Below are positions 1 through 64,000 of a stretch of 64,000 nucleotides of DNA, one piece after another. The stretch is taken from contig NZ_JAFKRH010000001.1 of assembly GCF_019038465.1 (NCBI RefSeq), positions 1-64,000 on the forward strand. The letters run 5' to 3'. Origin of the DNA: Synechococcus sp. CCY 0621 (GTDB lineage: Bacteria > Cyanobacteriota > Cyanobacteriia > PCC-6307 > Cyanobiaceae). A program made the translations under genes and the position numbers. Within the stretch, counting starts at the first letter, position 1; every line of letters starts with the position of its first letter. Under the pieces are notes generated by a model. The model had not been told where the DNA came from. It searched no databases and saw only the letters and a list, made by a program, of their open reading frames with translations.

Positions 1-91
1 CCACGAAAACGAAGCGGTCGCGCTTGAGCCAGTCGTCGAGGACGTCGAACCATCCACGCGTGGCCGGTGCACGCCCTAGGGCGATCGTCAT
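1..91 (-). CDS. psbD: Photosystem II D2 protein, N-terminal part (cut by window edge)
   Basis: Reading leftwards from the ATG at 91, the frame gives [20 protein letters not shown] and continues [10 protein letters not shown] to the window edge. This is the near-invariant N-terminus of the cyanobacterial D2 reaction-centre protein, which binds P680, pheophytin and QA in the thylakoid membrane. Only 30 codons are present, so no membrane helix or ligand can be checked. The gene diverges from ycf4, and the 153 bp between the two starts must hold both promoters. In this lineage psbD is normally followed by an overlapping psbC, which would lie outside the window. The identification is secure because the first 30 residues are highly conserved. 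Confidence 0.96.
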
Positions 92-244
92 GGGGGAAAG
101 CGGTGCGGATGACCCGCAGGGCTGTGGGTTACCGGGGGATGGTAACAACGTTGATCCGCCCCCCGTGCCAGGCGACACGGGCTGAAACTGACGCCTCCGG
201 CACGCTTCGCGGCAGGATGGCGGGCCATTGTCCTTTCGTCCCGC

Positions 245-811
245 ATGGCTTCGCCCGGCGTCGCTTCCCCTTCGGCCGACGAGCAGGTGCTGGAGCAACC
301 GGTGCTCGGCTCCCGCCGTCTCTCCAACTTGCTGGTGGCGGCGGCCGTCAGCATCGGTGGCCTTGGTTTCGTGCTCACGAGCGCCTCCAGCCGCTTCGGC
401 CGTGATCTGCTGCCCATCGGCCACCCTGCCGCCCTGGTCTGGGTGCCCCAGGGTCTTGTGATGGGGCTCTATGGGGTGGCGGCGCTGTTGCTGGCCACCT
501 ACCTGTGGCTCGTGATCAGCATTGATGTGGGCTCGGGCCTCAACCGTTTCGATCGCGGGTCCGGCGAAGCCCGCATCAGCCGCCGCGGCTTCCGCCAGCT
601 GATCGAAGTGGTGATCCCCCTGCGGGAGATCCAGGCGGTGAAGGTGGAGGTGCGCGATGGCCTCAGTCCCCAGCGACGCCTGGCCCTGCGGGTGCAGGGG
701 CGCCGGGACATGCCCCTGACCCGGGTGGGCGAACCGATGCCCCTGGCCGATCTGGAGCTGGCGGGTGCGCGCCTGGCCCGCTTCCTGGGTGTTCCCCTGG
801 AGGGCCTTTGA
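245..811 (+). CDS. ycf4: Photosystem I assembly protein Ycf4
   Basis: A 188-residue protein of the length usual for Ycf4, a thylakoid factor that scaffolds assembly of the photosystem I complex. Two hydrophobic segments (about residues 27-47 and 68-95) form the expected N-terminal membrane hairpin, followed by a soluble domain rich in Arg, Glu and Asp. The frame contains family-typical stretches such as [20 protein letters not shown]. It starts at ATG 245 and ends one base before the start of the lipoprotein cyclophilin gene, suggesting co-transcription. Divergence from psbD fits a photosystem gene neighbourhood. There is nothing unusual in its composition or length. Confidence 0.95.
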
Positions 812-812
812 G

Positions 813-1556
813 ATGGGTCAGACAGGCAAGCCACAGCGCACAACCCCTGCAGCCCTTGGCTGGCGGCTGCTGCTCCTGGTGGTTCTGGGGCTGACGCCCC
901 TGGGCCTGGCGGCCTGCGCCGCCGACAGCGGCAACCAACCACTGGGCTGCGAGGCAGCCACCAGCCCCTGTTTGCAGGGCACGGCGGTGGTGGCCATGGA
1001 GACCAGCAAAGGACCGGTGGAAGTGAGCCTGGACGGTGCGGCGGCACCGCTCACAGCGGGCAACTTCGTCGATCTGGTGCGGCGCGGGGTCTACAACGGC
1101 ACGGTCTTTCACCGGGTGGTGCGGGAGCCGGTGCCGTTCGTGGTGCAGGGGGGTGACCCCAGCAGCGCCGATCCCAAGGTGGCCCCCAGCGACTACGGCT
1201 CGGGCGGCTTCGTTGACCCCGCCAGTGGCGAGTCCCGGCGCATCCCCTTGGAGCTCAAGCTCAGCAACTCCCAGGAACCTCGCTACGGCGAGGAGATCAC
1301 CACCCCCACCGCCACGCGCCAGCTGGCCCTCACCCATGAGCGCGGTGCCATCGCCATGGCCCGCTCCAGCGACCCCAATTCCGCCAGCGCCCAGTTCTAT
1401 GTGGCCCTGCAGGCCCTGCCCGAACTGGATGGCCGCTACGCGGTCTTCGGCCGGGTGACCAAGGGGATGGAGGTGATCGATCGCATCCAGCAGGGGGACA
1501 AGCTGATCCGGGCCCGGGTGATTGAAGGGGGCACGCTGGTCAAGAAGAAGCCCTGA
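813..1556 (+). CDS. Lipoprotein cyclophilin-type peptidyl-prolyl cis-trans isomerase
   Basis: A 247-residue protein. The ATG at 813 is chosen over an upstream in-frame ATG at 765 because 765 lies inside ycf4 and 813 is one base after the ycf4 stop. Residues 15-35 form a lipoprotein signal peptide ending in the lipobox LAAC, so the mature protein probably carries a lipid at Cys35. Cyclophilin landmarks follow: [13 protein letters not shown] and a late SAQFYV block. It would catalyse proline isomerisation of exported proteins in the periplasm or thylakoid lumen. The substrate cannot be read from sequence. It is probably in an operon with ycf4. Confidence 0.9.
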
Positions 1557-1567
1557 GGCCCGCTCAG

Positions 1568-1606
1568 GCGGGGACGCGCTTGCCCTCTCACGCGGGGACG
1601 CGCTTG
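1568..1606. repeat. 15-bp direct repeat duplicating the 3' end of ilvH
   Basis: GCGGGGACGCGCTTG occurs at 1568-1582 and again at 1592-1606, a 24-base period. Read on the minus strand, each copy encodes the last residues of IlvH (Lys-Arg-Val-Pro-Ala) followed by a TGA. The inner copy provides the real stop at 1588-1590; the outer copy lies just past it. It looks like a small tandem duplication in the convergent gap between the cyclophilin gene and ilvH. Confidence 0.75.
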
Positions 1607-2118
1607 TCTGAGGCGGTGGCTTTGAGCAGCTCGGTGTTCACCCCCGAGGCCCGCTCCAGAGCCACCTTGCCCGTGCGGGCGATCTCCAGGATCCCGTAGG
1701 TCTCAAGCAGACGCTCCAGGGCCACCAGCTTGCCCGGATCCCCCACCACCTCAAGGGTGAGGGCATCGTCGGCGACGTCCACCACCTTGGCCCGGAAGAC
1801 CTGGACCAGATCGAAGATGGCGCCGCGGTTCTCCGCCGGCGCCGCCACCTTCAGGAGCATCAGCTCGCGCTCCACCGCCGGAATGGTGGAAAGATCGATC
1901 ACGCCGAGCACGTTGATCAGCTTGTTGAGCTGCTTCGTCATCTGCTCGAGGGTGCGGTCGTCCCCTTCCACCACCATGGTGAGCCGGGACATGCCGCGGT
2001 GCTCCGCCGGCCCCACCGCCAGGCTCTCGATATTGAAACCCCGCCGGGCGAACAGACCGGAGATACGGCTCAGGGCGCCCGATTCGTCTTCCACCAGCAC
2101 CGAGAGGGTGTGCTTCAT
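1588..2118 (-). CDS. ilvH: Acetolactate synthase small (regulatory) subunit
   Basis: 176 residues, the usual length for the IlvH/IlvN small subunit. It binds the large subunit of acetohydroxyacid synthase and confers valine feedback control on branched-chain amino-acid synthesis in the cytoplasm. The N-terminal ACT domain is plain: [20 protein letters not shown] and then [12 protein letters not shown], the effector-binding segment. The C-terminal half (about residues 80-160) matches the second regulatory domain. The large subunit is not in this window. It converges on the cyclophilin gene with only about 30 bases between the stops, and its 3' end carries a small tandem duplication. Confidence 0.95.
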
Positions 2119-2205
2119 GTCGGGCTCGTGATCGGGGTGCGGCGGGGAACCGGGTGGAAAGCCGGCATGGTCTAACCAAGGTACGCGCCAGGGGAGGCCT
2201 TCCCT

Positions 2206-3180
2206 TCAGCCCGTCTCCAGGCGCTCCAGCCAGCTGAGCACCGCGCCATGGAAGGCGTCCGGGGTCTCATCGTGGGGACAGTGGCCGCAGGAAGGGATCA
2301 CCTGCAAGTGGAGGTCGGGTCGTAGCCGCAGACACTGCTTGGAGACCTCCACCGGCACCAGCCGGTCCTGGCCGCCCCAGACCAGCAGGGTGGGTCGGCC
2401 CGGCCGCTGCAGCAAGGCGACGGCGGTGGCGCGGAACGGCCGCAGCGCCATGCCGATGCTCATGGCCCGCAGGGCCCGCACCGCACTGGGGCGTCGGGCG
2501 GGTCGGGCGATCAGCCGACGCAGCTCCTGATCGCCGATCACCGGGTGGTGGTAGGCCGACTGGATGCCCAGGTCGAGCAGGGGGGAATGGGCCAGCAGGG
2601 GAACCACCAGCTCCAGGGGCAGGAGCCGCAGCAGCAGGTGAATCACCCCCCGCTTCAGCCGCCGGCGCCAGGGGGGACGGCGCGGGGGGTGGCGCCGGGC
2701 CATCAGCAGGCTGGGATCGGGCAGGGGAGCCGCCACCACGGCCCGCACCCACTGGGGGAAGTAGACGCTGCAGGTCAGGGCCACCAGGCCACCGAGGGAA
2801 TGGCCGACCAGCACGGCCGGCGTCTGGACCACCTCCGCCAGGAAGGCCTGCAGCTGCCTTGACCAGAGGCGGTTGTCCAGGGCCTGATGGCGATCCAGAC
2901 CCGGCTGGCTGGAGGCGCCGAAGCCGATCAGGTCGAGGCCGTAGACGCACCAGCCCGCTGCCGCCAGGGGGCCGGCGTTGCGGCGCCAATGGCCACTGGC
3001 GGCCCCGAAACCGTGCAACAGCACCAGCGCCGGCCCGTCAGGGGGACCCAGGCGGCGCCAGTGGCAGCCGTGGCCGCGCCAGTCCCACTGGGCGTGCTCC
3101 CCCCAGTCGGCTCCCTGCTGCGGTGCGGTCTGCACGGGGGCAGGCTGGGGGTCGGCGGACGACACCGATGGTTGCGGCAA
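2206..3180 (-). CDS. Alpha/beta-fold hydrolase
   Basis: 324 residues with a complete alpha/beta hydrolase layout: oxyanion-hole motif HGFG at 56-59, nucleophile elbow GHSLGG at 126-131 with Ser128 as nucleophile, a late Asp near residue 272 in GGQDRLVP, and a catalytic His near 300 in CGHCPHDE. There is no signal peptide, so it is cytoplasmic or membrane-peripheral. Related cyanobacterial proteins are annotated as esterases or haloalkane-dehalogenase-like enzymes, but the substrate cannot be told from sequence. It diverges from the Trm1 gene with only about 10 bases between proposed starts, so one of the two starts may lie further inside its gene. Confidence 0.85.
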   Translation of the reverse strand: MPQPSVSSADPQPAPVQTAPQQGADWGEHAQWDWRGHGCHWRRLGPPDGPALVLLHGFGAASGHWRRNAGPLAAAGWCVYGLDLIGFGASSQPGLDRHQALDNRLWSRQLQAFLAEVVQTPAVLVGHSLGGLVALTCSVYFPQWVRAVVAAPLPDPSLLMARRHPPRRPPWRRRLKRGVIHLLLRLLPLELVVPLLAHSPLLDLGIQSAYHHPVIGDQELRRLIARPARRPSAVRALRAMSIGMALRPFRATAVALLQRPGRPTLLVWGGQDRLVPVEVSKQCLRLRPDLHLQVIPSCGHCPHDETPDAFHGAVLSWLERLETG

Positions 3181-3190
3181 GGACCCGAAG

Positions 3191-4372
3191 TTGAGCGAAC
3201 CCCCTCACTATTGCGAAGGTGCCGCCGTCGTGGAGACCGGTGGCGGCTTCTTCCGACCCGCCTCCAGGCCAGCCAGGGACTTCGGAGTGCTGCTGGCTCG
3301 CAGCCTGGCGGCCTCTGGCCGCGACCGACCCGTGCAGGTGCTGGATGGCATGGCGGGCTGCGGCATCCGGGCCCTCCGCTACGGCCTGGAGGGCGGCGCC
3401 ACGGCGGTGTGGGCCAACGACGCCGACCCCGACCGCCTGCCCTTGCTGGAGCGCAATCTGGCCCGGCTGCCGGCGGCGGTGGAACGGCAGCTGAGCACCG
3501 CCACGGCCCAGCAGCTGCTGGCCGGCTGCCTGGTGGAGGGGCGCCGCTTCGATCTGGTGGATCTGGATGCCTTCGGCTGTCCGGCTGCCCTGGTTCCCCT
3601 GGCCCTGGAGGCTGTGGCCTTCGGCGGCGTGCTCTATCTGGCCAGCACGGACGGACGTTCGGCCACGGGCCATGACCGCCGCGCCGCCGTGCGCCGTTTC
3701 GGTGCCGCCGCCCGGGCCCACCCCGCCAGCTGGGAGATCGCCCTGCGCCTTCAGCTGGGGTTGCTGGCCCGGACCGCCTGGGCGATGGGGCGGGGGCTCA
3801 CCCCCCTGCTGAGCTTCAGCGAAGGCCGGGCGTTCCGCACCGCCGTGCGACTGGCGCGCCATCCCGCCGCTGGGGAGGAGGCCCAGCTCGGCCTGGTGGC
3901 CCACTGTCATGGCTGCGGTGATCAGCAGGTGCAGAGCCTGCTGCGGCTCGGCCGTTGGCGCCCCTGCGCCTGCCCCGGGGCTGTTTCAGACCAGGGGGCC
4001 ATCCAGAGCGGGCCGGCTCTGGCGGTCAGCGGCCCGCTCTGGATCGGCCCCCTCCAGGATTCCGCCACGCTGGTGGCGATGCTGCAGCTGGCCGAGGGGG
4101 CTGGCGCCCATCTGGACCGGCCGGGCCGGCGGTTGCTGGAGCGGCTCCGGAACGACCCGGCCGCGACGCCCCGCTGCTGGCCCGTGGACGCGATAGCCCG
4201 CCGTCTCGGTCAGGGGCCCCCGCCGTTGGCGCAGCTGGTGGCGGCACTGACGGCGGAGGGTTTCGCCGCGGCGGCGAGCGGGGTGATGGCCGGCCAGCTG
4301 CGCAGCGAGGCTCCCTGGCCGGTGATCGTGGCCACGGCCCGGGAGCTGGTGGCCGCGACGGCTGCTAGATAG
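3191..4372 (+). CDS. trm1: tRNA (guanine-26-N2)-dimethyltransferase (Trm1 family)
   Basis: A 393-residue SAM-dependent methyltransferase. The family N-terminus (ETGGGFFRP) begins right after a TTG at 3191, chosen as start because the reading upstream of it lies inside the divergent hydrolase gene. Motif I is [11 protein letters not shown] (about 50-60) and the catalytic-loop equivalent is DLDAFGCP (about 120). Two C-terminal cysteine groups, CHGCG and CAC, resemble the zinc-binding region of Trm1. The family methylates G26, and G27 in Aquifex, of tRNA. It is common in archaea and eukaryotes and, among bacteria, known mainly from Aquificales and cyanobacteria. PetM follows 26 bases downstream. 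Confidence 0.88.
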
Positions 4373-4398
4373 GTACCCCGTTCCCCCTTGTCCGGGCC

Positions 4399-4497
4399 AT
4401 GGCCTCTGAAATCTTCGGCACCGCCGCCATCTTCTGGGTGCTGATCCCCGTCGGGCTGGCGGGCGGCGCCCTGCTGCTCAAGCTCCTGAACGACTGA
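4399..4497 (+). CDS. petM: Cytochrome b6f complex subunit 7, PetM
   Basis: A 32-codon gene beginning [20 protein letters not shown] and ending in a short polar tail (KLLND). It has a single transmembrane helix with the characteristic [12 protein letters not shown] segment, so it is a peripheral one-helix subunit of the thylakoid cytochrome b6f complex. It lies between trm1 and ycf39 on the same strand, a placement seen in other cyanobacteria. It is easily missed by gene callers with a length cut-off. Confidence 0.95.
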
Positions 4498-4568
4498 GCG
4501 CCGGAGCCCGGCTCCGCGCTGGGGCCGGACGCACCCTTAGGCTCAGCCCGCTTCCTTTGCAGGGGTCC

Positions 4569-5531
4569 ATGAAGGTTCTGGTCGTCGGTGGAACAGGAAC
4601 CCTCGGTCGCCAGATCGCCCGTCGTGCCCTTGATGCGGGACACACCGTCCGTTGCGTCGTGCGCTCTCCACGAAAGGCTGCTTTTCTGCAGGAATGGGGC
4701 TGTGACCTCACCCGTGGTGACCTGCTGGAACCCGCCAGCCTCGATTACGCCCTGGAGGGCCAGGAGGCGGTGATCGATGCCGCCACGGCCCGGGCCACCG
4801 ATGGCGGCAGCGCCTACGAGATCGACTGGGACGGCAAACAGAACCTTTTCGCCGCCTGTCGGCGCGCCGGTGTGGGCCGGCTGGTGTTCATGTCGCTGCT
4901 GGATGCCGCCAAGCACCGTGGCGTGCCACTGATGGACATCAAGGCCTGCACCGAGGAGTGGCTTGAGGCCTCCGACCTCGACTACACGATCCTGCGTGGT
5001 GTCGCCTTCATGCAGGGCCTGATCAGCCAGTTTGCGATCCCTGTGCTGGAGAGCCAGACCGTCTGGGTGAGCGGTGCACCGACGCCGATCGCCTACATGA
5101 ACACCCAGGACGTGGCCCGTTTCGCCGTGGCGGCTCTTGAGCGGCCCGAAACGATCCGGCAGGCGTTCCCGGTCGTGGGTCCCCGGGCCTGGATCACCGG
5201 CGAGATCACCCAGCTGTGCGAGCGGTACAGCGGCCGCGAGGCCCGGGTGTTCCGGGTGCCGCCGGTGCTGCTGGGCCTAATGCAGTCGGTCACCGGATTT
5301 TTCGAGGCCAGCCTCAACGTGGCCGAACGGCTGGCGTTCGCCGAGGTGGTGGGCGGCGGCGAGCCCCTCACCGCGCCCATGGAGGCCAGCTACGCCGCCT
5401 TCGGCCTGGATCCAGCCGAAACCACCCTGCTCGAGGATTACCTCAAGGAGTATTACGACACGATCCTGCGGCGTCTGCGGGAGATGGAGTCCGACCTCGA
5501 CAAGGAAGCCAAGAAGAAGCTTCCGTTCTGA
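4569..5531 (+). CDS. ycf39: Ycf39-type NAD(P)-binding photosystem II assembly factor
   Basis: A 320-residue atypical short-chain dehydrogenase/NmrA-like protein. ATG 4569 is chosen because the Rossmann glycine motif GGTGTLG then sits at residues 7-13. The four-codon extension to 4557 adds nothing conserved. Ycf39 in Synechocystis associates with high-light-inducible proteins and delivers chlorophyll during D1/PSII reaction-centre assembly. The catalytic Tyr-Lys of true SDRs is not evident, as is usual here. It follows petM by 71 bases on the same strand. Confidence 0.92.
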   Translation: MKVLVVGGTGTLGRQIARRALDAGHTVRCVVRSPRKAAFLQEWGCDLTRGDLLEPASLDYALEGQEAVIDAATARATDGGSAYEIDWDGKQNLFAACRRAGVGRLVFMSLLDAAKHRGVPLMDIKACTEEWLEASDLDYTILRGVAFMQGLISQFAIPVLESQTVWVSGAPTPIAYMNTQDVARFAVAALERPETIRQAFPVVGPRAWITGEITQLCERYSGREARVFRVPPVLLGLMQSVTGFFEASLNVAERLAFAEVVGGGEPLTAPMEASYAAFGLDPAETTLLEDYLKEYYDTILRRLREMESDLDKEAKKKLPF

Positions 5532-5584
5532 AGCGCCACCCGCTGCCAGTTCGTGTGTACTATTGCTGGGGTTTGCCGGCGGTC

Positions 5585-5800
5585 ATGGCGATTTCCCAGA
5601 TCAAGAACCTCCAGCGGCGGCTGGCCAACCTGGAGGAGGAGGCCATCGCCGAGCTCACCCGGGCCTGCGGCCACGAGCTCTGGGCCTCGCTGGGCTTCGA
5701 TGCCTTCGACACGCTTGAGGATCCGGATCGCCGTGCCCGGGCGAACTATTACTACGGCCAGCTCCAGACCGTCAGGGAGTTGAAGGACGCCCTGGTCTGA
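5585..5800 (+). CDS. Small conserved cyanobacterial hypothetical protein (71 aa)
   Basis: 71 residues starting at ATG 5585. The upstream part of the open frame overlaps ycf39 and is not coding. The sequence is acidic and helical (LEEEAIAELTRACGHELW) with a conserved-looking NYYYGQLQTVRELKDAL tail. There is no signal peptide or membrane segment. I do not recognise a function. It converges with the pseudouridine synthase gene, sharing its last 29 bases with that gene's 3' end. Confidence 0.75.
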   Translation: MAISQIKNLQRRLANLEEEAIAELTRACGHELWASLGFDAFDTLEDPDRRARANYYYGQLQTVRELKDALV

Positions 5801-6389
5801 GCAGCGCCGCCAGACGTTGTCGCTCCTGGGCGCTCACGGCGCGCCAGGTGCCCGGGGCCAGACCCACCAGATCCAGGGGCGGACCGCCATCCATCAGGTC
5901 GATCGCCGTGCGCAGCAGGCGCAGGGTGGGCAGCCCCACCGCAGCAGTCATGCGCCGCACCTGGCGGTTCCGCCCCTCGCGCAACTCCAGTTCCAGCCAG
6001 TCGGTCGGCACCCGCAGCCGGTGGCGGATCGGCGGGTCCCTTTCGGGCAGGGCCGGGTCCGCCACGGCCCGGGCCCGGGCCGGCAGGGTGCGTCGCCCCT
6101 GCACCATCACCCCCTGACGGAGGCTGTCGAGGGCGGGCGGCGTGATCACACCCTCCACCTGCACCAGATACCGGCGCCAATGTCCCCGGGCCGGGTCGGT
6201 GAGCCTGGCCTGCAGCCGGCCATCGTCGGTGAGCACCAGCAGGCCCTCACTGTCCGCATCCAGGCGGCCGGCGGCATAGACGCCCGGTTGATCGACCAGC
6301 TGGGCCAGGGTGCCCCAGGGACTGCCCGGTTCCGGTCGGAACTGGCTGAGCACCCCGTAGGGCTTGTGGAGCAGCAGGGTTGTGGTCAC
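5772..6389 (-). CDS. 23S rRNA/tRNA pseudouridine synthase, RluE-like
   Basis: 205 residues of the RsuA/RluB/RluE group. The catalytic signature GRLDADSEGL is at 41-50, with Asp44 the expected nucleophile. The later RNRQVRRM motif is the conserved basic block near the C-terminus. There is no N-terminal S4 domain, which favours RluE-like (23S U2457 in E. coli) over RsuA/RluB, but the exact target uridine cannot be assigned. The start at 6389 gives the typical LLHKPYGVLSQF opening. Confidence 0.9.
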   Translation of the reverse strand: MTTTLLLHKPYGVLSQFRPEPGSPWGTLAQLVDQPGVYAAGRLDADSEGLLVLTDDGRLQARLTDPARGHWRRYLVQVEGVITPPALDSLRQGVMVQGRRTLPARARAVADPALPERDPPIRHRLRVPTDWLELELREGRNRQVRRMTAAVGLPTLRLLRTAIDLMDGGPPLDLVGLAPGTWRAVSAQERQRLAALLRPGRPSTP

Positions 6390-6402
6390 TGCTCCAGACG
6401 CA

Positions 6403-6492
6403 TCAGGCGCTTTCCCGGGCCCGCCAGAGGTTGACCACGCCGATCGAGATCAGCAGCAGGCCCAGATCCATCGAGATGGGAGGAAGGATCAT
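6403..6492 (-). CDS. Possible 29-residue single-span membrane peptide
   Basis: Between the pseudouridine synthase and the IF-1-like gene, the minus strand has an ATG at 6492 and a TGA at 6403-6405. They encode a 29-residue peptide with one hydrophobic segment (DLGLLLISIGVVNLW) followed by a positively charged tail (RARES). This is the layout of small thylakoid or plasma-membrane subunits. No clear Shine-Dalgarno sequence precedes it and I recognise no family, so this could be a chance frame. Confidence 0.35.
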   Translation of the reverse strand: MILPPISMDLGLLLISIGVVNLWRARESA

Positions 6493-6624
6493 GGGGTGGG
6501 GCCAGGGGCGCTCGGTCGGCCGACCCTATCGCTCCGGTCTTCCCATCGTGTGAAGGGCTTGGGAGCCGGCACGGCCGGCGCTTAAGCTGAAACTCTGTTG
6601 TTTTCCTCAAGCCAGCCTTCCCGC

Positions 6625-6894
6625 ATGATCGAAACGTCCGGTGTGATCGAAAAGGAGCAGGGCAATGGGTTCTACCTCGTCACCCTCGAGCAGCCTGCCG
6701 GTCACCAGTGCCTCTGCCGGGCGGCGGGCAAGCTCACCAAGTTTCGGATCAAGCTGCTGGCCGGGGACAAGGTGCTGGTCGAGATCAGCCCCTACGACCT
6801 GACCCGGGGCCGCATCACCTACCGGGAGCGCAATGCCGGAGCCACCGGCCCAAGGCCGGGGGGCAACCGTCCCGGCGGGCCCAGGCGCCGCTGA
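6625..6894 (+). CDS. infA: Translation initiation factor IF-1-like protein (divergent paralogue)
   Basis: An 89-residue S1/OB-fold protein. ATG 6625 gives the opening IETSGVIEKEQGNGFYLVTL, and the IF-1 hallmark SPYDLTRGRITYR is at about residues 55-67. IF-1 binds the 30S A site during initiation. This copy differs from canonical cyanobacterial IF-1: it lacks the usual SKED start, has two Cys (CLC), and carries a Gly/Arg/Pro-rich tail of about 18 residues. It is not in a ribosomal-protein operon, so a second standard infA probably exists elsewhere. Confidence 0.85.
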   Translation: MIETSGVIEKEQGNGFYLVTLEQPAGHQCLCRAAGKLTKFRIKLLAGDKVLVEISPYDLTRGRITYRERNAGATGPRPGGNRPGGPRRR

Positions 6895-6900
6895 GCCTGC

Positions 6901-7275
6901 TCAGATCTCCAGCAGGCCGTCGGTTTCCGGACGGCGGCCAAGGTGCAGATCCCTGGGCACCATCAGCACATTGGCCTGAAGCAGTTCGGGGTGATCTTCC
7001 AGTGTGAGCAGCCACTCACGGAATTCCTCGTTGATGGCGTAGCTGTCTTCGAACAGCTCACGGCCATCGAGGGCGGCACGGCGGGCCAGGGCCCAGCAGA
7101 CCGCCACGGTCACGCGACGATGGACAGCGGCATTGAGGGGACCATCCAGCGGGGCATCAAAACCACCGTCCCGGTCGCTGGCGTCTCTTGGATTGTCCAT
7201 CGGGTTGATCTCGGTGGAAGTCCTGTAGTGCCCACGTTGGCTGCTGGTGGGCACCTCGATGGTGTTGGTTGTCAC
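6901..7275 (-). CDS. Conserved hypothetical protein (124 aa)
   Basis: 124 residues with no signal peptide or membrane span. The C-terminal two-thirds looks like a folded helical domain (VTVAVCWALARRAALDGRELF, DSYAINEEFREWLLTLEDHP). The first 25 residues are polar and low-complexity, so the true start may be the ATG at 7200 (MDNPRD). It converges on the IF-1-like gene with six bases between stops. I do not recognise the family. Confidence 0.65.
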   Translation of the reverse strand: MTTNTIEVPTSSQRGHYRTSTEINPMDNPRDASDRDGGFDAPLDGPLNAAVHRRVTVAVCWALARRAALDGRELFEDSYAINEEFREWLLTLEDHPELLQANVLMVPRDLHLGRRPETDGLLEI

Positions 7276-7320
7276 ATCGTTGCAGGAAAATCGGCGGCAA
7301 ACGGCCAGATGCAGCCACTT

Positions 7321-8802
7321 TCAGGCCGATCCGCGCCCAAAGGACGGCAGCACGGGCCCGCTGACGCTGAGCATCCGGCCGGCATCGTCCGCGATGGCCT
7401 GCAGCGGCAGGCGTTGGTCGCTGGCCGGGGAGCCAGCGCTGCCGGGCACCGTTTCCATCGGGCGGGGCCGAATCACGTAGGGCTCACTCACGGTCCAGGC
7501 CCGGGCATAGCTGATCAGCAGGGGATCGGCCGGCGCGAAGACGTAGGACGGCCGTCGTGGGATGGTTTCCTGACCGGAGCGATCCCCGTCCATGCGAACG
7601 GCCCTGGTGATCGCCTGCACGAAGCGACTGCGGGTGACCACGGTGGTCAGGTAAGCCACCACCCGTAGCCGGGGGGCATCGAAGCCTTCGGCGCACATGT
7701 CAATGCTCACCAGCCAGTCGGCCTCCCCGGCCTGGAAGGCCGCCAGGCGCTGGGCCGCCTCCGGATCCTGGGAGTGCACCAGGTGCACCCGGTCCCCTTC
7801 CTTGGCCAGCAGGTCGGCGATGCAGCCGGCATGGCCGATGTCGCGGGCCACCACCAGACCGCCGGCTCCTGGATGCTCCAGCCGCACCCGTTCCAGGCGG
7901 CGGCGGGCCTGCAGCAGCAGCCGCAGGGCGATCCCGCCCCGATCCCCCGGGCGGATGGCCCGGCGCAGGTTGCGGGCACGCCAGCTTTCACGCTGTTCCG
8001 CCGACAGAGGAGAGGTCTCGGTGTCCCGTCCGCCCTCCGGTCGCCCGTGTTCGACCCAGCCATCCTGGAAGCGGAATTCCAGGGGCCGCACATCGCCGGC
8101 GGCGATCAGGGCACGGGGCTCGACGCAGAGATCCGGGATGATGCGCTCGGCCGGTCCGTGCTGGTCGTGCATCCGCACCCGGCGGCCGGAACAGAAGCCG
8201 AGGTTGTCGGCGCGGAAAGGGGTGCCGGTGAGCCCGAGGCGCAGCTGGGCGCCGCCGCTGAGGCTGCTGAAGGCATGCCCCCAGGCGGTGGCTTCCGGTT
8301 CGAGGGGATCAAGGCCCAGGTGGTGCACTTCGTCGCCGATCGCCAGCCAGCGGCGGCCATGCAGATGGGCGGCCAGCTCCCGCTCCAGGCGCCGGCGGTG
8401 CAGGGCAGCCGCCTGGTAGCTGAGCAGCAGGCCCTGGCCGGTCGCCGCCGCAGGCGGTCCCCCTGGGGTCTCCCATTCCTGCAGGACCAGGCCGAGGCGG
8501 GCGGCGGCGCCGATCCACTGGCGGGCGATGGCACTGCGGTGGCAGAAGACTACGAACCGCTCCAGGCGTCCTTCCCGTTGCAGCTGCTGGAAGGCGAGCA
8601 GGGCCCCCAGGGTTTTGCCGGCGCCGGGACCGGCGTGCAGGAGCACGTCCTGGCCCCCGGGGCTCGCCGCGACCAACCGGGCGCGCAGCAGCTGAATCAG
8701 CCGGCGTTGCCAGGCCCGGGGCTCGGGGCCGCGGGGGGCGCCGGGGACTCCCGGCAGGCCTGCATCACGGCGCAGACCCAGATCGAAGGACGGTGGCGCC
8801 AT
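7321..8802 (-). CDS. Superfamily 2 DEAD/DEAH-type helicase
   Basis: A 493-residue two-domain RecA-like ATPase. Walker A GPGAGKT is at 58-64, Walker B DEVH at 157-160, motif III-like LTGTPFRAD soon after, and motif VI-like QAITRAVR in the second domain. The layout matches the compact ResIII/UvrB-type helicases used in DNA repair or restriction, but no nuclease, methylase or partner gene is adjacent. The nucleic-acid substrate is unknown. The gene diverges from pntA. Confidence 0.85.
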   Translation of the reverse strand: MAPPSFDLGLRRDAGLPGVPGAPRGPEPRAWQRRLIQLLRARLVAASPGGQDVLLHAGPGAGKTLGALLAFQQLQREGRLERFVVFCHRSAIARQWIGAAARLGLVLQEWETPGGPPAAATGQGLLLSYQAAALHRRRLERELAAHLHGRRWLAIGDEVHHLGLDPLEPEATAWGHAFSSLSGGAQLRLGLTGTPFRADNLGFCSGRRVRMHDQHGPAERIIPDLCVEPRALIAAGDVRPLEFRFQDGWVEHGRPEGGRDTETSPLSAEQRESWRARNLRRAIRPGDRGGIALRLLLQARRRLERVRLEHPGAGGLVVARDIGHAGCIADLLAKEGDRVHLVHSQDPEAAQRLAAFQAGEADWLVSIDMCAEGFDAPRLRVVAYLTTVVTRSRFVQAITRAVRMDGDRSGQETIPRRPSYVFAPADPLLISYARAWTVSEPYVIRPRPMETVPGSAGSPASDQRLPLQAIADDAGRMLSVSGPVLPSFGRGSA

Positions 8803-8918
8803 GGGCCGATTCTGCTGGGCTGGCCAGGGCCCGGTGGGCGTGTCCGCACATTGGCGCCCGGTTGCTTGCCGCCACGGGCGGGCCTGTCTATCGCGGGAGA
8901 ACTGTTTGTCGCCCCGCG

Positions 8919-10076
8919 TTGGTCAAATTGCTGATTCCCAGGGAGACGGCTCCCGGAGAGCGGAGGGTCGCCGCGACCCCCGAAACGGTCAGGCGGCTGG
9001 TGGCCAAGGGGGCGACCCTGCAGGTGGAACAGGGGGCGGGCCAGTCGGCCGGCTTCCTCGACGCCGACTACGCCGCCGTGGGCGCCGAACTGTGGGACGG
9101 GGACGCCGGGGCCTGGGGGGCGGTCGATGGGGTGCTCTGTGTGCAGCCTCCCCGGAGCGAGGATCTGGGTCGCCTGCGCGAGGAAGCCCTGCTGGTGGGG
9201 CTGCTGTCTCCCTACGGCGCCACAGCCCTCGTCGAAACGCTCAACGGCCGGCGGGCCTCCGCCATCGCCCTCGAGCTGCTGCCAAGGATCACCCGGGCCC
9301 AGTCGATGGACGTGCTCTCCTCCCAGGCCAACATCGCCGGCTACAAGGCGGTGCTGCTGGCGGCGGCCGCCCTCGACCGCTACGTGCCGATGCTGATGAC
9401 CGCGGCAGGCACGATCCAGCCCTCCCGGGTGCTGATCCTGGGTGCGGGCGTCGCAGGTCTTCAGGCCCTGGCCACCGCCCGCCGCCTGGGCGGCGTGGTG
9501 TACGTCTCGGATGTGCGGCCGGCGGTGAAGGAGCAGGTGGAATCCCTCGGGGGCCGCTTCATCGACCCGCCGCAACTGGAGGAGGCCCCCGCCGAGGTGG
9601 GCGGCTATGCCCGCCAGGCCAGTGAGGCCTTCCTGGCGGCTCAACGCCAGCAGCTGGCCGACCAGCTTGCTTTGGCCGACATGGTGATCTGCACCGCCCT
9701 GGTGCCCGGCCGGCCGGCTCCCCGCCTGATCAGCGAGGAGATGCTCGATGGCATGCGCTCTGGCGCGGTGGTGGTGGATCTGGCCGTGGCCCAGGGCGGC
9801 AACTGCTTCGGCACGATCCCCGGGGCCACGGTGGAGCGCCGGGGCGTGCTGCTGATCGGGGCCGATGGCCTGCCCAGCACCGTGCCCAACCACGCCAGCG
9901 CCCTGTACGCCCGCAACATCGCCACCCTCATTGAGCACGTGCTGGGCGAGGACGGCTTCCGGCTGGATCCGGAGGATCCGATCCTGGATGGCTGTCTGCT
10001 CACCCATGCCGGCGCCTGCCGCCGCGCTGACATCGTCGAACCCGCCGGCCTGTCCCCCATCGGAGCCCGTTCATGA
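8919..10076 (+). CDS. pntA1: NAD(P) transhydrogenase subunit alpha, part 1 (NAD-binding)
   Basis: 385 residues if translation starts at TTG 8919. No ATG or GTG fits the conserved opening VKLLIPRET, and reading further upstream runs into unrelated sequence, so TTG is inferred. The NAD-binding domain shows the PRE..PGERRVAATPETV opening, the SSQANIAGYKAV block and the Rossmann motif GAGVAGLQA. It is the hydrophilic domain I of the proton-translocating transhydrogenase, which couples the proton gradient to NADP reduction by NADH. It overlaps pntA2 by the four bases ATGA. Confidence 0.93.
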   Translation: MVKLLIPRETAPGERRVAATPETVRRLVAKGATLQVEQGAGQSAGFLDADYAAVGAELWDGDAGAWGAVDGVLCVQPPRSEDLGRLREEALLVGLLSPYGATALVETLNGRRASAIALELLPRITRAQSMDVLSSQANIAGYKAVLLAAAALDRYVPMLMTAAGTIQPSRVLILGAGVAGLQALATARRLGGVVYVSDVRPAVKEQVESLGGRFIDPPQLEEAPAEVGGYARQASEAFLAAQRQQLADQLALADMVICTALVPGRPAPRLISEEMLDGMRSGAVVVDLAVAQGGNCFGTIPGATVERRGVLLIGADGLPSTVPNHASALYARNIATLIEHVLGEDGFRLDPEDPILDGCLLTHAGACRRADIVEPAGLSPIGARS

Positions 10077-10366
10077 GCCTTCTGACGCAGTCCCTCTGGG
10101 TGCTCCTGCTGGGCAGCCTGCTGGGGCTGGAATTGATCGGCAAGGTGCCCCCCACCCTGCACACCCCACTGATGTCGGGGGCCAACGCCATCAGCGGCAT
10201 CACCGTGCTGGCGTCCCTGACCCTCATCCAGCAGGCCGGAGACAACACGGCCCTGCTGGTGATCGGAGCCCTTTCCCTGGGCTTCGCTCTCTACAACGTG
10301 ATCGGCGGCTTCCTCGTCACCGATCGCATGCTCGCCATGTTCCGCCGCAAGGGTGACAGCCGATGA
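10073..10366 (+). CDS. pntA2: NAD(P) transhydrogenase subunit alpha, part 2 (membrane)
   Basis: 97 residues with three to four hydrophobic helices, the split membrane portion of the alpha subunit. It includes the motif PTLHTPLMSGANAISGI, typical of transhydrogenase domain II. The start codon overlaps the pntA1 stop (ATGA) and its own stop overlaps the pntB start, so the three genes are translationally coupled. With PntB it forms the proton channel in the membrane. Confidence 0.95.
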   Translation: MSLLTQSLWVLLLGSLLGLELIGKVPPTLHTPLMSGANAISGITVLASLTLIQQAGDNTALLVIGALSLGFALYNVIGGFLVTDRMLAMFRRKGDSR

Positions 10367-11793
10367 CGTTCTCCATGGATGCTTTTGCCGCCGCCATCGA
10401 TCTGGCGGCCGTGCTCCTGCTGGCCCTTGGCATCAAGGGCCTCTCGAAGGTGAGCTCCGCCCGCGGAGCCAATGGTCTGGCGGCCCTGGCCATGGGACTG
10501 GCCGTGGTGGGGCTGCTGATCGAGATCCGGCCCGATCCGATCGCCTGGCTCTGGATCGCCGCCGGCAGCGCCGCCGGTGGCCTCGCCGGCCTGGTCACAG
10601 CCCGCCGCGTGCCGATGACCGCCATGCCGGAAACGGTGGCCCTGTTCAACGGCTGCGGCGGCATGGCCTCCCTGCTGGTGGCCATGGGAGTGGCCCTGTT
10701 CGATGGGGGTGAGGCCGACATCGTCGCCCTGGTGTCGATCGCCGTGTCGGTGTTCGTCGGGGCGATCACGTTCAGCGGTTCGATCGTGGCCATGGCCAAG
10801 CTCCAGGGCTGGCTGGACACCCCCGGCTGGACCCAGAGCCGCCTGCGCCACGGCGTCAACATCTCTCTGGCGGTGCTCTGCCTGGTCTCGGCCCTGCTGC
10901 TGCCAGGCGATCCCTCCGGCCTGCCCCTGTGGCTGCTGATGGGGGGCTCCACCCTGCTGGGCATCGGCGTCACCCTGCCCATCGGCGGCGCCGACATGCC
11001 GGTGGTCATCTCCCTGCTCAACTCCTATTCCGGGGTGGCGGCGGCGGCGGCCGGCTTCGTGGTGGGCAGCCAGCTGCTGATCGTGGCCGGCGCCATGGTC
11101 GGGGCGGCGGGACTGATCCTCACCCAGGTGATGTGTACCGCCATGAACCGCTCCCTGGTGTCGGTGCTCTTCGGTGGCGCCCTCGGGGCCAGCGCCGGCG
11201 CCGTGGGCGGCGGCGGCAGCGAGGCGGGCTACACCCGCATCACCAGCTGCAGTGCCGAGGAATGCGCCATGGCCCTGGAGCAGGCCGAGCGGGTGGTGTT
11301 CGTGCCGGGCTACGGCCTGGCGGTGGCCCAGGCCCAGCATTCCCTGCGGGAGCTGGCCAAGCTGCTCGAGGGTCATGGGGTGGAGGTGAGTTACGCCATC
11401 CACCCGGTGGCGGGGCGCATGCCGGGCCACATGAACGTGCTGCTGGCGGAGGCCGACGTGCCCTACGAGCAGCTGCTGGAGATGGATCTGGTCAACCCCG
11501 AGTTCCCCCGCACCGATGTGGTGATCGTGCTGGGGGCCAACGATGTGGTGAACCCCCAGGCCAAGAACGACCCCACCAGCCCCCTGTACGGCATGCCCGT
11601 GCTGGAGGTGGATCAGGCCCGCCAGGTGTTCGTCGTCAAGCGCAGCCTGGGGGCCGGCTATGCCGGCATCAACAACGCCCTGTTCGAGATGCCCCAGACC
11701 GCCATGGTCTTCGGCGATGCCAAGGCGGTGCTCAACGGCCTGCTGAGCGAGCTCCGTTCCATGGGCGTGGGCAAGACGAAGGTGGCGGCCTGA
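10363..11793 (+). CDS. pntB: NAD(P) transhydrogenase subunit beta
   Basis: A 476-residue protein with an N-terminal membrane domain of about eight to nine helices (to about residue 260). A C-terminal NADP-binding domain III follows, with GYGLAVAQAQH, a RMPGHMNVLL block and VLGANDVVNP. Together with PntA1 and PntA2 it forms the complete three-gene transhydrogenase. The start overlaps the pntA2 stop by four bases. Length and motifs are normal. Confidence 0.96.
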   Translation: MTFSMDAFAAAIDLAAVLLLALGIKGLSKVSSARGANGLAALAMGLAVVGLLIEIRPDPIAWLWIAAGSAAGGLAGLVTARRVPMTAMPETVALFNGCGGMASLLVAMGVALFDGGEADIVALVSIAVSVFVGAITFSGSIVAMAKLQGWLDTPGWTQSRLRHGVNISLAVLCLVSALLLPGDPSGLPLWLLMGGSTLLGIGVTLPIGGADMPVVISLLNSYSGVAAAAAGFVVGSQLLIVAGAMVGAAGLILTQVMCTAMNRSLVSVLFGGALGASAGAVGGGGSEAGYTRITSCSAEECAMALEQAERVVFVPGYGLAVAQAQHSLRELAKLLEGHGVEVSYAIHPVAGRMPGHMNVLLAEADVPYEQLLEMDLVNPEFPRTDVVIVLGANDVVNPQAKNDPTSPLYGMPVLEVDQARQVFVVKRSLGAGYAGINNALFEMPQTAMVFGDAKAVLNGLLSELRSMGVGKTKVAA

Positions 11794-11808
11794 GGGAGGG
11801 CCGGGGTC

Positions 11809-12840
11809 GTGAGCCAACTTCCCCACCATCTCGGCCTCCCCCCCTTCCGCCAGCGTTCCCCCTGGATCGGGGGGGATCTGCAGACCCTGCGGGACACGCT
11901 GCGGCCCCTGCGGTTCCCCCCCGATCGCGCCGAGGCGCTGGCGATTCCCCTGGCGGACGGCGACCAGCTGGTGGCTTTGCTGGATCGTCCCGATGGCGGA
12001 GCGCCGCTGGGTCTGGTGCTGGTGCTGCATGGTCTGGGGGGCTCCAGTGACGGCCCCGGACCGCGGCGCCTGGCCCAGGCCCTGGCCGCCGAGGGCTTCG
12101 CCGTGTTGCGCCTCAACCTGCGGGGTGCCGGCCGCGGCCGCTCCCTCGCCCGGGGCACCTACTGCGCCCTCTGCAACGACGATCTGCGGCCGGCCGTGGC
12201 CTGGGCCCGGCAGCTGGCCCCTGACCTGCCGCTCTATGGCGCCGGCATTTCCCTGGGGGGCACCGTGCTGCTCAACGCTGGCCTGGGCGGCCTGGACTTC
12301 GATGGCCTGGTCAGCGTCAGCAGCCCCCTTGATCTGGGGGTCTGCGCTGTCCAGTTCGAGCGCCGCCGCAACCGGGTCTACCAGCGCTGGCTGATGCAGC
12401 GTCTGCGGGAGCAGACCCTGGCCGATCCGGGTGGGCTCAAGGAGGCGGAGCGCCAGGCGCTGCTGGGGCCAACGCGTGCCCGCACGATCCGGGCCTTCGA
12501 TGCGGCCATCACCGCTCCGCGCTGGGGTTTCGCTTCGGTGGCTGCCTATTACGCCGCCGCCAGCCCCCTGGCTTCTCTGCTTGAGGGCTGGTCCATGCCC
12601 CCGACCCTGCTGCTCCACGCCGGCGATGATCCCTGGGTGCCGGTGGGTCCGCTGCGGCAGTTGGCGGCCGCACTCCCCAGCCTGGCTGGGGCCGGCGTGG
12701 GAGCGGTCCCCACGGTGGTGATCACGCCCCATGGCGGCCACAACGGCTTCCATGCCCCCGGCGACGGGCCGGCCTGCTGGGCCGATCGGCTGGTGGTGGC
12801 CTGGTTGCGGCGCCTCAGCCGGGGGGAAGGGGGCGGCTGA
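11809..12840 (+). CDS. YheT-family alpha/beta hydrolase
   Basis: 343 residues starting at GTG 11809, 15 bases after pntB. Alpha/beta hydrolase marks: HGLGGSS at about 74-80, nucleophile elbow GISLGG with Ser148, Asp in DDPWVP and a late His in HGGHNGF. The opening (FPPF..SPWIGGDLQTL) and the NLRGAGRGRS block match the YheT/ABHD1-3 group (COG0429). These proteins are predicted membrane-associated hydrolases of uncertain substrate. Its last 26 bases overlap the convergent ferredoxin gene. Confidence 0.87.
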   Translation: MSQLPHHLGLPPFRQRSPWIGGDLQTLRDTLRPLRFPPDRAEALAIPLADGDQLVALLDRPDGGAPLGLVLVLHGLGGSSDGPGPRRLAQALAAEGFAVLRLNLRGAGRGRSLARGTYCALCNDDLRPAVAWARQLAPDLPLYGAGISLGGTVLLNAGLGGLDFDGLVSVSSPLDLGVCAVQFERRRNRVYQRWLMQRLREQTLADPGGLKEAERQALLGPTRARTIRAFDAAITAPRWGFASVAAYYAAASPLASLLEGWSMPPTLLLHAGDDPWVPVGPLRQLAAALPSLAGAGVGAVPTVVITPHGGHNGFHAPGDGPACWADRLVVAWLRRLSRGEGGG

Positions 12841-13165
12841 AGGGGGTGCGGCGCACGATCCATTCCTCGATCGGCACCCCGCCGATCACGTGCTCGCGGA
12901 CGATGCGCTCGATCCGCGCGGGGGTCACGCCGCCGTAGGTGAGGCCCTCCGGCCAGATCAGCAGCACCGGGCCTTCGCTGCAGACGCGCAGGCAGTCGGC
13001 CTTGGTGCGCAGCACCACGCCCTGGGGCCGGCCGGGCTCCTCCAGCCCCAGCTCCCGAACCAGCTGTTTGAGCCGGTCCCAGCTGGCCGCACCGACGGCC
13101 GGGTCGCCGCAGAGCGCCTTGGTGGGGGTGGCGCAGAGCAGCAGGTGGTGCTGGACCCCGTTCAT
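12815..13165 (-). CDS. Thioredoxin-like [2Fe-2S] ferredoxin
   Basis: A 116-residue protein with four cysteines spaced as in the thioredoxin-like 2Fe-2S ferredoxins: Cys11, Cys19, Cys58 and Cys62 (C-x7-C...C-x3-C). The opening [14 protein letters not shown] and the middle [11 protein letters not shown] are family-typical, as is the [17 protein letters not shown]-terminal part. It should be a soluble one-electron carrier. Its ATG overlaps the dxr stop (ATGA), so it is translated right after DXR. The later pathway enzymes IspG and IspH need ferredoxin-type electrons, making a role as donor possible but unproven. Confidence 0.88.
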
Positions 13166-14412
13166 GCCGGCAGGGCCGCGGCCGGTTGGCCGCGGAGCGC
13201 CACGGCCGCCTCGCGGGTGGCCTGGCGGGCCCAGGCGTCCACCGCCAGCACGTCGTCAAGGGACGGCTCGCCGTGGTGGTCGGCGCGGTGCCGGTCGCAG
13301 ACCCGCTCGATCAGCTGGGGGATGGCCAGGAAGGGGATGGCCTCCTCCAGGAACAGGGCCACCGCCTGCTCGTTGGCGGCGTTGAGCACGGCGGGCATGG
13401 TGCCGCCGGCCCGGCCAGCCGCGTAGGCCAGCTCCATGCAGGGATATTTCTCTCGGTCGGGGGCGCGGAAGGTGAGCTGGCCCACGGCGGTGAGATCGAG
13501 GCGGCGCCAGGGGGTCTCCAGCCGCTCCGGCCAGCTGAGGCAGTAGAGCAGGGGCAGCTTCATGTCGGGCCAGCCCAGCTGGGCCAGCACCGAGGAATCG
13601 GCCAGTTCCACCATCGAGTGGATGATGCTCTGGGGGTGGATGACGATCTCGATGTGGTCGTAGTCGAGGCCGAACAGGTAGTGGGCTTCGATCACCTCCA
13701 GCCCCTTGTTCATCAAGGTGGCCGAGTCCACCGTGATCTTGCGCCCCATGCTCCAGTTGGGGTGGCTGGTGGCATCGGCCACGGTGGCCTTGGCCAGGTC
13801 GGCGGCGGGCCAGTCACGGAAGGCGCCGCCGGAGGCGGTGAGCTGGATCCGCCGCAGACCGGGTGTGGGGACACCGGTGGAGAGGCGGGCGGTGTCCGCC
13901 CAGGGGGTGCCCTGCAGGCACTGGAACAGGGCCGAATGCTCCGAGTCGGCGGGCAGCAGCCGGCTGCCGCTGCGCTGCAGCTCGGGCAGCACCACCGGGC
14001 CGGCGGCGATGAGGGTCTCTTTGTTGGCCAGGGCCAGGTCCTTGCCGGCCCGGATCGCCGCCAGGGTGGGCAACAGACCGGCGCAGCCGACGATGCCGGT
14101 GACCACCAGGTCGGCGCTGGGCCAGGCGGCGGCGGCGCAGAGGCCGTCGGATCCCCCTACCAGCTCGGGCAGCCGGGCCGGACGACGTGACGGTTCCAGG
14201 GCCGCCAGGCGGCTGGCCAGCTCGGCGACCCGGTCGGCCTCGGCCAGGGCCACCACCTCCGGCTGGTGGCGGATGATCTGCTCCACCACTAGATCGAGGT
14301 TGCGGCCGGCGGTGAGGGCCACCACCTGGAAGCGATCGGGGAACTCCTCGGCGATCTCCAGGGTCTGGGTGCCGATCGACCCGGTGGAGCCCAGCACGGC
14401 GATGGCTTTCAC
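13162..14412 (-). CDS. dxr: 1-deoxy-D-xylulose 5-phosphate reductoisomerase
   Basis: 416 residues, slightly longer than the usual 390-400. The NADPH-binding motif GSTGSIG is at 8-14, followed by the [10 protein letters not shown] block, [11 protein letters not shown] (substrate loop), and [18 protein letters not shown] with metal-binding residues. It converts DXP to methylerythritol 4-phosphate, the committed step of the plastid-type isoprenoid pathway that feeds carotenoids, phytol and quinones. An overlapping ferredoxin gene follows. Confidence 0.97.
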
Positions 14413-14504
14413 AGGCTGGCCCCAGCAGGATGGACGGCGTCCCAGTGTCCCATCTCCGGACGCCGGCGGTGCTGGCTTAACTGGGGCGACCCCGAACCGC
14501 TTTC

Positions 14505-14726
14505 ATGTCTTGGTTGCAGCGCTGGAACTTCATCGAGCGGGCCCGGATCGAGCGCCAGCTCTGGGAGGCTTTCGAGCGTCGTGAGGACCTCGAGGCGCTG
14601 GTGGAGGAGTGCCGCGCTGCGGTGGCGGCGGGGGAGCGGGAGCGGGCGTTCCAGCTGGAGGTGTGGCAGACCACCCTGCAGCGGATCCGCAAGCTGGAAA
14701 AGCTGATGGCCGGCAAGCAGCCCTGA
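14505..14726 (+). CDS. Small coiled-coil hypothetical protein (73 aa)
   Basis: 73 residues, highly charged and predicted almost wholly helical (RARIERQLWEAFERREDLEA, later RKLEKLMAGKQP). There is no signal peptide, membrane segment or cysteine. It starts at ATG 14505, 92 bases from the divergent dxr start. Function unknown; the composition suggests a coiled-coil partner protein. Confidence 0.7.
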   Translation: MSWLQRWNFIERARIERQLWEAFERREDLEALVEECRAAVAAGERERAFQLEVWQTTLQRIRKLEKLMAGKQP

Positions 14727-14738
14727 CCCGGTGGCTCC

Positions 14739-15887
14739 TCAGGAGCGCCGGTTGCCCTGCTGCCAGGCCCGCTGCACCAGAGGCCACACCACCTCGGGCG
14801 GCAGCCCGTCCATGCAGGCGTGATGCTCCAACGGGCAGCTCGGGTTCTCGAAGCGCACCTGGAGGCAGCCGCCGCAGCACTGCCGGCTGCGGCTGATCCA
14901 GACATGGTCGGCCCGGGGGGCCCAGAGATCCCGGGGGCTGGCACCGATGCCGTCGGCGTCGGTGCCGAACAGGGCCACGGTGGGACAACCGGCGGCCGCG
15001 GCCAGATGCAGCGGGCCGGAATCAACGGCGATGCAGAGCCGGCTGCGGGCCAGGGCCCCCACCAGCACCGGCAGGCTGAGTCGCCCGCGCAGGTCCCTCA
15101 GGCCGGCGCGGGCGAGCAGGGCCCGCTCCAGCCGATCGCCGGCCTGGCGGGGCTCCGCGGGGGGAGGGCCGCCGATCAGGCCGATGGCACCGGCCGTCAG
15201 GCCCATCTCCCGTCGCAGGCGCTCCAGCAGGGCCAGCCAGTTCTGCAGCGGCCAGAGTTTGGCCGCACGCTCACCGTTCACGGCGATGAGCACCTGGGGC
15301 AGCCCAGGCGGTGCGGGCTCCCAGGGGATCTCCACCCGTTCGAAGTCGGTGTCCACCCAGGCGACGCGGCAGTGCAACTCGCGGATGCTGTTGCTGGCGA
15401 TCCAGCCGCCGTAGCGCTCCACCAGGGTGGGACTGGCCCAGTGGGGATCGAGGGCCAGGGCCTGCAGGGGGTGGTCGCCGGGCGGGATCGGTGCCGCTCC
15501 CACCACGAAGCGGGGTGCCAGGGCCCTGGCCCAGGCGGCGGTATAGGGGGCGTGGCCGTCGGCATTGATGACCAGATCCACCCCGTCACCGTGGTTCCGG
15601 TCCGCCAGGGTTCGTCGCCACTGCGCCAGGGCCGGCAGGGCCGCCGGGCCCTGCTCCGCCAGCGGCAGGCTGGCATCGATCCAGGGATTGAGCCGCTCCA
15701 GCTCCTTGGTGCGCTGGCTGCCCACGTAGGTGAGCCAGGCGCCGGGGTACTTCTGGCGCAGCCCCCGCAGCAGCGGTTGCAGCACCGCGTAGTTACCGAG
15801 CTTGGGGGCCCCGAGCACCACGATCCGGGGCCGGGGGCCGAGGTCCTGGTCCTGGAACCGGCGCATCAGGCGGGGAAGGGTGTTCAT
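14739..15887 (-). CDS. Glycosyltransferase family 9 (heptosyltransferase-like)
   Basis: A 382-residue GT-B fold protein. ATG 15887 is chosen because it overlaps the upstream gene's stop (ATGA) and opens directly onto the first beta strand (RPRIVVLGAPKLGNYAVLQP). Family GT9 marks are the N-terminal GNYAVLQPLLRGL, the central VNGERAAKLWPLQNW block and the C-terminal nucleotide-sugar pocket CIAVDSGPLHLAAAAGCPTV. A Cys-rich end (CCGGC...CPLEHHAC) is also typical of many GT9 members. It would add a heptose-like or other sugar to a surface glycan or protein; donor and acceptor are unknown. Confidence 0.86.
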   Translation of the reverse strand: MNTLPRLMRRFQDQDLGPRPRIVVLGAPKLGNYAVLQPLLRGLRQKYPGAWLTYVGSQRTKELERLNPWIDASLPLAEQGPAALPALAQWRRTLADRNHGDGVDLVINADGHAPYTAAWARALAPRFVVGAAPIPPGDHPLQALALDPHWASPTLVERYGGWIASNSIRELHCRVAWVDTDFERVEIPWEPAPPGLPQVLIAVNGERAAKLWPLQNWLALLERLRREMGLTAGAIGLIGGPPPAEPRQAGDRLERALLARAGLRDLRGRLSLPVLVGALARSRLCIAVDSGPLHLAAAAGCPTVALFGTDADGIGASPRDLWAPRADHVWISRSRQCCGGCLQVRFENPSCPLEHHACMDGLPPEVVWPLVQRAWQQGNRRS

Positions 15888-16927
15888 CGATGCCCTGCGC
15901 CGATGGGGCCGACGGGATCGACCGCCGGGGGATGGGCCGGCTCCAGCACCCACTGGCTCAGCCAGCGGCGCATCCAGGTGCCGCGATGGGGCTGCTCCAG
16001 CCGCCGTCCGCTGTGCAGCCAGAGGCTGTTGAGCAGGAAGGTGGTGCGGTTGCAGGCCTCCAGCCGGGGGTCACTGGCGATGGTGGCGCTGGTGGTGGGG
16101 TTGGCCCGCAGCTGCAGGCTCTGGAGGTCGTCGGGGGTGATCCATTCGACGGAGTCGCTGGCGCGCAGGCGTTCGGCGTAGTCGAGGTCCTCGCAATAGG
16201 CCGGGTGGAAGTTGGCATCGAAGAGGCCCACCCGATCCCAGGCGGTTGGGGTGATGGCGAAGGCGGAGAACTCCTGGGGGGCCGGCAGCAGCGGCAGGAA
16301 CTGGGGACGGGATGGGTCGACCCGCTCGATCAGCCGGGCCAGGACCCCTGGCGCGAACACCACATCGTTGTTGACCAGCAGGGCGAAGGGCGCCTCGGGA
16401 AAGGCCGTGAGGATCGCGTTCCAGCTGGAGGCGACACCCTGGTTGGCGAAGGGCCGGGCTACCCGCACCTGGCCGATGCCGGCGGGCGGCTCCCGCTCCA
16501 GCTGGGCCAGCAGCCGGCCGAGGGCCGCACTGTCGGGGAGGCCGGAGGCGATGCTGTTATCAACGATGGCGAGGGTCTCGACGGGGTGATCGAGGCTGTC
16601 GAGCAGACGCAGCAGCAGGTCGGGCCGATTGAGGATCGGAACGCCCAGCAGCGGGATGGCGGTGGGCATGGACGTACGGGGGCAGACCCCATCCAGCTGC
16701 CGCCAGAAGTCGTCCACCGGAGTGCGATCGCCGCTGAGGGAGGCGTACTGGGCCAGGCAGCCCCAGAGGTCGGGATTGGTGAGGTCGCCGCGGCAGGGGG
16801 ACGACGGCAGCGTGGAGAAAAAGGTCCTGGTCCAGAGATAAAGGAGGGACTTTGCTGCCGCCATGTCCCCCTTCTGGAGGCATGTGACGTAGTTACGGGC
16901 GAAGCGGGTCTGTTCCAAGCGGGCCAC
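15884..16927 (-). CDS. Family 2-like glycosyltransferase
   Basis: 347 residues from GTG 16927; downstream ATGs at 16862 and 16678 are alternatives. The first 85 residues are a helical extension. A GT-A fold follows: PLLGVPILNRPDLLLRLLDS, an AIVDNSIASG segment, a metal-binding-type LLVNNDVVFAPG, and an acidic AYCEDLDYAERLR block where the catalytic base is expected. It lies 16 bases downstream of the RTX gene on the same strand and overlaps the GT9 gene by four bases, so the three probably form one transcript. Donor sugar unknown. Confidence 0.82.
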   Translation of the reverse strand: MARLEQTRFARNYVTCLQKGDMAAAKSLLYLWTRTFFSTLPSSPCRGDLTNPDLWGCLAQYASLSGDRTPVDDFWRQLDGVCPRTSMPTAIPLLGVPILNRPDLLLRLLDSLDHPVETLAIVDNSIASGLPDSAALGRLLAQLEREPPAGIGQVRVARPFANQGVASSWNAILTAFPEAPFALLVNNDVVFAPGVLARLIERVDPSRPQFLPLLPAPQEFSAFAITPTAWDRVGLFDANFHPAYCEDLDYAERLRASDSVEWITPDDLQSLQLRANPTTSATIASDPRLEACNRTTFLLNSLWLHSGRRLEQPHRGTWMRRWLSQWVLEPAHPPAVDPVGPIGAGHR

Positions 16928-16942
16928 CGGTGGCTGGGGTCA

Positions 16943-17707
16943 TCAGCCGAAGGTGATGGAGTCGCCCTGGGTGGAGATGAAGGCCGTCTGGCTGGTATCG
17001 AAGGTGTATTCCTCACCGCCGATGATGAGCAGATCGCCGTCGCCGGCGCCGAAGATCTGGGTGCCGTTGCCGAGATCACCTTTGACGTTGAAGAAGACCT
17101 GATCAACGACGGCATCGTTGCCGAGATCGATCCAGGTGTTCTGCACCTTGTTGGAGAAGTCGAGAACGTCTGCCCCCTTGCCGAGCAGGATGGTGGAATC
17201 GCTGACCTTGCCCCCGAAGATCAGGGTGTCGTCACCGGCGCCGGCGCTGATCCGCACAGAATCAGCCTTGCCTGTGATGGTGTAGCTGTCGGCCCCAGCG
17301 CCGGAGGTCATGGTGGTGTTCTTGAGGGCACCGGTGATGGCGGTGTTGTCACCACTGCCAAGGGAAATGGTGCCCCTGGTGATGTCGGTGGCGATCAGGG
17401 TGTCGTCGCCAGCGCCTGTGCTGATGGACGTATTCCGGGAATTGCCGGTGAAGGTGACGGTGTTGTCGTCGGCGTTGCCCGCGTAGGAAATGTCCTTGGA
17501 GGCTCCCGAGAAGGTGGTGCGCGTGTCACCAGTCGTGGGCTCCTTGATGTTCACATCCTCGATGCTCCGGCCCTTGTTGGGGAAGACGCGGGTGTTGACC
17601 GTGTCAGCGCTGAGGCTGGTGAGAACCCTGGCGCCGGAGGTGGTGGTCTGGGTGATCGTATCGCCGGGAGTCGGCACGAAGATTGAAAGGGTATCGGAGG
17701 AAGCCAT
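16943..17707 (-). CDS. RTX-like beta-helix repeat protein, candidate type I secretion cargo
   Basis: 254 residues from ATG 17707, which opens MASSDTLSIFVPTPGDT; the earlier in-frame ATG adds only 11 residues. From about residue 80 on there are six repeats of 18-21 residues with a G-x-G-x-D core, for example STGAGDDTL, SAGAGDDTLIFGGKV and LLGKGADVLDF. These resemble the calcium-binding RTX nonapeptides but alternate with a second hydrophobic strand. The protein is acidic, lacks cysteine, and has no N-terminal signal peptide or double-Gly leader. That fits C-terminal-signal type I export by the ABC/HlyD pair at 21.9-26.4 kb. The cargo role is inferred. Confidence 0.8.
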   Translation of the reverse strand: MASSDTLSIFVPTPGDTITQTTTSGARVLTSLSADTVNTRVFPNKGRSIEDVNIKEPTTGDTRTTFSGASKDISYAGNADDNTVTFTGNSRNTSISTGAGDDTLIATDITRGTISLGSGDNTAITGALKNTTMTSGAGADSYTITGKADSVRISAGAGDDTLIFGGKVSDSTILLGKGADVLDFSNKVQNTWIDLGNDAVVDQVFFNVKGDLGNGTQIFGAGDGDLLIIGGEEYTFDTSQTAFISTQGDSITFG

Positions 17708-17808
17708 CTCGAGAAAAGTGCTTGATATTCGTTGGAACAAAGCTTATGGGCTTGTATTTGAACCTACGTGTATCCCGTGTAACGTTTTCAACATACCCTC
17801 TCAAACAT

Positions 17809-17823
17809 CTCACTAATTGTGAG
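17809..17823. promoter_or_regulatory. Operator-like inverted repeat CTCAC-TAATT-GTGAG
   Basis: A perfect 5-bp inverted repeat with a 5-base AT centre lies mid-way in the 228-bp, AT-richer divergent gap between the RTX gene (minus) and the TPR-glycosyltransferase gene (plus). Its position suits a regulator binding site shared by both promoters. I found no convincing -35/-10 pair to anchor it, so this is only a candidate. Confidence 0.35.
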
Positions 17824-17935
17824 CAAAACCTAAGGTTGTCTTTGTTGGCCCTATGTCGCTGCCCCGCGAACTACAGGCAGACTTTCAGGAAAGATATCAT
17901 TGCCACAGTGCTACCGCTTGGCCACTATTCCTGTC

Positions 17936-19285
17936 ATGCCAGTGCTTCCCGGTAATTCCGAATTCGAGCAGGTCCTTCAGGAAGTGAGGCAGGCGGAGAG
18001 CCGGCAGGAATGGCGTGAAGCCGCCTGCATGTACCAGGAGCTGATTGGGGCGCATGCTGCAGATGGGCCGTTGATCCTGCGTGCCGCCAATGCCCTCTGG
18101 CTCTCGGATCAGCCGGAGGAGGCCCTGGTGCTCTATCGGCGGGCGTCTTTGCTGGTGCCGTCCAGCCCCGCTCCCCTCATGGGCCTCGGCAACAGCCTGC
18201 GGGATCTCAACCGCTTTGAGGCAGCCGATCGTGCTTTCCGTGCCAGCCGCCAGCTGCGGGACGGCCCAGAGGTGGCCTGCAACCACGCCTCGGTGCTGAT
18301 CGGCCTGGAGGCCTACGCGGAGGCCTACGCCCTGGCGGAACGCCGTTTCGAACTGCCCAGCCACGCCCCCGGACCGGAGGGAGGGGTGGCGGCTGTGGTG
18401 GCCGGGGCACGGCGACTGCACGTGCGCACCGAACAGGGCCTGGGGGATGGCCTGCAGTACCTGCGCTGGATCCCCCCTTTGATGGAGCAGGCCGCTGTAC
18501 GGGGCCAGAGGGTGGTGCTGGAGGTGGAGCCGTCGCTGGTGGCGCTGCTGCAGGCGGGGCTGGCCTGGTTGCCCCAGCCGCCGGAGGTGCGGGCCCGACC
18601 CGAAACCGACGGAGACGGCGAAGGGGATTCCGCTGGCCGGAGCCTGGTGAGCCTGCTGTCGCTGCCGGCGGCCCTGGGCGGCGCCCCCTGCCCCCAGCCA
18701 CCAGGCCCCTACCTGCGGGGCCTGGACCCCGCCGCCTGCGCTGATGGCTACGGCCGGCCACCGCGGATTGGTCTCACCTGGGCCAGCGGCCGCAAGCTCA
18801 GCGATGGCTTCACCTGTCGGGAATACCGCAAGCGCAGCCTGCCGGCCGCCGCCCTGGTGCGGCTGGTGGAGGGGGTGGTGGCCCTGGGGTGCGAGCCGGT
18901 GCTGCTGCAGCAGGGGGAGGACCGGCAGCTGGCGGAGCCGGTGGGTCATCTGTTCGGCGGGGCCATCGACCCAACCGGTGATTTCCTCGCCACGGCCCGG
19001 GTGCTGGCCGGCACCGACCTGGTGATCACGGTGGACACGGCCATGGCCCACCTGGCCGGCGCGATGGGCCATCCGGCCTGGGTGCTGCTGCCCTTCAGCG
19101 CCGATCCCCGCTGGCTGAGGCAGCGGGACGACAGCCCCTGGTACCCGAGTCTGCGCCTGTTCCGCCAGGCCGACGACCGGGACTGGCGGCCGGTGGTGGA
19201 GGCGGTGCTGCAGGCCCTTCAGCGAAGCAGGCGCAGGCTGCGGATCAGGGCCTCAAAGCCCTCGGCGGCCCGGTTCACCTCGTAG
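17936..19285 (+). CDS. TPR protein with GT9-like glycosyltransferase domain
   Basis: 449 residues from ATG 17936. Residues about 5-150 are TPR-like helical pairs (alanine/leucine-rich helices containing AANALWLSDQPEEALVLYRR and LGNSLRDLNRFEAADRAFR). The C-terminal half is GT-B-like: RTEQGLGDGLQYLRWIPPL, PRIGLTWASGRK, and the terminal VITVDTAMAHLAGAMGHP with LLPFSADPRWL. This TPR plus GT-B architecture recalls bacterial O-GlcNAc-transferase-like and N-acyl glycan proteins, where TPRs bind the acceptor protein. Protein glycosylation is therefore plausible but inferred. Its last 67 bases overlap the convergent GT4 gene. Confidence 0.8.
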   Translation: MPVLPGNSEFEQVLQEVRQAESRQEWREAACMYQELIGAHAADGPLILRAANALWLSDQPEEALVLYRRASLLVPSSPAPLMGLGNSLRDLNRFEAADRAFRASRQLRDGPEVACNHASVLIGLEAYAEAYALAERRFELPSHAPGPEGGVAAVVAGARRLHVRTEQGLGDGLQYLRWIPPLMEQAAVRGQRVVLEVEPSLVALLQAGLAWLPQPPEVRARPETDGDGEGDSAGRSLVSLLSLPAALGGAPCPQPPGPYLRGLDPAACADGYGRPPRIGLTWASGRKLSDGFTCREYRKRSLPAAALVRLVEGVVALGCEPVLLQQGEDRQLAEPVGHLFGGAIDPTGDFLATARVLAGTDLVITVDTAMAHLAGAMGHPAWVLLPFSADPRWLRQRDDSPWYPSLRLFRQADDRDWRPVVEAVLQALQRSRRRLRIRASKPSAARFTS

Positions 19286-20418
19286 TGGGCGGCGACGGTG
19301 GCGCGGCCGGCGTCGGCCATGGCGGCGAAGGCGAGTGGGTCGGCCAGCACCGCCAAGAGGGTCTCGGCCAGGCGATCGGTGTCGTTGAAGGGCACCAGCA
19401 GCCCGTTGTGGTTGTGCTGGATCACTTCGTTCAGCGGCGGGTTGTCGGAGCCCACCACCAGGGCGCCGGAGGCCATCGCCTCGAGCAGGCTCCAGGAGAG
19501 GGCATAGGGATAGCTGAGGTGGACGTGGACGGCGCTGATGCGGAACAGGGCCAGCAGCTCGCGGTGTGCCAGGGGCGGCAGGAAATGGACACGCTCCAGG
19601 GGCAGCCGGTGGCCGAGCAGGGCCAGCAGTTCGCCCTTGTGGCCCTCAGGGTGGGAGGAAGGGGCGCCGTAGCCACTGCCGCTGCCCCCCACGATCACGG
19701 CCCGGGCGTCGGGCCTGGCGGCGAGGACGGCCGGCAGGGCCCGCAGAACGCTGCGGAAGCCCCGCAGGGGTTCCAGGTTGCGGCTGGCGAAGGTTATCAC
19801 CGGATCGCCCTTGACCAGGGTGGGGCCGCCCTCCAGCCGCAGGCTGGTGCTGCCGATGGCGGCGGGCGGCAGGGCGATGCCTTCGTGCAGCACATGGAAT
19901 CGGCTGCGTAGGTGGGGGGGGAAGCTGTCGCGGGCAAAGCGGGTGGGCACCACGCAGGCGTCGGCTTCGGCCACCGCCGCCAGACCCATCAGGTTGCCGC
20001 GGCGCCACTGGGCCCGCAGGGCGGGGGAGGGTTCTCCCAGGTCGGCATCGAAGCCGTAGCCCAGCAGGAGAGGGGCGGCATAGAGCTCGGGGTAGGCGAT
20101 CAGCACCGCCTCAGGCCAGACATCGCGCAGGTAGAGCAGCTCCCCCCAGCCGCTGTGGGCGAGCACGGCCTCCGGGCGGTAGCCCTGCTCACGCAGTTGC
20201 AGGCAGCGCTCCTGGACGCGCCCGGCCCGGTGCAGGTTGGTCTCCAGCAGCGGATCCACCAACCCCACCGGCAGGGTCGGCGGCTGCCAGGCGTAGTCGA
20301 GCCGCTGGCCGCGGGGGGTGGCACCCAGACCGAGGACGCGATGGCCGCGGCGTTCAAGGGCGGGGGTCAGATCACGAAACTGGCCTGGATGGTTCTGATG
20401 GATCAGCAACAGTTCCAT
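19219..20418 (-). CDS. Family 4 glycosyltransferase
   Basis: 399 residues of GT-B type. The N-terminus ELLLIHQNHPGQFRDL leads the acceptor domain. The donor domain contains PVITFASRNLEPLRG and the signature LLEAMASGALVVGSDNPPLNEVI, with the two glutamates of the retaining GT4 EX7E-type motif. There is no signal peptide. Its neighbours suggest it helps build the surface glycan made at this locus. It converges with the TPR-GT gene and diverges from the duplicated hypothetical gene with 45 bases between. Confidence 0.88.
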   Translation of the reverse strand: MELLLIHQNHPGQFRDLTPALERRGHRVLGLGATPRGQRLDYAWQPPTLPVGLVDPLLETNLHRAGRVQERCLQLREQGYRPEAVLAHSGWGELLYLRDVWPEAVLIAYPELYAAPLLLGYGFDADLGEPSPALRAQWRRGNLMGLAAVAEADACVVPTRFARDSFPPHLRSRFHVLHEGIALPPAAIGSTSLRLEGGPTLVKGDPVITFASRNLEPLRGFRSVLRALPAVLAARPDARAVIVGGSGSGYGAPSSHPEGHKGELLALLGHRLPLERVHFLPPLAHRELLALFRISAVHVHLSYPYALSWSLLEAMASGALVVGSDNPPLNEVIQHNHNGLLVPFNDTDRLAETLLAVLADPLAFAAMADAGRATVAAHYEVNRAAEGFEALIRSLRLLR

Positions 20419-20463
20419 CCGTTAACGCTATTACAATCCCCCTGCGTGTACCTGACCTGCGTC

Positions 20464-21582
20464 ATGTCGCTCTGGAGCCGTCTGTTCGGACGCCGGGATA
20501 CGGTGAGCTGGGGTGAAAGAAAAGTGCATAAAGATAGTGATCTTCTGGATACGTTGGTGAGTGATCCAGGCAGCGTGCCGATGGAGATGGATCGCCGGCC
20601 CCAGATCACCCCCTGGTCGGCGGCGCGTCTGGGCACGATCTTCATGGATTTCGCCCACGAAGCCACCCCCACCCGGCTGGCGGAGGCGCGGCTGGCACGC
20701 CAGTGCCTGTCAAAGTTCTGGTTGAGTGCGCCGATCGATGCCCTGGAGCTTCTCTATGGCTCGGCGGTGGGCCAGAGCTATCGCCAGATGATCGGAACTG
20801 AGCTGGCCTCCCAGCCCCTGCTTCGCGATGAAGAGAGCTGGAGAGACCATCTCTCCGAGCGCCTCCAGAGCGGCTTCGATCGGCCGGAAATGGCCAATGT
20901 GCTGTTGGCGGCAATGCCCTATTTCCGCCGCGGCAAGATGAAAGTGCGCAACTGCGAACAGAATCTTCCCGACTGGCTGCTCGTGGACTACGCGAGCCTG
21001 TTCGAACCGGAGCTGCTGCCGCGGTTGCGCCAGCCCAGCCCGCTGGAGCGCCGGGCGCTGGCCCCGGCGGGGGCTGGGGCGGGGGTGGTGGCGCCGTTGG
21101 CCGCAGAGCCGGACCTGCCGCCGTTGCCCCAGCTCTCCGCTTTCAGCGGCGCCCAGGCCCTGCAGCTCACCGGCAGCGAGGAGTTCCTCACCCGCCTCAA
21201 CGGGCTGGTGAACCTGTTCGAGATCGACCCCGACGATGGCGCCATCCTCCAGGAGCTGGGCAGCTTCCGGCGCCAGCTGGGCCAGATCTGGCTGGACACG
21301 CCCGAGGAGCGACTCCAGCCCCTGTTCGAGAGTCCGTTCGGCGACATTTACCGCAAGTTCCTGCGCAGCGGCTACGCCGGCACGCCCCTGGCGGAGGAAG
21401 ACCGGCAGCTGCGGACCCAGCTGGCTCACTACGTGCGCAACATGACCCGGCCCAAGGCCACCCAGGTGGTGCTGGCGGTGCTGCCCTTCTATCCCCCGGG
21501 CAAGATCGGCTTTGCCGGCGGCGAGCAGTTCATGCCCCAGTGGCTGTTGGGGGCCCTGCCCAGCCTGTACGTGAAGAGCTGA
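20464..21582 (+). CDS. Internally duplicated hypothetical protein beside the export operon
   Basis: 372 residues from ATG 20464. Two homologous halves (about 40-185 and 215-372) each end in the same pattern. In the first half it reads AAMPYFRRGKMKVRNCEQN then LPDWLLVDYASLF; in the second it reads AVLPFYPPGKIGFAGGEQF then MPQWLLGALPSLY. A Pro/Ala-rich linker joins them (about 190-215). There is no signal peptide, membrane span or catalytic motif. The fold and function are unknown to me. It sits between a glycosyltransferase and the type I secretion operon, with its stop 28 bases from the convergent operon end, so a role in cargo handling or glycosylation is a guess. Confidence 0.7.
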   Translation: MSLWSRLFGRRDTVSWGERKVHKDSDLLDTLVSDPGSVPMEMDRRPQITPWSAARLGTIFMDFAHEATPTRLAEARLARQCLSKFWLSAPIDALELLYGSAVGQSYRQMIGTELASQPLLRDEESWRDHLSERLQSGFDRPEMANVLLAAMPYFRRGKMKVRNCEQNLPDWLLVDYASLFEPELLPRLRQPSPLERRALAPAGAGAGVVAPLAAEPDLPPLPQLSAFSGAQALQLTGSEEFLTRLNGLVNLFEIDPDDGAILQELGSFRRQLGQIWLDTPEERLQPLFESPFGDIYRKFLRSGYAGTPLAEEDRQLRTQLAHYVRNMTRPKATQVVLAVLPFYPPGKIGFAGGEQFMPQWLLGALPSLYVKS

Positions 21583-21610
21583 ACAGGGCAGGCCCCAGTG
21601 CCGGGAGCCC

Positions 21611-21886
21611 TCACTCGTGGAACTCCTTCCACAGCAGCCAGTAGGTGAGGTAGCCCAGCAGGGGCAGCAGGACCATCGGGGCCAGGGCGAACAGGGTCAC
21701 CACCGGCGGCAGGTGGAGCACCAACCAGAGCAGCACCAGGCCATAGGCGAGGAAGGAGAGGGCGATGCCCACCCAGCGCTGGCGCAGGCGTTCCTTGAGG
21801 CGCAGCCGCCAGGCCTTGAACCGGCGACGGCGGCGTTGCTCGGGCGGCACGAAGCGCCACCAGTCGCCCTGGGGTCGGGAGCTCAC
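21611..21886 (-). CDS. Small two-helix membrane protein, last gene of the export operon
   Basis: 91 residues: a very basic cytoplasmic N-terminus (EQRRRRRFKAWRLRLKERLR) followed by two hydrophobic helices (about 40-58 and 62-80). Its ATG overlaps the HlyD stop by four bases, so it is translationally coupled to the exporter. No family recognised. The placement suggests an accessory subunit or an unrelated passenger. Confidence 0.7.
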   Translation of the reverse strand: MSSRPQGDWWRFVPPEQRRRRRFKAWRLRLKERLRQRWVGIALSFLAYGLVLLWLVLHLPPVVTLFALAPMVLLPLLGYLTYWLLWKEFHE

Positions 21887-23403
21887 TGGGACCGCAGACG
21901 CTGGAGGTTGCGGCGCTGGTCTTCGAACAGGCCGGTGAGCAGGCTGATCATGCGCCGTTCGCGCAACTTGATGTCGGCGGTGAGGGCCATGCCTGCCTGG
22001 AGCGGCACGCTGCTTTTGTCAGGCAGGGGAATGGTCTGGCGGCCCAGTTTGAGGATGACCGGAAAGTGGAGGCCCTCGGCCTGGGTGCCGAGCACCTGGG
22101 TCTGCTCCTCGGGGGTGAGGGCATCGGAGCCGATGCGCTCCACCTTGGCCGGCAGGTAGCCGAAGGTGCTGGCAGGGAAGGTCTCGATCGAGAGTTCAGC
22201 GCTCTGGCCCACCTGCACGAAGCCGATGGCCTTGTTGGGCAGGTACACCTTGGCCCGCAGGGAGTCCTGGGGCACCACCTTCAGCAGGGGGGTGGTGGCG
22301 TTGACACCCACCACGCTGCCGGCGCTGGCGTCGACGTCGAAGACGAGGCCATCGGCGGGGGCGGTGAGCAGGCCGTACTGGATCTGAAGGCGGGCCTGGC
22401 GGATCTGGGCGTCGAGATCACTGATCTGGCGCAGGTTGGCTTCGATCGCGGTGCGCAGCTCCACATCGGTGCCGGAACCGGTGTTGACCAGCTGGGAGCG
22501 CAGGCGGGCGATCTCGCTCTCCTCTTCGGCCACGCTGGTGCGCAGGTCCTGCATCTTGTTGCGCGCCTCGAGCAGCTGCACCTCGCTGACGGCGCCATCG
22601 CGCACCAGGGACTGATAGCGGCGTTCGATGTCGGCGTAGATGCGCAGGGAATCGCGGTAGCCGGCCAGGCGGGTGGTGCTCTTGGCCAGTTCCTCCCGGG
22701 CGGCGTCCAGGCGGCTGTTGAGCTCGCGGGCGCGGTCGCGCAGCTGGTTCTGCTGGTTGGCGGTGAGGCCGGCGGTGGCGGCCTCCTCCCCGAGGGTGGC
22801 CCTGGCGACGCGGTTCTCGTTGAGCAGCCGCTCGCGGATGCTCTCGGCAGCGGCCAGCTTGCTGCGGGGCTCGCGCAGGTCGAAGCGGATCAGGGGCTGG
22901 CCCTTCCTCACCGCCTGGCCCTCCTTCACCAGCACCTCCTCCACCACGCCGGGGACGGGGGAGGCGACGTCCTTGACGGTGCTGGTGGGCTCGAGCTTGC
23001 CCGGCACGGCCACGGTTTCGGAGATCGGCGCCGTGACGCTCCAGAGGCCGAGGGCGGCCACCCCGCCCACCCCCGCCCAGACCAGCAGGCTGGAGCTGCG
23101 GCGGCTCTTGCGCAGCACCACGGTTTCCCGGAACGACCATTCTTTGGCCGCTTCCGATCCCGTTGGGGTGAGGCCGCTGCCGAAGGGGTGGCTGACGGCC
23201 GAGGGGTCGGTGGGTTCGCTGGTGGGCGGGGCCTCTTCGGCAGGCGCACCGGTGGGAAGGGAATCCTGGCCCACCAGATCGACGCGCACCGGAATCACCG
23301 GGTGGCGGCGGCTGGAGCGGGGGGAGCGCAGCCAGTCGACGCAGCCGTCGAGCAGGGACACCAGGCGGGAGGCGGGATCGGCGGAGCGGGGTGGGGTGGC
23401 CAT
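21883..23403 (-). CDS. HlyD-family membrane fusion protein
   Basis: 506 residues from ATG 23403, which overlaps the ABC transporter stop by one base. There is a long cytoplasmic N-terminus of about 105 residues rich in Pro and Ser, then one transmembrane helix (LLVWAGVGGVAALGLWSV). A biotinyl-lipoyl half-domain follows (ASPVPGVVEEVLVKEGQAV), a long alpha-hairpin of about 180 residues, the second half-domain (TAPADGLVF) and a beta-barrel ending KLRERRMISLL. It would bridge the ABC exporter to an outer-membrane TolC-like channel, which is not encoded here. Confidence 0.92.
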   Translation of the reverse strand: MATPPRSADPASRLVSLLDGCVDWLRSPRSSRRHPVIPVRVDLVGQDSLPTGAPAEEAPPTSEPTDPSAVSHPFGSGLTPTGSEAAKEWSFRETVVLRKSRRSSSLLVWAGVGGVAALGLWSVTAPISETVAVPGKLEPTSTVKDVASPVPGVVEEVLVKEGQAVRKGQPLIRFDLREPRSKLAAAESIRERLLNENRVARATLGEEAATAGLTANQQNQLRDRARELNSRLDAAREELAKSTTRLAGYRDSLRIYADIERRYQSLVRDGAVSEVQLLEARNKMQDLRTSVAEEESEIARLRSQLVNTGSGTDVELRTAIEANLRQISDLDAQIRQARLQIQYGLLTAPADGLVFDVDASAGSVVGVNATTPLLKVVPQDSLRAKVYLPNKAIGFVQVGQSAELSIETFPASTFGYLPAKVERIGSDALTPEEQTQVLGTQAEGLHFPVILKLGRQTIPLPDKSSVPLQAGMALTADIKLRERRMISLLTGLFEDQRRNLQRLRSQ

Positions 23404-26354
23404 CAGCTGAGACCCTCCTGGTTCTGGCTGCGGAAGAGGGCGTAGTACCAGCCGCGCAGCTGCATCAGCTGGCGGTGGTTGCCCTGCTCCATCACGGCGC
23501 CTTTGTCCATCAACACGATCAGGTCGGCGGGCTGGACGGTGGAGAGGCGGTGGGTGATGAAGAAGACGGTGCGGCCCCGGAAGGCCTCGAACAGGTTGAT
23601 GCACACCTGGCGCTCGGTGCTGGCGTCGAGGGCGCTGGTGGCCTCGTCAAGGATCAGCATCCGGGGGTTCTGGAGCACGGCCCGGGCCAGGGCGAGGCGC
23701 TGGCGTTGGCCGCCCGAGAGGCCGGCGCCCCGCTCGCCGACGTTGGAGTTGTAGCCCTGGGGCATCTGCATGATGAAGTCGTGGGCGCAGGCGATGCGGG
23801 CGGCGCGGATCATCTCGGCGGCGGTGGCATCGGGCTTCACCATCAGCAGGTTCTCGCGGATGGTGCCGTCGAAGAGGAGCGAATCCTGGGGCACCACGCC
23901 GATCTGGCGGCGCAGGGAATAGAGCTCCACCTTGCCGATGTCGAGGCCATCGATCAGCACGCTGCCCCGCTCGGGCGAATAGAAGCGGGAGAGGAGCTTG
24001 AGCAGGGTGGATTTGCCACTGCCGGAGCCCCCCACCAGCCCCACGAAGGAGCCGGCGGGGATCTCCAGATCCACGCCATCGAGCACCAGGGGACCCTGGT
24101 CGCGGAAGCGGAAGCCCACATCGACGAACTGCACCCGGCCTTGCAGGGGGGGCAGGGGGATGTTGCTGGCCTGCTCGCTGGTCTGCTCGGTGTCGCGGTC
24201 GACCACATCGGCCACCATGCGCAGCGACTGGGTGTTGAACTGGAAGTCCTGCCAGGTGCCCACCAGTTGCACCAAGGGCTGGCGGATGTAGCCGGCGAGG
24301 ATGTTGAAGGCGAACAGGGCACCCACATTCAGTTGGCCCTGGATGATCAGCCAGACGGCCACGGCGATCACCACCAGCTGGCCGAGGTTGCTGAGAAAGT
24401 TGGACAGGTTGGCGATCGCTTCGCGGGTCACCTTGAGCTTGAAGTCTTCGCCGATGTAGGCGGAATAGCGGTTCTGGAATTCCCAGCGGGTCTTGAGTTC
24501 GGCGTTCTGGGATTTGATCGTCTGGATGCCGGTGATGGCTTCGTTGAGGAAGCTGGAGGCCCGCACCGCCTGGGCCATGGTGCGGTTGATCTGGCTGCGC
24601 ACCAGGGGATTGGTGACCAGGCCCACGGCGGCGATCAGGGGCAAGGTGGCCAGGGTCACCAGGGTCAGCAGGGGGCTGATGGCGAAGAGGATGGCCAGGT
24701 AGATCAGGCTGAAGCCGAAATCCACCAGGGTGGGCAGGGTCTGGCCGAGCAGGAAGTCGCGCAGGCGATCGAGCTGGGAGAAATAAAAGGTGATCTGGCC
24801 CACGGGGCGGGCATCGAAGAAGCCCTGGGGCAGCCGCACCAGCTGGTCGAGGATCGTGGCCTTGGCGTCCTGGTCGACGCGGTTGGCCAGGTCGGTGAAC
24901 AGGAAGCTGCGCAGCGTCTTGAAGATGCTCTCCATCAAGGTGGCGAGCAGCATCACGCTGGCGATGCTGACCAGGGCGCCGATGTTGCGGCTGGCCACCA
25001 CGCTCTGGATCAGCACCATCAGGCCGAGGGGGAAGACGAGCCGCAGGGCGTTGATCAGCACCGAGGCCACCAGGACCTCGACCAGCTCGCGGCGGTGCTG
25101 GCGCAGGAAGGGGACATACCAGCTCCAGCTGAAGCGCTGCTGCTTGGCATCGGGTTTGCGATCGAAGAGCAGCAGCTCCACCAGGCCGCCGTCGTGGGTG
25201 ATCAGCTCCTCGGCCGGCACCAGCAGGGCGCCGAGTTCGGCTTCCAGCAGGCGGGCGCGGCCATCGGGTTCGACGCCATCGAGCAGGCCGAAGTGGCCGT
25301 TCTGGAACAGCAGGGCCGGGGCTGGCACGCGCCCCAGGCGGCTGGCGGGCACCCGCGAGAGCACCACCCGCAGGCCGAGGGTGTCCATGATCTGGCCGAT
25401 GTTGACCAGGTTGAGCTGGTCCTGGCGCTGCAGGATGGCGTCCACCTGATCGGCGAGGGCATCGCGGTTCAGCGGCAGGCCGAAGTAGTCGGCCAGGGAC
25501 TGGCAGAGGGCGATGGGCACGGCGCGGACACCGCTGGCCCGGCCCAGGGCCAGCTGGCCGCTGCGGTCGCCGGCGCGGCGCGGCGGTGGTTCGAGGGCGG
25601 GCGCGTAGGTGCCGCCCGCCCCCTCGGCCAGCACGGTGGGGGTGAGGGGGTTGGGGCCGAGCGTGATCGGCGCTTCCGCCTCCCGGGGGATCGCCAGGCC
25701 CACGAGCCGCAGCCAGGGGGCCTCGGGGCCGGGGCGCACCAGGGGACGGTGCGACCAGGGCTCGGCCAGGGGCAGGCCGCTGCTGGCGTACCAGCGGAAG
25801 CCCGGAGGCAGGCCCAGCTCTCCGGGCCCGCCCGGGGGCAGGCTGCGCAGGCGCACCTGCTCGGGCGGCAGGGGCCAGTCGTCGAGGAGGGCTTCGGCGT
25901 GGGGATCCCGTTGGGCCAGGGCCAGCAGCAGGGTGTGGAGCTCGGCGGCGCTGGGCTGGTTGGCGAACCAGGCGGCGAAGTCGGGATGGCCGCTCAGGAG
26001 GTCGCGGAAGGCGGCGGCGGGGAGTTGCAAGGCCTCCACCTCGGTGGTGGCGCGCAGGTGTTCGCAGGCGTCGCGGCGCAGCAGGCCCGCCCAGCCGGCC
26101 AGGGTTCCGGGGCCGAGGCGCTCGATCGTGCGCAGGCCCCGGCCGCTGGGGCTGGGGCCGAGACTGCGCAGCTGGCCGCTGCAGAGCAGCAGCACGCCCT
26201 CGGGCAAGACGTCTGGGCGCAGGACGGTCTGGCCGAGGCGGAAGCGCAGGGGCTCCAGCAGGGCATCGATCGCGTCGCGGCGGGCGGGGGGGAGCCGGTC
26301 GAAGGGGGCGAAGTCGTTGAGCAGTCCGCTGATGGCTCCGGGGGAGGAGGTCAT
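23403..26354 (-). CDS. Type I secretion ABC exporter with cNMP-binding-like and C39-like domains
   Basis: 983 residues from ATG 26354 (ATGA overlap with the foldase gene). Order: a cNMP-binding-like beta roll (about 1-150, containing EGVLLLCSGQLRSL), a linker, a C39-peptidase-like domain (about 330-450), six transmembrane helices (about 480-750), and an ABC ATPase with Walker A GGSGSGKST, signature LSGGQRQR, Walker B MLILDEATSALD and the H-loop ITHRLST. In the C39-like domain the canonical D-C-G catalytic site is absent (VRAVPIALCQSLADYFG instead), so it probably holds cargo without cleaving it, as in RTX exporters. The architecture resembles cyanobacterial HetC-type exporters. Confidence 0.92.
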   Translation of the reverse strand: MTSSPGAISGLLNDFAPFDRLPPARRDAIDALLEPLRFRLGQTVLRPDVLPEGVLLLCSGQLRSLGPSPSGRGLRTIERLGPGTLAGWAGLLRRDACEHLRATTEVEALQLPAAAFRDLLSGHPDFAAWFANQPSAAELHTLLLALAQRDPHAEALLDDWPLPPEQVRLRSLPPGGPGELGLPPGFRWYASSGLPLAEPWSHRPLVRPGPEAPWLRLVGLAIPREAEAPITLGPNPLTPTVLAEGAGGTYAPALEPPPRRAGDRSGQLALGRASGVRAVPIALCQSLADYFGLPLNRDALADQVDAILQRQDQLNLVNIGQIMDTLGLRVVLSRVPASRLGRVPAPALLFQNGHFGLLDGVEPDGRARLLEAELGALLVPAEELITHDGGLVELLLFDRKPDAKQQRFSWSWYVPFLRQHRRELVEVLVASVLINALRLVFPLGLMVLIQSVVASRNIGALVSIASVMLLATLMESIFKTLRSFLFTDLANRVDQDAKATILDQLVRLPQGFFDARPVGQITFYFSQLDRLRDFLLGQTLPTLVDFGFSLIYLAILFAISPLLTLVTLATLPLIAAVGLVTNPLVRSQINRTMAQAVRASSFLNEAITGIQTIKSQNAELKTRWEFQNRYSAYIGEDFKLKVTREAIANLSNFLSNLGQLVVIAVAVWLIIQGQLNVGALFAFNILAGYIRQPLVQLVGTWQDFQFNTQSLRMVADVVDRDTEQTSEQASNIPLPPLQGRVQFVDVGFRFRDQGPLVLDGVDLEIPAGSFVGLVGGSGSGKSTLLKLLSRFYSPERGSVLIDGLDIGKVELYSLRRQIGVVPQDSLLFDGTIRENLLMVKPDATAAEMIRAARIACAHDFIMQMPQGYNSNVGERGAGLSGGQRQRLALARAVLQNPRMLILDEATSALDASTERQVCINLFEAFRGRTVFFITHRLSTVQPADLIVLMDKGAVMEQGNHRQLMQLRGWYYALFRSQNQEGLS

Positions 26355-27181
26355 GGGGCGGGGTCCTCCTGCAGCAGGGCGAGCATCGCGTCGAGGGGCG
26401 GCAGCGGCTGGCCTTCGAGGAGGAGCCGCGCCCGCTGCTCGAGCCATTCCTCGAAGAGTTCGCCCATCATGCGCTCCCTGGTGAGGTCGTTCAACTCGGC
26501 CGGCAGGAACTGTTCGAGCCTCAGCACCACCCAGCTCTCGCCAACCGCGAAGGGTTCGAACAGCTGGCCGGGGCGGCCACGGCGCAGGCGGCTGACCAGG
26601 CTCTCGTGGCCGGTGGCCAATGGCAGGGGGCCGATCTGGCCGCGGCAGTGGCGCTCGGGGCCTTCGGAATGGAGCGGGGCGAGGCTGTCGAAATCAGCTT
26701 CGCCCTCGGCGATCTGGTGGTGCAGCTCGGCGGCGAGGTCCTCACTGTCGACACGCAACAGGGAATAGACCACCTGGTCGAGCTCGGGCTTGCGCTGCAG
26801 GAAGCGCACTTCCACCTCGTCCTCCCAGCGGCAGCGCACCAGGCGCTGCAGGCGCCGTTTCTGGGTGGCGAGGATGCGCAGGTCGTCGAAGACCAGGCCG
26901 CGCTCCTTGAGCCAGCCGGGCACCTGGTCGTCGTCGCTGATGCCACGGCGCTCCAGGAAGGCGGCCATCAGGGCCTTTTCCTCCTCGATGGGCAGGGGGA
27001 TGGCGTGCACGAGCTGATCGAGCACCCAGGCGCGGGCCAGGGGCCGGGCCTGGGCCTGCTGGCGGATGAGGCGGTTGAGTTCGGAGAGGGCCAGCCAGGG
27101 GCGGCCGGGGGGCAGTTCCACCACCGCCGGCTCCGGCAGGCCGGCGAGGGGTTCGGGCAGGGTGTCGCGGGGGGTGCTCAT
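26351..27181 (-). CDS. Parvulin-like peptidyl-prolyl isomerase of the export operon
   Basis: 276 residues from ATG 27181, overlapping the giant glycosyltransferase stop by four bases and the ABC gene by four. The N-terminal part is SurA/PrsA-like helical (LNRLIRQQAQARPLARAWVL). The C-terminal part has a degenerate parvulin core: VVYSLLRVDSEDLAAELHHQ, FDSLAPLHSEGPERHCRGQIG, FEPFAVGESWVVLRLEQF. There is no signal peptide, so it would act in the cytoplasm, perhaps keeping the cargo export-competent. Similar isomerase genes sit beside HetC-like exporters in other cyanobacteria. Confidence 0.78.
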   Translation of the reverse strand: MSTPRDTLPEPLAGLPEPAVVELPPGRPWLALSELNRLIRQQAQARPLARAWVLDQLVHAIPLPIEEEKALMAAFLERRGISDDDQVPGWLKERGLVFDDLRILATQKRRLQRLVRCRWEDEVEVRFLQRKPELDQVVYSLLRVDSEDLAAELHHQIAEGEADFDSLAPLHSEGPERHCRGQIGPLPLATGHESLVSRLRRGRPGQLFEPFAVGESWVVLRLEQFLPAELNDLTRERMMGELFEEWLEQRARLLLEGQPLPPLDAMLALLQEDPAP

Positions 27182-30108
27182 GGGGAGGGCCCCCGGTGGG
27201 GCAGCTGGAGGCGATGGAGGGCCTCGGCCATCAGGGCCAGGCCGCGCTCGCGGCTCCAGGTGGCGCTGGCGTAGCCGAAGGCGGCAGCGGCCATGGCGCG
27301 CCAGGTGTCGTCGTCGTCGTTGAGCTGGAGCACGGCCCGGCACCAGTCGTCGGGGCTGCGGGCGATCAGCACCTCCTGGCCGTGGCGCAGGCCGGTGGCC
27401 TCGGCGGCCAGGGGGCTGAGCACCTGGGGCAGGCCGTGGGCGGCGGCGGCCACCACCTTGCCCTTGAGGCCGGCGCCTGAGCGCAGCGGCGCCACGAAGA
27501 CGCGGTGGCGGGCATACACCGTGGCCGGATCGGCCACCCAGCCCTCGACGACCACGCCGGCTTCGGCACCCCAGCGGGCGGCAAGCCCAGCATCGAGACC
27601 GCTGCCGTAGAGATGCAGCCGCAGCTCCGGCCGCCGCTGCTGCAGCTCCGGCCACACTTGCAGCAGGAAGGCCTCGACCGCATCGCGGTTGGGGGGATGG
27701 CCGTAGCTGCCCAGGAAGGCGAGGCCCGTGCGGCCCTCGAGGGGGGCGGGAGCCTCGGGGCCATGCACCACCCACGGGCAGGGGGCGGTGGCGGCCTCGC
27801 CGAGGGTCTCGGCCTCGATCACCGCCCGCTCCACCTCGGAATAGCTGAAGGTGAGATCCACCTGGCGCATCACGGCCAGTTCCTGGCGCTTCACCTCTTC
27901 CACCGCTTCGAGGGCGCGGCGGCCCGCTTCGCCCTGCAGACCCTCGGCGCGGGCGGCGCGCAGCTGGCGCAGGTGGTGCAGGTCGGCGTTGCAGAAGAGC
28001 AGGCGGGCCTGGGGGGCGTGGAGCTGGATGAGCGGCAGCGCCTGGGCGGCCACGGTGTAGCGGGTGAGGTAGATCAGCTCGAACTCACGGCCCCGCTCCC
28101 GCAGGAACTCCTCCAGGGACAGCACGAAGGGGGCGTGGATGAGCTCGATGCCGCTGCGCTGCAGCTCCTCGCTGTAGCTGGCCAGCCAGGCCAGGTTGAG
28201 GGGCAGCAGCGTGACCTTCCAGCCCAGGTCCTGGAGCAGGCCCATCTCGACAAGGGCCGCATGGCTGCCCGCATCGCGGTCGGGCCGGGGGGTTTCCTGA
28301 TCGAGGCAGAGGGCGCGGCCGAGGATGCCGCGGTCCTTGATGGTTTCCGCGGCGGCGTGGTCGGGTTCGCGGCTGCCCTCGAAGGCGGCGGCCCATTTCT
28401 GCTGGAAGACGGGCCCGTGGACCGCCTGGAAGCGCTTGAGGCCGGTGGTGGCCTCGGTGTCGGTGCCGCAGCTCAGGCCCTCGTGGTGGATCACCCGGGC
28501 CAGGGGGGCATAGCGCACCGTGTGGCCGGCCTGTCGCACCTTGAAGGCCAGGTCAGTGTCCTCGTAGTAGGCGGGGGAGAACTCCGGACTGAAGCCACCG
28601 ATCCCCTTCCACAGATCGAGGCGGATGGCCAGGGCGGCGGCGCTGACGTAGTCCACCTGGCGGGCGTAGGCGACGCGGGGATCGTGGGGGTTGCCGCCGC
28701 GGCCGTAGTTCCAGGGTTCGCCGTTGCCCCAGACGATGCCGCCGGCCTCCTGCAGGCTGCCGTCGGGGTAGAGCAGCTGGGCCCCCACCATTCCGGTGTC
28801 GCTCCAGCGCTCGAAGGGATCGAGCAGCTCCTCCAGCCAGGCGGCGCAGGGTTCGGTGTCGTTGTTGAGCAGCACCAGAAAGGGGGCGCGGGCGGCGGCG
28901 GCGCCGCTGCAGCAGGCCTGGTTGAAGCCGCGGGCGAAGTCGTGGCGGATGACGCGCACCCCGGGGGCGTCGGCAGCCAGGGCCTCGGCGGTGCCGTCGC
29001 TGGAGCCGTCGTCCACCACCACGATCTCCAACGGGATGCGGGTGGGGGCGTAGGCGATCGCCGCCAGGCAGCGGCGGGTGATGCCGTACTGGTTGTGCAC
29101 CGGGATCACGACCGACACGAGGGGATCGGCCGCGATCGGCAGCTGCAGGGACTGGCGCGGCACGGCGCCGCCGTCGGGGCCGGGTTCACTGACCATGACC
29201 GCCGGGGGACCCCCTTCGCTGCGCGGCAGGGGGTGTTCCAGCAGACGCTGCAGCAGGGGCAGATCGGGGGGCAGGGGCGTGCCATCGCTGTCGGACCAGG
29301 CCAGCCAGGTGCGCAGGCTGCGGTAGCGCTCGCGGGCCAGGGGCGAGAGCTCGTCGGGGAAGGGGGGACGGGCGTGCTGCTGCAGGGCCGCCCAGGGGGT
29401 GAGATGGAAGGGCATCAGCTCGAAACGTTGATCCAGCACCTGGCCGGCGCTGGTTTCCAGCTGCAGGTGGTGGAGGCTGCCGTCCGTGAGGGCGGTGGGG
29501 AGCAGCAGCTGGAAGGGCCAGGGCTCCTCCGGCAGCGGCTCGGGGGGTGTGATCGGCAGGGTGGTGCGGCCGTCGAGGCGCAGCAGCAGGGGCTCGGGGC
29601 CACGGCCCCAGCCGTGCAGAAGGGGGGCCTCCAGCCGGGTGAAGGCGCCTTCGCGAATCGGACCGTGCTGGCGCTGCTGGTCGATTTGGCCATAGGTGGC
29701 CGCATCGAGCCGCATCGGACTGCCGGCCAATTCGGTGCCACTGGCCGCGACCAGCACCCGCAGCACCAGCCCCTGGGAAAACGGGGGCAGCGGGTGGGAG
29801 GGGCCCCACCAGAAGCGGAAGCCGCAGGGCTGCTCGATGCCCAGCGCCTGCAGATCAGGCCGGGCCTGGGCCGCCATCAGTTCGGCGACCAGCTGGTGCT
29901 GGCCGGGGTCGAGCAGGTCGTCGATCACCATCTGCAGGTGCAGTGGCGCGGCCTGGGGCTGCAGGGGCCAGGGGCAGGCCCAGCCGCACAGGCCGCCCTG
30001 CGGGCTCCAACCCTCGAGCCGGCCCACCAGGCCGGGGCGACGCCATTCAGCGAGGGAGGCGGTGGGGGTTTCCAGGGTGCCGGGCGGCTCGGCGAGCATC
30101 GCAGCCAT
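27178..30108 (-). CDS. Large two-headed glycosyltransferase (GT2 plus GT4 domains)
   Basis: 976 residues. The first 320 residues are a beta-rich region of unknown role. A complete family 2 domain follows (about 330-580): VSVVIPVHNQ, EIVVVDDGSSDGTAEA, LVLLNNDTEP and the catalytic-type AYYEDTDLAFKVRQAG. A GT-B family 4-like domain ends the protein (about 610-960): LAFLGSYGHPPNRDAVEAF, VFVAPLRSGAGLKGKVVAA. Two active domains could add successive sugars. It heads the five-gene secretion operon with four-base overlaps, tying glycosylation to export. Its start nearly coincides with an alternative start of the divergent gene on the plus strand. Confidence 0.87.
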   Translation of the reverse strand: MAAMLAEPPGTLETPTASLAEWRRPGLVGRLEGWSPQGGLCGWACPWPLQPQAAPLHLQMVIDDLLDPGQHQLVAELMAAQARPDLQALGIEQPCGFRFWWGPSHPLPPFSQGLVLRVLVAASGTELAGSPMRLDAATYGQIDQQRQHGPIREGAFTRLEAPLLHGWGRGPEPLLLRLDGRTTLPITPPEPLPEEPWPFQLLLPTALTDGSLHHLQLETSAGQVLDQRFELMPFHLTPWAALQQHARPPFPDELSPLARERYRSLRTWLAWSDSDGTPLPPDLPLLQRLLEHPLPRSEGGPPAVMVSEPGPDGGAVPRQSLQLPIAADPLVSVVIPVHNQYGITRRCLAAIAYAPTRIPLEIVVVDDGSSDGTAEALAADAPGVRVIRHDFARGFNQACCSGAAAARAPFLVLLNNDTEPCAAWLEELLDPFERWSDTGMVGAQLLYPDGSLQEAGGIVWGNGEPWNYGRGGNPHDPRVAYARQVDYVSAAALAIRLDLWKGIGGFSPEFSPAYYEDTDLAFKVRQAGHTVRYAPLARVIHHEGLSCGTDTEATTGLKRFQAVHGPVFQQKWAAAFEGSREPDHAAAETIKDRGILGRALCLDQETPRPDRDAGSHAALVEMGLLQDLGWKVTLLPLNLAWLASYSEELQRSGIELIHAPFVLSLEEFLRERGREFELIYLTRYTVAAQALPLIQLHAPQARLLFCNADLHHLRQLRAARAEGLQGEAGRRALEAVEEVKRQELAVMRQVDLTFSYSEVERAVIEAETLGEAATAPCPWVVHGPEAPAPLEGRTGLAFLGSYGHPPNRDAVEAFLLQVWPELQQRRPELRLHLYGSGLDAGLAARWGAEAGVVVEGWVADPATVYARHRVFVAPLRSGAGLKGKVVAAAAHGLPQVLSPLAAEATGLRHGQEVLIARSPDDWCRAVLQLNDDDDTWRAMAAAAFGYASATWSRERGLALMAEALHRLQLPHRGPSP

Positions 30109-30163
30109 GCTGGAATCGTTGGTGGAACGTTATTGCCGCCCTACCGCTTTGTCTCGTGTCGCC

Positions 30164-31834
30164 ATGGACCCGGCAGGCGGAGAACCGGCGGTACGGGTGC
30201 CGCTGCGGCTGCTGCGGGAGCTGGCGCTGCCCTACCCGGCCTATCACCAGCTGATCGCGTCGCTGCGGCCCGAGGCCAGCGGGGCTGGTGAGGATCCCCT
30301 GCTGGCGGAACTGGCGGAAGCCAGTGCGGCGGCCCTGCGGGAAGCCCTGGAACACGGCCGCCTGGAGGCGGCCCTGGCCGCCCACGATGATCTGCTGGGC
30401 CATGTGATCGAGCTGGCGGCGGCGCGGCCGGAGGTGGCGACGGTGCTGTGGCAGCGCTACGGCGACCTGCTCGGCCAGCTGACGGGTCAGGTGCACGAGC
30501 GGTTGGTCCCCCGCAACGGCGAGCCGGTTGATTTCAGCCTCCCTGAACGGGCCGGCGACGGGGCGCTCTGCCTGCGCATGGCGGCGATCCTGGAGCCGAC
30601 GGCGGGCCAACCCTGGACGGTGCCCGACTGGCTGCCGGTGTTGGAGCAGCAGCTGGTGCAGCACGGAGCCCTTGCCTGGCAGCAGAAGGTTTCGGTGGAG
30701 GCGGCCGCCGCCGGGCCCTGCCTGGATCTGTTCCTGCGCCTTTGCCAGCTGCTGGATCCCGTGCCGGTGTGGGTGGACCTGGCCTGCCGCACGGCGATGG
30801 GCCAGGTGATCGAAGCCCTGCCGCCCGCCGGCGCCCTGGCGGAGCCGGAGCTGGCCCTGCTGGTCGCGCGGGTGGGCCGTCTGCCGGTGGCGGCGGAGCA
30901 GCGAGCGGCCTTCGATGCCGCCCTACTGCGGGCCCGCTTCAGCCTGGAGCTGCTGCAGCAGGGCCGTGACGTCAGGCGCCCCGGCGACGGCGAGGGTGTG
31001 GAGGTGCTGGAGGCGGAATGGCTGGAGGACGAAGCGCCCGATCCTGGGGCGGCGGGCTCCCTGCCGGCGGTGGAGTGGCGCCCAGGCGCTCTGGTGGTGG
31101 AGCTGGATGCGCTGGAGCTGCAGCTGCTGCACCACGCCGAAGGGGCGGCCGAGCCCCTGGAGGAGGCCTTGGCCGAGCTGCGCCGCCGCCACCACGACAG
31201 CGACTTCTGGAACGCGCCTGCTGCGGAGGCGTTGGGGGCGGAGCCTGACCCGCTGGAGCTGCTGCGGCGCTTCGAGCTGGAGGCCGGCTTCTACGCCACC
31301 ACCCAGGCACCGCTGGAGAGCCTGCGGCAGTGGGCCCGACCGGCGTTGCAGGCCCTGCTGCAGGCCCAGGTGTGGAGCGCCGCTGCGGCCACCCACGACC
31401 TGTGGCAGCCCTGGGGGCAGCCGGGTCAGCGGCGCCAACCGCCGCGCGGCTCCGAGCTGCTGGAGCGGCTCGGCGGTGGTGAGGTGCTGCTGGTGGGCGA
31501 GGGCCCCGAAGCCACCGAGGCGCTGCTGGAGGCCCACCGGGCCGGGCGGTTGTTCCCAGGGGGGGCGTTCGGCCTGCGCTGCCTGGCGGTGCCCCAGAGC
31601 CGCCACCCGCAGCGGCCCGCCGCGGGTTTCGAGTACAGCCTGGAGGCCCTGGTGGCGGCGGTGGAGGCGCTCTACCAGGAGCGGCCGTTCACGGTGCTGC
31701 TGGCCGGGGGCGGGGCCTACCGGCTGCCCCTGGCCCAGGCGATCGGCAGCCGCTACGGGGTGCTGGCGGTGGCGGGGGCCACGGGTCTGGCGGCGTGGCT
31801 GGGGGCCGAGGCGGCGCCGGAGCTGGGCCGATGA
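30164..31834 (+). CDS. Hypothetical protein, possible GT-D-like C-terminal domain
   Basis: 556 residues from ATG 30164; ATG 30107 is in frame but would overlap the divergent gene. Residues 1-430 are Leu/Ala/Glu-rich and probably helical. The C-terminal 120 residues (EVLLVGEGPEATEALLEA, then FTVLLAGGGAYRLPLAQAIG, then YGVLAVAGATGLAAWLG) look Rossmann-like. The ordering resembles GT-D glycosyltransferase domains (VGDGE-like then GAGxLGK-like). That resemblance is weak and by eye only. It is coupled by ATGA overlap to the next small gene and diverges from the export operon. Confidence 0.65.
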   Translation: MDPAGGEPAVRVPLRLLRELALPYPAYHQLIASLRPEASGAGEDPLLAELAEASAAALREALEHGRLEAALAAHDDLLGHVIELAAARPEVATVLWQRYGDLLGQLTGQVHERLVPRNGEPVDFSLPERAGDGALCLRMAAILEPTAGQPWTVPDWLPVLEQQLVQHGALAWQQKVSVEAAAAGPCLDLFLRLCQLLDPVPVWVDLACRTAMGQVIEALPPAGALAEPELALLVARVGRLPVAAEQRAAFDAALLRARFSLELLQQGRDVRRPGDGEGVEVLEAEWLEDEAPDPGAAGSLPAVEWRPGALVVELDALELQLLHHAEGAAEPLEEALAELRRRHHDSDFWNAPAAEALGAEPDPLELLRRFELEAGFYATTQAPLESLRQWARPALQALLQAQVWSAAAATHDLWQPWGQPGQRRQPPRGSELLERLGGGEVLLVGEGPEATEALLEAHRAGRLFPGGAFGLRCLAVPQSRHPQRPAAGFEYSLEALVAAVEALYQERPFTVLLAGGGAYRLPLAQAIGSRYGVLAVAGATGLAAWLGAEAAPELGR

Positions 31835-32145
31835 GCCCACAGGCAGGCAGAGAGTCGGACTGGCGGGCGGTGATCGCGGCCCACCCGCTCGAAAGCCACG
31901 AGGCGGCCGCGTGGTTGCGGTATGGGGTGGCCCTGAGCCAGCTGATCGAGCCCTCGGCCCAGGAGCGCCAACAGCAGCAGCAGGCCGGGCTGGCCTTTGC
32001 CCACGCCGAGGCGCTGGGGGCGTCGAAGAAGGCCGTGGCCCTGAGCCAGCGGCAGGCGACGCTGCTGGGCCTGGCCCAAGCCCTGGAACTGGCCGGGGCC
32101 GGGGCGGCAGCGGCGGCTCTGGGGCGCCTGGCCGACTGGCCGTGA
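31831..32145 (+). CDS. Small helical protein coupled to the upstream hypothetical gene
   Basis: 104 residues from ATG 31831 (ATGA overlap). The opening AHPLESHEAAAWLRYGVALS, a Gln run (QQQQQ) and the later SKKAVALSQRQATLLGLAQAL suggest one or two TPR-like helical hairpins. There is no signal peptide or catalytic motif. Overlap with the 556-residue gene suggests they act together. Function unknown. Confidence 0.65.
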   Translation: MSPQAGRESDWRAVIAAHPLESHEAAAWLRYGVALSQLIEPSAQERQQQQQAGLAFAHAEALGASKKAVALSQRQATLLGLAQALELAGAGAAAAALGRLADWP

Positions 32146-32470
32146 ATGGCGCTGTTGGGGGCACAGGAGGGGGCTGGTTGGCGGAATGCGGACTTGTGTA
32201 CAGGCTGTACAGGTCTGGCGTCGGGCCCCGCGAGCCCTCCGGGTTCCCCCCGGAATCCGCCGGACGGCCTGGCGTCAACGGCGCCTACGCTCCGTTCCCA
32301 GTGGGACATTTCCCCGTCCCAGGCGCTCCTGGAGGTCCTGACCCTCCTGCTGCAGCGGCGGATTCGTTTGTGATCGTTGTGTTGCAGGGCCGGGATGTTG
32401 CCTTGGAGTGGATCCAGGCCCGTCCCCTCTGCGTCGGCGTGGTTGTCCCCTACACCCTCTGACGCCCGTT
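32146..32470. other. 325-bp gap with a TGTACAGG tandem motif; no supported gene
   Basis: No coding frame here has convincing character. At 32197-32204 and 32206-32213 the octamer TGTACAGG is directly repeated with one base between. The second copy with its leading C contains the palindrome CTGTACAG (32205-32212). This could be a regulator site for the gene starting at 32471, but nothing else supports that. Confidence 0.4.
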
Positions 32471-33811
32471 GTGACGAGCAAGCGCACCCTCAACGCCCGC
32501 AACCTGGAGGCCCTGGGGGCGGCGGCGCTGGCGGAGCTGCTGCTGGAGGTGTCGAGCGGCCAGGCGGTGATCCAGCGGCGGCTGCGGCTGGCGCTGGCGG
32601 CGGCGGAGGGGGCCGGTGGTGCCGCCCAGGAGGTGCGCAAGCGGCTGGCGGCGATCGATCGGGCCCGGACGTTTGTGGGGTCGGCCCGTCGCCCGGCGCT
32701 GCTGAGCGATCTGGAGGCCCAGCGGCAGGCGATCACCGGCCCGATCGCCGACGAAGACCCAGGGGTGGCCTGCGAGCTGCTGCTGCGCTTTCTGGAAATC
32801 TCCGCCGGGGTGCTGACGCGCTGCTCCGACAGCACCGGCGCGGTGAGCGGCGTGTTTGAGCGCGCGGCTGAACAGCTCGGACCGCTGGCGCTGGCCGCCC
32901 AGCTGGCGCCCGAGACCCTGGCCGAGCACGCCGCTGAGCTGCTGCTGGAGGACAGCCACGGGGCGTTCGACGGGCTGGTGCCGGCCCTGACGGAGGCCCT
33001 CGGCGAAGGGGGCCTGCAGCGGCTGGAGCGGGGCTGCCGCGATCGCGGCGCCCGCAACGGCAGCCGTCTGCTGCTGCAGATCGCCGAGGCCCGCGGGGAT
33101 GGGGAGGGCTACCTGGGCCAGTTCAGCGTCGCGGATCTGCGCCGCCGTCCCGTGGCCGCCGACGTGGCCCGGGTGCTGCTGGCCAACGGCCGGGCGGCGC
33201 AGGCCCTGGAGATCCTCGATGGCGCCACCGCAGACAACCCAGGCCGGCTCGATGGCGCCTGGCAGGACAGCCGCCTGGCCGTTCTGGAGGCGCTGAATCG
33301 CCCCGCCGAGGCCCAGGAGATGCGCTGGCAGTGGTTTTGCCGCAGCCTCTCGATCCCCCACCTGCGCGACCACCTGCGGCACCTCGAGGCCTTCGAGGAT
33401 GGCGAGGCGGAGGAGCGCGCCCTGCGGCTGGCCGAGCAGCACCCGAGCCGCCTGCTGGCACTGGAGTTCCTGGTGGCCTGGGGGGCGCTCGCCCGCGCCG
33501 CCCGCCTGGTGCTGGCCCACGCCACCGAGTGGGACGGGGAGGCCTACGCCATCCACAGCGGCGCCGCCGAGCGGCTCAGCGCCGACCACCCCCTGGCGGC
33601 CACGCTGCTGTTGCGGGCGATGGTGTGGGGGGCGCTGGAGATGGGCCGCAGCCAGCGCTACCGTTACGCCGCCGAGCACCTGCGCAGCTGCGATCTGCTC
33701 GCCGATCGCCTGGACGACTGGCAGGGCCATCCCGACCATGCCGCCTTCGTGGCGCGGCTGCTGGAGTGCTTTGGGGGGCGGTGGGGCTTCTGGCGGTTGG
33801 TGGAGGCGTGA
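32471..33811 (+). CDS. DUF6880-family protein
   Basis: 446 residues from GTG 32471. The upstream extension has no conserved character. The opening SKRTLNARNLEALGAAALAE is followed by ELLLEVSSGQAVIQRRLRLAL and a charged region RKRLAAIDRARTFV. Together these match the DUF6880 group, all-helical TPR/HEAT-like proteins found mainly in proteobacteria. The rest is repeated alpha-helical pairs (LLANGRAAQALEILDGA and similar). Probably a soluble scaffold of unknown function. Its edge position next to toxin-antitoxin remnants suggests it came in with accessory DNA. Confidence 0.7.
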   Translation: MTSKRTLNARNLEALGAAALAELLLEVSSGQAVIQRRLRLALAAAEGAGGAAQEVRKRLAAIDRARTFVGSARRPALLSDLEAQRQAITGPIADEDPGVACELLLRFLEISAGVLTRCSDSTGAVSGVFERAAEQLGPLALAAQLAPETLAEHAAELLLEDSHGAFDGLVPALTEALGEGGLQRLERGCRDRGARNGSRLLLQIAEARGDGEGYLGQFSVADLRRRPVAADVARVLLANGRAAQALEILDGATADNPGRLDGAWQDSRLAVLEALNRPAEAQEMRWQWFCRSLSIPHLRDHLRHLEAFEDGEAEERALRLAEQHPSRLLALEFLVAWGALARAARLVLAHATEWDGEAYAIHSGAAERLSADHPLAATLLLRAMVWGALEMGRSQRYRYAAEHLRSCDLLADRLDDWQGHPDHAAFVARLLECFGGRWGFWRLVEA

Positions 33812-33883
33812 GGCTCAGGGCAGCACTGTTTTCAGTCATGAACCATGGCCAGGTTGTGGGGAAAGCAACGGCCCTGGCGTGCG

Positions 33884-34708
33884 ATGGAACGGGTGAACGG
33901 CAGTCACCTCAGTGCCAGTGAGCTCAATCGTCGAGGGATCGCCGCCAGTGAAGAGGCCCTGCAAAGGGGCCCGGTGCATCTGATGAAGCGGATCCATACG
34001 GCAGCGGTTGTGCTGAGCGAAAGCCACTACCTGCAGCTGTGCCAGCGGGCTTCCCTGGCCCCTGAGGTTTCTGCTTTGGAGTGGCTGGTCAGCTGCCCAG
34101 CGGCAGCGCAGGGCCGCACCAAGAAGGAGATCGATGGGCTCAAGGTTCGTGAGCCGTGGGTTCACGGCGTGAAACGGGCGCTGGCGGAACTGGCTGCCAC
34201 CGACCCAGGAATGGGTACGGCCGTGAGTCGTCTCAGCTGGATGGAATGCCGTGTCGGACCTCTGCGCCGCCACGATCCAGCCACCCTGGCGACCTTTGAT
34301 GCCTTTTTCTCCCGCACGGATCTCATCTGGCTGGAGCTCACGGCTGCTGTGTTTGAGCTGGCCACCGACCTGCGCGGGCGTCACAGCCTGCGCACGCCGG
34401 TTGCGCTGCAGGTCGCCTGTTGCCTCCAGCTAGGTGGTGGGGCGGTGATGAACACCAGAGATCCGCCCGTTCGGAAGGGGACGCACTTCGATCTGCTGGC
34501 CTGGCCGAGCACCGTGATGGCGCAGCAGCTCAGCCAGGATCGCGATCAGCCCGCACCTCAGGGGAAGGCATGGAATCGAACCCGTAAGGACGCCTTACGA
34601 CAAGGAGGCCTCCGGCCTAAAGTGGTGTTCAGTGACTGGTTTGCCAGCGATGGAGGTCGCCACACTCACCGCCAAGGGGCAGGTCACGGTGCCGAAGGCG
34701 GTGCGTGA
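33884..34708 (+). CDS. Degenerate in-frame fusion of Phd antitoxin and PIN toxin
   Basis: An open frame (ATG 33884; an earlier ATG at 33845 is also in frame) whose first 85 residues look like a Phd antitoxin: SASELNRRGIAASEEALQRG, VVLSESHYLQL and RTKKEIDG. The next 120 look like a PIN ribonuclease: MECRVGPLRRHDPATLATF, VFELATDLRGRHSLRTP. The first PIN strand with its catalytic Asp is missing. The usual TPDAL is TPVAL and the TND motif is disrupted (NTRD), so nuclease activity is unlikely. The last 60 codons read into the next operon and look like run-on after stop loss. Probably a remnant made by a deletion joining the two genes. Confidence 0.5.
   Translation: MERVNGSHLSASELNRRGIAASEEALQRGPVHLMKRIHTAAVVLSESHYLQLCQRASLAPEVSALEWLVSCPAAAQGRTKKEIDGLKVREPWVHGVKRALAELAATDPGMGTAVSRLSWMECRVGPLRRHDPATLATFDAFFSRTDLIWLELTAAVFELATDLRGRHSLRTPVALQVACCLQLGGGAVMNTRDPPVRKGTHFDLLAWPSTVMAQQLSQDRDQPAPQGKAWNRTRKDALRQGGLRPKVVFSDWFASDGGRHTHRQGAGHGAEGGA
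34583..34613. promoter_or_regulatory. Operator-like palindromes ahead of the AbrB/PemK pair
   Basis: CGTAAGG-ACG-CCTTACG (34583-34599) is a perfect 7-bp inverted repeat, and GGAGGCCTCC (34604-34613) is a perfect 10-bp palindrome. They lie 37-67 bases before the antitoxin ATG at 34650. Type II antitoxins commonly bind such palindromes to repress their own operon. The assignment is by position only. Confidence 0.5.
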
Positions 34709-34874
34709 GGCCCTGGGATTGCGGCAAGGCGATCAACTCAGTTGGGAGCTTGAGGACGGTTCGGTGCGCGTGCGGGCCGTGGCGCCGTTGGATCTGGCCT
34801 ATCTGCAGGGGCTGGAGAGCAGCCTGAACGAGTGGAGCAGCCCGGAGGACGAGGAGGCGTTCCGCGATCTGTGA
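34650..34874 (+). CDS. AbrB/MazE-like (SpoVT-AbrB domain) antitoxin
   Basis: 74 residues from ATG 34650. The first 45 residues are a textbook swapped-hairpin AbrB domain: TLTAKGQVTVPKAVREALGL, RQGDQLSWELEDGSV. The acidic C-terminal tail (EWSSPEDEEAFRDL) is the kind of segment that wraps and blocks a toxin. It would neutralise the downstream PemK-like toxin and repress the operon. The stop overlaps the toxin's GTG start (GTGA). Confidence 0.88.
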   Translation: MEVATLTAKGQVTVPKAVREALGLRQGDQLSWELEDGSVRVRAVAPLDLAYLQGLESSLNEWSSPEDEEAFRDL

Positions 34875-35215
34875 GCGTCCTCGACCGCCATACGGTGGTT
34901 CGGGTGCCGTTCCCCTTCACGGATCGGGAGGCCCCGAAGCTAAGGCCGGCCTTGGTGCTCTCCCAGCCCGAATTCCAGCGAGGCTGCGGCCATCTGCTGC
35001 TGGCGATGATCACATCAGCGCGGCAATCCTCGTGGCCCCTCGATTGGCCCATTGAAGATCTGCAGGCCGCCGGCCTGCCCCAGCCCTGCCTGGTGCGTTT
35101 CAAGCTGTTCACCCTGGATGAGCGGCTGGTGCTGGGGAGCCTGGGTTCTTTGGCCGCCGCCGATCGGACAGGTGTAGCGGCCCGGCTGGGCAAGCTTCTA
35201 CCCACTGGGCCGTGA
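34871..35215 (+). CDS. PemK/MazF-family endoribonuclease toxin
   Basis: 114 residues starting at GTG 34871, overlapping the antitoxin stop by four bases. PemK/MazF features: VVRVPFPFTDREAPKLRPAL (the conserved P-F-x-F-T-D ... K-x-R-P-A-L block), the central LLLAMITSARQ strand with the catalytic-site Thr-Ser, and a C-terminal KLFTLDERLVLGSLG. It is predicted to cut mRNA when free of its antitoxin. The pair looks intact, unlike two neighbouring decayed modules in the window. Confidence 0.88.
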   Translation: MSVLDRHTVVRVPFPFTDREAPKLRPALVLSQPEFQRGCGHLLLAMITSARQSSWPLDWPIEDLQAAGLPQPCLVRFKLFTLDERLVLGSLGSLAAADRTGVAARLGKLLPTGP

Positions 35216-35293
35216 GCAAGGCCCCCTCAAGGCTCGCAGGCGGGCAGGCCCGACAGCAGGCGGCAGAGGGGACAGGGCTGACTGAAAGTCACT

Positions 35294-35580
35294 TCAAGCT
35301 GTTTCTGCTGGGCTGGTGCCAACCCAACACAGCATTCGGTGGATGTCATGCGCCACTGCCATTGGCCAGCACGGATTGACCGAAAGCTGTTGCAGCGCAA
35401 CAGGTTGAGAGCCAAGGTGCGCAGCAGGGCCAGGACCTGCACCCCATGGCGCTGGCTGTAGCGTTGGGCGTCCTCACCGACCTGTGTGTCGCGGGGCCAA
35501 TGCCACTGGTTTTCGATCGCCCAGCGTTGCCGCATCAGGCGCAGCAACGCTTTTGGGCTGGTTCGCAGGGCGGGATGTAG
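35294..35580 (-). pseudogene. ISAs1-family transposase, C-terminal remnant with frameshift
   Basis: Reading leftwards from about 35580, LRTSPKALLRLMRQRWAIEN then HWPRDTQVGEDAQRY and VLALLRTLALNLLRCNSFRS match the C-terminal part of ISAs1 DDE transposases. Near 35380 the match moves to another frame, which continues MAVAHDIHRMLCWVGTSP and stops at 35294-35296. The original frame runs on meaninglessly to 35227. The N-terminal two-thirds and both terminal repeats are absent. It marks the left edge of the low-G+C island. Confidence 0.75.
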
Positions 35581-36171
35581 ACGCAGTCTGCCGGTAAGGA
35601 ATTATCTTCATAGTTGACATTTAGAGAGTACCGACTATTGATCTGGCATGCATCGGCTTAAGACATAAACTTGATCAGTTCGTATGCGTTTCGGATCTCA
35701 GTTTATGGCTAAAGATAGAGTGATTCCTTTAGGAGTCTGAAAGAACTTACCTGATTGTCGGTGGCTTTTGAAGACTGGGGTAAGCCAGCAGCGCGCCTAC
35801 GGAAAGTCTACTGATTGAAAGGGGAGATTGCGTATACAGGTGAACGATGTGCCCATCAAGAGATCTGCCCGATGATCATCATGAACAGACCAAGTGAGCG
35901 TTGGGAGCGTCGGAGAGTTTAAAGAGTCTGCAATGTGGGATTAGGTGCCGTCCAGTCCTGATGAGATGCTCACGTCTTCAGTGGATACTCAGATGAAATT
36001 CAGAACAAACCAGAGATTCTAAGGGTCTGCAGGCGCAGAAACGTTCACGCTAGCTTCCCTGCAGTTCCAGTGAAGACCCTTACAATGGGTTGGCAACATT
36101 GTAGGGGTTAAGGTTGTTGGAACTTGTTTCCATAAGCTAAAGGCCATTCATCTCTGATCAATCTTCGAATC
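35581..36171. other. 591-bp AT-richer non-coding stretch
   Basis: No supported gene. It starts where the transposase match ends and is visibly poorer in G+C than the preceding 30 kb. It holds a TTGACA hexamer (35614-35619) with TATTGA 16 bases downstream, a weak possible promoter; a palindrome GATGATCATC (35871-35880); and a long inverted repeat at 36076-36108 (listed separately). It may be decayed insertion-sequence or genomic-island DNA. Confidence 0.5.
36076..36108. repeat. 12-bp inverted repeat upstream of the pyruvyl transferase gene
   Basis: ACCCTTACAATG (36076-36087) and CATTGTAGGGGT (36097-36108) can pair over 12 positions with one G-T pair, around a 9-base loop. It ends 63 bases before the ATG at 36172. 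It lacks a T-run, so it is not an obvious terminator. A regulatory hairpin, an operator or an old IS end are all possible. Confidence 0.55.
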
Positions 36172-37308
36172 ATGCCTCCACAAACGTTCTACATCTATGG
36201 CTACTATGGATCAAAGAATGCCGGCGACGAGGCCTTTCGATTAGCATTTCGGCATATACTTCCATCGCATTCAAGTCTTCGATTCATCAGGCCATCAGAA
36301 CTCGCAGACAACTTGGATCTCAGTAGCCAGATCCGTCAGGATGTTGCTGCTGGCAAAGCGCGCTTAATTGTGGGCGGTGGCGCAATTATTGGCGAGCCCT
36401 ACTTCTGGGCTCATTTGCCAGCCGAAACACCATTTCATGTGATTAGTGCTGACATTGGATCACAGGACAATCTTGTCAATAGGTACATTCCTAGCCTCGC
36501 CCAGATGCAAACATCCTGGATTCGTAGCGAGACTGATGCGGCACAGCTTCGAAAATTGACATCCTTAGATCGCAGTATCTCATACCTACCCGATATCGTG
36601 CATTCGCTTGGGCCGAGTCCTGAAGATAGTCAGGTGGTTGCCAGCCTTGACCGAGCAACCCGTAATCGTCGGCTTTTGGAACTCATGGAGAAATATTGCG
36701 AAAATACGCAGAGTCCAGACAAGTTAAGAGATAAAAACATGGCCATATTCTTGTCTGATCATTATTATGACTACAAGACTATTCAAAGCGGAAATGTGCT
36801 TGAAGCTCTTGAGCGCGAGGCTTCCGACAGGATATTCCTCCGTAATCTACGACTCTCCTTTGATGAGATCAGTCCGTACTATAATCTCTATTTCTTTAGC
36901 CTAAGCTACTGGTATAATTCAATTGACGCTTTTGTCGGATATCGCCTGGCGAGGGCCTCCAGTCAGTCAGTTCAATACAATATTCTATCTCGCTATATCG
37001 ATCCGGCTGAGATCTTGAGTTTGATGCCCTATTTTGACACAGCTGTTTCGATGAAGTTTCACGGCTTGATCTTCCCCTTGACGGCCGGCATTCCAGTGAT
37101 GAATATTGGCAACTCAAAAAAGAATCAAGACCTTGCGCGCCAAATGGGTATCGTATCAGTGTCGCCAGAAGAGATGACGATGCCATTGTTTATGACAGCA
37201 CTCAAGCAAGTTGAGTCTATTGAGTATTCTACGTCACTGACTGAAAGTCAGCGACTCGCAAGAGAGGCGATCCACGTGACATTCTCTAATCCTGACTTAT
37301 GGGACTAA
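36172..37308 (+). CDS. Polysaccharide pyruvyl transferase family protein
   Basis: 378 residues. The start YIYGYYGSKNAGDEAFRLAF is the classic G-x-x-N-x-G-D-E opening of CsaB/WcaK-type pyruvyl transferases. Residues near 60-75 give RLIVGGGAIIG, and the C-terminal SMKFHGLIFPLTAGIPVMNIG is the conserved H-G-x-I/L..P block. Enzymes of this family put ketal pyruvate on surface polysaccharides, which can anchor S-layer proteins carrying SLH domains. One 60-base sample inside the gene (36181-36240) is 48% G+C, against 77% in a sample at 30421-30480. It converges with the next gene by 12 bases. Confidence 0.85.
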   Translation: MPPQTFYIYGYYGSKNAGDEAFRLAFRHILPSHSSLRFIRPSELADNLDLSSQIRQDVAAGKARLIVGGGAIIGEPYFWAHLPAETPFHVISADIGSQDNLVNRYIPSLAQMQTSWIRSETDAAQLRKLTSLDRSISYLPDIVHSLGPSPEDSQVVASLDRATRNRRLLELMEKYCENTQSPDKLRDKNMAIFLSDHYYDYKTIQSGNVLEALEREASDRIFLRNLRLSFDEISPYYNLYFFSLSYWYNSIDAFVGYRLARASSQSVQYNILSRYIDPAEILSLMPYFDTAVSMKFHGLIFPLTAGIPVMNIGNSKKNQDLARQMGIVSVSPEEMTMPLFMTALKQVESIEYSTSLTESQRLAREAIHVTFSNPDLWD

Positions 37309-39453
37309 GGAATGAAAAAGCTCATCATTGTCAATGAGATTGATTAGGTCTTTCATATTTACCGTGATGACGCATGTTCTGCAGTCAAACAGATTAAAGA
37401 AGATACGAACTTCCTCCCTCTGCACCAATACCGAGCTCACGTAGCAGACACCTTCATTCTTGCGAAAGCCATGATCCTTGGCAAGGGCCTGTGTATTCAC
37501 TGATAGGATTGGCTCACGGCTTATGCTCATCGGCTCAAGGCTTTCGCTTGAGATAGTCATCAGAAATTGGTCATAGATATATGAACCTAGTCGACGTCGG
37601 TGAACGATCATTGCAAGGCCTCGTTCTTCCTTCCCATCGTGCAGCATGAAGGGATGTGCACTATTGCGAATTGGGCAGTTTAAAGCGGCTGGTAGATTCA
37701 GCGTTTTATGATGAACTTGATGCCAATCTAGTAGGCTGCTATCGGCACGGAAGACTTGCCAAGGCTGGACTGAATAGAACAGGTAAGCTTGATTGTCCTT
37801 TTCATGGATGAGCCAGTTCTTTTCGAAGCCGCTTGGCAACTGAGAAGTGTTCTGATGGTGTTCGCTAAGCCGATGCAGGATTGGCAATCCCTCAAAATGA
37901 ATGACGCCCTGTTCAGGGTCTAAGCGCCCCAATGCTTGGACGACTAGCATGTCGTCGATGGTATTGTTCGCGGCTGCATTCGTGGAAATTTTGGGTAGCC
38001 ATTTCTGATAGCGAGTTCGAGATAAAATGACTGCTCCAATGGCGTAGATGTTGCCTTGATAGGCGAATAGCCTCAAGTCTTCTATCTTACACTCACTTGG
38101 ATAGCCGATGTAGACTAATGGCTTGACTTGAAGCCTTTTAGGATCTGCTAAACTGCCTGAGGCGGGCTGCTCCCATCCTAGGAAGTTAATCGATGGATGT
38201 CGTCCAACATCCGCACGTCGTCCAGACCAGCTGTCAAAATTTCGTTCATAACGCCACGTAGAAACTACCGTCTCTTGAGTTGCTAGCAGTGATTGGTTCA
38301 TCACCCCCGACGGACCATGGCCGGATAGCCCTCTGACGATGGCATAGCGATCCGAAAGATGTTGACAAGGAGTCAGTGAAAATCCTGCCATCTCGCTTTG
38401 AACGAGGAGTCCTTCCACCAGGCAACTGCGCGTTGATTTCGGGGAGAGCAGGGAAGCTGTCCTGTCCGCACCGACCAGTGTTTCCTGCACCGGTGATTCC
38501 ATGGCCTTGTGAAGAAAGGCACCATCCCCCAGTTGATAGTCAGCGGGATCCCTGAACACTAAGGTCGACATGCTGTCGATAACAGGTCCATAGCATGAAT
38601 CGACGAGTAGAAATTCGGAAGGTCTTGTTAGGGGTTTAGGGCTTAGCAGAAGATAGGCATCAATGCCACGGTTGAGGGAAAATGGGACCGGCTTACGGCT
38701 ATCGAAGTAGGTGGAAAAACTATGAAAGCCGGGTTTGGAGATTGAGACCTTGCGGGTGGAGAGCGGAGCGCATATCAGCGAATCTTTTTTGTGACTAAGC
38801 TTTTTCAGTAATGGCGTGACTTCAGCCACCAGATGAAAGAGTCGCATCTCGCCGACGATGGCAATGAATGGATGGGGGATCAGAAGATACGCGTGGTACC
38901 CATCGTGCGGTTGGTTAGCGGCGATTTGGAGATGCCATAATCCACCCCCAAGGGACTCCTTGCCAACATAGATCGATTCGTCGCTAGCTCTGGACATGCC
39001 ATCTCTCTGTGACTCCATGCCGAAGTAATTGGCCAGTTGGTTGCCGAAGCAGAACTGGTCAACCTGGTGCGATGTCTCCAGCTGCGTACTTTGATGGAGG
39101 ATCTCGGATTCTTGAATTTCCTGATCGAGACCATGCAGGAACCAAGCCTCATGGCTGCGGTCGTCGTAGACACCATGGAAGGCACACAGGAAGCGATAGC
39201 GCAGCAGCAATTCGGTGACAGTTGTCAGCCGTTGCTTCTGGCTTGAGTGCAAGGCCAGCGACTGGTAATAGGCGAATACCAGGGATTCACCTAAGCCCGC
39301 CTTTGCTTCTTGCAAGAGCACCGATTTCTCGATGCGTTGGAGGCCGCCGGCTAGGAGCAGAGCGGCTGACGCTGTGAAGTGCTCAGAGATGCCAATGACC
39401 TTCAGCAGTTCAGATGCGATTGGAGCCAGCGGCTCCCCAGCTTGATGGTTCAC
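37297..39453 (-). CDS. Putative beta-propeller carbohydrate-active protein (718 aa)
   Basis: 718 residues without signal peptide or membrane helix. The first 120 residues are helical; the remainder is beta-rich. From about residue 560 the pattern EKNWLIHEKDNQAYLFYSVQ, NCPIRNSAHPF, MIVHRRR and FRKNEGVCYVSSVLV resembles five-bladed propeller glycosidases or phosphorylases of the GH130/GH43 type, but catalytic acids were not identified. Its ATG overlaps the 394-residue gene's stop (ATGA), so they are a coupled pair. Lower G+C than its surroundings. The activity is unknown; handling of a surface glycan is inferred from context. Confidence 0.6.
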   Translation of the reverse strand: MNHQAGEPLAPIASELLKVIGISEHFTASAALLLAGGLQRIEKSVLLQEAKAGLGESLVFAYYQSLALHSSQKQRLTTVTELLLRYRFLCAFHGVYDDRSHEAWFLHGLDQEIQESEILHQSTQLETSHQVDQFCFGNQLANYFGMESQRDGMSRASDESIYVGKESLGGGLWHLQIAANQPHDGYHAYLLIPHPFIAIVGEMRLFHLVAEVTPLLKKLSHKKDSLICAPLSTRKVSISKPGFHSFSTYFDSRKPVPFSLNRGIDAYLLLSPKPLTRPSEFLLVDSCYGPVIDSMSTLVFRDPADYQLGDGAFLHKAMESPVQETLVGADRTASLLSPKSTRSCLVEGLLVQSEMAGFSLTPCQHLSDRYAIVRGLSGHGPSGVMNQSLLATQETVVSTWRYERNFDSWSGRRADVGRHPSINFLGWEQPASGSLADPKRLQVKPLVYIGYPSECKIEDLRLFAYQGNIYAIGAVILSRTRYQKWLPKISTNAAANNTIDDMLVVQALGRLDPEQGVIHFEGLPILHRLSEHHQNTSQLPSGFEKNWLIHEKDNQAYLFYSVQPWQVFRADSSLLDWHQVHHKTLNLPAALNCPIRNSAHPFMLHDGKEERGLAMIVHRRRLGSYIYDQFLMTISSESLEPMSISREPILSVNTQALAKDHGFRKNEGVCYVSSVLVQREEVRIFFNLFDCRTCVITVNMKDLINLIDNDELFHSLVP

Positions 39454-40634
39454 GACGCGGCTATCAAGGTAAGTCTGAAGTCACGCAGGACTCGATGGTA
39501 AGTGTCATCAATGATGGAATCCTGGTGCTGGGGCAGAATCTTCTCAAGCGGAATGTCACCGAGTCTTTCGGCCGGTAGCGATTGCAGCTGCTGTTGGAGT
39601 GAGCCATAGAGTCCAGCACTGATTGGGGGATCTTGGAAGCCCTTGATGCGCCATTTGAGTAGCTCTTTTATTGTCAGGTGCGGTGTGCATTGGCAGCTAG
39701 AGCATTCATGAGACTCCCTGAGACTAGTGATCAGAATGCGTATCATCTTCCGGCGCTCTTTGTTGATATTGCGATGCACATAATGAACCACATCGCCGAG
39801 ATCGTGCGGAATCATGTCGGGATGCAGGAGATCGGAGGCCCTCAGGGCATTGGCATGGCAAAGATCTGGCATGAGAAGCTCCAGGGAAGCAGCGGCAAAG
39901 TGGTGCACTGCAGCAAGAGCACTGACCTGGTGCTCCATGATGTCTGAATCCGCCAGAGGTAAAGCCAAATGGGCAAATCCAATCCAGTTACGTCGTCTTA
40001 GTGCGGCAACACTTGTCCAATATCGAAACCAATAATTGCAGGCATCTCTCTGGAGGGCTTCTGCAAAGTCGCTATATCCGTCGACCCCACTCACTTCGGC
40101 CAGCAATCCCTTGAGTGCATGAGTCCAGGCCTCGTCAGGGGCTAGCTCTTGCATGCGGCCAACGCAATCGCGGAGGCTGTCAGAATCGTTGGCCCGGTGG
40201 GCCTGCAAGCCATTCGCTACCAGGCCCTGCTGCTGAAGCTCATCTCTTTTCTTCCCAATGGGTTCTATGCATGAGAGTGGCTGTCTTGGAGGACTTGTGC
40301 TTTCTGATCTCACGCAATGGTCGCCATCGACTTCGGCTAGGTTTGATAACTTCTCCCACACCTCTGGCGATCTGGGATGATGCAATAGGCTCTTTCTTAG
40401 CTTTACAGCAACTGAATGTAGTTCCATGCCGGCCCCGGGAAGTTTGAGCAGAAGTGATCGGAAGGATTCGGATGGGAGGTGGAATGAGTCTCTTCGTTCT
40501 CTGAATGCATGCAACCAATACCATTTCGCATTCAGTGTCGTTGCCTCCGGATTGGGACTTGACATCACAGAATGATTCTGACGTATGTCTATCAAGGGCG
40601 AGTAAGTAGCTGATGAGAGTAGCCTTGAGTGCAC
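39450..40634 (-). CDS. Unrecognised helical protein (394 aa) coupled to the propeller gene
   Basis: 394 residues from 40634; the ATG at 40565 (MSSPNPEA) is an alternative start. Mostly helical, with stretches suggesting TPR-like pairs (AWTHALKGLLAEVSGVDGYS, NYWFRYWTSVAALRRRNW), and a CSSCQC cysteine cluster near residue 310. There is no membrane segment. I recognise no family. The four-base overlap with the propeller gene and the shared low G+C suggest both came in together and work together. Confidence 0.6.
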   Translation of the reverse strand: MHSRLLSSATYSPLIDIRQNHSVMSSPNPEATTLNAKWYWLHAFRERRDSFHLPSESFRSLLLKLPGAGMELHSVAVKLRKSLLHHPRSPEVWEKLSNLAEVDGDHCVRSESTSPPRQPLSCIEPIGKKRDELQQQGLVANGLQAHRANDSDSLRDCVGRMQELAPDEAWTHALKGLLAEVSGVDGYSDFAEALQRDACNYWFRYWTSVAALRRRNWIGFAHLALPLADSDIMEHQVSALAAVHHFAAASLELLMPDLCHANALRASDLLHPDMIPHDLGDVVHYVHRNINKERRKMIRILITSLRESHECSSCQCTPHLTIKELLKWRIKGFQDPPISAGLYGSLQQQLQSLPAERLGDIPLEKILPQHQDSIIDDTYHRVLRDFRLTLIAAS

Positions 40635-40949
40635 TGTAAGTATGAATGAGCCCAGGGTGACAATCTGTGCCGTCTGCTCCGCTCGGTGATTGATCGGGCT
40701 TCGCTTGGCGGTACTGCCGGTTGTCCCAGTGACTTCTGCTGGATTTGAATCGTTTGGCTTCCTTGAATCAATGCTTTGCGGATTGGGATGCTTTCGACAG
40801 AATCTAGATCGTTATCTTGCTGCAGATCATCCATCTTCAGATGGACTCGTTGATGACGTGCTTGTCTGAACAGATCCCTGTCAACGAGGAATCCCACCTG
40901 GTATAGGTGCAGAGTCCTTGGCGGGTGAGGTCTGCCCTGTAGTGGGCTG
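40635..40949. other. 315-bp gap in the island; nothing supported
   Basis: Several short open frames occur on both strands but none has protein-like composition or a recognisable motif. No tRNA, terminator hairpin with T-run, or strong promoter was seen. It may hold the promoter of the downstream 394-residue gene. Confidence 0.4.
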
Positions 40950-41837
40950 TTAACGGTTGGCCGTAATCACCAAAATCCCGGGTAGATCCGCGCCCAGAAT
41001 CCCATGCTTCCAGCTGGAAATGTGTTGGATGCTGGCATCGCAAAAGCCTGCCACTACGAGTTGCTCAATCAACTCCCAGCCTGGAATGCGATACACCACT
41101 GTTCCTGAATCCACTGGATCGCCATGTCGTTCTGCTATGTCGAGAAAAACTGGTGCTCCACCGTTTGGATCAGGCAGGGCTTTGATGATCGACTGCCGTT
41201 GGCCAAATGCCATCGGGCAGGTGGCGACGAGTTGACCTCCAGGCCGTAGTACCCGCACGATCTCTTTGAATGCAACGTCAAGATCTCTCACCTGCTCAAA
41301 GATTTCGTTGCATAGAACCAGATCAAAGCTCGCATCAGGAAAGGTGAGCGAACATAAATCCTGATGGAGCATCTCAAGATCCACGCTCTGGCCCTTCTCC
41401 ACAAGCTCGCTGCAAATCAGTCGATTCTTTGCTAGATGCTTGCGTAGCCAGTCGGTCATCCCTGATGGGCTCTCTGCGAAAAAAATATCAAGCTGTTCCA
41501 GGGCCTCCAGGGTCCCATAGCATGCTTCCAGTGTATGGAGAAGGCCGCGATTGCGGCTCAGGAGTCCATTGGCGATGATGGATTCTCGATAGTTTGATCC
41601 TAGGATCTGAATGGACTCCGGAGGCATGTATCTCCCTGAGAGTGGTTCAACAAACCCCAAAGCCCTGGTGACTTCAATGCATTGCTCAAGGAGGGTTCCC
41701 TTCTGCAGCAGGGTTGGCAGATCATCCCTGAACTCTTCGAAGCTCTCATAACTACGAGATTGATCGTGCAGTGCCAGTACGTCTTCGCAAGGCATCGACA
41801 GCGGGCGGTTGGGGTTATCCACCAGGTGTTTACTCAC
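40950..41837 (-). CDS. SAM-dependent methyltransferase (class I, Methyltransf_11-like)
   Basis: 295 residues. The class I core is visible: DLCSLTFPDASFDLVLCNEIFEQV (split here as DLCSLTFPDASFD and LVLCNEIFEQV) and EIVRVLRPGGQLVATCPM, the standard motif IV/VI region. The glycine-rich motif I is not classical: where it would be, IICxELV-type sequence is preceded by a DIFFAESPSG segment. The N-terminal 90 residues form a helical cap. Such enzymes often methylate sugars or lipids in glycan clusters; here the substrate is unknown. It has lower G+C than its flanks. Confidence 0.75.
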   Translation of the reverse strand: MSKHLVDNPNRPLSMPCEDVLALHDQSRSYESFEEFRDDLPTLLQKGTLLEQCIEVTRALGFVEPLSGRYMPPESIQILGSNYRESIIANGLLSRNRGLLHTLEACYGTLEALEQLDIFFAESPSGMTDWLRKHLAKNRLICSELVEKGQSVDLEMLHQDLCSLTFPDASFDLVLCNEIFEQVRDLDVAFKEIVRVLRPGGQLVATCPMAFGQRQSIIKALPDPNGGAPVFLDIAERHGDPVDSGTVVYRIPGWELIEQLVVAGFCDASIQHISSWKHGILGADLPGILVITANR

Positions 41838-42021
41838 GAGCTACACAATCCTAAGTCAATCGGCTGCCCCAGCAAGGCTGCCATTCCCCAAGGCATGGCT
41901 CAGACAGCATGCTTCATGGGCGAGGACGGGAGCAGGGTCCCGCTGCAGCCAGCAGGCTGCGGCAAAACGGAAGAGAGCTCCCATGCCATTGGCAACATCC
42001 TCCGACCCTGCCAATAGCGAA

Positions 42022-43251
42022 TTACAGCACCTTCAAGCTGAACTGGGGTGCCATGGAAGACATGCCCCAGGCCGCCACAACATCAGTTCCGCTCCACACC
42101 ACAAGTTCGACCAAATCTCCGATATGCACGTTGCCGCTCAACCCTCCCGTGGTCTCCCGTTGCACGTCGTACGGCCTCAGGGCTTCCGCTTGCCAGGGGA
42201 ACTCCAGCGTCGGTCGACTTAGGTCCAGCGCTGCACCGTTCTCCAGCACCGGGAACACCCGAATCCGTGCCTGGCCGGCGATCGACAGCGACACGGCCAG
42301 GGTCTGGCCCGCGCGCATCAGGGCATAGACCGGAACTCCGGGGACCAGGCTGCCGCTCAGAGTGTCATGGGGGAGGCCCTGGTTGAACGGGGCGCAGGCC
42401 TGCGCCGCCAGCTCCCGGATCGCCTCGGGCACCTGCAGAGGATCGGCGGTACGGAAGAACTGCTGGTCCGGGAGGCCGATCGCATCCGCCATCGCCCGGC
42501 TGTACACCGACGACTGCACCTCTCGGCTGAACTCTCCCCGGCCGAAGAACTGTCGCGCCGCCTGGAAGCTGCCCTGCAGTCCTTCGTCGCCGTGCAGGTG
42601 GAAGTAGAGGCAGTTGTAGAAGCCGAACTTGATGCTGGCGCCGTAGGGGCTGCGCACGGTGGTGAGGTGGGCGCCGCCGCAGAGGGCCTCCGGCAGGAAG
42701 TCCTCGCTGGCCACCGCCGCCTGCTCCACCCCCACCAGCCAGAGGTAGTCGAGGTGGCGGGCGGCCGTGATCGCCCCGCGCTTGAAGGCGAACGGTTTGC
42801 GGGCCACCAGCGGGCTTCCCAGCTTGCCGCACACCAGATTCAGATAGGTGAAATTGACGCAGTCGAAGCTGGCCACCAGCGCCCGGCTCTCCCAGAAGCG
42901 TTCCACCGCCGCCCGGTCGAGCAGCAGAAGTTCATCGGCATCCACCGACAGCACCACATCGCCGCTGGCCAGTCCGTAGCCATGGATCCGCTTCTCCCGC
43001 TCGCCGGCGAACACGCCGTGGTGGTAGTGGATCGGCACCCCCAGCCGCCGGGCGAGCCCTGCGAACAGCCCGGCGGCCCGCGGGCTGGGCTGCTCCAGAT
43101 CCCGCCCCACCAGCGGTTCGAGCAGGTCTCGGGTGAACTGGAATGGTCCGTCGTTCACCACGATCTCGTCGACCCAGGCGAGCCGCTCCACCACCCGCTC
43201 GATGAAATCGAAGTCCTCGAAGAACTGGATCACCACCGAGACGCTGGCCAT
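42022..43251 (-). CDS. Family 2-like glycosyltransferase with C-terminal beta domain
   Basis: 409 residues. The N-terminal GT-A-like part opens ASVSVVIQFFEDFDFIERVV, then VDEIVVNDGPF, and has a likely metal-binding DVVLSVDADELLLLD. After about residue 300 a beta-rich domain follows (IRVFPVLENGAALDL, VELVVWSGTDVVAAWG), perhaps carbohydrate-binding. G+C is back at the high background level. It starts four bases from the stop of cysS upstream on the same strand, so it is probably read from the polA-rfbD-rfbB-cysS transcript. Confidence 0.78.
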   Translation of the reverse strand: MASVSVVIQFFEDFDFIERVVERLAWVDEIVVNDGPFQFTRDLLEPLVGRDLEQPSPRAAGLFAGLARRLGVPIHYHHGVFAGEREKRIHGYGLASGDVVLSVDADELLLLDRAAVERFWESRALVASFDCVNFTYLNLVCGKLGSPLVARKPFAFKRGAITAARHLDYLWLVGVEQAAVASEDFLPEALCGGAHLTTVRSPYGASIKFGFYNCLYFHLHGDEGLQGSFQAARQFFGRGEFSREVQSSVYSRAMADAIGLPDQQFFRTADPLQVPEAIRELAAQACAPFNQGLPHDTLSGSLVPGVPVYALMRAGQTLAVSLSIAGQARIRVFPVLENGAALDLSRPTLEFPWQAEALRPYDVQRETTGGLSGNVHIGDLVELVVWSGTDVVAAWGMSSMAPQFSLKVL

Positions 43252-43255
43252 CTGC

Positions 43256-44736
<1,481 letters not shown>

Positions 44737-44740
<4 letters not shown>

Positions 44741-45882
44741 CGGCCCGCTCCCGCCGTGACCTGGCCCAGGCGCCCGCCGCCGTAGCCGGCCCGGCTGCGG
44801 ACGTTGGTGCACCAGTCGCCATGGGCCAGGTACCACTCCACCGTCCGCCTCAGACCCTGCTGGAAGTCATGGCGGGGGTGCCAGCCCAGCTCGGTGCTGA
44901 TCCGTTCCGGGTCGATGGCGTAGCGCCGGTCGTGGCCCGGCCGGTCGGCCACCGGCGTGATCAGACCGGCGTGGGGGGAGCCGGCGGGCCGCAGCTCGTC
45001 CATCAGGGCGCAGATGGCCTGCACCACCTCCTTGTTGGTGCGCTCGCCATGGCCACCGACGCAGTAGCTGCGTCCCAGCTCGCCGCTGGTGGCAGCCAGC
45101 AGCAAGGCTTCCACATGGTCTTCCACATACAGCCAGTCGCGCACATTGGCGCCATCGCCGTACAGCGGGATCGGCTCGCCGGCGGCGGCCTTGAGGATCA
45201 CCACCGGGATCAGTTTCTCGGGGAATTGCCAGGGGCCGTAGTTGTTGCTGCAGTTGGTCAGCACCACCGGCAGTCCGTAGGTGTGGTGCCAGGCCTGCAC
45301 CAGGTGGTCGCTGCCCGCCTTGCTGGCCGAATAGGGGCTGCGCGGGTCGTAGGGGGTGGTTTCCGAAAACCGCCCACTGGCCCCCAGGGAGCCGAAGACT
45401 TCGTCGGTGCTGATGTGGTGGAAGCGGAACTGCTCCCGGCGCTTCGGCGTCAGCCTCTCCCAGTGGCTCCGCACCGCCTGCAGCAGGTTGTAGGTGCCCA
45501 TCACGTTGCTGACCAGGAACGCGCCCGGATCGTCGATCGAGCGGTCGACGTGGCTTTCGGCCGCCAGGTGCAGCACCAGATCCGGATCGGCCTGCCGCAC
45601 CGCCGCAGCCACCGCCTCGCCATCGGCCAGATCCACCTGCAGCAGCCGGTGGCGCGGGCCGTCGGAGCGCTCGGCCGCCTCCCCCAGCTGCGCCAGGGTG
45701 TTGTAGACACCCAGCAGATCGCTGGCGTAGCCCATCTTGTCGAGGTTGAACACCGTCACGGTGCTGCCCCGCAACAGCCGCCGCACCAGCGCCCCGCCGA
45801 TGAAGCCCGCACCCCCCGTCACCAGGATGCGGCGACGGCCGGCGAGCAGCACCTGTAGGTCGAGGGGGTGGTTGGGGAGCAT
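44737..45882 (-). CDS. rfbB: dTDP-glucose 4,6-dehydratase
   Basis: 381 residues from ATG 45882. Extended-SDR features: [15 protein letters not shown] (NAD-binding), [26 protein letters not shown] and the catalytic [12 protein letters not shown] (Tyr-x-x-x-Lys), then [17 protein letters not shown]. It catalyses the second step of dTDP-L-rhamnose synthesis. Its stop overlaps the TTG start of cysS. rfbD lies just upstream; rfbA and rfbC were not found in the window. Confidence 0.95.
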
Positions 45883-45914
45883 CGGGGTGGGGCGAAACGA
45901 CAAAAAGGGTGGTG

Positions 45915-46814
45915 TCAGGCCGTGGGCAGGGGGATCTGCGCCAGCACCTCGGCCAAGGCGGCCTGCCAGTGCTGGCCCTCCAGCTCCAGTGCATGGCGGG
46001 TGGTGCTGGTCTCCAGCAGCGAATAGGAGGGGCGCCGGGCCGGGGTGGGGTAGTCGGCGGTGGTGATCGGTTTCACCCGGGCCGGGGCGTCGATCAGCCC
46101 CCGCGCCGCCGCCTGGGCGCCGATGGCCACGGCGAAGTCGTACCAGCTGGCGGCGCCACAGTCGCTCCAGTGGTGGCGCCCGCTCACGCCCCGCTCGATC
46201 ACCCGCCAGCAGGCGGCCGCCAGCCCGGCCGTGGCCGTGGGGCAGCCCACCTGGTCGGCCACCACCCCCAGGGCTTCGCCGGCGGCGGCTTTGGCCCGGT
46301 GCAGCCGCAGCATCGTCAGGCAGAAGTTGGCCCCCACCGGCCCGTACACCCAGCTGGTGCGCAGCAGGCACAGGCGTTCCGCTGGCAGGGCGGCCGCCGC
46401 CCGCCGTTCACCTTCCGCCTTGGTGGCGCCGTAGGCCCCCAGGGGCGCCAGGGCCTGCTCCGGCGCGTAGGGATGGCCCTGCTCACCGTCGAAGACGAAA
46501 TCGGTGCTCACCTGCAGCAGCCGCCCGCCGCTGCTGGCCAGGGCTGCGGCGAAGGCCCCGGGGGCACCGGCGTTCACCGCCTCGGCAAGCGCCGGTTCCG
46601 ACTCGGCCCGATCCACCGCCGTGTAGGCGCCGGCATTCAGCACCCAGTCGGGCCGGTGCTGCTCCACCGCCGAGCGGCAGGCGGCCGCATCGGCCAGATC
46701 CAGCTCGCCCCGGCCCGTGGCGATCAGCTCGATGCCGGCAGGAACCGAGGCCACCAGGGCCTGGCCCAGCTGGCCGTGGCGGCCGGTCAGCAGCACCCGC
46801 ACCGGTTCAGGCAT
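45915..46814 (-). CDS. rfbD: dTDP-4-dehydrorhamnose reductase
   Basis: 299 residues with the RmlD pattern: VLLTGRHGQLGQALV (NADP-binding), NAGAYTAVDRAESEP, STDFVFDGEQGHPY and the active-site block GAYGATKAEGER (Tyr and Lys of the SDR triad), then LRTSWVYGPVGANFC. It makes the last step to dTDP-L-rhamnose. The 32-bp gap to rfbB and shared strand suggest co-transcription, with polA 43 bases upstream. Confidence 0.94.
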   Translation of the reverse strand: MPEPVRVLLTGRHGQLGQALVASVPAGIELIATGRGELDLADAAACRSAVEQHRPDWVLNAGAYTAVDRAESEPALAEAVNAGAPGAFAAALASSGGRLLQVSTDFVFDGEQGHPYAPEQALAPLGAYGATKAEGERRAAAALPAERLCLLRTSWVYGPVGANFCLTMLRLHRAKAAAGEALGVVADQVGCPTATAGLAAACWRVIERGVSGRHHWSDCGAASWYDFAVAIGAQAAARGLIDAPARVKPITTADYPTPARRPSYSLLETSTTRHALELEGQHWQAALAEVLAQIPLPTA

Positions 46815-46857
46815 CGATGGCGGGGGAAAAGCTCAGGCGCAGCCTACCTTCGCGCCG

Positions 46858-49797
46858 CTATTTCGCTTCCATCCAGTTGGGGCCGACCCCGGTGTCCACC
46901 GCCAGCGGCACCGTTAACTGCACCGCCTGCTCCATGGTGCGGCGGGTGAGCTGCCGCACCTCCTCCAGTGCTTCCGGCGCCGCTTCCAGCACCAGCTCGT
47001 CGTGCACCTGCAGCAGCAGCCGGGCCGGCAGGCCGGCCTCGCTGAGCGCCCGTTGCAGGCTCACCATGGCCAGCTTGATGATGTCGGCGCTGGAGCCCTG
47101 GATCGGGGCATTGGCGGCCGCCCGCAACTGCTGGGCCTCCATGCCGCCCCGGCGGGCCACCTCCAGGTCGATCTCCAGCGGATCCTTGCCCCGCAGCCGG
47201 CCCAGGCCACCGGGATCGAAGTGGAACGGGCGCCGCCGCCCAAGGATCGTCTCCACATAGCCGCGGCTGAGGGCCAGCCGCTCCTGCAGCTCCAGGTAAA
47301 GGAACACCCGCGGGTAGCGCTGCTTGTAGAGGCTCAGGAACTCCTTGGCCCGCGCCTGGCCCATGCCGGTCTCCCGCGCCAGCCGCTGGGCGCCCATGCC
47401 GTAGATCACCCCGAAGTTGATCGTCTTGCCCAGCCGCCGCTCCTCCGGTGTCACCGTGTCGGTCTCCAGCAGCAGCCGGGCCGTCAGGGCGTGGACGTCG
47501 TCGCCCTCGTTGTAGGCCTGCACCAGCACCGGTTCGCCCGAGAGGTGGGTGAGGATGCGCAGCTCGATCTGGGAGTAGTCGGCGCTGATCATCCGCCAGC
47601 CCTCCTGGGGCAGGAAGGCCTTGCGGATGCGGCGGCTGAACTCGGTGCGGATGGGGATGTTCTGCAGGTTGGGGTTGCTGCTCGACAGCCGCCCGGTGGC
47701 GGTCACCGCTTGGTTGAAGTCCGTGTGCACCCTCCCGGTCTCCGGCTCCACCAGCGCCGGCAGGGCCTCCACGTAGGTGCTCAGCAGCTTGCTGAGCGTG
47801 CGGTGCTCCAGCACCAGCTTCACGACCGGGTGGTCGTCTTCCAGCTTCTCCAGCACGGCCGCGTCTGTGCTCCAGCCGGTCTTGGTGCGCCGCGACTTCT
47901 TGCGATCCAGCCCCAAAGTGTCGAACAGCAGTTCCCCCAGTTGCTTCGGGGAGGCCAGGTTGAAGTCGACTCCCGCCGCTTCCTGGGCCTCCCGCTCCAG
48001 CCGCACCAGGGTGCTGCTCAGCTCCTCGGCCAGCTCCTTGAGGTAGGGCACGTCGATGCGGATGCCGGTGGCCTCCATCTGGGCCAGCACCGGCTCCAGG
48101 GGCAGCTCCACCTGCTGCAGCAGCAGGGGCAGCTCCGGCCCCATCGCCGCTAGCTGCTCGGCCAGCAGGGCTCCCAGGCGCCGGGTGAGGTGCACGTCCA
48201 TGGCGCAGTAGAGGGCCGCCGCCTCGATCGGCACGTCAGCGAAGGTCTGCCCCTTGGCCACCAGATCGCCGTAGGTCGTGGGATGGAGGCCGAACTCCCG
48301 CTCCGCCATGGCCTCCAGGCCATGCTTGTCGTTGGCATCCCGCAGGTAGTCCGCCAGCAGGGTGTCCATCACCACACCGGCCAGGGACAGCCCATGGCGC
48401 AGCAGGATCAGGCGGTCGTACTTGGCGTTCTGGAGCGCCTTGGGATGGCTGGCGCTGTCCAGCCAGGGCCCCAGGGCCAGCAGCACCGCGTCCAGGGGCA
48501 GTTGCTCCGGCGCCGGCGGCGCCGCGCTGAGCAGGTCGGCGGCGGGCGGGCTGTGGTGGCCGATGGGCACGTAGGCCAGGTCCCCCAGGCCCTCCCCCCA
48601 ACACACGCCGATCCCCACCAGCTCGGCCTTGAAGGGATTGAGGGAGGTGGTCTCGGTGTCGAGGGCCACCGGCGCCGCCGGATCGGTGCAGGCCAGCAGC
48701 CGCTCGATCAGGGCGGCCAGGGCCTCCGGCGTGGTGATCAGCACCGGCCGCAGGGCCGGCAGGCCGTCTTCGGCCCCGGGCTCTGTCGCTGCAGACAGCT
48801 CCGGCGTTGCTGGATCGCTGGCGGGGGCGGCCGTGGCGGTAGCGGCTGTGGCGGTGGCGGTGGGCTCGGGGGGCTCGGCCGAGAAGAGGCGGGCGAAGCC
48901 CTCGGTCTGCTTCACCAGGCTGAACAGCTCCAGCTCCGCCAGCCGCGCCCCCAGCCCCTCGCTGTCCACCCGCCCCAGGGCCAGGCGGGGCTCCTCGGGC
49001 AACGGGATCTGCACCAGGATCTCCGCCAGCATGCGGGAGCGGAAGGCGTTCTCCCGGTCGGTCTCCAGCTTGGTTTTCAGGGCCCCCTTCTGCTGGTCGA
49101 GGGCGGCGTAGATGCCGTCCAGGTCGCCGTGGGCCTTGAGCAGGGTCAGGGCCGTCTTGGGCCCCACCCCCTTGACCCCGGGGATGTTGTCGGAGCTGTC
49201 GCCCGTGAGGGCCTTGAGGTCCACCACTCCCTCCGGCGGCACCCCCAGCTTCTCGATCACCTGGGCGCGACGGATCTGGGTCGGGCCGCTGTTCTTGGCG
49301 TAGGGGCCGCCACCCATGTACAGCACGCTGATGTCGCGCTCGTCGTCCACGAGCTGGAACAGGTCGCGGTCGCCGGAGAGGATCCGCACCCGCCAGCCCT
49401 CGTCTGCCGCCCGGTTGGCCAGGGTGCCGAGCACGTCGTCGGCCTCGTAGCCCGGCGCCATCGACAGGGGCAGGTCGAGGCAGTCCTTGAGGATGGCCTG
49501 CAGGTTGGCCAGGTCGGCGAAGAAGTGTTCCGGTGCCTCCTCCCGGTGGGCCTTGTAGGCGGCATCCGCCTCGTGGCGGAAGGTGGGTTCGGCCGTGTCG
49601 AAGGCGATCACCACCCCCTGGGGCGCCAGTCCCTTGCAGTTGTCGAGCAGGGCCTTGAGGAAGCCGTAGGTGACGCTGGTGGGCACCCCGTCCTTCGTGC
49701 TCAGGCCCCCCTCACCGCCCTTGGCGAAGGCGTAGAAGCTGCGGAAGGCCAGGGAGTGGCCATCCACCAGCAGCAACAGGGGCTTGTCCCGCTCCAT
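46858..49797 (-). CDS. polA: DNA polymerase I
   Basis: 979 residues from ATG 49797 (MERDKPLLLLVDGHSLAFRS). Three domains: 5'-3' exonuclease (about 1-290, with VIAFDTAEPTFRHE and TGDSSDNIPGVKGVGPKTA), a 3'-5' exonuclease-type domain (ALDTETTSLNPF at about 395), and a family A polymerase (motif A SADYSQIELRIL, motif B-like TINFGVIYGMGAQ, motif C QVHDELVLE). A Thr/Ala-rich linker near residues 335-365 joins the first two. It acts in repair and Okazaki-fragment processing. Confidence 0.97.
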   Translation of the reverse strand: MERDKPLLLLVDGHSLAFRSFYAFAKGGEGGLSTKDGVPTSVTYGFLKALLDNCKGLAPQGVVIAFDTAEPTFRHEADAAYKAHREEAPEHFFADLANLQAILKDCLDLPLSMAPGYEADDVLGTLANRAADEGWRVRILSGDRDLFQLVDDERDISVLYMGGGPYAKNSGPTQIRRAQVIEKLGVPPEGVVDLKALTGDSSDNIPGVKGVGPKTALTLLKAHGDLDGIYAALDQQKGALKTKLETDRENAFRSRMLAEILVQIPLPEEPRLALGRVDSEGLGARLAELELFSLVKQTEGFARLFSAEPPEPTATATAATATAAPASDPATPELSAATEPGAEDGLPALRPVLITTPEALAALIERLLACTDPAAPVALDTETTSLNPFKAELVGIGVCWGEGLGDLAYVPIGHHSPPAADLLSAAPPAPEQLPLDAVLLALGPWLDSASHPKALQNAKYDRLILLRHGLSLAGVVMDTLLADYLRDANDKHGLEAMAEREFGLHPTTYGDLVAKGQTFADVPIEAAALYCAMDVHLTRRLGALLAEQLAAMGPELPLLLQQVELPLEPVLAQMEATGIRIDVPYLKELAEELSSTLVRLEREAQEAAGVDFNLASPKQLGELLFDTLGLDRKKSRRTKTGWSTDAAVLEKLEDDHPVVKLVLEHRTLSKLLSTYVEALPALVEPETGRVHTDFNQAVTATGRLSSSNPNLQNIPIRTEFSRRIRKAFLPQEGWRMISADYSQIELRILTHLSGEPVLVQAYNEGDDVHALTARLLLETDTVTPEERRLGKTINFGVIYGMGAQRLARETGMGQARAKEFLSLYKQRYPRVFLYLELQERLALSRGYVETILGRRRPFHFDPGGLGRLRGKDPLEIDLEVARRGGMEAQQLRAAANAPIQGSSADIIKLAMVSLQRALSEAGLPARLLLQVHDELVLEAAPEALEEVRQLTRRTMEQAVQLTVPLAVDTGVGPNWMEAK

Positions 49798-49859
49798 GGC
49801 CGTCCCTGGGATCTGCCCGCCGATCGCCACAGCCTGCCATCCGGCGGCCCGCAAGCGCC

Positions 49860-50435
49860 GTGAAAGCCACCGGCCGGGCCGCCTTCAGCCGCTGTCGCCA
49901 GTACCGCTGGTGGCTGGAGCGGGTGTGGGAGCCGGAGGGCAGCCGGCTCCTGTTCATCGGCCTGAACCCTTCCCGCGCCGACCACCGCCACGACGACCCC
50001 ACCCTGCGGCGGCTGATGGCCTTCGCCGCCGGCTGGGGTTACGGCGGGCTGGAGGTGCTCAACCTCTTCGCCCACATGAGCCCCAGCCCGGCGGCCCTCG
50101 CCCACACCGCCGATCCGGTGGGCGCCGCCAATGGGGCCTGGCTGCGGCGGCGCCTGCGGGCCGCTGATCGCCGCGCCAGCCCCGGGCTGATCTGGTTGGG
50201 CTGGGGCAACGGCGGCCGCCGGCTGGGCCAGGACGCCCGGGTGCTGGCGCTGCTGGCCCCCCACCAGCCGCGGCTGGTCTGCCTCGGCCTCACCGCTGCG
50301 GGGGCCCCGCTCCACCCCCTCTACCAGCCGGCGGCGAGCCTGTTGCGGCCCTATGGGCCATCCTGTGGGCGTTCAGCCGCAGCCGCTGCTCCATGGCCCG
50401 CACCCCCCGCCGCTACGCCATCCACCTGTTCCTGA
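49860..50435 (+). CDS. DUF1643 domain protein
   Basis: 191 residues from GTG 49860, diverging from polA. The DUF1643 core is clear: FSRCRQYRWWLERVW, LLFIGLNPSRADHRHDDPTL, GYGGLEVLNLFAH, and the closing HPLYQPA. Family function is unknown. The last 25 residues after the HPLY motif are low-complexity Ala/Pro/Ser and overlap the next gene by 43 bases, so stop-codon drift into the neighbour is likely. Confidence 0.82.
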   Translation: MKATGRAAFSRCRQYRWWLERVWEPEGSRLLFIGLNPSRADHRHDDPTLRRLMAFAAGWGYGGLEVLNLFAHMSPSPAALAHTADPVGAANGAWLRRRLRAADRRASPGLIWLGWGNGGRRLGQDARVLALLAPHQPRLVCLGLTAAGAPLHPLYQPAASLLRPYGPSCGRSAAAAAPWPAPPAATPSTCS

Positions 50436-50635
50436 TCGGCGGTCATCACCAGGAGGTGCACTTCAACACCCTTGAAGACTTCCAGACCTGGTACGGCGGG
50501 GTGCTGAACGCGGCGTCCCTCGATGCTTTCGTCAACGTACCGATCAGCGACCTGACCAGCGAATTCCTCGTGCTGCGGGCCGGCAGCGTCCAGGCGATCC
50601 GGGTGGAGCCCATCTACGGCGCCCTCGAAGATTGA
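50393..50635 (+). CDS. Small conserved hypothetical protein (80 aa)
   Basis: 80 residues beginning MARTPRRYAIHLFLIGGHHQ. The body (VHFNTLEDFQTWYGGVL, FVNVPISDLTSEFLVLRAGS, VQAIRVEPIYG) looks like a small alpha/beta fold found in cyanobacteria. No signal peptide or cysteine. Starts within the 3' end of the DUF1643 gene in a different frame and stops four bases from the convergent gltX. Function unknown. Confidence 0.75.
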   Translation: MARTPRRYAIHLFLIGGHHQEVHFNTLEDFQTWYGGVLNAASLDAFVNVPISDLTSEFLVLRAGSVQAIRVEPIYGALED

Positions 50636-50638
50636 GGC

Positions 50639-52081
50639 TCAAAGGGCGGCGGCGATCCGCTCCCGGTCGCTGCCCAGCCGGTGCAGCAGCAGCCAGGTGG
50701 TGAGCAGGTCGGGCCCCTTGAGGCTGCCCAGCAGGGCGGCCCGCAGGCCCTTCATCAGCACCCCTTTCTTGACGCCGGCGGCCGTGGCGGCCTCCGCCAG
50801 CAGCCCCTGGGCGGTCTCGGCGTCGAGCGGGCCCTGCGGCAGCCGTTCCAGCAGGGCGCCCAGGGCGCCGCGGCTGCCCGGGTCGGTCCGCAGCGCCAGG
50901 GCCGCCTCGTCCGGCTCCGGCGTTGCGAAGAAGGGGGCGGCCTGGTCCACCCCGTCCGCCAGCAGGCTGAGCGAGGGCCCCAGCAGGGCGCAGAGATCCT
51001 CCTGCCAGCCGGCGTCAGCGCCTGCCCCCTCGCCCCAGCCCCGGGCCTGCCAGAGGGGCAGCAGCCGCTGGCGCAGCTCGCCGGCCGCCAGGCCATGCAG
51101 CACCTGGGCATTGAGCCAGTTGAGCTTGTCCCAGTCGAAGCGCGCCCCGGCCCGGTTCACCCGCTCGAAGGAGAACACCGCCGCCGCCTGCTCGAGGCTG
51201 AAGCGCTCGCCGATCCCCTCCGGCGGCGACCAGCCCAGCAGGGTCATGTAGTTGACCAGGGCCTCGGCGGTGTAGCCCATGGCGCGGAAATCGCCCACCG
51301 AAGTGACGCCATCGCGCTTGGAGAGCTTGCGGCCCTCCTGGTTGAGGATCAAAGGGGTGTGGGCGAACAGGGGCGGGGTCAGCCCCAGGGCGGCGTAGAG
51401 CAGCAGCTGCTTGCCGGTGTTGGCGATGTGGTCCTCGCCGCGGATCACGTGGCTGATGGCCATGGCGGCGTCGTCCACCACCACCACCAGGTTGTAGAGG
51501 GGGTCGCCGATGGCGCTGGCGGGCGCCCGGCGGGCGATCACCATGTCGCCACCCAGGTCGCCGCCCGCCCAGCGCATCTCCCCCCGCACCAGGTCGTTCC
51601 AGGTGATGGTGGAGCCGTCATCGATGCGGAAGCGGATCACCGCCTCGCGGCCCTCGTCGATGTAGGCCTGCTGCTGCTCGGGGCTGAGGTTGCGGTGCAG
51701 GTTGTCGTAGCGGGGGGCCCGGCCCTCGGCCTGCTGGCGCTCCCGCATCGCCGCCAGCTCGGCGTCGCTGGCGAAGCAGCGGTAGGCATGGCCGCTGGCG
51801 AGCAGCTGCTCGATCGCGGTCCGGTGGGCCTCGATGCGCTGGCTCTGCACCACCGGCTCCTCGTCCCAGGTGAGGCCCAGCCAGCGCAGGCCATCGAGGA
51901 TGTTCTCGGTGTACTCGGCCTTGGAGCGTTCCCGGTCGGTGTCCTCGATGCGGAGCAGGAAGGCGCCCCCCAGGTGGCGGGCGAACAGCCAGTTGAACAC
52001 CGCCGTGCGGGCGGTGCCGATGTGCAGGGTGCCGGTGGGGCTGGGGGCCAGCCGAACGCGTACAGGAACCGTTGCGGGCAC
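50639..52081 (-). CDS. gltX: Glutamyl-tRNA synthetase
   Basis: 480 residues from GTG 52081, chosen because it gives [20 protein letters not shown] just before the HIGH motif; further upstream the frame enters the tRNA-Asp gene. HIGH is [12 protein letters not shown] and KMSKS is KLSKRDG. A normal class I GluRS catalytic domain and helical anticodon-binding domain follow. In cyanobacteria GluRS supplies Glu-tRNA for both translation and tetrapyrrole (chlorophyll) synthesis and for Gln-tRNA by transamidation. tRNA-Asp lies 24 bases upstream. Confidence 0.96.
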
Positions 52082-52105
52082 GGAAGCGGCTCCAGATGGT
52101 GAGAA

Positions 52106-52179
52106 CGGGACTGACGGGGCTCGAACCCGCAACTTCCGCCGTGACAGGGCGGTGCTCTAACCGATTGAACTACAGTCCC
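52106..52179 (-). tRNA. trnD: tRNA-Asp (GTC)
   Basis: The minus strand folds as a 74-nt cloverleaf. Acceptor stem GGGACTG pairs with CAGTCCC, the discriminator base is G, the anticodon loop is CTGTCAC with GTC, and the T loop is GTTCGAG. CCA is not encoded. It lies directly upstream of gltX on the same strand. Confidence 0.96.
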
Positions 52180-52342
52180 AGACCGACGTTCGAGGCTCGA
52201 ATCGCCCCGAGGGGTGGATCCGGCGCCGATGGGCGATCGCGACGGCGCTGACGCCGACCAAGGAAGTATCCATCGTCACCCGTCCCACCGTCAACGCCCT
52301 CATGCTCCGGTTGACGAGGGGTTGGGGCGACGTCGGCCACAC

Positions 52343-52368
52343 AAAAAGCCCCGTGCAGGGCACGGGGC
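52343..52368 (-). terminator. Rho-independent terminator on the minus strand
   Basis: On the minus strand GCCCCGTG-CCCTG-CACGGGGC forms a perfect 8-bp GC-rich stem with a 5-base loop and is followed directly by TTTTTG. It lies 45 bases past the stop of the 62-residue gene and upstream of tRNA-Asp, so it should end the rplS-trnW-hypothetical transcript and separate it from trnD-gltX. Confidence 0.88.
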
Positions 52369-52413
52369 CGTAGGCGCTTGACGGTGCTGAGGGGCGCCGG
52401 AACGCCCAAGCCC

Positions 52414-52602
52414 TCAGGGGCGGAAGCCGGCGGGTTCAATCAGGCGCACCTGATTGCCCCGGGCGGTGAATTCCCGCCCCTGGTCGCTCTGAACCACGAC
52501 CCGACCTCCGGATTTGACCCGGATCACCCGGGCCCGAACCCAGCCAAGGGCCGCTGATTCCAGCACCTTGACCACATCACCGGGCTGTAGATCCAACTCC
52601 AT
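52414..52602 (-). CDS. Small SH3-like conserved hypothetical protein (62 aa)
   Basis: 62 residues from ATG 52602; the longer frame to 52668 would run into tRNA-Trp. Strand-rich sequence (LQPGDVVKVLESAALGWVRA, RVIRVKSGGRVVVQSDQ, EFTARGNQVRLIEPAG) suggests an SH3-like or KOW-like barrel, a fold common in RNA- or ribosome-associated proteins. It lies between tRNA-Trp and a terminator and downstream of rplS. Function unknown. Confidence 0.75.
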   Translation of the reverse strand: MELDLQPGDVVKVLESAALGWVRARVIRVKSGGRVVVQSDQGREFTARGNQVRLIEPAGFRP

Positions 52603-52638
52603 GTCCGGAACCACGAAACTGCAAATGGGACCATCGAA

Positions 52639-52711
52639 CGCGCCGTGGAGGACTTGAACCCCCGACATCAGGTTTTGGAGACCTGCGTTCTACCAACTGA
52701 ACTAACGGCGC
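52639..52711 (-). tRNA. trnW: tRNA-Trp (CCA)
   Basis: A 73-nt cloverleaf on the minus strand. Acceptor GCGCCGT pairs with ACGGCGC, the discriminator is G, the anticodon loop is TCTCCAAAA with CCA, and the T loop is GTTCAAG. CCA is not encoded. It follows rplS on the same strand. Confidence 0.96.
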
Positions 52712-52776
52712 AAGGCGATGGTCCCTGGAAAGCGTGAAAGGGAGACGCGGGCAATGAAATCCCGAGAAACCAGGCT

Positions 52777-53271
52777 TCAGCGATCGAAGCGCTGTTTGAC
52801 GCGAGTGGCTTTACCCACCCGGTCACGCAGATAGAAGAGCTTCGCCCGACGCACCTTACCGCGCCGCTCCACCTTCACGGAGGCGACCTGGGGGCTGTGA
52901 AGCATGAACACCCGCTCCACGCCGATGCCCTGGAAAATCCGGCGCACGGTGATGGTCTGGTTGAGGCCGCCGTGGCGCTTGGCGATCACCACGCCCTCGT
53001 AGGGCTGCACCCGTTCCTTGTTGCCTTCCCGGATCCGCACGCCCACCTTGACGGTGTCGCCCACGTAGATCTCGGGCAGGTCGCTCTTCAGCTGGGCCGC
53101 CTCGAACTCGTCGATCAGGGCCCGGGCGCTGAGCTTGCCGGTGGTCACCTTCACCGTCGTAGCAGCAGTGGCCATCACGGTTTCAGTCGCAGTTTCCGCT
53201 TCCACCGACTGGGGCTCCGCGTCTGGGGTTTGTGGGTCCACTTCCGTGGACGGATCGATCTCGGTTGCCAT
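52777..53271 (-). CDS. rplS: 50S ribosomal protein L19
   Basis: 164 residues from ATG 53271. The L19 core starts near residue 48 ([20 protein letters not shown]) and runs through [20 protein letters not shown] and [11 protein letters not shown] to the basic end [16 protein letters not shown]. An N-terminal extension of about 45 acidic Thr/Glu/Ala residues is longer than in E. coli, as in many alpha-cyanobacteria. L19 sits at the 30S-50S interface. tRNA-Trp follows. Confidence 0.96.
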
Positions 53272-53313
53272 CCCTGTTCTCGGAGCGCCAGGCCAAACCA
53301 ACACCTTACCGCC

Positions 53314-53676
53314 TCAGGTGACCCCCTTCCCCCCAGGCCGCCGCCAGCCCCGCCGCAGCCGCTCCCAGGCCATGAACCCTCCGGTGACGAGCATCCACAG
53401 AAGCCCCAGGCCGTTGAGCAGCACGTAAACCGTCTCGCCCACCTCACCCACCCATCCCTGGAGCCATTCGCCCTCGTGCAGCACCATCAGCGGATGGGCC
53501 TGGTCCCGGCTCAGCCCGCCCCAGTCGCGCAGCAGTCGGTAGCCCACCCCCGTGACGGCCGAGAGCAGCAGGGGGGCGAGCACCAGCGGCGCCAGCCAGG
53601 CATGGGCCTGCCGCAGGCGCACGCCCCAGGAGGTTGCGGCGGGGCGTGAGGGTGCGGCCGGGGTGGCTTTTGACAC
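53314..53676 (-). CDS. PepSY-associated membrane helix protein
   Basis: 120 residues from GTG 53676. Two hydrophobic helices (APLVLAPLLLSAVTGVGYRL at about 32-51, and TVYVLLNGLGLLWMLVTGG near 83-101) flank a short loop with DQAHPLMVLHEGEW, as in PepSY-associated TM-helix proteins. Probably in the plasma or thylakoid membrane. It diverges from map with 39 bases between starts and lies 42 bases upstream of rplS. Function unknown. Confidence 0.75.
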   Translation of the reverse strand: MSKATPAAPSRPAATSWGVRLRQAHAWLAPLVLAPLLLSAVTGVGYRLLRDWGGLSRDQAHPLMVLHEGEWLQGWVGEVGETVYVLLNGLGLLWMLVTGGFMAWERLRRGWRRPGGKGVT

Positions 53677-53715
53677 GGTGAACCGACGGCGGGAGGGACG
53701 CCATTGATAACTTGA

Positions 53716-54600
53716 ATGTCCGGCTCCGACTCCCACCGCATGAACCTGTTCGCCGATCTGCTGGCCAGCACCAACGGCGTCAAGGGCGGTGGCACCCCTC
53801 TCACCCAGGCCGGCCCTCGCATCCAGAAGGGCCGCCGCGGTGTCGAGGTGAAATCGGCGCGGGAGATCGCGATCATGCGCCAGGCCAGCCGCATCGTGGC
53901 CACGGTGCTACGGGACATCATCGACATGGCCGCCCCGGGCATGACCACCGGCGACCTCGACCGCCACGCCGAAACCCGCATCCGCGCCATGGGGGCCACC
54001 CCCAGCTTCAAGGGCTACCATGGGTTCCCGGCCAGCATCTGCGCCAGCATCAACAACGAGGTGGTGCACGGTATCCCCAGCGCCAAACGGGTGATCAAGG
54101 CCGGCGACCTGGTCAAGATCGACACCGGCGCCTACTTCGAGGGCTTCCATGGCGACAGCTGCGTCACCCTCTGCGTCGGTGAGGGGGTGCCCGAGGAGGC
54201 CCGCCGCCTCAGCCGGGTGGCCCAGGAATCCCTGATGCAGGGCCTGGCCACGGTCAAGGCCGGCAGCACCCTGCTGGAGCTGGCCGGCGCGGTTCAGGAC
54301 CACGTTGAGGCCCACGGCTACGCCATCGTCGAGGACTACACGGGCCATGGCGTCGGCCGCAACCTGCACGAGGAGCCCTCGGTGTTCAACTACCGCACCA
54401 GGGATCTGCCCAACATGCAACTGCGTGCCGGCATGACCCTGGCAGTGGAGCCGATCCTCAATGCCGGCAGCAAGGCCTGCCGCACCCTCAAGGACCGCTG
54501 GACCGTGGTGACCGTGGATGGCAGCCTCTCGGCCCAGTGGGAGCACACGATCGTCGTCACCTCCGACGGCTGCGACATCCTCACCGACCGCGATTTCTAG
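53716..54600 (+). CDS. map: Methionine aminopeptidase, type I
   Basis: 294 residues; ATG 53740 (MNLFADLL) is an alternative start. The catalytic domain starts at [20 protein letters not shown]. Metal ligands are in [14 protein letters not shown] (two Asp), [12 protein letters not shown] (His) and the C-terminal VEPIL and WEHTIVV (two Glu). It removes the initiator Met from new proteins. The N-terminal extension of about 40 residues is longer than in E. coli MetAP. It converges with the SDR gene. Confidence 0.95.
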
Positions 54601-54621
54601 GCCCGTCCAACCCTGCCGCCC

Positions 54622-55338
54622 TCACGGCCGCCGCAGCAGGCCCACGTAGGCCCAGCGGCCCAGGGTGGCCAGCGGCATCAGCAGGTAGGTGAGCGGGTTC
54701 GGCGTCACGATGATCAGGCTGCAGTTCCAGTCGGCCTGCCTCAGGATCTCGCCCGCTACCCAGTCGGCCCCCATCACCCCCACGGGGTTGAGGGCGGAAC
54801 GGAACGGCCCCAGCACCAGCCGCCGCAGCCGCAGGGTTGGCGCCAGGGCTGGCGCCCGCAGGCTGAGCAGCTGGCCCAGCAGCCGCTTGCTGATCTCATA
54901 CAGGGGGCTCACGGCCGGCTGGATCTCCGCTTCCGAGGTGTTCACCCAAACCTCCGCCCGCCGCGCCCCCTCCCGCCTCAGCGCAACCGCGGCGAACAGT
55001 TCCAGTAACCGCCAGGCGCTCAGGGCGTTCACCTCCAGGGAACGGCCGGTCGCCTCGGCGCTGCAGTCGCCATGGACGTTGATGCCGTGGTTGATCACCA
55101 GCACGTCCACCTGCTCGAGCAGGGGTTCCAGGGCTGCCTCCTGGCCCACCTGCCAGTGCACCTGGCGCAGGGGGATCGGCTGCCCGTCCGGGCCGGCCAG
55201 CTGCAGCGGCGCGCTGCTGTGGCAGAGGGCGATCAGCTGGGCTCCGCGGCCGTGGAAGCGGCGCAGCAGGGCCTGGCCCAGGGCGCCGCTGGCCCCGGTG
55301 ACGGCCACGGTGAGGGAGTCGGTCGACGGGGCCGGCAT
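54622..55338 (-). CDS. Short-chain dehydrogenase/reductase family protein
   Basis: 238 residues from ATG 55338. The glycine motif TGASGALG is at 15-22, the NHGIN (NAG-equivalent) block near 84, and a Tyr-x-x-x-Lys pair in YEISKRLLG. The sequence ends in a hydrophobic stretch (LTYLLMPLATLGRWAYVGLL), suggesting membrane attachment. Similar cyanobacterial proteins are annotated as bifunctional sterol desaturase/SDR. Substrate unknown. Confidence 0.8.
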   Translation of the reverse strand: MPAPSTDSLTVAVTGASGALGQALLRRFHGRGAQLIALCHSSAPLQLAGPDGQPIPLRQVHWQVGQEAALEPLLEQVDVLVINHGINVHGDCSAEATGRSLEVNALSAWRLLELFAAVALRREGARRAEVWVNTSEAEIQPAVSPLYEISKRLLGQLLSLRAPALAPTLRLRRLVLGPFRSALNPVGVMGADWVAGEILRQADWNCSLIIVTPNPLTYLLMPLATLGRWAYVGLLRRP

Positions 55339-55401
55339 GGGCTTGCAGTGGACGTGCTGCCTAGATTGCCCCGCACCTGCAGGACCCGGCGAGGTCACCC
55401 C

Positions 55402-56508
55402 ATGTCCATCCCCCTGCTGATCGGCTCCTGTGAACCCTTCAGCGGCAAGTCGGCGGTGGTGCTCGGTCTTGGCCGCCAGCTCACACGCGCGGGCGTGCCG
55501 CTCGCCTTCGGCAAGCCGCTGGTCACCTGCATGGACGATCCGCTCGACAACTTTCCTGACGCGGCGCCGGACAACCCCCTGCTCGATCCCGATGTCCGCT
55601 TCATCGGCGACACCCTCGGACTGTCCCAGGACCAGCTGATCCCGTCGCTGCATGTGATGGATCCGGCGACGGCCCGGGAGCGTCTGCTGGCAGGGGACCT
55701 GACCCCCGGGGAAGGGCTGACGCTGCTGCAGCGGCGCATTCACGACGACGCCGATCGCCTGGTCCTGCTCGAAGGGGCCGGCAGCCTCAGCGAAGGCCAG
55801 CTCTACGGCCTGGGTCTGGTGCAACTGGCCCACGCCCTGCAGGCGCCGGTGCTGCTGGTGCATCCCTGGAGCGACAGCCGCAGCGTCGATGCGTTGCTCG
55901 AAGCCAGGCGCCAGCTGGGCGATCTGCTGGCTGGTGTGGTGCTCAACGCCGTGCTGCCCGACATGGTGCCGGAGGTGCGGGAGGCGGTGCAGCCAGCCCT
56001 GGAGCGGCTGGGCATCCCGGTGCTGGGCGTGATGCCCCGCAGCCCCCTGTTGCGCAGCGTCACGGTGGAGGAGCTCGCCCGCCGCCTCGAGGCCACCGTG
56101 CTCTGCTGCCACGACGGCCTCGACCTGCTGGTGGAGACCCTCTCGATCGGCGCCATGAATGTCAATTCGGCGATGGAGTTCTTCCGGCGCCGCCGCAACA
56201 TGGCCGTGGTCACCGGCGCCGACCGCACCGACATCCAGCTGGCGGCCCTGGAGGCCTCCACCCAGTGCCTGATCCTCACCGGGGCCGGTGAGCCGCTGCC
56301 CCAGCTGATCAGCCGGGCCGAGGAACTGGAGGTGCCCGTGCTCAAGGTCGACCACGACACCCTCACCACCGTGGAGGTGATTGATGCCGCCATCGGCCAT
56401 GTGCGCCTGCACGAAGCGGTGAAGGCCACCTATGCGATCCGCCTGGTCGAGGAGAACTGCCACTTCGAACGGCTGTTCGGCCGGCTGCGCCTGGCGGTCC
56501 ATGCCTGA
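55402..56508 (+). CDS. Phosphotransacetylase-family protein (BioD-like plus DRTGG)
   Basis: 368 residues from ATG 55402. N-terminal P-loop-like BioD/CobB domain: IGSCEPFSGKSAVVLGLGR with the GKS at 15-17, and LVLLEGAGSLSEG. The C-terminal half is a DRTGG domain (about 210-330, with NMAVVTGADRTDIQLAAL). This matches COG0857, the N-terminal portion of long Pta proteins, without the catalytic PTA_PTB domain. It probably senses a nucleotide or acyl-CoA rather than acting as phosphotransacetylase. Confidence 0.85.
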   Translation: MSIPLLIGSCEPFSGKSAVVLGLGRQLTRAGVPLAFGKPLVTCMDDPLDNFPDAAPDNPLLDPDVRFIGDTLGLSQDQLIPSLHVMDPATARERLLAGDLTPGEGLTLLQRRIHDDADRLVLLEGAGSLSEGQLYGLGLVQLAHALQAPVLLVHPWSDSRSVDALLEARRQLGDLLAGVVLNAVLPDMVPEVREAVQPALERLGIPVLGVMPRSPLLRSVTVEELARRLEATVLCCHDGLDLLVETLSIGAMNVNSAMEFFRRRRNMAVVTGADRTDIQLAALEASTQCLILTGAGEPLPQLISRAEELEVPVLKVDHDTLTTVEVIDAAIGHVRLHEAVKATYAIRLVEENCHFERLFGRLRLAVHA

Positions 56509-56547
56509 GGGCGCTGCTAGTTTCAGGTCGTTGGTTGTCGATAACGG

Positions 56548-57060
56548 GTGACCCGGTCCCTAGATCTTCCGGCACTGGACCGGATCGATACGCTCGCCCA
56601 GGAGCTGGCCATGCTCCAGGACCGGGGCAAACGCAGAATCGCTTTCCTCGGCAGCCGCCATGTGCCGGTGGTATCCATCCATCTGGTGGAGCTGGTGGCC
56701 CGCTCCCTGGCCCAGGAGGGCCACAACCTGATCACCTCCGGTGCCCAGGGGGTGAACGCCGCCGTGATCCGCAGCGTGTTGGAGGTGGATCCGGCCCGGC
56801 TCACCGTGCTGCTGCCCCAGAGCCTGGAGCGCCAGCCCGGTGAATCCCGCAGCCAGTTGGAGCGGGTGCTGCATCTGGTGGAAAAGCCTGAGAACGATGA
56901 GCTGCCCCTGCCCATGGCCAGCAGCCTCTGCAACCAGGAGATCATCAACCGCTGCGACCAGCTGATCTGCTACGCCTTCCACGACAGCGAAACGCTGCTC
57001 TCCAGCTGCCGCACCGCCGAAGACATGGGCAAGGTGGTCAGCCTGATGTTCTTCGATTAG
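56548..57060 (+). CDS. DprA-like Rossmann-fold protein
   Basis: 170 residues from GTG 56548. The core RRIAFLGSRHVPVVSIHLVE and NLITSGAQGVNAAVIRSVL resembles the DprA/LOG nucleotide-binding fold (G-S-R and S-G-x-x-G-x-[D/N]). Cyanobacterial homologues are often labelled DNA recombination-mediator protein A. It is half the length of true DprA, so a role in DNA uptake is uncertain. Confidence 0.72.
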   Translation: MTRSLDLPALDRIDTLAQELAMLQDRGKRRIAFLGSRHVPVVSIHLVELVARSLAQEGHNLITSGAQGVNAAVIRSVLEVDPARLTVLLPQSLERQPGESRSQLERVLHLVEKPENDELPLPMASSLCNQEIINRCDQLICYAFHDSETLLSSCRTAEDMGKVVSLMFFD

Positions 57061-57068
57061 CCAGCCGT

Positions 57069-57515
57069 CTAACCCAGCGACTCCTGGCGCGGCAGCACCT
57101 GCAGCCGCGTTCCCTCCCGGCCCATCACCGTCACCTGGGTGCCGGGGGGTAGGAGCTGGTCGGGCGCCAGGTTCTGGGCGGCCCAGCTCTGGCCCTGCCA
57201 GCGCACCCGGCCCTCGCCATTGGCATCGAAGGCCGTGGTCACCTCCGCCAGCTCGGCCCGGGCACCCGGGGGGATCGTGCGCGCCTGGCGCCCCGCCGAC
57301 CAGCGCCGCATCCAGCCGTAGCCGGCCCCCACCAGAGCGCCGAACAGCAGCACCTGAACCAGGGGCGGCACGATCGGTACCAGCACGGCCACCAGCGTGA
57401 GCAGCAGGGCGGCCACGGCGCCCACCAGCAGCAGGCCGTCGGCGTCGGCGCCCACCAGCTCCAGCAGCAGCAGCACCCCCGCCAGGGCCAGCCAGAGGAT
57501 CGGGGGAGCGGGCAT
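57069..57515 (-). CDS. NfeD-family membrane protein
   Basis: 148 residues: three N-terminal hydrophobic helices (about 5-75) followed by an OB-fold domain (AELAEVTTAFDANGEGRVRW, TQVTVMGREGTRLQVLP). This is the short NfeD form, a usual partner of SPFH proteins in membrane microdomains. The SPFH gene starts 102 bases away on the opposite strand. Confidence 0.88.
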   Translation of the reverse strand: MPAPPILWLALAGVLLLLELVGADADGLLLVGAVAALLLTLVAVLVPIVPPLVQVLLFGALVGAGYGWMRRWSAGRQARTIPPGARAELAEVTTAFDANGEGRVRWQGQSWAAQNLAPDQLLPPGTQVTVMGREGTRLQVLPRQESLG

Positions 57516-57616
57516 CGGCAGGGGGGCGAAGGGTTGGTGGCCAGGACAACGAACGCAACGGCAGCGTTGGCCTTCGCTCCCATCCTGCCTAGCGTGGCTC
57601 CAGTGAAGAAGCCTGC

Positions 57617-58531
57617 ATGGAAGCGCTCATCATTCCGGTGCTGGTGGTGCTGGCCGGCCTGGGCATCAGCGGCGTCAAGGTCACCAGCAGCAGCCGCTCG
57701 ATGCTGGTGGAGCGCCTCGGCAAGTACGACCGCGAACTGCGCCCCGGCCTCTCCCTGGTGATCCCCGGCCTGGAGCGGGTGGTGAGCCACGAATCGCTGA
57801 AGGAGCGGGTGCTCGACATCCCCCCCCAGCAGTGCATCACCCGCGACAACGTCTCGATCGAAGTGGATGCGGTGGTGTACTGGCAGCTGCTCGAGCATGC
57901 CCGCGCCTACTACGGCGTCGACAACCTGCAGGCGGCGATGGTCAACCTGGTGCTCACCCAGATCCGGGCCGAGATGGGCAAGCTCGACCTTGACCAGACC
58001 TTCACCACCCGCCAGGAGGTGAACGAAACCCTGCTCAAGGAGCTGGATCAGGCCACCGATCCCTGGGGCGTCAAGGTGACCCGCGTGGAACTGCGCGACA
58101 TCCAGCCCTCCCAGGGGGTGCAGCAGGCGATGGAGCAGCAGATGACCGCCGAGCGGGAGAAGCGGGCGGCGATCCTGCGCTCCGAAGGGGAGAGGGAATC
58201 CCAGGTGAATGCGGCCCGGGGCCGGGCTGAGGCCCTGGTGCTCGATGCCAAAGCCAAGCAGGAGGCCGTGCTGCTTGATGCCGATGCCCAGGCCAAGCAG
58301 CAGTTGCTGCTGGCCAAGGCTCGGGCCGAGTCGGCCACCCAACTGGCCGCGGTGATCGAGGCCCATCCGGCGGCCGCCGAGGGCCTGCGGTTGCTGCTCG
58401 CCAAGGACTGGATGGCGATGGGCCAGCAGATGGCCGCCGCCCATGGGGGATCGGTGCTGATGGTGGACCCCCAGAGCCCGGCGTCCTTGCTGGCGGCCCT
58501 CAAGGGGCTACAGGAGAAGGGCGGCAGCTGA
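57617..58531 (+). CDS. SPFH-domain (stomatin/paraslipin-like) protein
   Basis: 304 residues: an N-terminal membrane anchor (IIPVLVVLAGLGISGVK), an SPFH core (RLGKYDRELRPGLSLVIPGL, PPQQCITRDNVSIEVDAVVY) and a charged coiled coil rich in AKQ repeats (about 185-270). It would form membrane-bound oligomers and organise membrane proteins or proteolysis. It diverges from the short NfeD gene, its typical partner. Confidence 0.93.
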   Translation: MEALIIPVLVVLAGLGISGVKVTSSSRSMLVERLGKYDRELRPGLSLVIPGLERVVSHESLKERVLDIPPQQCITRDNVSIEVDAVVYWQLLEHARAYYGVDNLQAAMVNLVLTQIRAEMGKLDLDQTFTTRQEVNETLLKELDQATDPWGVKVTRVELRDIQPSQGVQQAMEQQMTAEREKRAAILRSEGERESQVNAARGRAEALVLDAKAKQEAVLLDADAQAKQQLLLAKARAESATQLAAVIEAHPAAAEGLRLLLAKDWMAMGQQMAAAHGGSVLMVDPQSPASLLAALKGLQEKGGS

Positions 58532-58532
58532 C

Positions 58533-59021
58533 TCAGCTGCGCAGCACCGCCCGCAGGCCTTCGGAATACAGCAGGGCGGTGCAGAGAATCCCGCCGGCCC
58601 AGCAGAGGCTGCGCACAGGCGGCAGGTTGGCCACATAGGCCGCCAGGTAGCCCAGGCGCAGGGCCGGGTGCAGCAAGGCCGCCAGCGCCAGCCAGGGGGA
58701 GGCCGCCAGTACGCCAGGGGCCACCACCAGGCACAGCAGGCAGGCCGGCGCGTGCAGGGTGAAGGCCTCGAAGCTGTTCTGGTGGGCCCAGTTGGCCCGC
58801 TTGCCCCAGGCCGGCAGCCGCTCGAACATCGCCCGCGGCGCGGCCAGGTCGGAGGGTTTGAAATCGGCCTGGGAGCGGGCGGCCCCCAGGGGGATCAGGC
58901 TGAGCACCACCACGGCACCCGAGAGCACCAGCGACCAGGCGAAGGGCCCACCCGCCGCCGCCGGCAACACCGGCAGGGCGATGCTGGCCGCCAGAAGGGA
59001 GCTGGGCAGGGAGAAGGTCAT
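58533..59021 (-). CDS. MAPEG-family membrane protein
   Basis: 162 residues with four hydrophobic helices. The motif WAHQNSFEAFTLHAPACLL near residue 80 matches the MAPEG conserved E-x-F..P region (N-x-x-E-x-[FL]). The family includes glutathione transferases and eicosanoid enzymes; bacterial members are mostly uncharacterised. It converges with the SPFH gene, one base between stops. Confidence 0.85.
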   Translation of the reverse strand: MTFSLPSSLLAASIALPVLPAAAGGPFAWSLVLSGAVVVLSLIPLGAARSQADFKPSDLAAPRAMFERLPAWGKRANWAHQNSFEAFTLHAPACLLCLVVAPGVLAASPWLALAALLHPALRLGYLAAYVANLPPVRSLCWAGGILCTALLYSEGLRAVLRS

Positions 59022-59080
59022 CGGAACGGGGCCGCAAGGTCTCTTTTCTAGGCTGGCGCTGCCTTGCCTTCGCCTGCCCC

Positions 59081-59572
59081 ATGGCCGACAGCTATTCCTT
59101 CGACGTCGTCTCCGACTTCGACCGCCAGGAGCTGGTGAATGCCGTCGACCAGGTGCGCCGTGAGGTGGGCCAGCGTTACGACCTCAAGGACTCGGCCACC
59201 GAGATCGACGTGGAGGAGGCCAGCCTGACGATCACCACCGCCAGCGACATGACCCTCGACGCGGTGATGGACGTGCTGCGGCAGAAGGCCACCAAGCGCA
59301 ACCTATCGCTGAAGATCTTCGATCTGCAGACCCCCGAGCCGGTGGGCGGCAACCGGGTCAAGCAGGTGGTGAAGCTGCGCAAGGGCCTCAGCCAGGAGCT
59401 GGCCAAGAAGCTCAGCAAGCTGGTGCGTGACCAGATCAAGAAGGTGACCGTGGCGATCCAGGGCGAGAGCCTGCGCGTCACCGGCAAGAACAAGGACGAC
59501 CTGCAGCAGGTGATCACGCTGCTGCGCGCTGAGGATCTGGAGGTGCCGCTGCAGTTCGAGAACTACCGCTGA
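59081..59572 (+). CDS. yajQ: YajQ-family nucleotide/c-di-GMP-binding protein
   Basis: 163 residues, the standard length. The opening SYSFDVVSDFDRQELVNAVD and the RYDLKDSATEID block are diagnostic of UPF0234/YajQ. The end RVTGKNKDDLQQVI then EVPLQFENYR is invariant in many homologues. Related proteins bind cyclic di-GMP in some bacteria. The last 59 bases are overlapped on the other strand by the PEP-CTERM gene. Confidence 0.95.
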   Translation: MADSYSFDVVSDFDRQELVNAVDQVRREVGQRYDLKDSATEIDVEEASLTITTASDMTLDAVMDVLRQKATKRNLSLKIFDLQTPEPVGGNRVKQVVKLRKGLSQELAKKLSKLVRDQIKKVTVAIQGESLRVTGKNKDDLQQVITLLRAEDLEVPLQFENYR

Positions 59573-60155
59573 GGGTTCCGTTGATCCTTCTCCTCAGCTT
59601 GCGACTGAGCCCGAAGGCGGCAGCAACTCCGAGCCATGGAAGTGGGCCAGGGACGGCGTCCATCCCGGGATCGGGGCGAGGGGGTGGTGTGAGCCATCCG
59701 GACAGGGACTCGGTGCCTGGGCCCGGAGCCGGACACTTTTCAGGATCGCCGTCCACTTCATAGCCTGGGCAATACAAAAGTGATCCAAACAGGGGCCATC
59801 CAGCTGGTGTCGGGGGAGGGGACGTGATCAGAAGTTGCCAACCATTGTTATGTCCATGGAACAAGGCCGGGGTCGTCAAAGTGGATCCATCGGCGGTGAC
59901 GGACACATAGCCACAGTTCGGAAGAATGCATCGGGGCGCCTTCAGGTAGAAACCCTTGGCAGGCCCGAAGTTAATCTCAACTTCGCCCGGTGGAAACTTG
60001 GTAGTCACGCCGGCCTCTAGGCTGTGGAACGTGCCGACCACCCCATCAAAGACGAAGATCACATCAAGGGGATAGGCTGCCTGCGGGGCCAGCAAAATTC
60101 CTGCAATCGCTCCGATGAAATAGGAAGAGAATTCACGAACTTCATTCCGCTTCAT
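59514..60155 (-). CDS. PEP-CTERM-like exported protein
   Basis: 213 residues from ATG 60155, chosen because GGGGGGAG sits at Shine-Dalgarno distance upstream. An N-terminal signal peptide (SSYFIGAIAGILLAPQAAYP), a beta-rich body with four cysteines, then a Pro-rich stretch precede PGPLPWLG, a hydrophobic segment and SRKLRRRI, the cyanobacterial PEP-CTERM sorting pattern. Such proteins are processed by an exosortase and sent to the surface; no exosortase gene is here. A 22-residue tail after the basic cluster runs antisense through yajQ, suggesting loss of the original stop. Confidence 0.78.
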   Translation of the reverse strand: MKRNEVREFSSYFIGAIAGILLAPQAAYPLDVIFVFDGVVGTFHSLEAGVTTKFPPGEVEINFGPAKGFYLKAPRCILPNCGYVSVTADGSTLTTPALFHGHNNGWQLLITSPPPTPAGWPLFGSLLYCPGYEVDGDPEKCPAPGPGTESLSGWLTPPPRPDPGMDAVPGPLPWLGVAAAFGLSRKLRRRINGTLSGSSRTAAAPPDPQRAAA

Positions 60156-60361
60156 TTCGACTCTCCCCCCAGTCATCTACTCCAGCATTCTATGATGTGG
60201 GCGGACATGATATGCATTCCTCTGCATCTTAATGCCCGATGCAGATAGGCTGTGGAGGTGCATCAGATGGTTTGGGGAAGTCGCGTGATCGGCCTTGTCC
60301 ATGGTCCTGGCACGCTGCATGAACCGGGCCCTGCGTTGCCAAGCCCTCAGACTGAGACGGC

Positions 60362-61303
60362 ATGAGCGTGCCGAACCCCATGGCTTCCTCGCAGCGATCG
60401 GTGACCAGCGACTGGCCGGCCCTGCCCTATGGCGACTGGGCGGACACGGCCACCACCCTGCATCTGTGGACCCAGATCGTGGGCAAGATCCGCCTGGTGC
60501 AAACGCCCTGGACGAACCATTCCTGGCACGTTCCTCTCTATCTCACGGCCCGGGGACTCACCACCTCACCGATTCCCTGCAACGCCAGGCTGTTCGAGCT
60601 GATGTTCGATTTCCTCGATCATCAGCTGGTGATCCAGTCCAGTGATGGGGGCTTCCGGCAGGTGGCCCTCAAGCCCCGCAGCGTGGCCGACTTCCACGGC
60701 GCCGTGTTCAGTGCTCTCCATGAGCTCGGACTTGAGGTGTCCATCCACACCACCCCCAGCGAAATCGCCGACGCGATTCCCTTCGAGCAGGACACGGTTC
60801 ACCACCAGTACGACCCGGAGGCCGCCCAGCGCTTCTGGCGGGCCCTGCTCCAGGCGGATCGGGTGTTCAAGGCATTCCGGGCCCGGTACCTGGGCAAGTG
60901 CAGCCCGGTTCATTTCTTCTGGGGCAGTTTCGATCTGGCGGTGACCCGTTTCTCCGGACGGCCGGCGCCGCCCCATCCCGGCGGCATCCCCAACTTCCCC
61001 GACTGGGTGGCGCGGGAGGCCTATTCCCATGAAGTGAGCAGCGCCGGCTTCTGGCCCGGCGGCGGCGACATCGCCTATCCGGCCTTCTATTCCTATTCCT
61101 ACCCAGCGCCGGCCGGCTTCGCCGCTGCCGCCGTCAGGCCGGATGGGGCCATCTGGGATCCGGCCCTGGGGGAATTCCTGCTCCCCTACGAGCTGGTGCG
61201 GACCGCCGCCTCGCCCGATGCGCTGCTGCTCGACTTTCTGCAGAGCACCTATGAGGCCGCCGCCGACGGCGCTGGATGGGAGCGGAGCGCGCTGGAGCGC
61301 TAG
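60362..61303 (+). CDS. DUF5996 family protein
   Basis: 313 residues. The opening WPALPYGDWADTATTLHLWT then QIVGKIRLVQTPWTNHSWHV is the DUF5996 signature, followed by the central QYDPEAAQRFWRALLQADRV and a late HEVSSAGFWPGGG. No signal peptide. The family has no established function; its conserved Trp, His and Glu suggest a ligand-binding or enzymatic pocket. Its stop abuts the decayed vapC copy on the other strand. Confidence 0.88.
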   Translation: MSVPNPMASSQRSVTSDWPALPYGDWADTATTLHLWTQIVGKIRLVQTPWTNHSWHVPLYLTARGLTTSPIPCNARLFELMFDFLDHQLVIQSSDGGFRQVALKPRSVADFHGAVFSALHELGLEVSIHTTPSEIADAIPFEQDTVHHQYDPEAAQRFWRALLQADRVFKAFRARYLGKCSPVHFFWGSFDLAVTRFSGRPAPPHPGGIPNFPDWVAREAYSHEVSSAGFWPGGGDIAYPAFYSYSYPAPAGFAAAAVRPDGAIWDPALGEFLLPYELVRTAASPDALLLDFLQSTYEAAADGAGWERSALER

Positions 61304-61736
61304 TTCACGGCTTGCACGTGATCCCCATAGGCGGCCAGCTGCCGATCGGCGCTCCATAACCGCAGCGCCTCCTGTTGCGCCTGCACCACCAGCAGGCGAT
61401 CGAAGACGAAGTCTTCCGCGCAGCGGTGGGGACCACGGTGGATCCAGGGGAGTTGCTGAACGGCCAGGGCAGGCTCGGCCCGGATCGGCAGCTCTTGGCA
61501 TCCTTGCCCGAGCAGGCCGAGCCGCAGGGCAGCGGCATCCACCTGGAAGTCCGCCCGTCCAAGGGACGCCTTGATCGCCACCTCTCAGAGGCTCACGACG
61601 CTCAGCGTCAGCGGCTGCAACGGGTCTGCCAGATGACCGCCACGACAGCCGACAGCCGCTCGGGCTCCACGGCCCGCCAGAGCAGCAGCTGGGTGTCGAG
61701 CAGAAGCGGCTGGCGCTGTTCAGTGGAACTGGCCAC
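61300..61736 (-). pseudogene. Decayed PIN-domain toxin (vapC-like)
   Basis: From GTG 61736 the frame reads ...LLLDTQLLLWRAVEPERLS, the PIN N-terminus with its first catalytic Asp, then stops at 61608-61610. The family continues in another frame: SVVSL, a TGA at 61585-61587 where Trp is expected, then EVAIKASLGRADFQVDAAAL and FDRLLVVQAQQEALRLW to 61300. A run RGPHRCAEDFV interrupts the usual HRDPFDRLL segment. There is thus a frameshift, a nonsense codon and probably an insertion; no toxin can be made. Confidence 0.85.
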
Positions 61737-61740
61737 CAGC

Positions 61741-61926
61741 TCAGCCAAACATCGCATCGGCGGAGCCCCGCAGGAAGCCGCCACGGCGGGGATCGGTGCT
61801 GGAGACCACCAGCACCAGGCGAACCAGCGGTTTTCCTGCCTTGGCGATCACCACCTCCTCGCCCTGCAGCGCCTGGCTCACATAGCGCTAGAGGTGGGTT
61901 TTGGCGTCATGGAGGTTCACCTGCAT
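61741..61926 (-). pseudogene. Decayed Phd/YefM antitoxin with amber codon 13
   Basis: From ATG 61926 the frame reads MQVNLHDAKTHL, then TAG (61888-61890), then RYVSQALQGEEVVIAKAGKP and LVRLVLV to TGA at 61741. The TAG replaces the Ser usual in THLSRYV, consistent with a single base change from TCG. Apart from the amber codon this is a Phd antitoxin whose partner is the broken vapC five bases downstream. Confidence 0.85.
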
Positions 61927-62077
61927 GGACGGATCCAGAGGTTGACTCAGCTTGGTTTGATTGCGTCTAAGTCCTGGAGCTGGCCAGCGGGACAGTGCGT
62001 CATTGACGCGTGGAGCCCCAAGACCTTGGGGAATCCGACGGGGGTAGTGGTAAGGTTGCCGGCCGCACAAAAATTTC

Positions 62078-62098
62078 TGTCCGGTTTCGCGCCGGACA
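62078..62098. promoter_or_regulatory. Hairpin TGTCCGG-TTTCGCG-CCGGACA before the SHOCT gene
   Basis: A perfect 7-bp GC-rich inverted repeat with a 7-base loop ends 22 bases before the ATG at 62121. No T-run follows, so it is unlikely to be a terminator. It could be an operator or an mRNA leader hairpin. Confidence 0.4.
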
Positions 62099-62120
62099 TG
62101 GCTTCCGCCAGGACCTAGCA

Positions 62121-63038
62121 ATGGAAAAACTCACGGCCGAAGGGCTTGAGGTCGTCAACGACCTGGCCCAGCGGTATGGCTTCAGCCAGGACGCCGTGCT
62201 GCACATGACCTTCGCCCTGCTCAAGGGTCGTGGCGGCATGGCCCAGTTCAACCACCCGGAATTCGCGGGCTCCGGCCAGTGGATGAACGGCGGGATGATG
62301 ATGCTCGGCGACATGTTCAACCATGGGCTCAAGGCCCGGGTCGATGGGGTCTGCCGGGAGCTCGCCGCCGCGATCGCCAGCCAGCCCGAGCTGTTTCCGC
62401 GGGGCAGCTTTCAGTCGCAGAGCCAGAGCGGCGGCGCTCAGCAGGTGATGGTGGGCGGCGCCGGACTGCAGCACCAGGCCAGCGTTGGCGGCCAGCAGAT
62501 GCAGGTGAGCGGTGGTATGGCCCCGATGCGGCCGATGAGCTTCGGCTCCGCCCCCCTGTTCACCCCCGACCCCCGCGATACCTGGTGGCCCGCTGAACTG
62601 GGAACCCCCAGCTCCAGCGGCGCCCAGAACGAAGTGCGCTACGCCTACTTCCCGGCTGCCGGGCGGCTGGCGGTGGAGGTCAACGGCCAGGTCAGCGTTT
62701 ACGACACCAGTGGCCACCAGATCGCCGGCATCTCCTCCCAGCAACAGTCTTCCGGCGGCGGGCTGGTGTTCAGCACAGGAGAAGGCAGCATCAGCCTGGC
62801 GCATCTCGCGGCGGTGGGTGCTCCAGCGGCGGCGGAGGCCCCCTCGAGGCCCCCTGCGGCGGCGCCTCCAGAACCCGCTCCACCGGCAGCCGCTCCGGCC
62901 AGGCCCGAACCCGCTGCCACCGAGCCCGCCACCGACGTGTTCGCCACCCTCGAGCGCCTCGGGGAGCTCATGCAGAAAGGCATCCTCACCGAGGAGGAAT
63001 TCGCCGCCAAGAAGGCCGAGCTGCTCAGCCGCCTCTGA
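62121..63038 (+). CDS. SHOCT-domain protein with Pro/Ala-rich linker
   Basis: 305 residues from ATG 62121. The N-terminal domain (about 1-95) begins MEKLTAEGLEVVNDLAQRYG and includes a Gly/Met-rich block (GGMAQFNHPEF, NGGMMMLGDMFN). The middle has Gln/Ser-rich and beta-rich parts (VRYAYFPAAGRLAVEVNGQV), then a Pro/Ala linker (about 230-270). The last 30 residues (LERLGELMQKGILTEEEFAA...) are a SHOCT domain, a short oligomerisation module. It may scaffold at the membrane or sense stress; unproven. Confidence 0.82.
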   Translation: MEKLTAEGLEVVNDLAQRYGFSQDAVLHMTFALLKGRGGMAQFNHPEFAGSGQWMNGGMMMLGDMFNHGLKARVDGVCRELAAAIASQPELFPRGSFQSQSQSGGAQQVMVGGAGLQHQASVGGQQMQVSGGMAPMRPMSFGSAPLFTPDPRDTWWPAELGTPSSSGAQNEVRYAYFPAAGRLAVEVNGQVSVYDTSGHQIAGISSQQQSSGGGLVFSTGEGSISLAHLAAVGAPAAAEAPSRPPAAAPPEPAPPAAAPARPEPAATEPATDVFATLERLGELMQKGILTEEEFAAKKAELLSRL

Positions 63039-63043
63039 CGCCT

Positions 63044-64000
<957 letters not shown>

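Follow-up and report, generated by a model that had tools for sequence, protein, structure and literature searches.

Surface-coat variation by swappable cassettes is already familiar in bacteria, and gene clusters for O-chains, capsules, and glycosylation in aquatic prokaryotes are described as replacement flexible genomic islands (PMC4033161). RTX S-layer proteins that carry glycans are known from cyanobacteria, among them SwmA of Synechococcus (PMC3034196). At the enzyme level, residues H308 and K328 of P. alvei CsaB are critical for PEP binding (PMC10435577), and the GH130 and GT108 families have a common five-bladed propeller and comprise inverting phosphorylases or transferases (PMC8950772).

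The 64,000-nucleotide stretch of Synechococcus sp. CCY 0621 DNA analyzed here (the window) contains a 6.8-kb block of sugar-modifying genes at a fixed site, which carries low-GC surface-glycan cassettes that are interchangeable and vary from strain to strain. We consider it likely that this block is one allele of a replacement glycan island that makes a strain-specific modified surface glycan, outside the CsaB/SLH pathway. The features of the locus are as follows.

27178 to 30108, - strand: GT2+GT4 glycosyltransferase (GT976; PF00535/PF13692), conserved left neighbor
34632 to 34874, + strand: MazE/AbrB-type antitoxin (PF04014, E 8.5e-12), conserved left flank
34832 to 35215, + strand: PemK/MazF-type toxin (PF02452, E 6.4e-11), conserved left flank
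35206 to 42024, no strand: the replaced segment (island), delimited by the loss and return of nucleotide homology (blastn) to sister genomes
35227 to 35547, - strand: C-terminal remnant of an ISAs1-family transposase (NF033564 positions 267-314 only, 47.6 bits)
36172 to 37308, + strand: PyrT, 378 aa, polysaccharide pyruvyl transferase superfamily (PF04230, E 7.9e-7), not CsaB
37297 to 39453, - strand: U718, 718 aa, with a helical N terminus and a C-terminal GH130/GT108-like beta-propeller (predicted fold)
39450 to 40427, - strand: U394, 325 aa, TPR-like helical partner, with an ATG start backed by alignment with six homologues
40950 to 41837, - strand: MT295, SAM methyltransferase (PF08241, E 7.4e-15)
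42022 to 43251, - strand: U409, 409 aa, conserved right-flank gene, 70 to 80% identical in nine sisters

Composition and borders of the island

The earlier note had described a low-GC glycan island from about 35.6 to about 42 kb, and sliding-window GC bears this out. Positions 35600-42000 have a GC content of 0.503 versus 0.700 elsewhere in the window, the lowest value among other windows of equal length (n = 223) is 0.665 (mean, 0.701; SD, 0.016), and the profile has its sharpest drop at 35,600 and recovers at ~42,000. Two 60-base samples that had been quoted are exact on recounting (29 G+C at 36181-36240 and 46 at 30421-30480). Codon usage, suggested as a check, is shifted in all four island genes, with distances of 0.69 to 0.87 versus 0.17 to 0.34 for 15 flank genes, and GC3 is 0.49 to 0.55 in the island and 0.75 to 0.94 in most neighbors. 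The glycan island and its foreign composition are thus supported, and its gene content is broadly as first described, with a PF04230 protein (E 8e-7), a methyltransferase (E 7e-15), and two family-less proteins. An Rfam scan of 34.5 to 42.3 kb gave no match. Elsewhere in the window, a smaller GC dip (about 60%) holds a 220-aa open reading frame at 59514-60176 (- strand; 59% GC) with no Pfam family, and a full-length DUF5996 protein (E 8e-144) is encoded at 60362-61303 (+ strand).

Homology to sister loci (blastn) ends on the left at 35205 (loci L040 and L041), at the end of the MazE/PemK pair, and resumes on the right at 42025 (L023, L024, L026, L027, and L029), at the end of the 409-aa gene that precedes what we take, from reading its sequence, to be cysS. 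A chimeric contig was considered and rejected, since both flanks and the gene neighborhood of the cassette recur in other genomes. The description of the island as bordered by toxin-antitoxin and IS remnants holds on the left side, where the toxin-antitoxin pair (34632-35215) and the ISAs1 fragment (35227-35547) are located, but not at the right edge, where no IS was found. Left-flank DNA at the antitoxin is 86 to 88% identical in two sisters, and the toxin has a homologue at the equivalent place in L040 (84%). The ISAs1 remnant scores below the 70-bit NF033564 cutoff, and no second copy that could act as a mobilizing element was found in the genome, so IS-driven insertion is not supported. 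A 287-aa open reading frame at 33845-34708 is probably not a gene and matched no Pfam or credible NCBIfam family on scanning. Two of the sister loci contain partial left-flank duplicates on the far side of the inserted cargo (L040:7607-8036 and L041:15369-15645), consisting of the 3' end of a 467-aa gene and the antitoxin region, which are possible scars of past insertions.

One site with different cargo in sister genomes

The site is set between a conserved T1SS/glycosyltransferase block and a U409-cysS-dTDP-rhamnose block. The left block is conserved in the sisters examined and contains a presumptive dxr, named by reading of its sequence, followed by genes for GT9, GT2-like, RTX-like, TPR+GT9, GT4, HlyD, T1SS ABC, and GT976 proteins, the last of which is 84 to 90% identical in sisters. 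The right neighbors of U409, itself without a Pfam or NCBIfam family, include cysS and dTDP-rhamnose genes, with RmlD above its cutoff. Sister loci were taken as the neighboring DNA of nine genomes of the genus with close U409 homologues; both flanks are seen in seven of the nine, and the contigs of the other two (G011 and G012) end within the cargo.

The segments between the flanks are GC-poor in all nine sisters examined, with 1-kb minima of 40 to 54%, and low GC is therefore a feature of the cargo at this site and not of the window allele alone. The cargo itself varies. A set of GT47, unknown, and GT61 genes is common to G002, G015, and G003, and GT2 and GT4 genes are common to G006 and G010, with a sulfotransferase also found in G010. 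G019 combines a GT4 with an AlgX-like protein and a PF04230 protein different from PyrT; in G012 a GT2+GT4 protein is accompanied by a weak match to a sulfotransferase; and GT2 and GT4 are present in G011. U718 is absent from the other 41 genomes of the genus, such that the cassette is present in 1 of 42, and the sisters have in common the site, with its low GC, but not the genes. Homologues of the same composition and order being core in sister strains, which the earlier note held would refute its reading, are thus not what the genus contains. As in replacement islands, the flanks are conserved at the site in nine sisters and different genes of similar function are located there. No pair of close strains sharing the window allele was found, and the sister comparison is one between species.

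The PF04230 protein of G019 (L039:5237-6415) has a GC content of 46% and is encoded beside an AlgX/SGNH-like protein. It is unrelated to PyrT, which indicates that pyruvylation-type genes have entered the site more than once.

The methyltransferase appears to have a different history from the genes behind it. The window MT groups with sister MTs from L035 and L039, whose cargo differs (support 96/97), and the MTs of cassettes in a second genus (g9) form a separate group (100/100) with the window MT outside; the window MT is flagged as a long branch, so the tree is moderate evidence. Because the window MT clusters with sister MTs of other cargo and not with g9 cassette MTs, the tree suggests that MT is resident at the site, as the first gene of several alleles, and that the genes behind it are exchanged. 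Exchange would probably occur by recombination in the conserved flanks. The 522 nt between U394 and MT (40428-40949) contain no convincing gene, the corresponding genes nearly abut in other genera, and the gap is a possible remnant of a cargo junction. The start of U394 is probably at 40427 (325 aa) rather than at 40634. A 101-aa open reading frame at 40592-40897 is probably not a gene, having no counterpart in the cassettes of relatives.

The cassette and its neighbors in other genera

Ten of 400 sampled genomes of the family carry U718, and in g9 the cassette is present in 6 of 25 genomes; one g9 member is recorded as Vulcanococcus and others as Synechococcus or Cyanobium MAGs. All complete loci (g9, g45, and g47 genomes) have the order MT, U394, U718 with PyrT convergent, and they lie beside genes homologous to GT976, TPR712, and T1SS of the window. 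Identities to the window are 63 to 70% for PyrT, 50 to 60% for U718, 37 to 45% for U394, and 41 to 45% for MT. GT976 homologues beside the cassette in other genera are 54 to 57% identical, and the T1SS, HlyD, and GT976 neighbors are 50 to 60% identical between the window and g9. The ends of PyrT and U718 overlap by 12 nt, as they do in several relatives. No near-identical donor was found (the best PyrT is 70% and the best U718 60% identical); recent exchange was therefore not observed directly. Searches of viral contigs with a U718 alignment, of plasmid records for U718, and of phage records for PyrT yielded no relatives.

The like neighbors and gene order in other genera, a divergence from the g9 copies that resembles that of the neighbors (about 50 to 60%), and the fact that the g9 cassette genes are also GC-poorer than their own surroundings are what would be expected if the locus were ancient, had descended vertically in these genera from their common ancestor, and had disappeared from most strains, with a low GC that reflects relaxed composition and not foreign origin. 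We regard this as unlikely, however, as carriers are restricted to 1 of 42 genomes in the genus and 6 of 25 in g9, the cassette is inverted relative to GT976 on the T1SS side when the window is compared with g9, MT tracks the genus whereas sisters have the rest of the cargo replaced, and a GC3 of 0.49 to 0.55 in a genome at ~0.9 is improbable for a long-resident gene.

Within the conserved block at 14739-30108, whose T1SS ABC protein has a cNMP domain and whose HlyD/T1SS/GT976 part is likewise found beside the cassette in other genera, a 265-aa RTX-like protein, rich in Ser/Thr and bearing five repeats of GxGD(D) type, is encoded at 16943-17740 (- strand), adjoining the T1SS ABC/HlyD pair. It is ~80% identical in three sisters, and its gene accounts for a second GC dip at 17 to 18 kb. 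The cargo could glycosylate this presumably T1SS-exported surface protein and so tune an S-layer or coat comparable to that built with SwmA, an idea encouraged by the grouping of T1SS ABC, HlyD, the RTX-like protein, and several glycosyltransferases in one conserved block beside the site and by the known cyanobacterial precedents (PMC3034196). It is nonetheless doubtful, as the RTX-like protein is without a Pfam match and, in the one g9 genome with a readable upstream region, did not turn up close to the cassette, and neither an oligosaccharyltransferase nor linkage evidence was found.

PyrT, U718, and the likely glycan product

PyrT matches PF04230 with 29.7 bits, above the gathering cutoff of 25.3, over its C-terminal domain only (228-315). 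Against the CsaB model TIGR03609 it scores 40.8 bits, far below the curated cutoff of 213.1, and a comparison of PyrT and CsaB profiles (E 3.5e-5) gives an alignment covering the C-terminal motif, in which His297 and Lys317 are paired with the CsaB His and Lys and the Arg of the RxH motif is replaced by Lys. On this alignment His297 and Lys317 are taken to be counterparts of H308 and K328 of P. alvei CsaB. The matching His and Lys make pyruvyl transfer plausible, and membership in CsaB is rejected. The bona fide CsaB of this genome is encoded on another contig (G000:C31; 329.7 bits) and is core to the genus, being present in 41 of 42 genomes with the lone exception only 78% complete.

These results bear on the proposal that the island makes a pyruvylated wall polymer anchoring SLH-domain S-layer or porin proteins, as the earlier note had supposed for an S-layer. 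PyrT does belong to PF04230, and SLH-domain proteins are present in the genome, on other contigs. But the separate, core CsaB, the low score of PyrT, and the rarity of both the cassette (1 of 42 genomes) and the PyrT profile (matched at E <= 1e-10 in 2 of 386 genomes from a phylum-wide sample) make a basic anchoring function unlikely, and we regard SLH anchoring by the island as highly improbable. The accompanying suggestion of a changed surface coat remains plausible, by a route other than SLH anchoring. As far as family membership goes, the cassette lies outside the CsaB/SLH anchoring pathway, and a pyruvyl transferase match should not be read as S-layer anchoring where a core CsaB exists.

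Neither U718 nor U394 has a match in Pfam or NCBIfam. The U718 model is of moderate confidence (pLDDT 67, pTM 0.53), with a helical N terminus and a beta-rich C-terminal half, and in a fold search with it the top 34 PDB matches are all GH130-type (E 6e-10 to 1e-6), including mannoside phosphorylases, the Uhgb_MS synthase, and structural-genomics glycosidases. PF04041 was not matched in eight U718 homologues at E values up to 10, PDB sequence searches with U718 and PyrT profiles gave chance matches only, and hhalign and shuffled alignments of U718 with GH130 are not significant; the resemblance is therefore kept at the level of predicted fold, and U718 is a predicted glycoside phosphorylase/glycosyltransferase. 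The U394 model is all-helical (pLDDT 77), with weak TPR fold matches (best E, 0.005).

In the replacement island that we favor, the window allele would contribute the U394/U718 pair and the PF04230 enzyme, with U718 probably building or recycling a glycan, of beta-mannoside type judging by its fold, U394 acting as a putative TPR scaffold, and PyrT, from its family, adding pyruvate ketals from PEP. The product would be a surface glycan or glycoprotein decoration modified in a strain-specific way, and altered recognition by phages and grazers is a likely benefit. A bolder reading, which we offer tentatively and consider somewhat improbable, is that U718 founds a new GH130/GT108-like beta-glycosyltransferase/phosphorylase family with its own N-terminal domain and that freshwater picocyanobacteria use it, with U394 and the non-CsaB PyrT, to make a pyruvylated surface glycan not described before, possibly a beta-mannan and linked to a coat of T1SS/RTX type. 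The locus is a mapped hotspot for variation in the surface glycans of high-GC freshwater picocyanobacteria; its borders are clean, its cargo is of at least four types, and loci of this type are expected to govern phage and grazer recognition. U718 and U394 represent two protein families, conserved but unannotated, for which the predicted folds supply a concrete hypothesis.

Of the described systems, CsaB is like PyrT in superfamily and in the His and Lys of the C-terminal motif but differs in family score and in the motif Arg. The GH130/GT108 mannoside phosphorylases/transferases resemble U718 in the predicted propeller and, by eye, in the order of an E-D-x-R motif (EDLR, 458-461) followed by K-N (EKNW, 544-547), but U718 lacks PF04041 and significant profile or pairwise similarity and has ~370 extra N-terminal residues. 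The closest likeness is to replacement flexible genomic islands, in which one chromosomal site with one functional theme, the exposed surface structures, has entirely different genes in each strain and IS elements are not needed, with the differences that replacement is seen here among species of one genus, whose flanks are some 80 to 92% identical, and that the site adjoins a T1SS/RTX-like locus.

Follow-up and report, generated by a model that had tools for sequence, protein, structure and literature searches.

A propeller fold is unusual for a sugar transferase, and two reports name GT108 as the family shown to have this fold (PMC8950772, PMC8476585). According to these sources, the Leishmania mannosyltransferase/phosphorylases of GT108 are five-bladed propellers that act as sugar transferases. 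One of them also predicts a new glycosyltransferase fold for GT91/BMT (PMC8476585), a family whose beta-mannose chemistry is a possible parallel to the protein P1 described here. In GH130, two enzymes are reported to make 1,2-beta-oligomannan from mannose 1-phosphate (PMC4264767), and Asn74, Arg89, Glu141, the candidate acid Asp142, the beta-1,2 determinant Lys199 and Asp363 are named for BT3780 (PMC4599007). At the level of gene clusters, methyl-, pyruvyl- and glycosyltransferases are described together in the Mimivirus fibril glycan cluster (PMC9614988), and glycosyltransferase and pyruvyl transferase genes of Anabaena alr3057-alr3068 are described as mutated in phage-resistant strains (PMC12507012).

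Here we analysed a stretch of 64,000 nucleotides from Synechococcus sp. CCY 0621 (the window) that carries two overlapping genes, P1 and P2, and found that the two are joined by the genes of a methyltransferase and a pyruvyl transferase in a cassette of four. The titles and abstract openings of the open-licence literature yielded no work on this cassette, a literature search for the EKNW motif gave nothing useful, and the enzyme family of P1 seems to be undescribed.

Results

Two overlapping genes

The original prediction described a coupled pair in which a 718-residue protein overlaps by ATGA with a 394-residue partner. Both frames are real and overlapping, and the 718-residue frame stands as described, whereas the junction sequence and the length of the partner had to be corrected:

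37297..39453, minus strand: P1 gene, 718 aa, from the ORF list
39450..40427, minus strand: P2 gene with corrected start, 325 aa, TPR-like helical protein, GTGA overlap with P1

The overlap of four bases reads GTGA in the window, one base off the ATGA first reported; the junction is GTGA in six and ATGA in two of the eight other genomes compared. As a mechanical ORF, P2 extends over 39450-40634 on the minus strand (394 aa from the first possible start), whereas the P2 homologues (nine aligned) are 321-329 aa long and start at, or two residues ahead of, the Met equivalent to the window ATG at 40427. Because the homologue starts match this ATG, the true length of P2 is most likely 325 aa judging from the alignment, the 394-aa frame is probably an over-extension, and the span should stop at 40427. 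P1 is 49-60% identical to its homologues in the eight other aligned genomes, and this identity together with the conserved gene order excludes chance as the origin of both frames.

P1 is predicted to end in a GH130-like propeller

Structure prediction, a check put forward with the original prediction, gives P1 a propeller fold in an AlphaFold model of moderate confidence (nine sequences, no templates; pLDDT 68, pTM 0.55). The predicted model has the following parts, the last line giving the propeller region on the DNA:

Residues about 10-143: N-terminal helical part
Residues about 162-373: mixed alpha/beta middle
Residues about 384-715: C-terminal five-bladed propeller of the GH130/GT108 type
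37300..38352, minus strand: P1 propeller region, residues 368-718, with the proposed active-site residues

Residues 384-715 are nearly all beta, with 22 listed strands, two of which we read as short continuations; grouped by order, which is our own assignment on a predicted model, the strands make five blades of four.

GH130 entries fill the first 32 rows of a Foldseek search against solved structures (best E 1.9e-8). In VIA-align, a re-comparison of Foldseek's best 1000 chains, GH130 mannoside phosphorylases or mannosidases account for the 21 best structural matches (Z 24.5-19.1, rmsd 3.5-4.3 Å, 280-310 residues aligned). All 21 are chains, or same-sequence entries, found by phmmer from a cyanobacterial GH130 protein, and some of them bear the title 'putative glycosidase' only. 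The next rows are the Leishmania GT108 structures (6q4x, 6q4w, 6q50; Z 17.6-17.0), tied with GH43-type and related enzymes (Z 17.5-16.5). P1 thus resembles GH130 (RaMP1, 5ay9; BT3780, 5a7v) in its predicted five-bladed propeller, for which that family supplies the best structural matches. It resembles GT108 in the same architecture, but the match to GT108 is weaker than that to GH130, is tied with GH43 and has no counterpart in sequence, and the domain set and operon of P1 differ. Henipavirus glycoprotein and kelch-type rows also appeared in the PDB and viral fold searches, ranked lower, and we rejected them as generic propeller matches.

Collectively, the model predicts a five-bladed propeller at the C-terminal end of P1, with GH130 as its nearest family. 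The original prediction of a GH130/GH43-like propeller therefore stands for the propeller and for GH130 (Z 19.1-24.5), and is weaker for GH43 (Z up to 17.5). The ranking in this predicted model supports GH130 above GH43, and because the GT108 rows are tied with the GH43-type rows, the fold by itself gives no preference for a transferase or a hydrolase.

Sequence comparisons and a proposed active site

P1 has no Pfam match up to E 1 and no NCBIfam family above cut-off, and seven of its homologues have no Pfam match up to E 10. The GH130 family PF04041, unmatched by P1, has no match in the whole genome. Unlike GT91/BMT (PF12141), P1 lacks a match to the Pfam family, as do the seven homologues, and among 117 cyanobacterial genomes PF12141 gave three weak matches, none above cut-off. 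PF08950 (DUF1861), which we take to stand for the GT108 Leishmania family, has no match in P1 and two weak matches in the 117 genomes, none above cut-off. Profile searches of the PDB with P1 returned nothing relevant, and no Leishmania MPT chain up to E 10.

We also compared the P1 propeller with GH130 profiles by hhalign. The score of 20.2 (P 0.089) was reached by 9 of 100 column shuffles (mean 16.1), the reversed control scoring 15.5, so that homology between P1 and GH130 is not significant at the level of sequence. Since the profile comparison is not significant, the link to GH130 rests on the fold and on the positions of invariant residues:

P1 residues Asn386, Arg401, Glu458, Asp459, Lys545 and Asp690: proposed active-site residues, equivalents of BT3780 N74, R89, E141, D142, K199 and D363

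In a MAFFT alignment of P1 with four cyanobacterial GH130 proteins, which is not statistically secure, Asn386, Arg401, Glu458, Asp459, Arg461, Tyr627 and Asp690 align with residues of matching type in L032, a GH130 protein whose residues we took as equivalents of those of BT3780. Across the four GH130 rows, the Glu-Asp pair and the late Asp coincide in all four, the Asn in two and the Arg in one, with the other rows shifted. All seven residues are invariant among nine aligned P1 sequences, and the Asn386-Arg401 spacing of 15 equals the N74-R89 spacing of BT3780. Lys545 was placed by eye alone and is left unaligned by MAFFT; His618 falls on a GH130 His in the hhalign register and one place off in MAFFT. 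The search for catalytic Asp/Glu residues, also proposed at the outset, thus yields candidates in Glu458-Asp459 (E-D-x-R) and Asp690, which align with GH130 and are invariant in nine sequences. Invariant positions make up 151 of 351 in the propeller, compared with 41/160, 50/170 and 6/37 in the upstream parts, which makes the propeller the most conserved region of P1.

P1 therefore carries an Asn, an Arg, a Glu-Asp-x-Arg and a late Asp in places corresponding to those of GH130. It is unlike GH130 in having no Pfam GH130 match, in its roughly 350 extra N-terminal residues, in its biosynthetic gene context with a coupled TPR-like gene and, in a by-eye alignment, in having no phosphate Arg. The position of the phosphorylase phosphate-binding Arg lies at or beside the invariant Ser561 (by eye, in a poorly aligned region), and P1 shows no evident counterpart of the Glu pair E227/E268 of BT3780, in a region that is weakly aligned. 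These differences bear on the alternative that P1, as a GH130-like phosphorylase or beta-mannosidase, serves to trim or recycle the glycan of the cluster. All 21 best solved-structure rows are GH130 enzymes, P1 retains the acid Asp along with several substrate residues, and a phosphorylase could build as well, given the reported GH130 oligomannan synthesis (PMC4264767). Against this, Ser561 at or next to the phosphate position and the lack of an evident Glu pair, both read from a weak alignment, together with neighbouring genes that build glycans, lead us to regard a trimming or recycling enzyme as unlikely.

P2 is a predicted helical protein

P2 has no Pfam or NCBIfam family above cut-off and no TPR motif above the Pfam cut-off; one homologue that was scanned reaches TPR_17 at E 0.005, under the cut-off. 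The P2 model is all helical (pLDDT 77.7), in agreement with the first description of the partner as a helical protein of no recognised family. Its structural matches have TPR proteins first, with TPR regions of O-GlcNAc transferase also among the rows. The match to the Sgt2 TPR domain has a Z of 11.5 over 131 residues, compared with a tool level of about 13 for helical repeats, and on this predicted model the value lies within the accidental range for helical repeats and is not decisive.

A TPR-like partner raises the question of whether the P1 propeller might bind glycans or act as a scaffold without being catalytic, in which case P1 and P2 would form a docking complex for other enzymes. The large N-terminal part of P1, of unrecognised fold, and the lack of a known activity of P1 would fit such a role. 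However, the counterparts of the GH130 active site are invariant and the propeller is the part of P1 that is best conserved (151/351), and we consider a purely docking function rather improbable.

P1 and P2 occur together

P1 was found in one of the 99 nearest genomes, the window's own, and was absent from all 41 other genomes of the genus within that search. Among 400 Cyanobiaceae drawn, 10 carry P1, and a P2 profile run on 400 Cyanobiaceae drawn in the same way matched 11 genomes, namely the 10 P1 carriers and one more with a partial match only (E 2.4e-4). Co-occurrence across genomes, a further check attached to the original prediction, is borne out: in every one of the 10 carriers, P2 is the gene immediately upstream of P1. 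One carrier, G317, has a second, partial P2 match on a separate contig.

A P1 profile run over 386 genomes of the phylum gave two matches, both among the carriers already found. Outside the Cyanobiaceae, no P1 relatives were found in the phages and plasmids searched; in viral contigs, 19 stretches fitted a P1 pattern and none was confirmed as a relative. Against PHROGs, the window P1 reaches E 0.21 and 0.25 at best, and three homologues have no match.

The pair belongs to a four-gene cassette

The original prediction took P1 and P2 for a two-protein unit. Instead, they are part of a cassette with two further genes:

36172..37308, plus strand: polysaccharide pyruvyl transferase (P0003, PF04230), convergent with P1 and conserved beside it
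40428..40949, no strand: 522-base spacer between the methyltransferase and P2, single copy in the genome
40950..41837, minus strand: methyltransferase-like protein (Methyltransf_11), upstream of P2

The pyruvyl transferase scores 29.7 bits against PF04230 (cut-off 25.3), and far below the cut-off of the CsaB equivalog model (40.8 versus 213.1). It faces P1 in 9 of 10 carriers; in G311, the remaining carrier, the contig stops inside P1, and another contig holds the end of P1 and the pyruvyl transferase. Likewise, the methyltransferase precedes P2 in 9 of 10 carriers, the contig of G317 beginning at P2. The 522-base spacer is missing from all eight other carriers that have both flanking genes on the contig.

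Next to the cassette lies a second group of genes:

23403..31834, no strand: neighbouring type I secretion-like/glycosyltransferase cluster
23403-26447, minus strand: cNMP-binding/ABC type I secretion-like transporter
Within 26351-27775, minus strand: PPIase
27178-30108, minus strand: GT2/GT4 double glycosyltransferase
Within 29696-31834, plus strand: relative of a 720-aa protein, no Pfam match, beside the GT2/GT4 gene; also at L013:5919-8081

We call the transporter type I secretion-like because its score is under the cut-off of the type I secretion models. The 720-aa gene adjoins the methyltransferase in eight of the nine other carriers, and in seven of the nine the contig continues to GT2/GT4, PPIase and the type I secretion-like ABC transporter; the contigs of G311 and G317 are too short to show this cluster. 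On the far side of the cassette, eight of the nine have a 365-aa gene and a gene without Pfam match that, from its motif, we presume to be GT61-like, with a histidine kinase and a response regulator next to them wherever the contig or stretch extends far enough. The distribution of the 720-aa family is much broader than that of the cassette, with matches, some of them partial, in 40 of 300 Cyanobiaceae at E 1e-5. Kinship between P1 and the neighbouring 720-aa protein was considered and rejected (E 1.5 and above).

In the window the cassette is inverted relative to the cluster and lies about 4.3 kb away, with a DUF6880 gene, a MazEF-like pair and a transposase piece in between. The junction at 34632-35547 is disturbed, holding a MazE/PemK-like toxin-antitoxin pair and a DDE transposase piece.

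Fold matches in giant viruses

In the viral structure library BFVD, the best match of P1 is an unnamed protein of Mimivirus LCMiAC02 (E 1.8e-13, 17% identity, TM 0.31 by query), followed by several Pithovirus LCPAC proteins, with two uncultured Caudovirales phage proteins in the first ten. Matches named LicD/FKRP, fucosyltransferase and WcaK-like pyruvyl transferase also appear, and one of the giant-virus proteins that resemble the P1 propeller belongs to a record named polysaccharide pyruvyl transferase. The viral TM-scores are low (0.31 and below by query length), and E-values of BFVD and PDB searches are not directly comparable. If the viral proteins are multi-domain, the pairing of propeller and pyruvyl transfer may have more than one origin. 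The cassette shares with the Mimivirus cluster the same trio of activities, and giant-virus proteins top the viral fold matches of P1, a likeness of names and scores. With Anabaena alr3057-alr3068 it shares surface glycosyltransferase and pyruvyl transferase genes, a likeness of gene functions.

The cassette occupies an exchangeable slot

The GC content of the cassette is 50.5%, compared with 70.7% and 69.3% in its flanks. In trees, the other carriers pair identically for P1, P2 and the pyruvyl transferase, and the window has no well-supported place, with long branches for P1 (0.69) and P2 (1.09) and an ordinary one for the pyruvyl transferase (0.31). We infer that the window cassette was acquired from a lower-GC source outside the genomes sampled.

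Three genomes of the same genus without P1 (G006, G008 and G023) keep the flanks, with the transporter/GT2-GT4/720-aa cluster on one side and a 409-aa gene and cysS on the other, and hold other genes in the slot between them. A relative of the methyltransferase is present there in each (55, 56 and 39% identical, respectively). The slot of G008 also contains a GT2 fused to TPRs, a GT4, a sulfotransferase and another GT2-like gene; that of G006 has frames matching the TPR-GT2, sulfotransferase and GT2-like gene of G008, and that of G023 has GT47 and GT61. These three slots contain 60 ORFs of 150 aa or more, none of which is matched by the P1 or P2 profile. In a fourth relative, G009, the contig ends beside the 720-aa relative, before the slot, and this genome was not counted.

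P1 thus fills a slot used elsewhere by ordinary glycosyltransferases, and P2 perhaps takes the place of a TPR domain. Because the slot holds glycosyltransferases in relatives, which is our strongest argument, P1 would build rather than degrade a glycan. The original prediction spoke of glycan processing; degradation is less likely, as the neighbours build glycans (GT2/GT4 in the cluster; GT2, GT4, GT47, GT61 and sulfotransferase in the slot), and building is the likelier role for the four-gene module.

The low GC content (0.505 versus about 0.70) and the position beside a transposase piece and a toxin-antitoxin pair would also be expected if P1 and P2 were unrelated to glycans and mere passengers of a mobile genomic island. 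This is very improbable, however, as P2-P1 stand with the pyruvyl transferase, and with the methyltransferase where the contig reaches, in 10 genomes, and further glycan genes adjoin in seven of the nine other carriers.

With glycosyltransferase and sulfotransferase sets that differ among G006, G008 and G023, the slot is apparently a variable glycan locus of the genus. The 409-aa protein (window 42022-43251) has no Pfam match, adjoins cysS in the window and in these three genomes, and has matches in 12 of 31 genomes of the genus, its own included, two of them weak.

Discussion

On balance we favour, with some reserve, the reading that the four genes form an exchangeable surface-glycan module in which P1 is a propeller-type sugar transferase and P2 its TPR partner. 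This reading draws on the genes, their order, their linkage and the exchange at the locus, all seen directly in the genomes, and on two predicted folds; from these we infer the transferase activity, the sugar, the role of P2 and the order of the steps.

In such a module, the catalytic domain of P1 would be a five-bladed propeller of the GH130/GT108 kind, not a GT-A or GT-B fold. Asp459, in the E-D-x-R motif, would serve as acid/base, with Asn386, Arg401 and Asp690 holding the sugars, and an inverting transfer would add a hexose in beta linkage, with mannose or a sugar resembling it as the most likely candidate. P2, translated together with P1, would be a TPR scaffold that holds P1, its acceptor or the other members of the complex. 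The sugar would next receive its methyl and pyruvate caps from the methyltransferase and the pyruvyl transferase, and the product may be carried on material from the neighbouring type I secretion-like/glycosyltransferase cluster.

More tentatively, P1 could found a new family of propeller-fold (GH130/GT108) glycosyltransferases, shared with unnamed giant-virus proteins and working with a TPR protein in an exchangeable methyl/pyruvyl-sugar module. If true, a bacterial enzyme of this type with its own helper gene would illustrate how propellers resembling those of hydrolases work as transferases. It would also be a candidate tool for making sugars that are beta-linked, pyruvylated and methylated. 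The swapping of entire modules beside a secretion-like cluster offers a testable picture of surface variation in these cyanobacteria, and such variation may bear on the adsorption of cyanophages.
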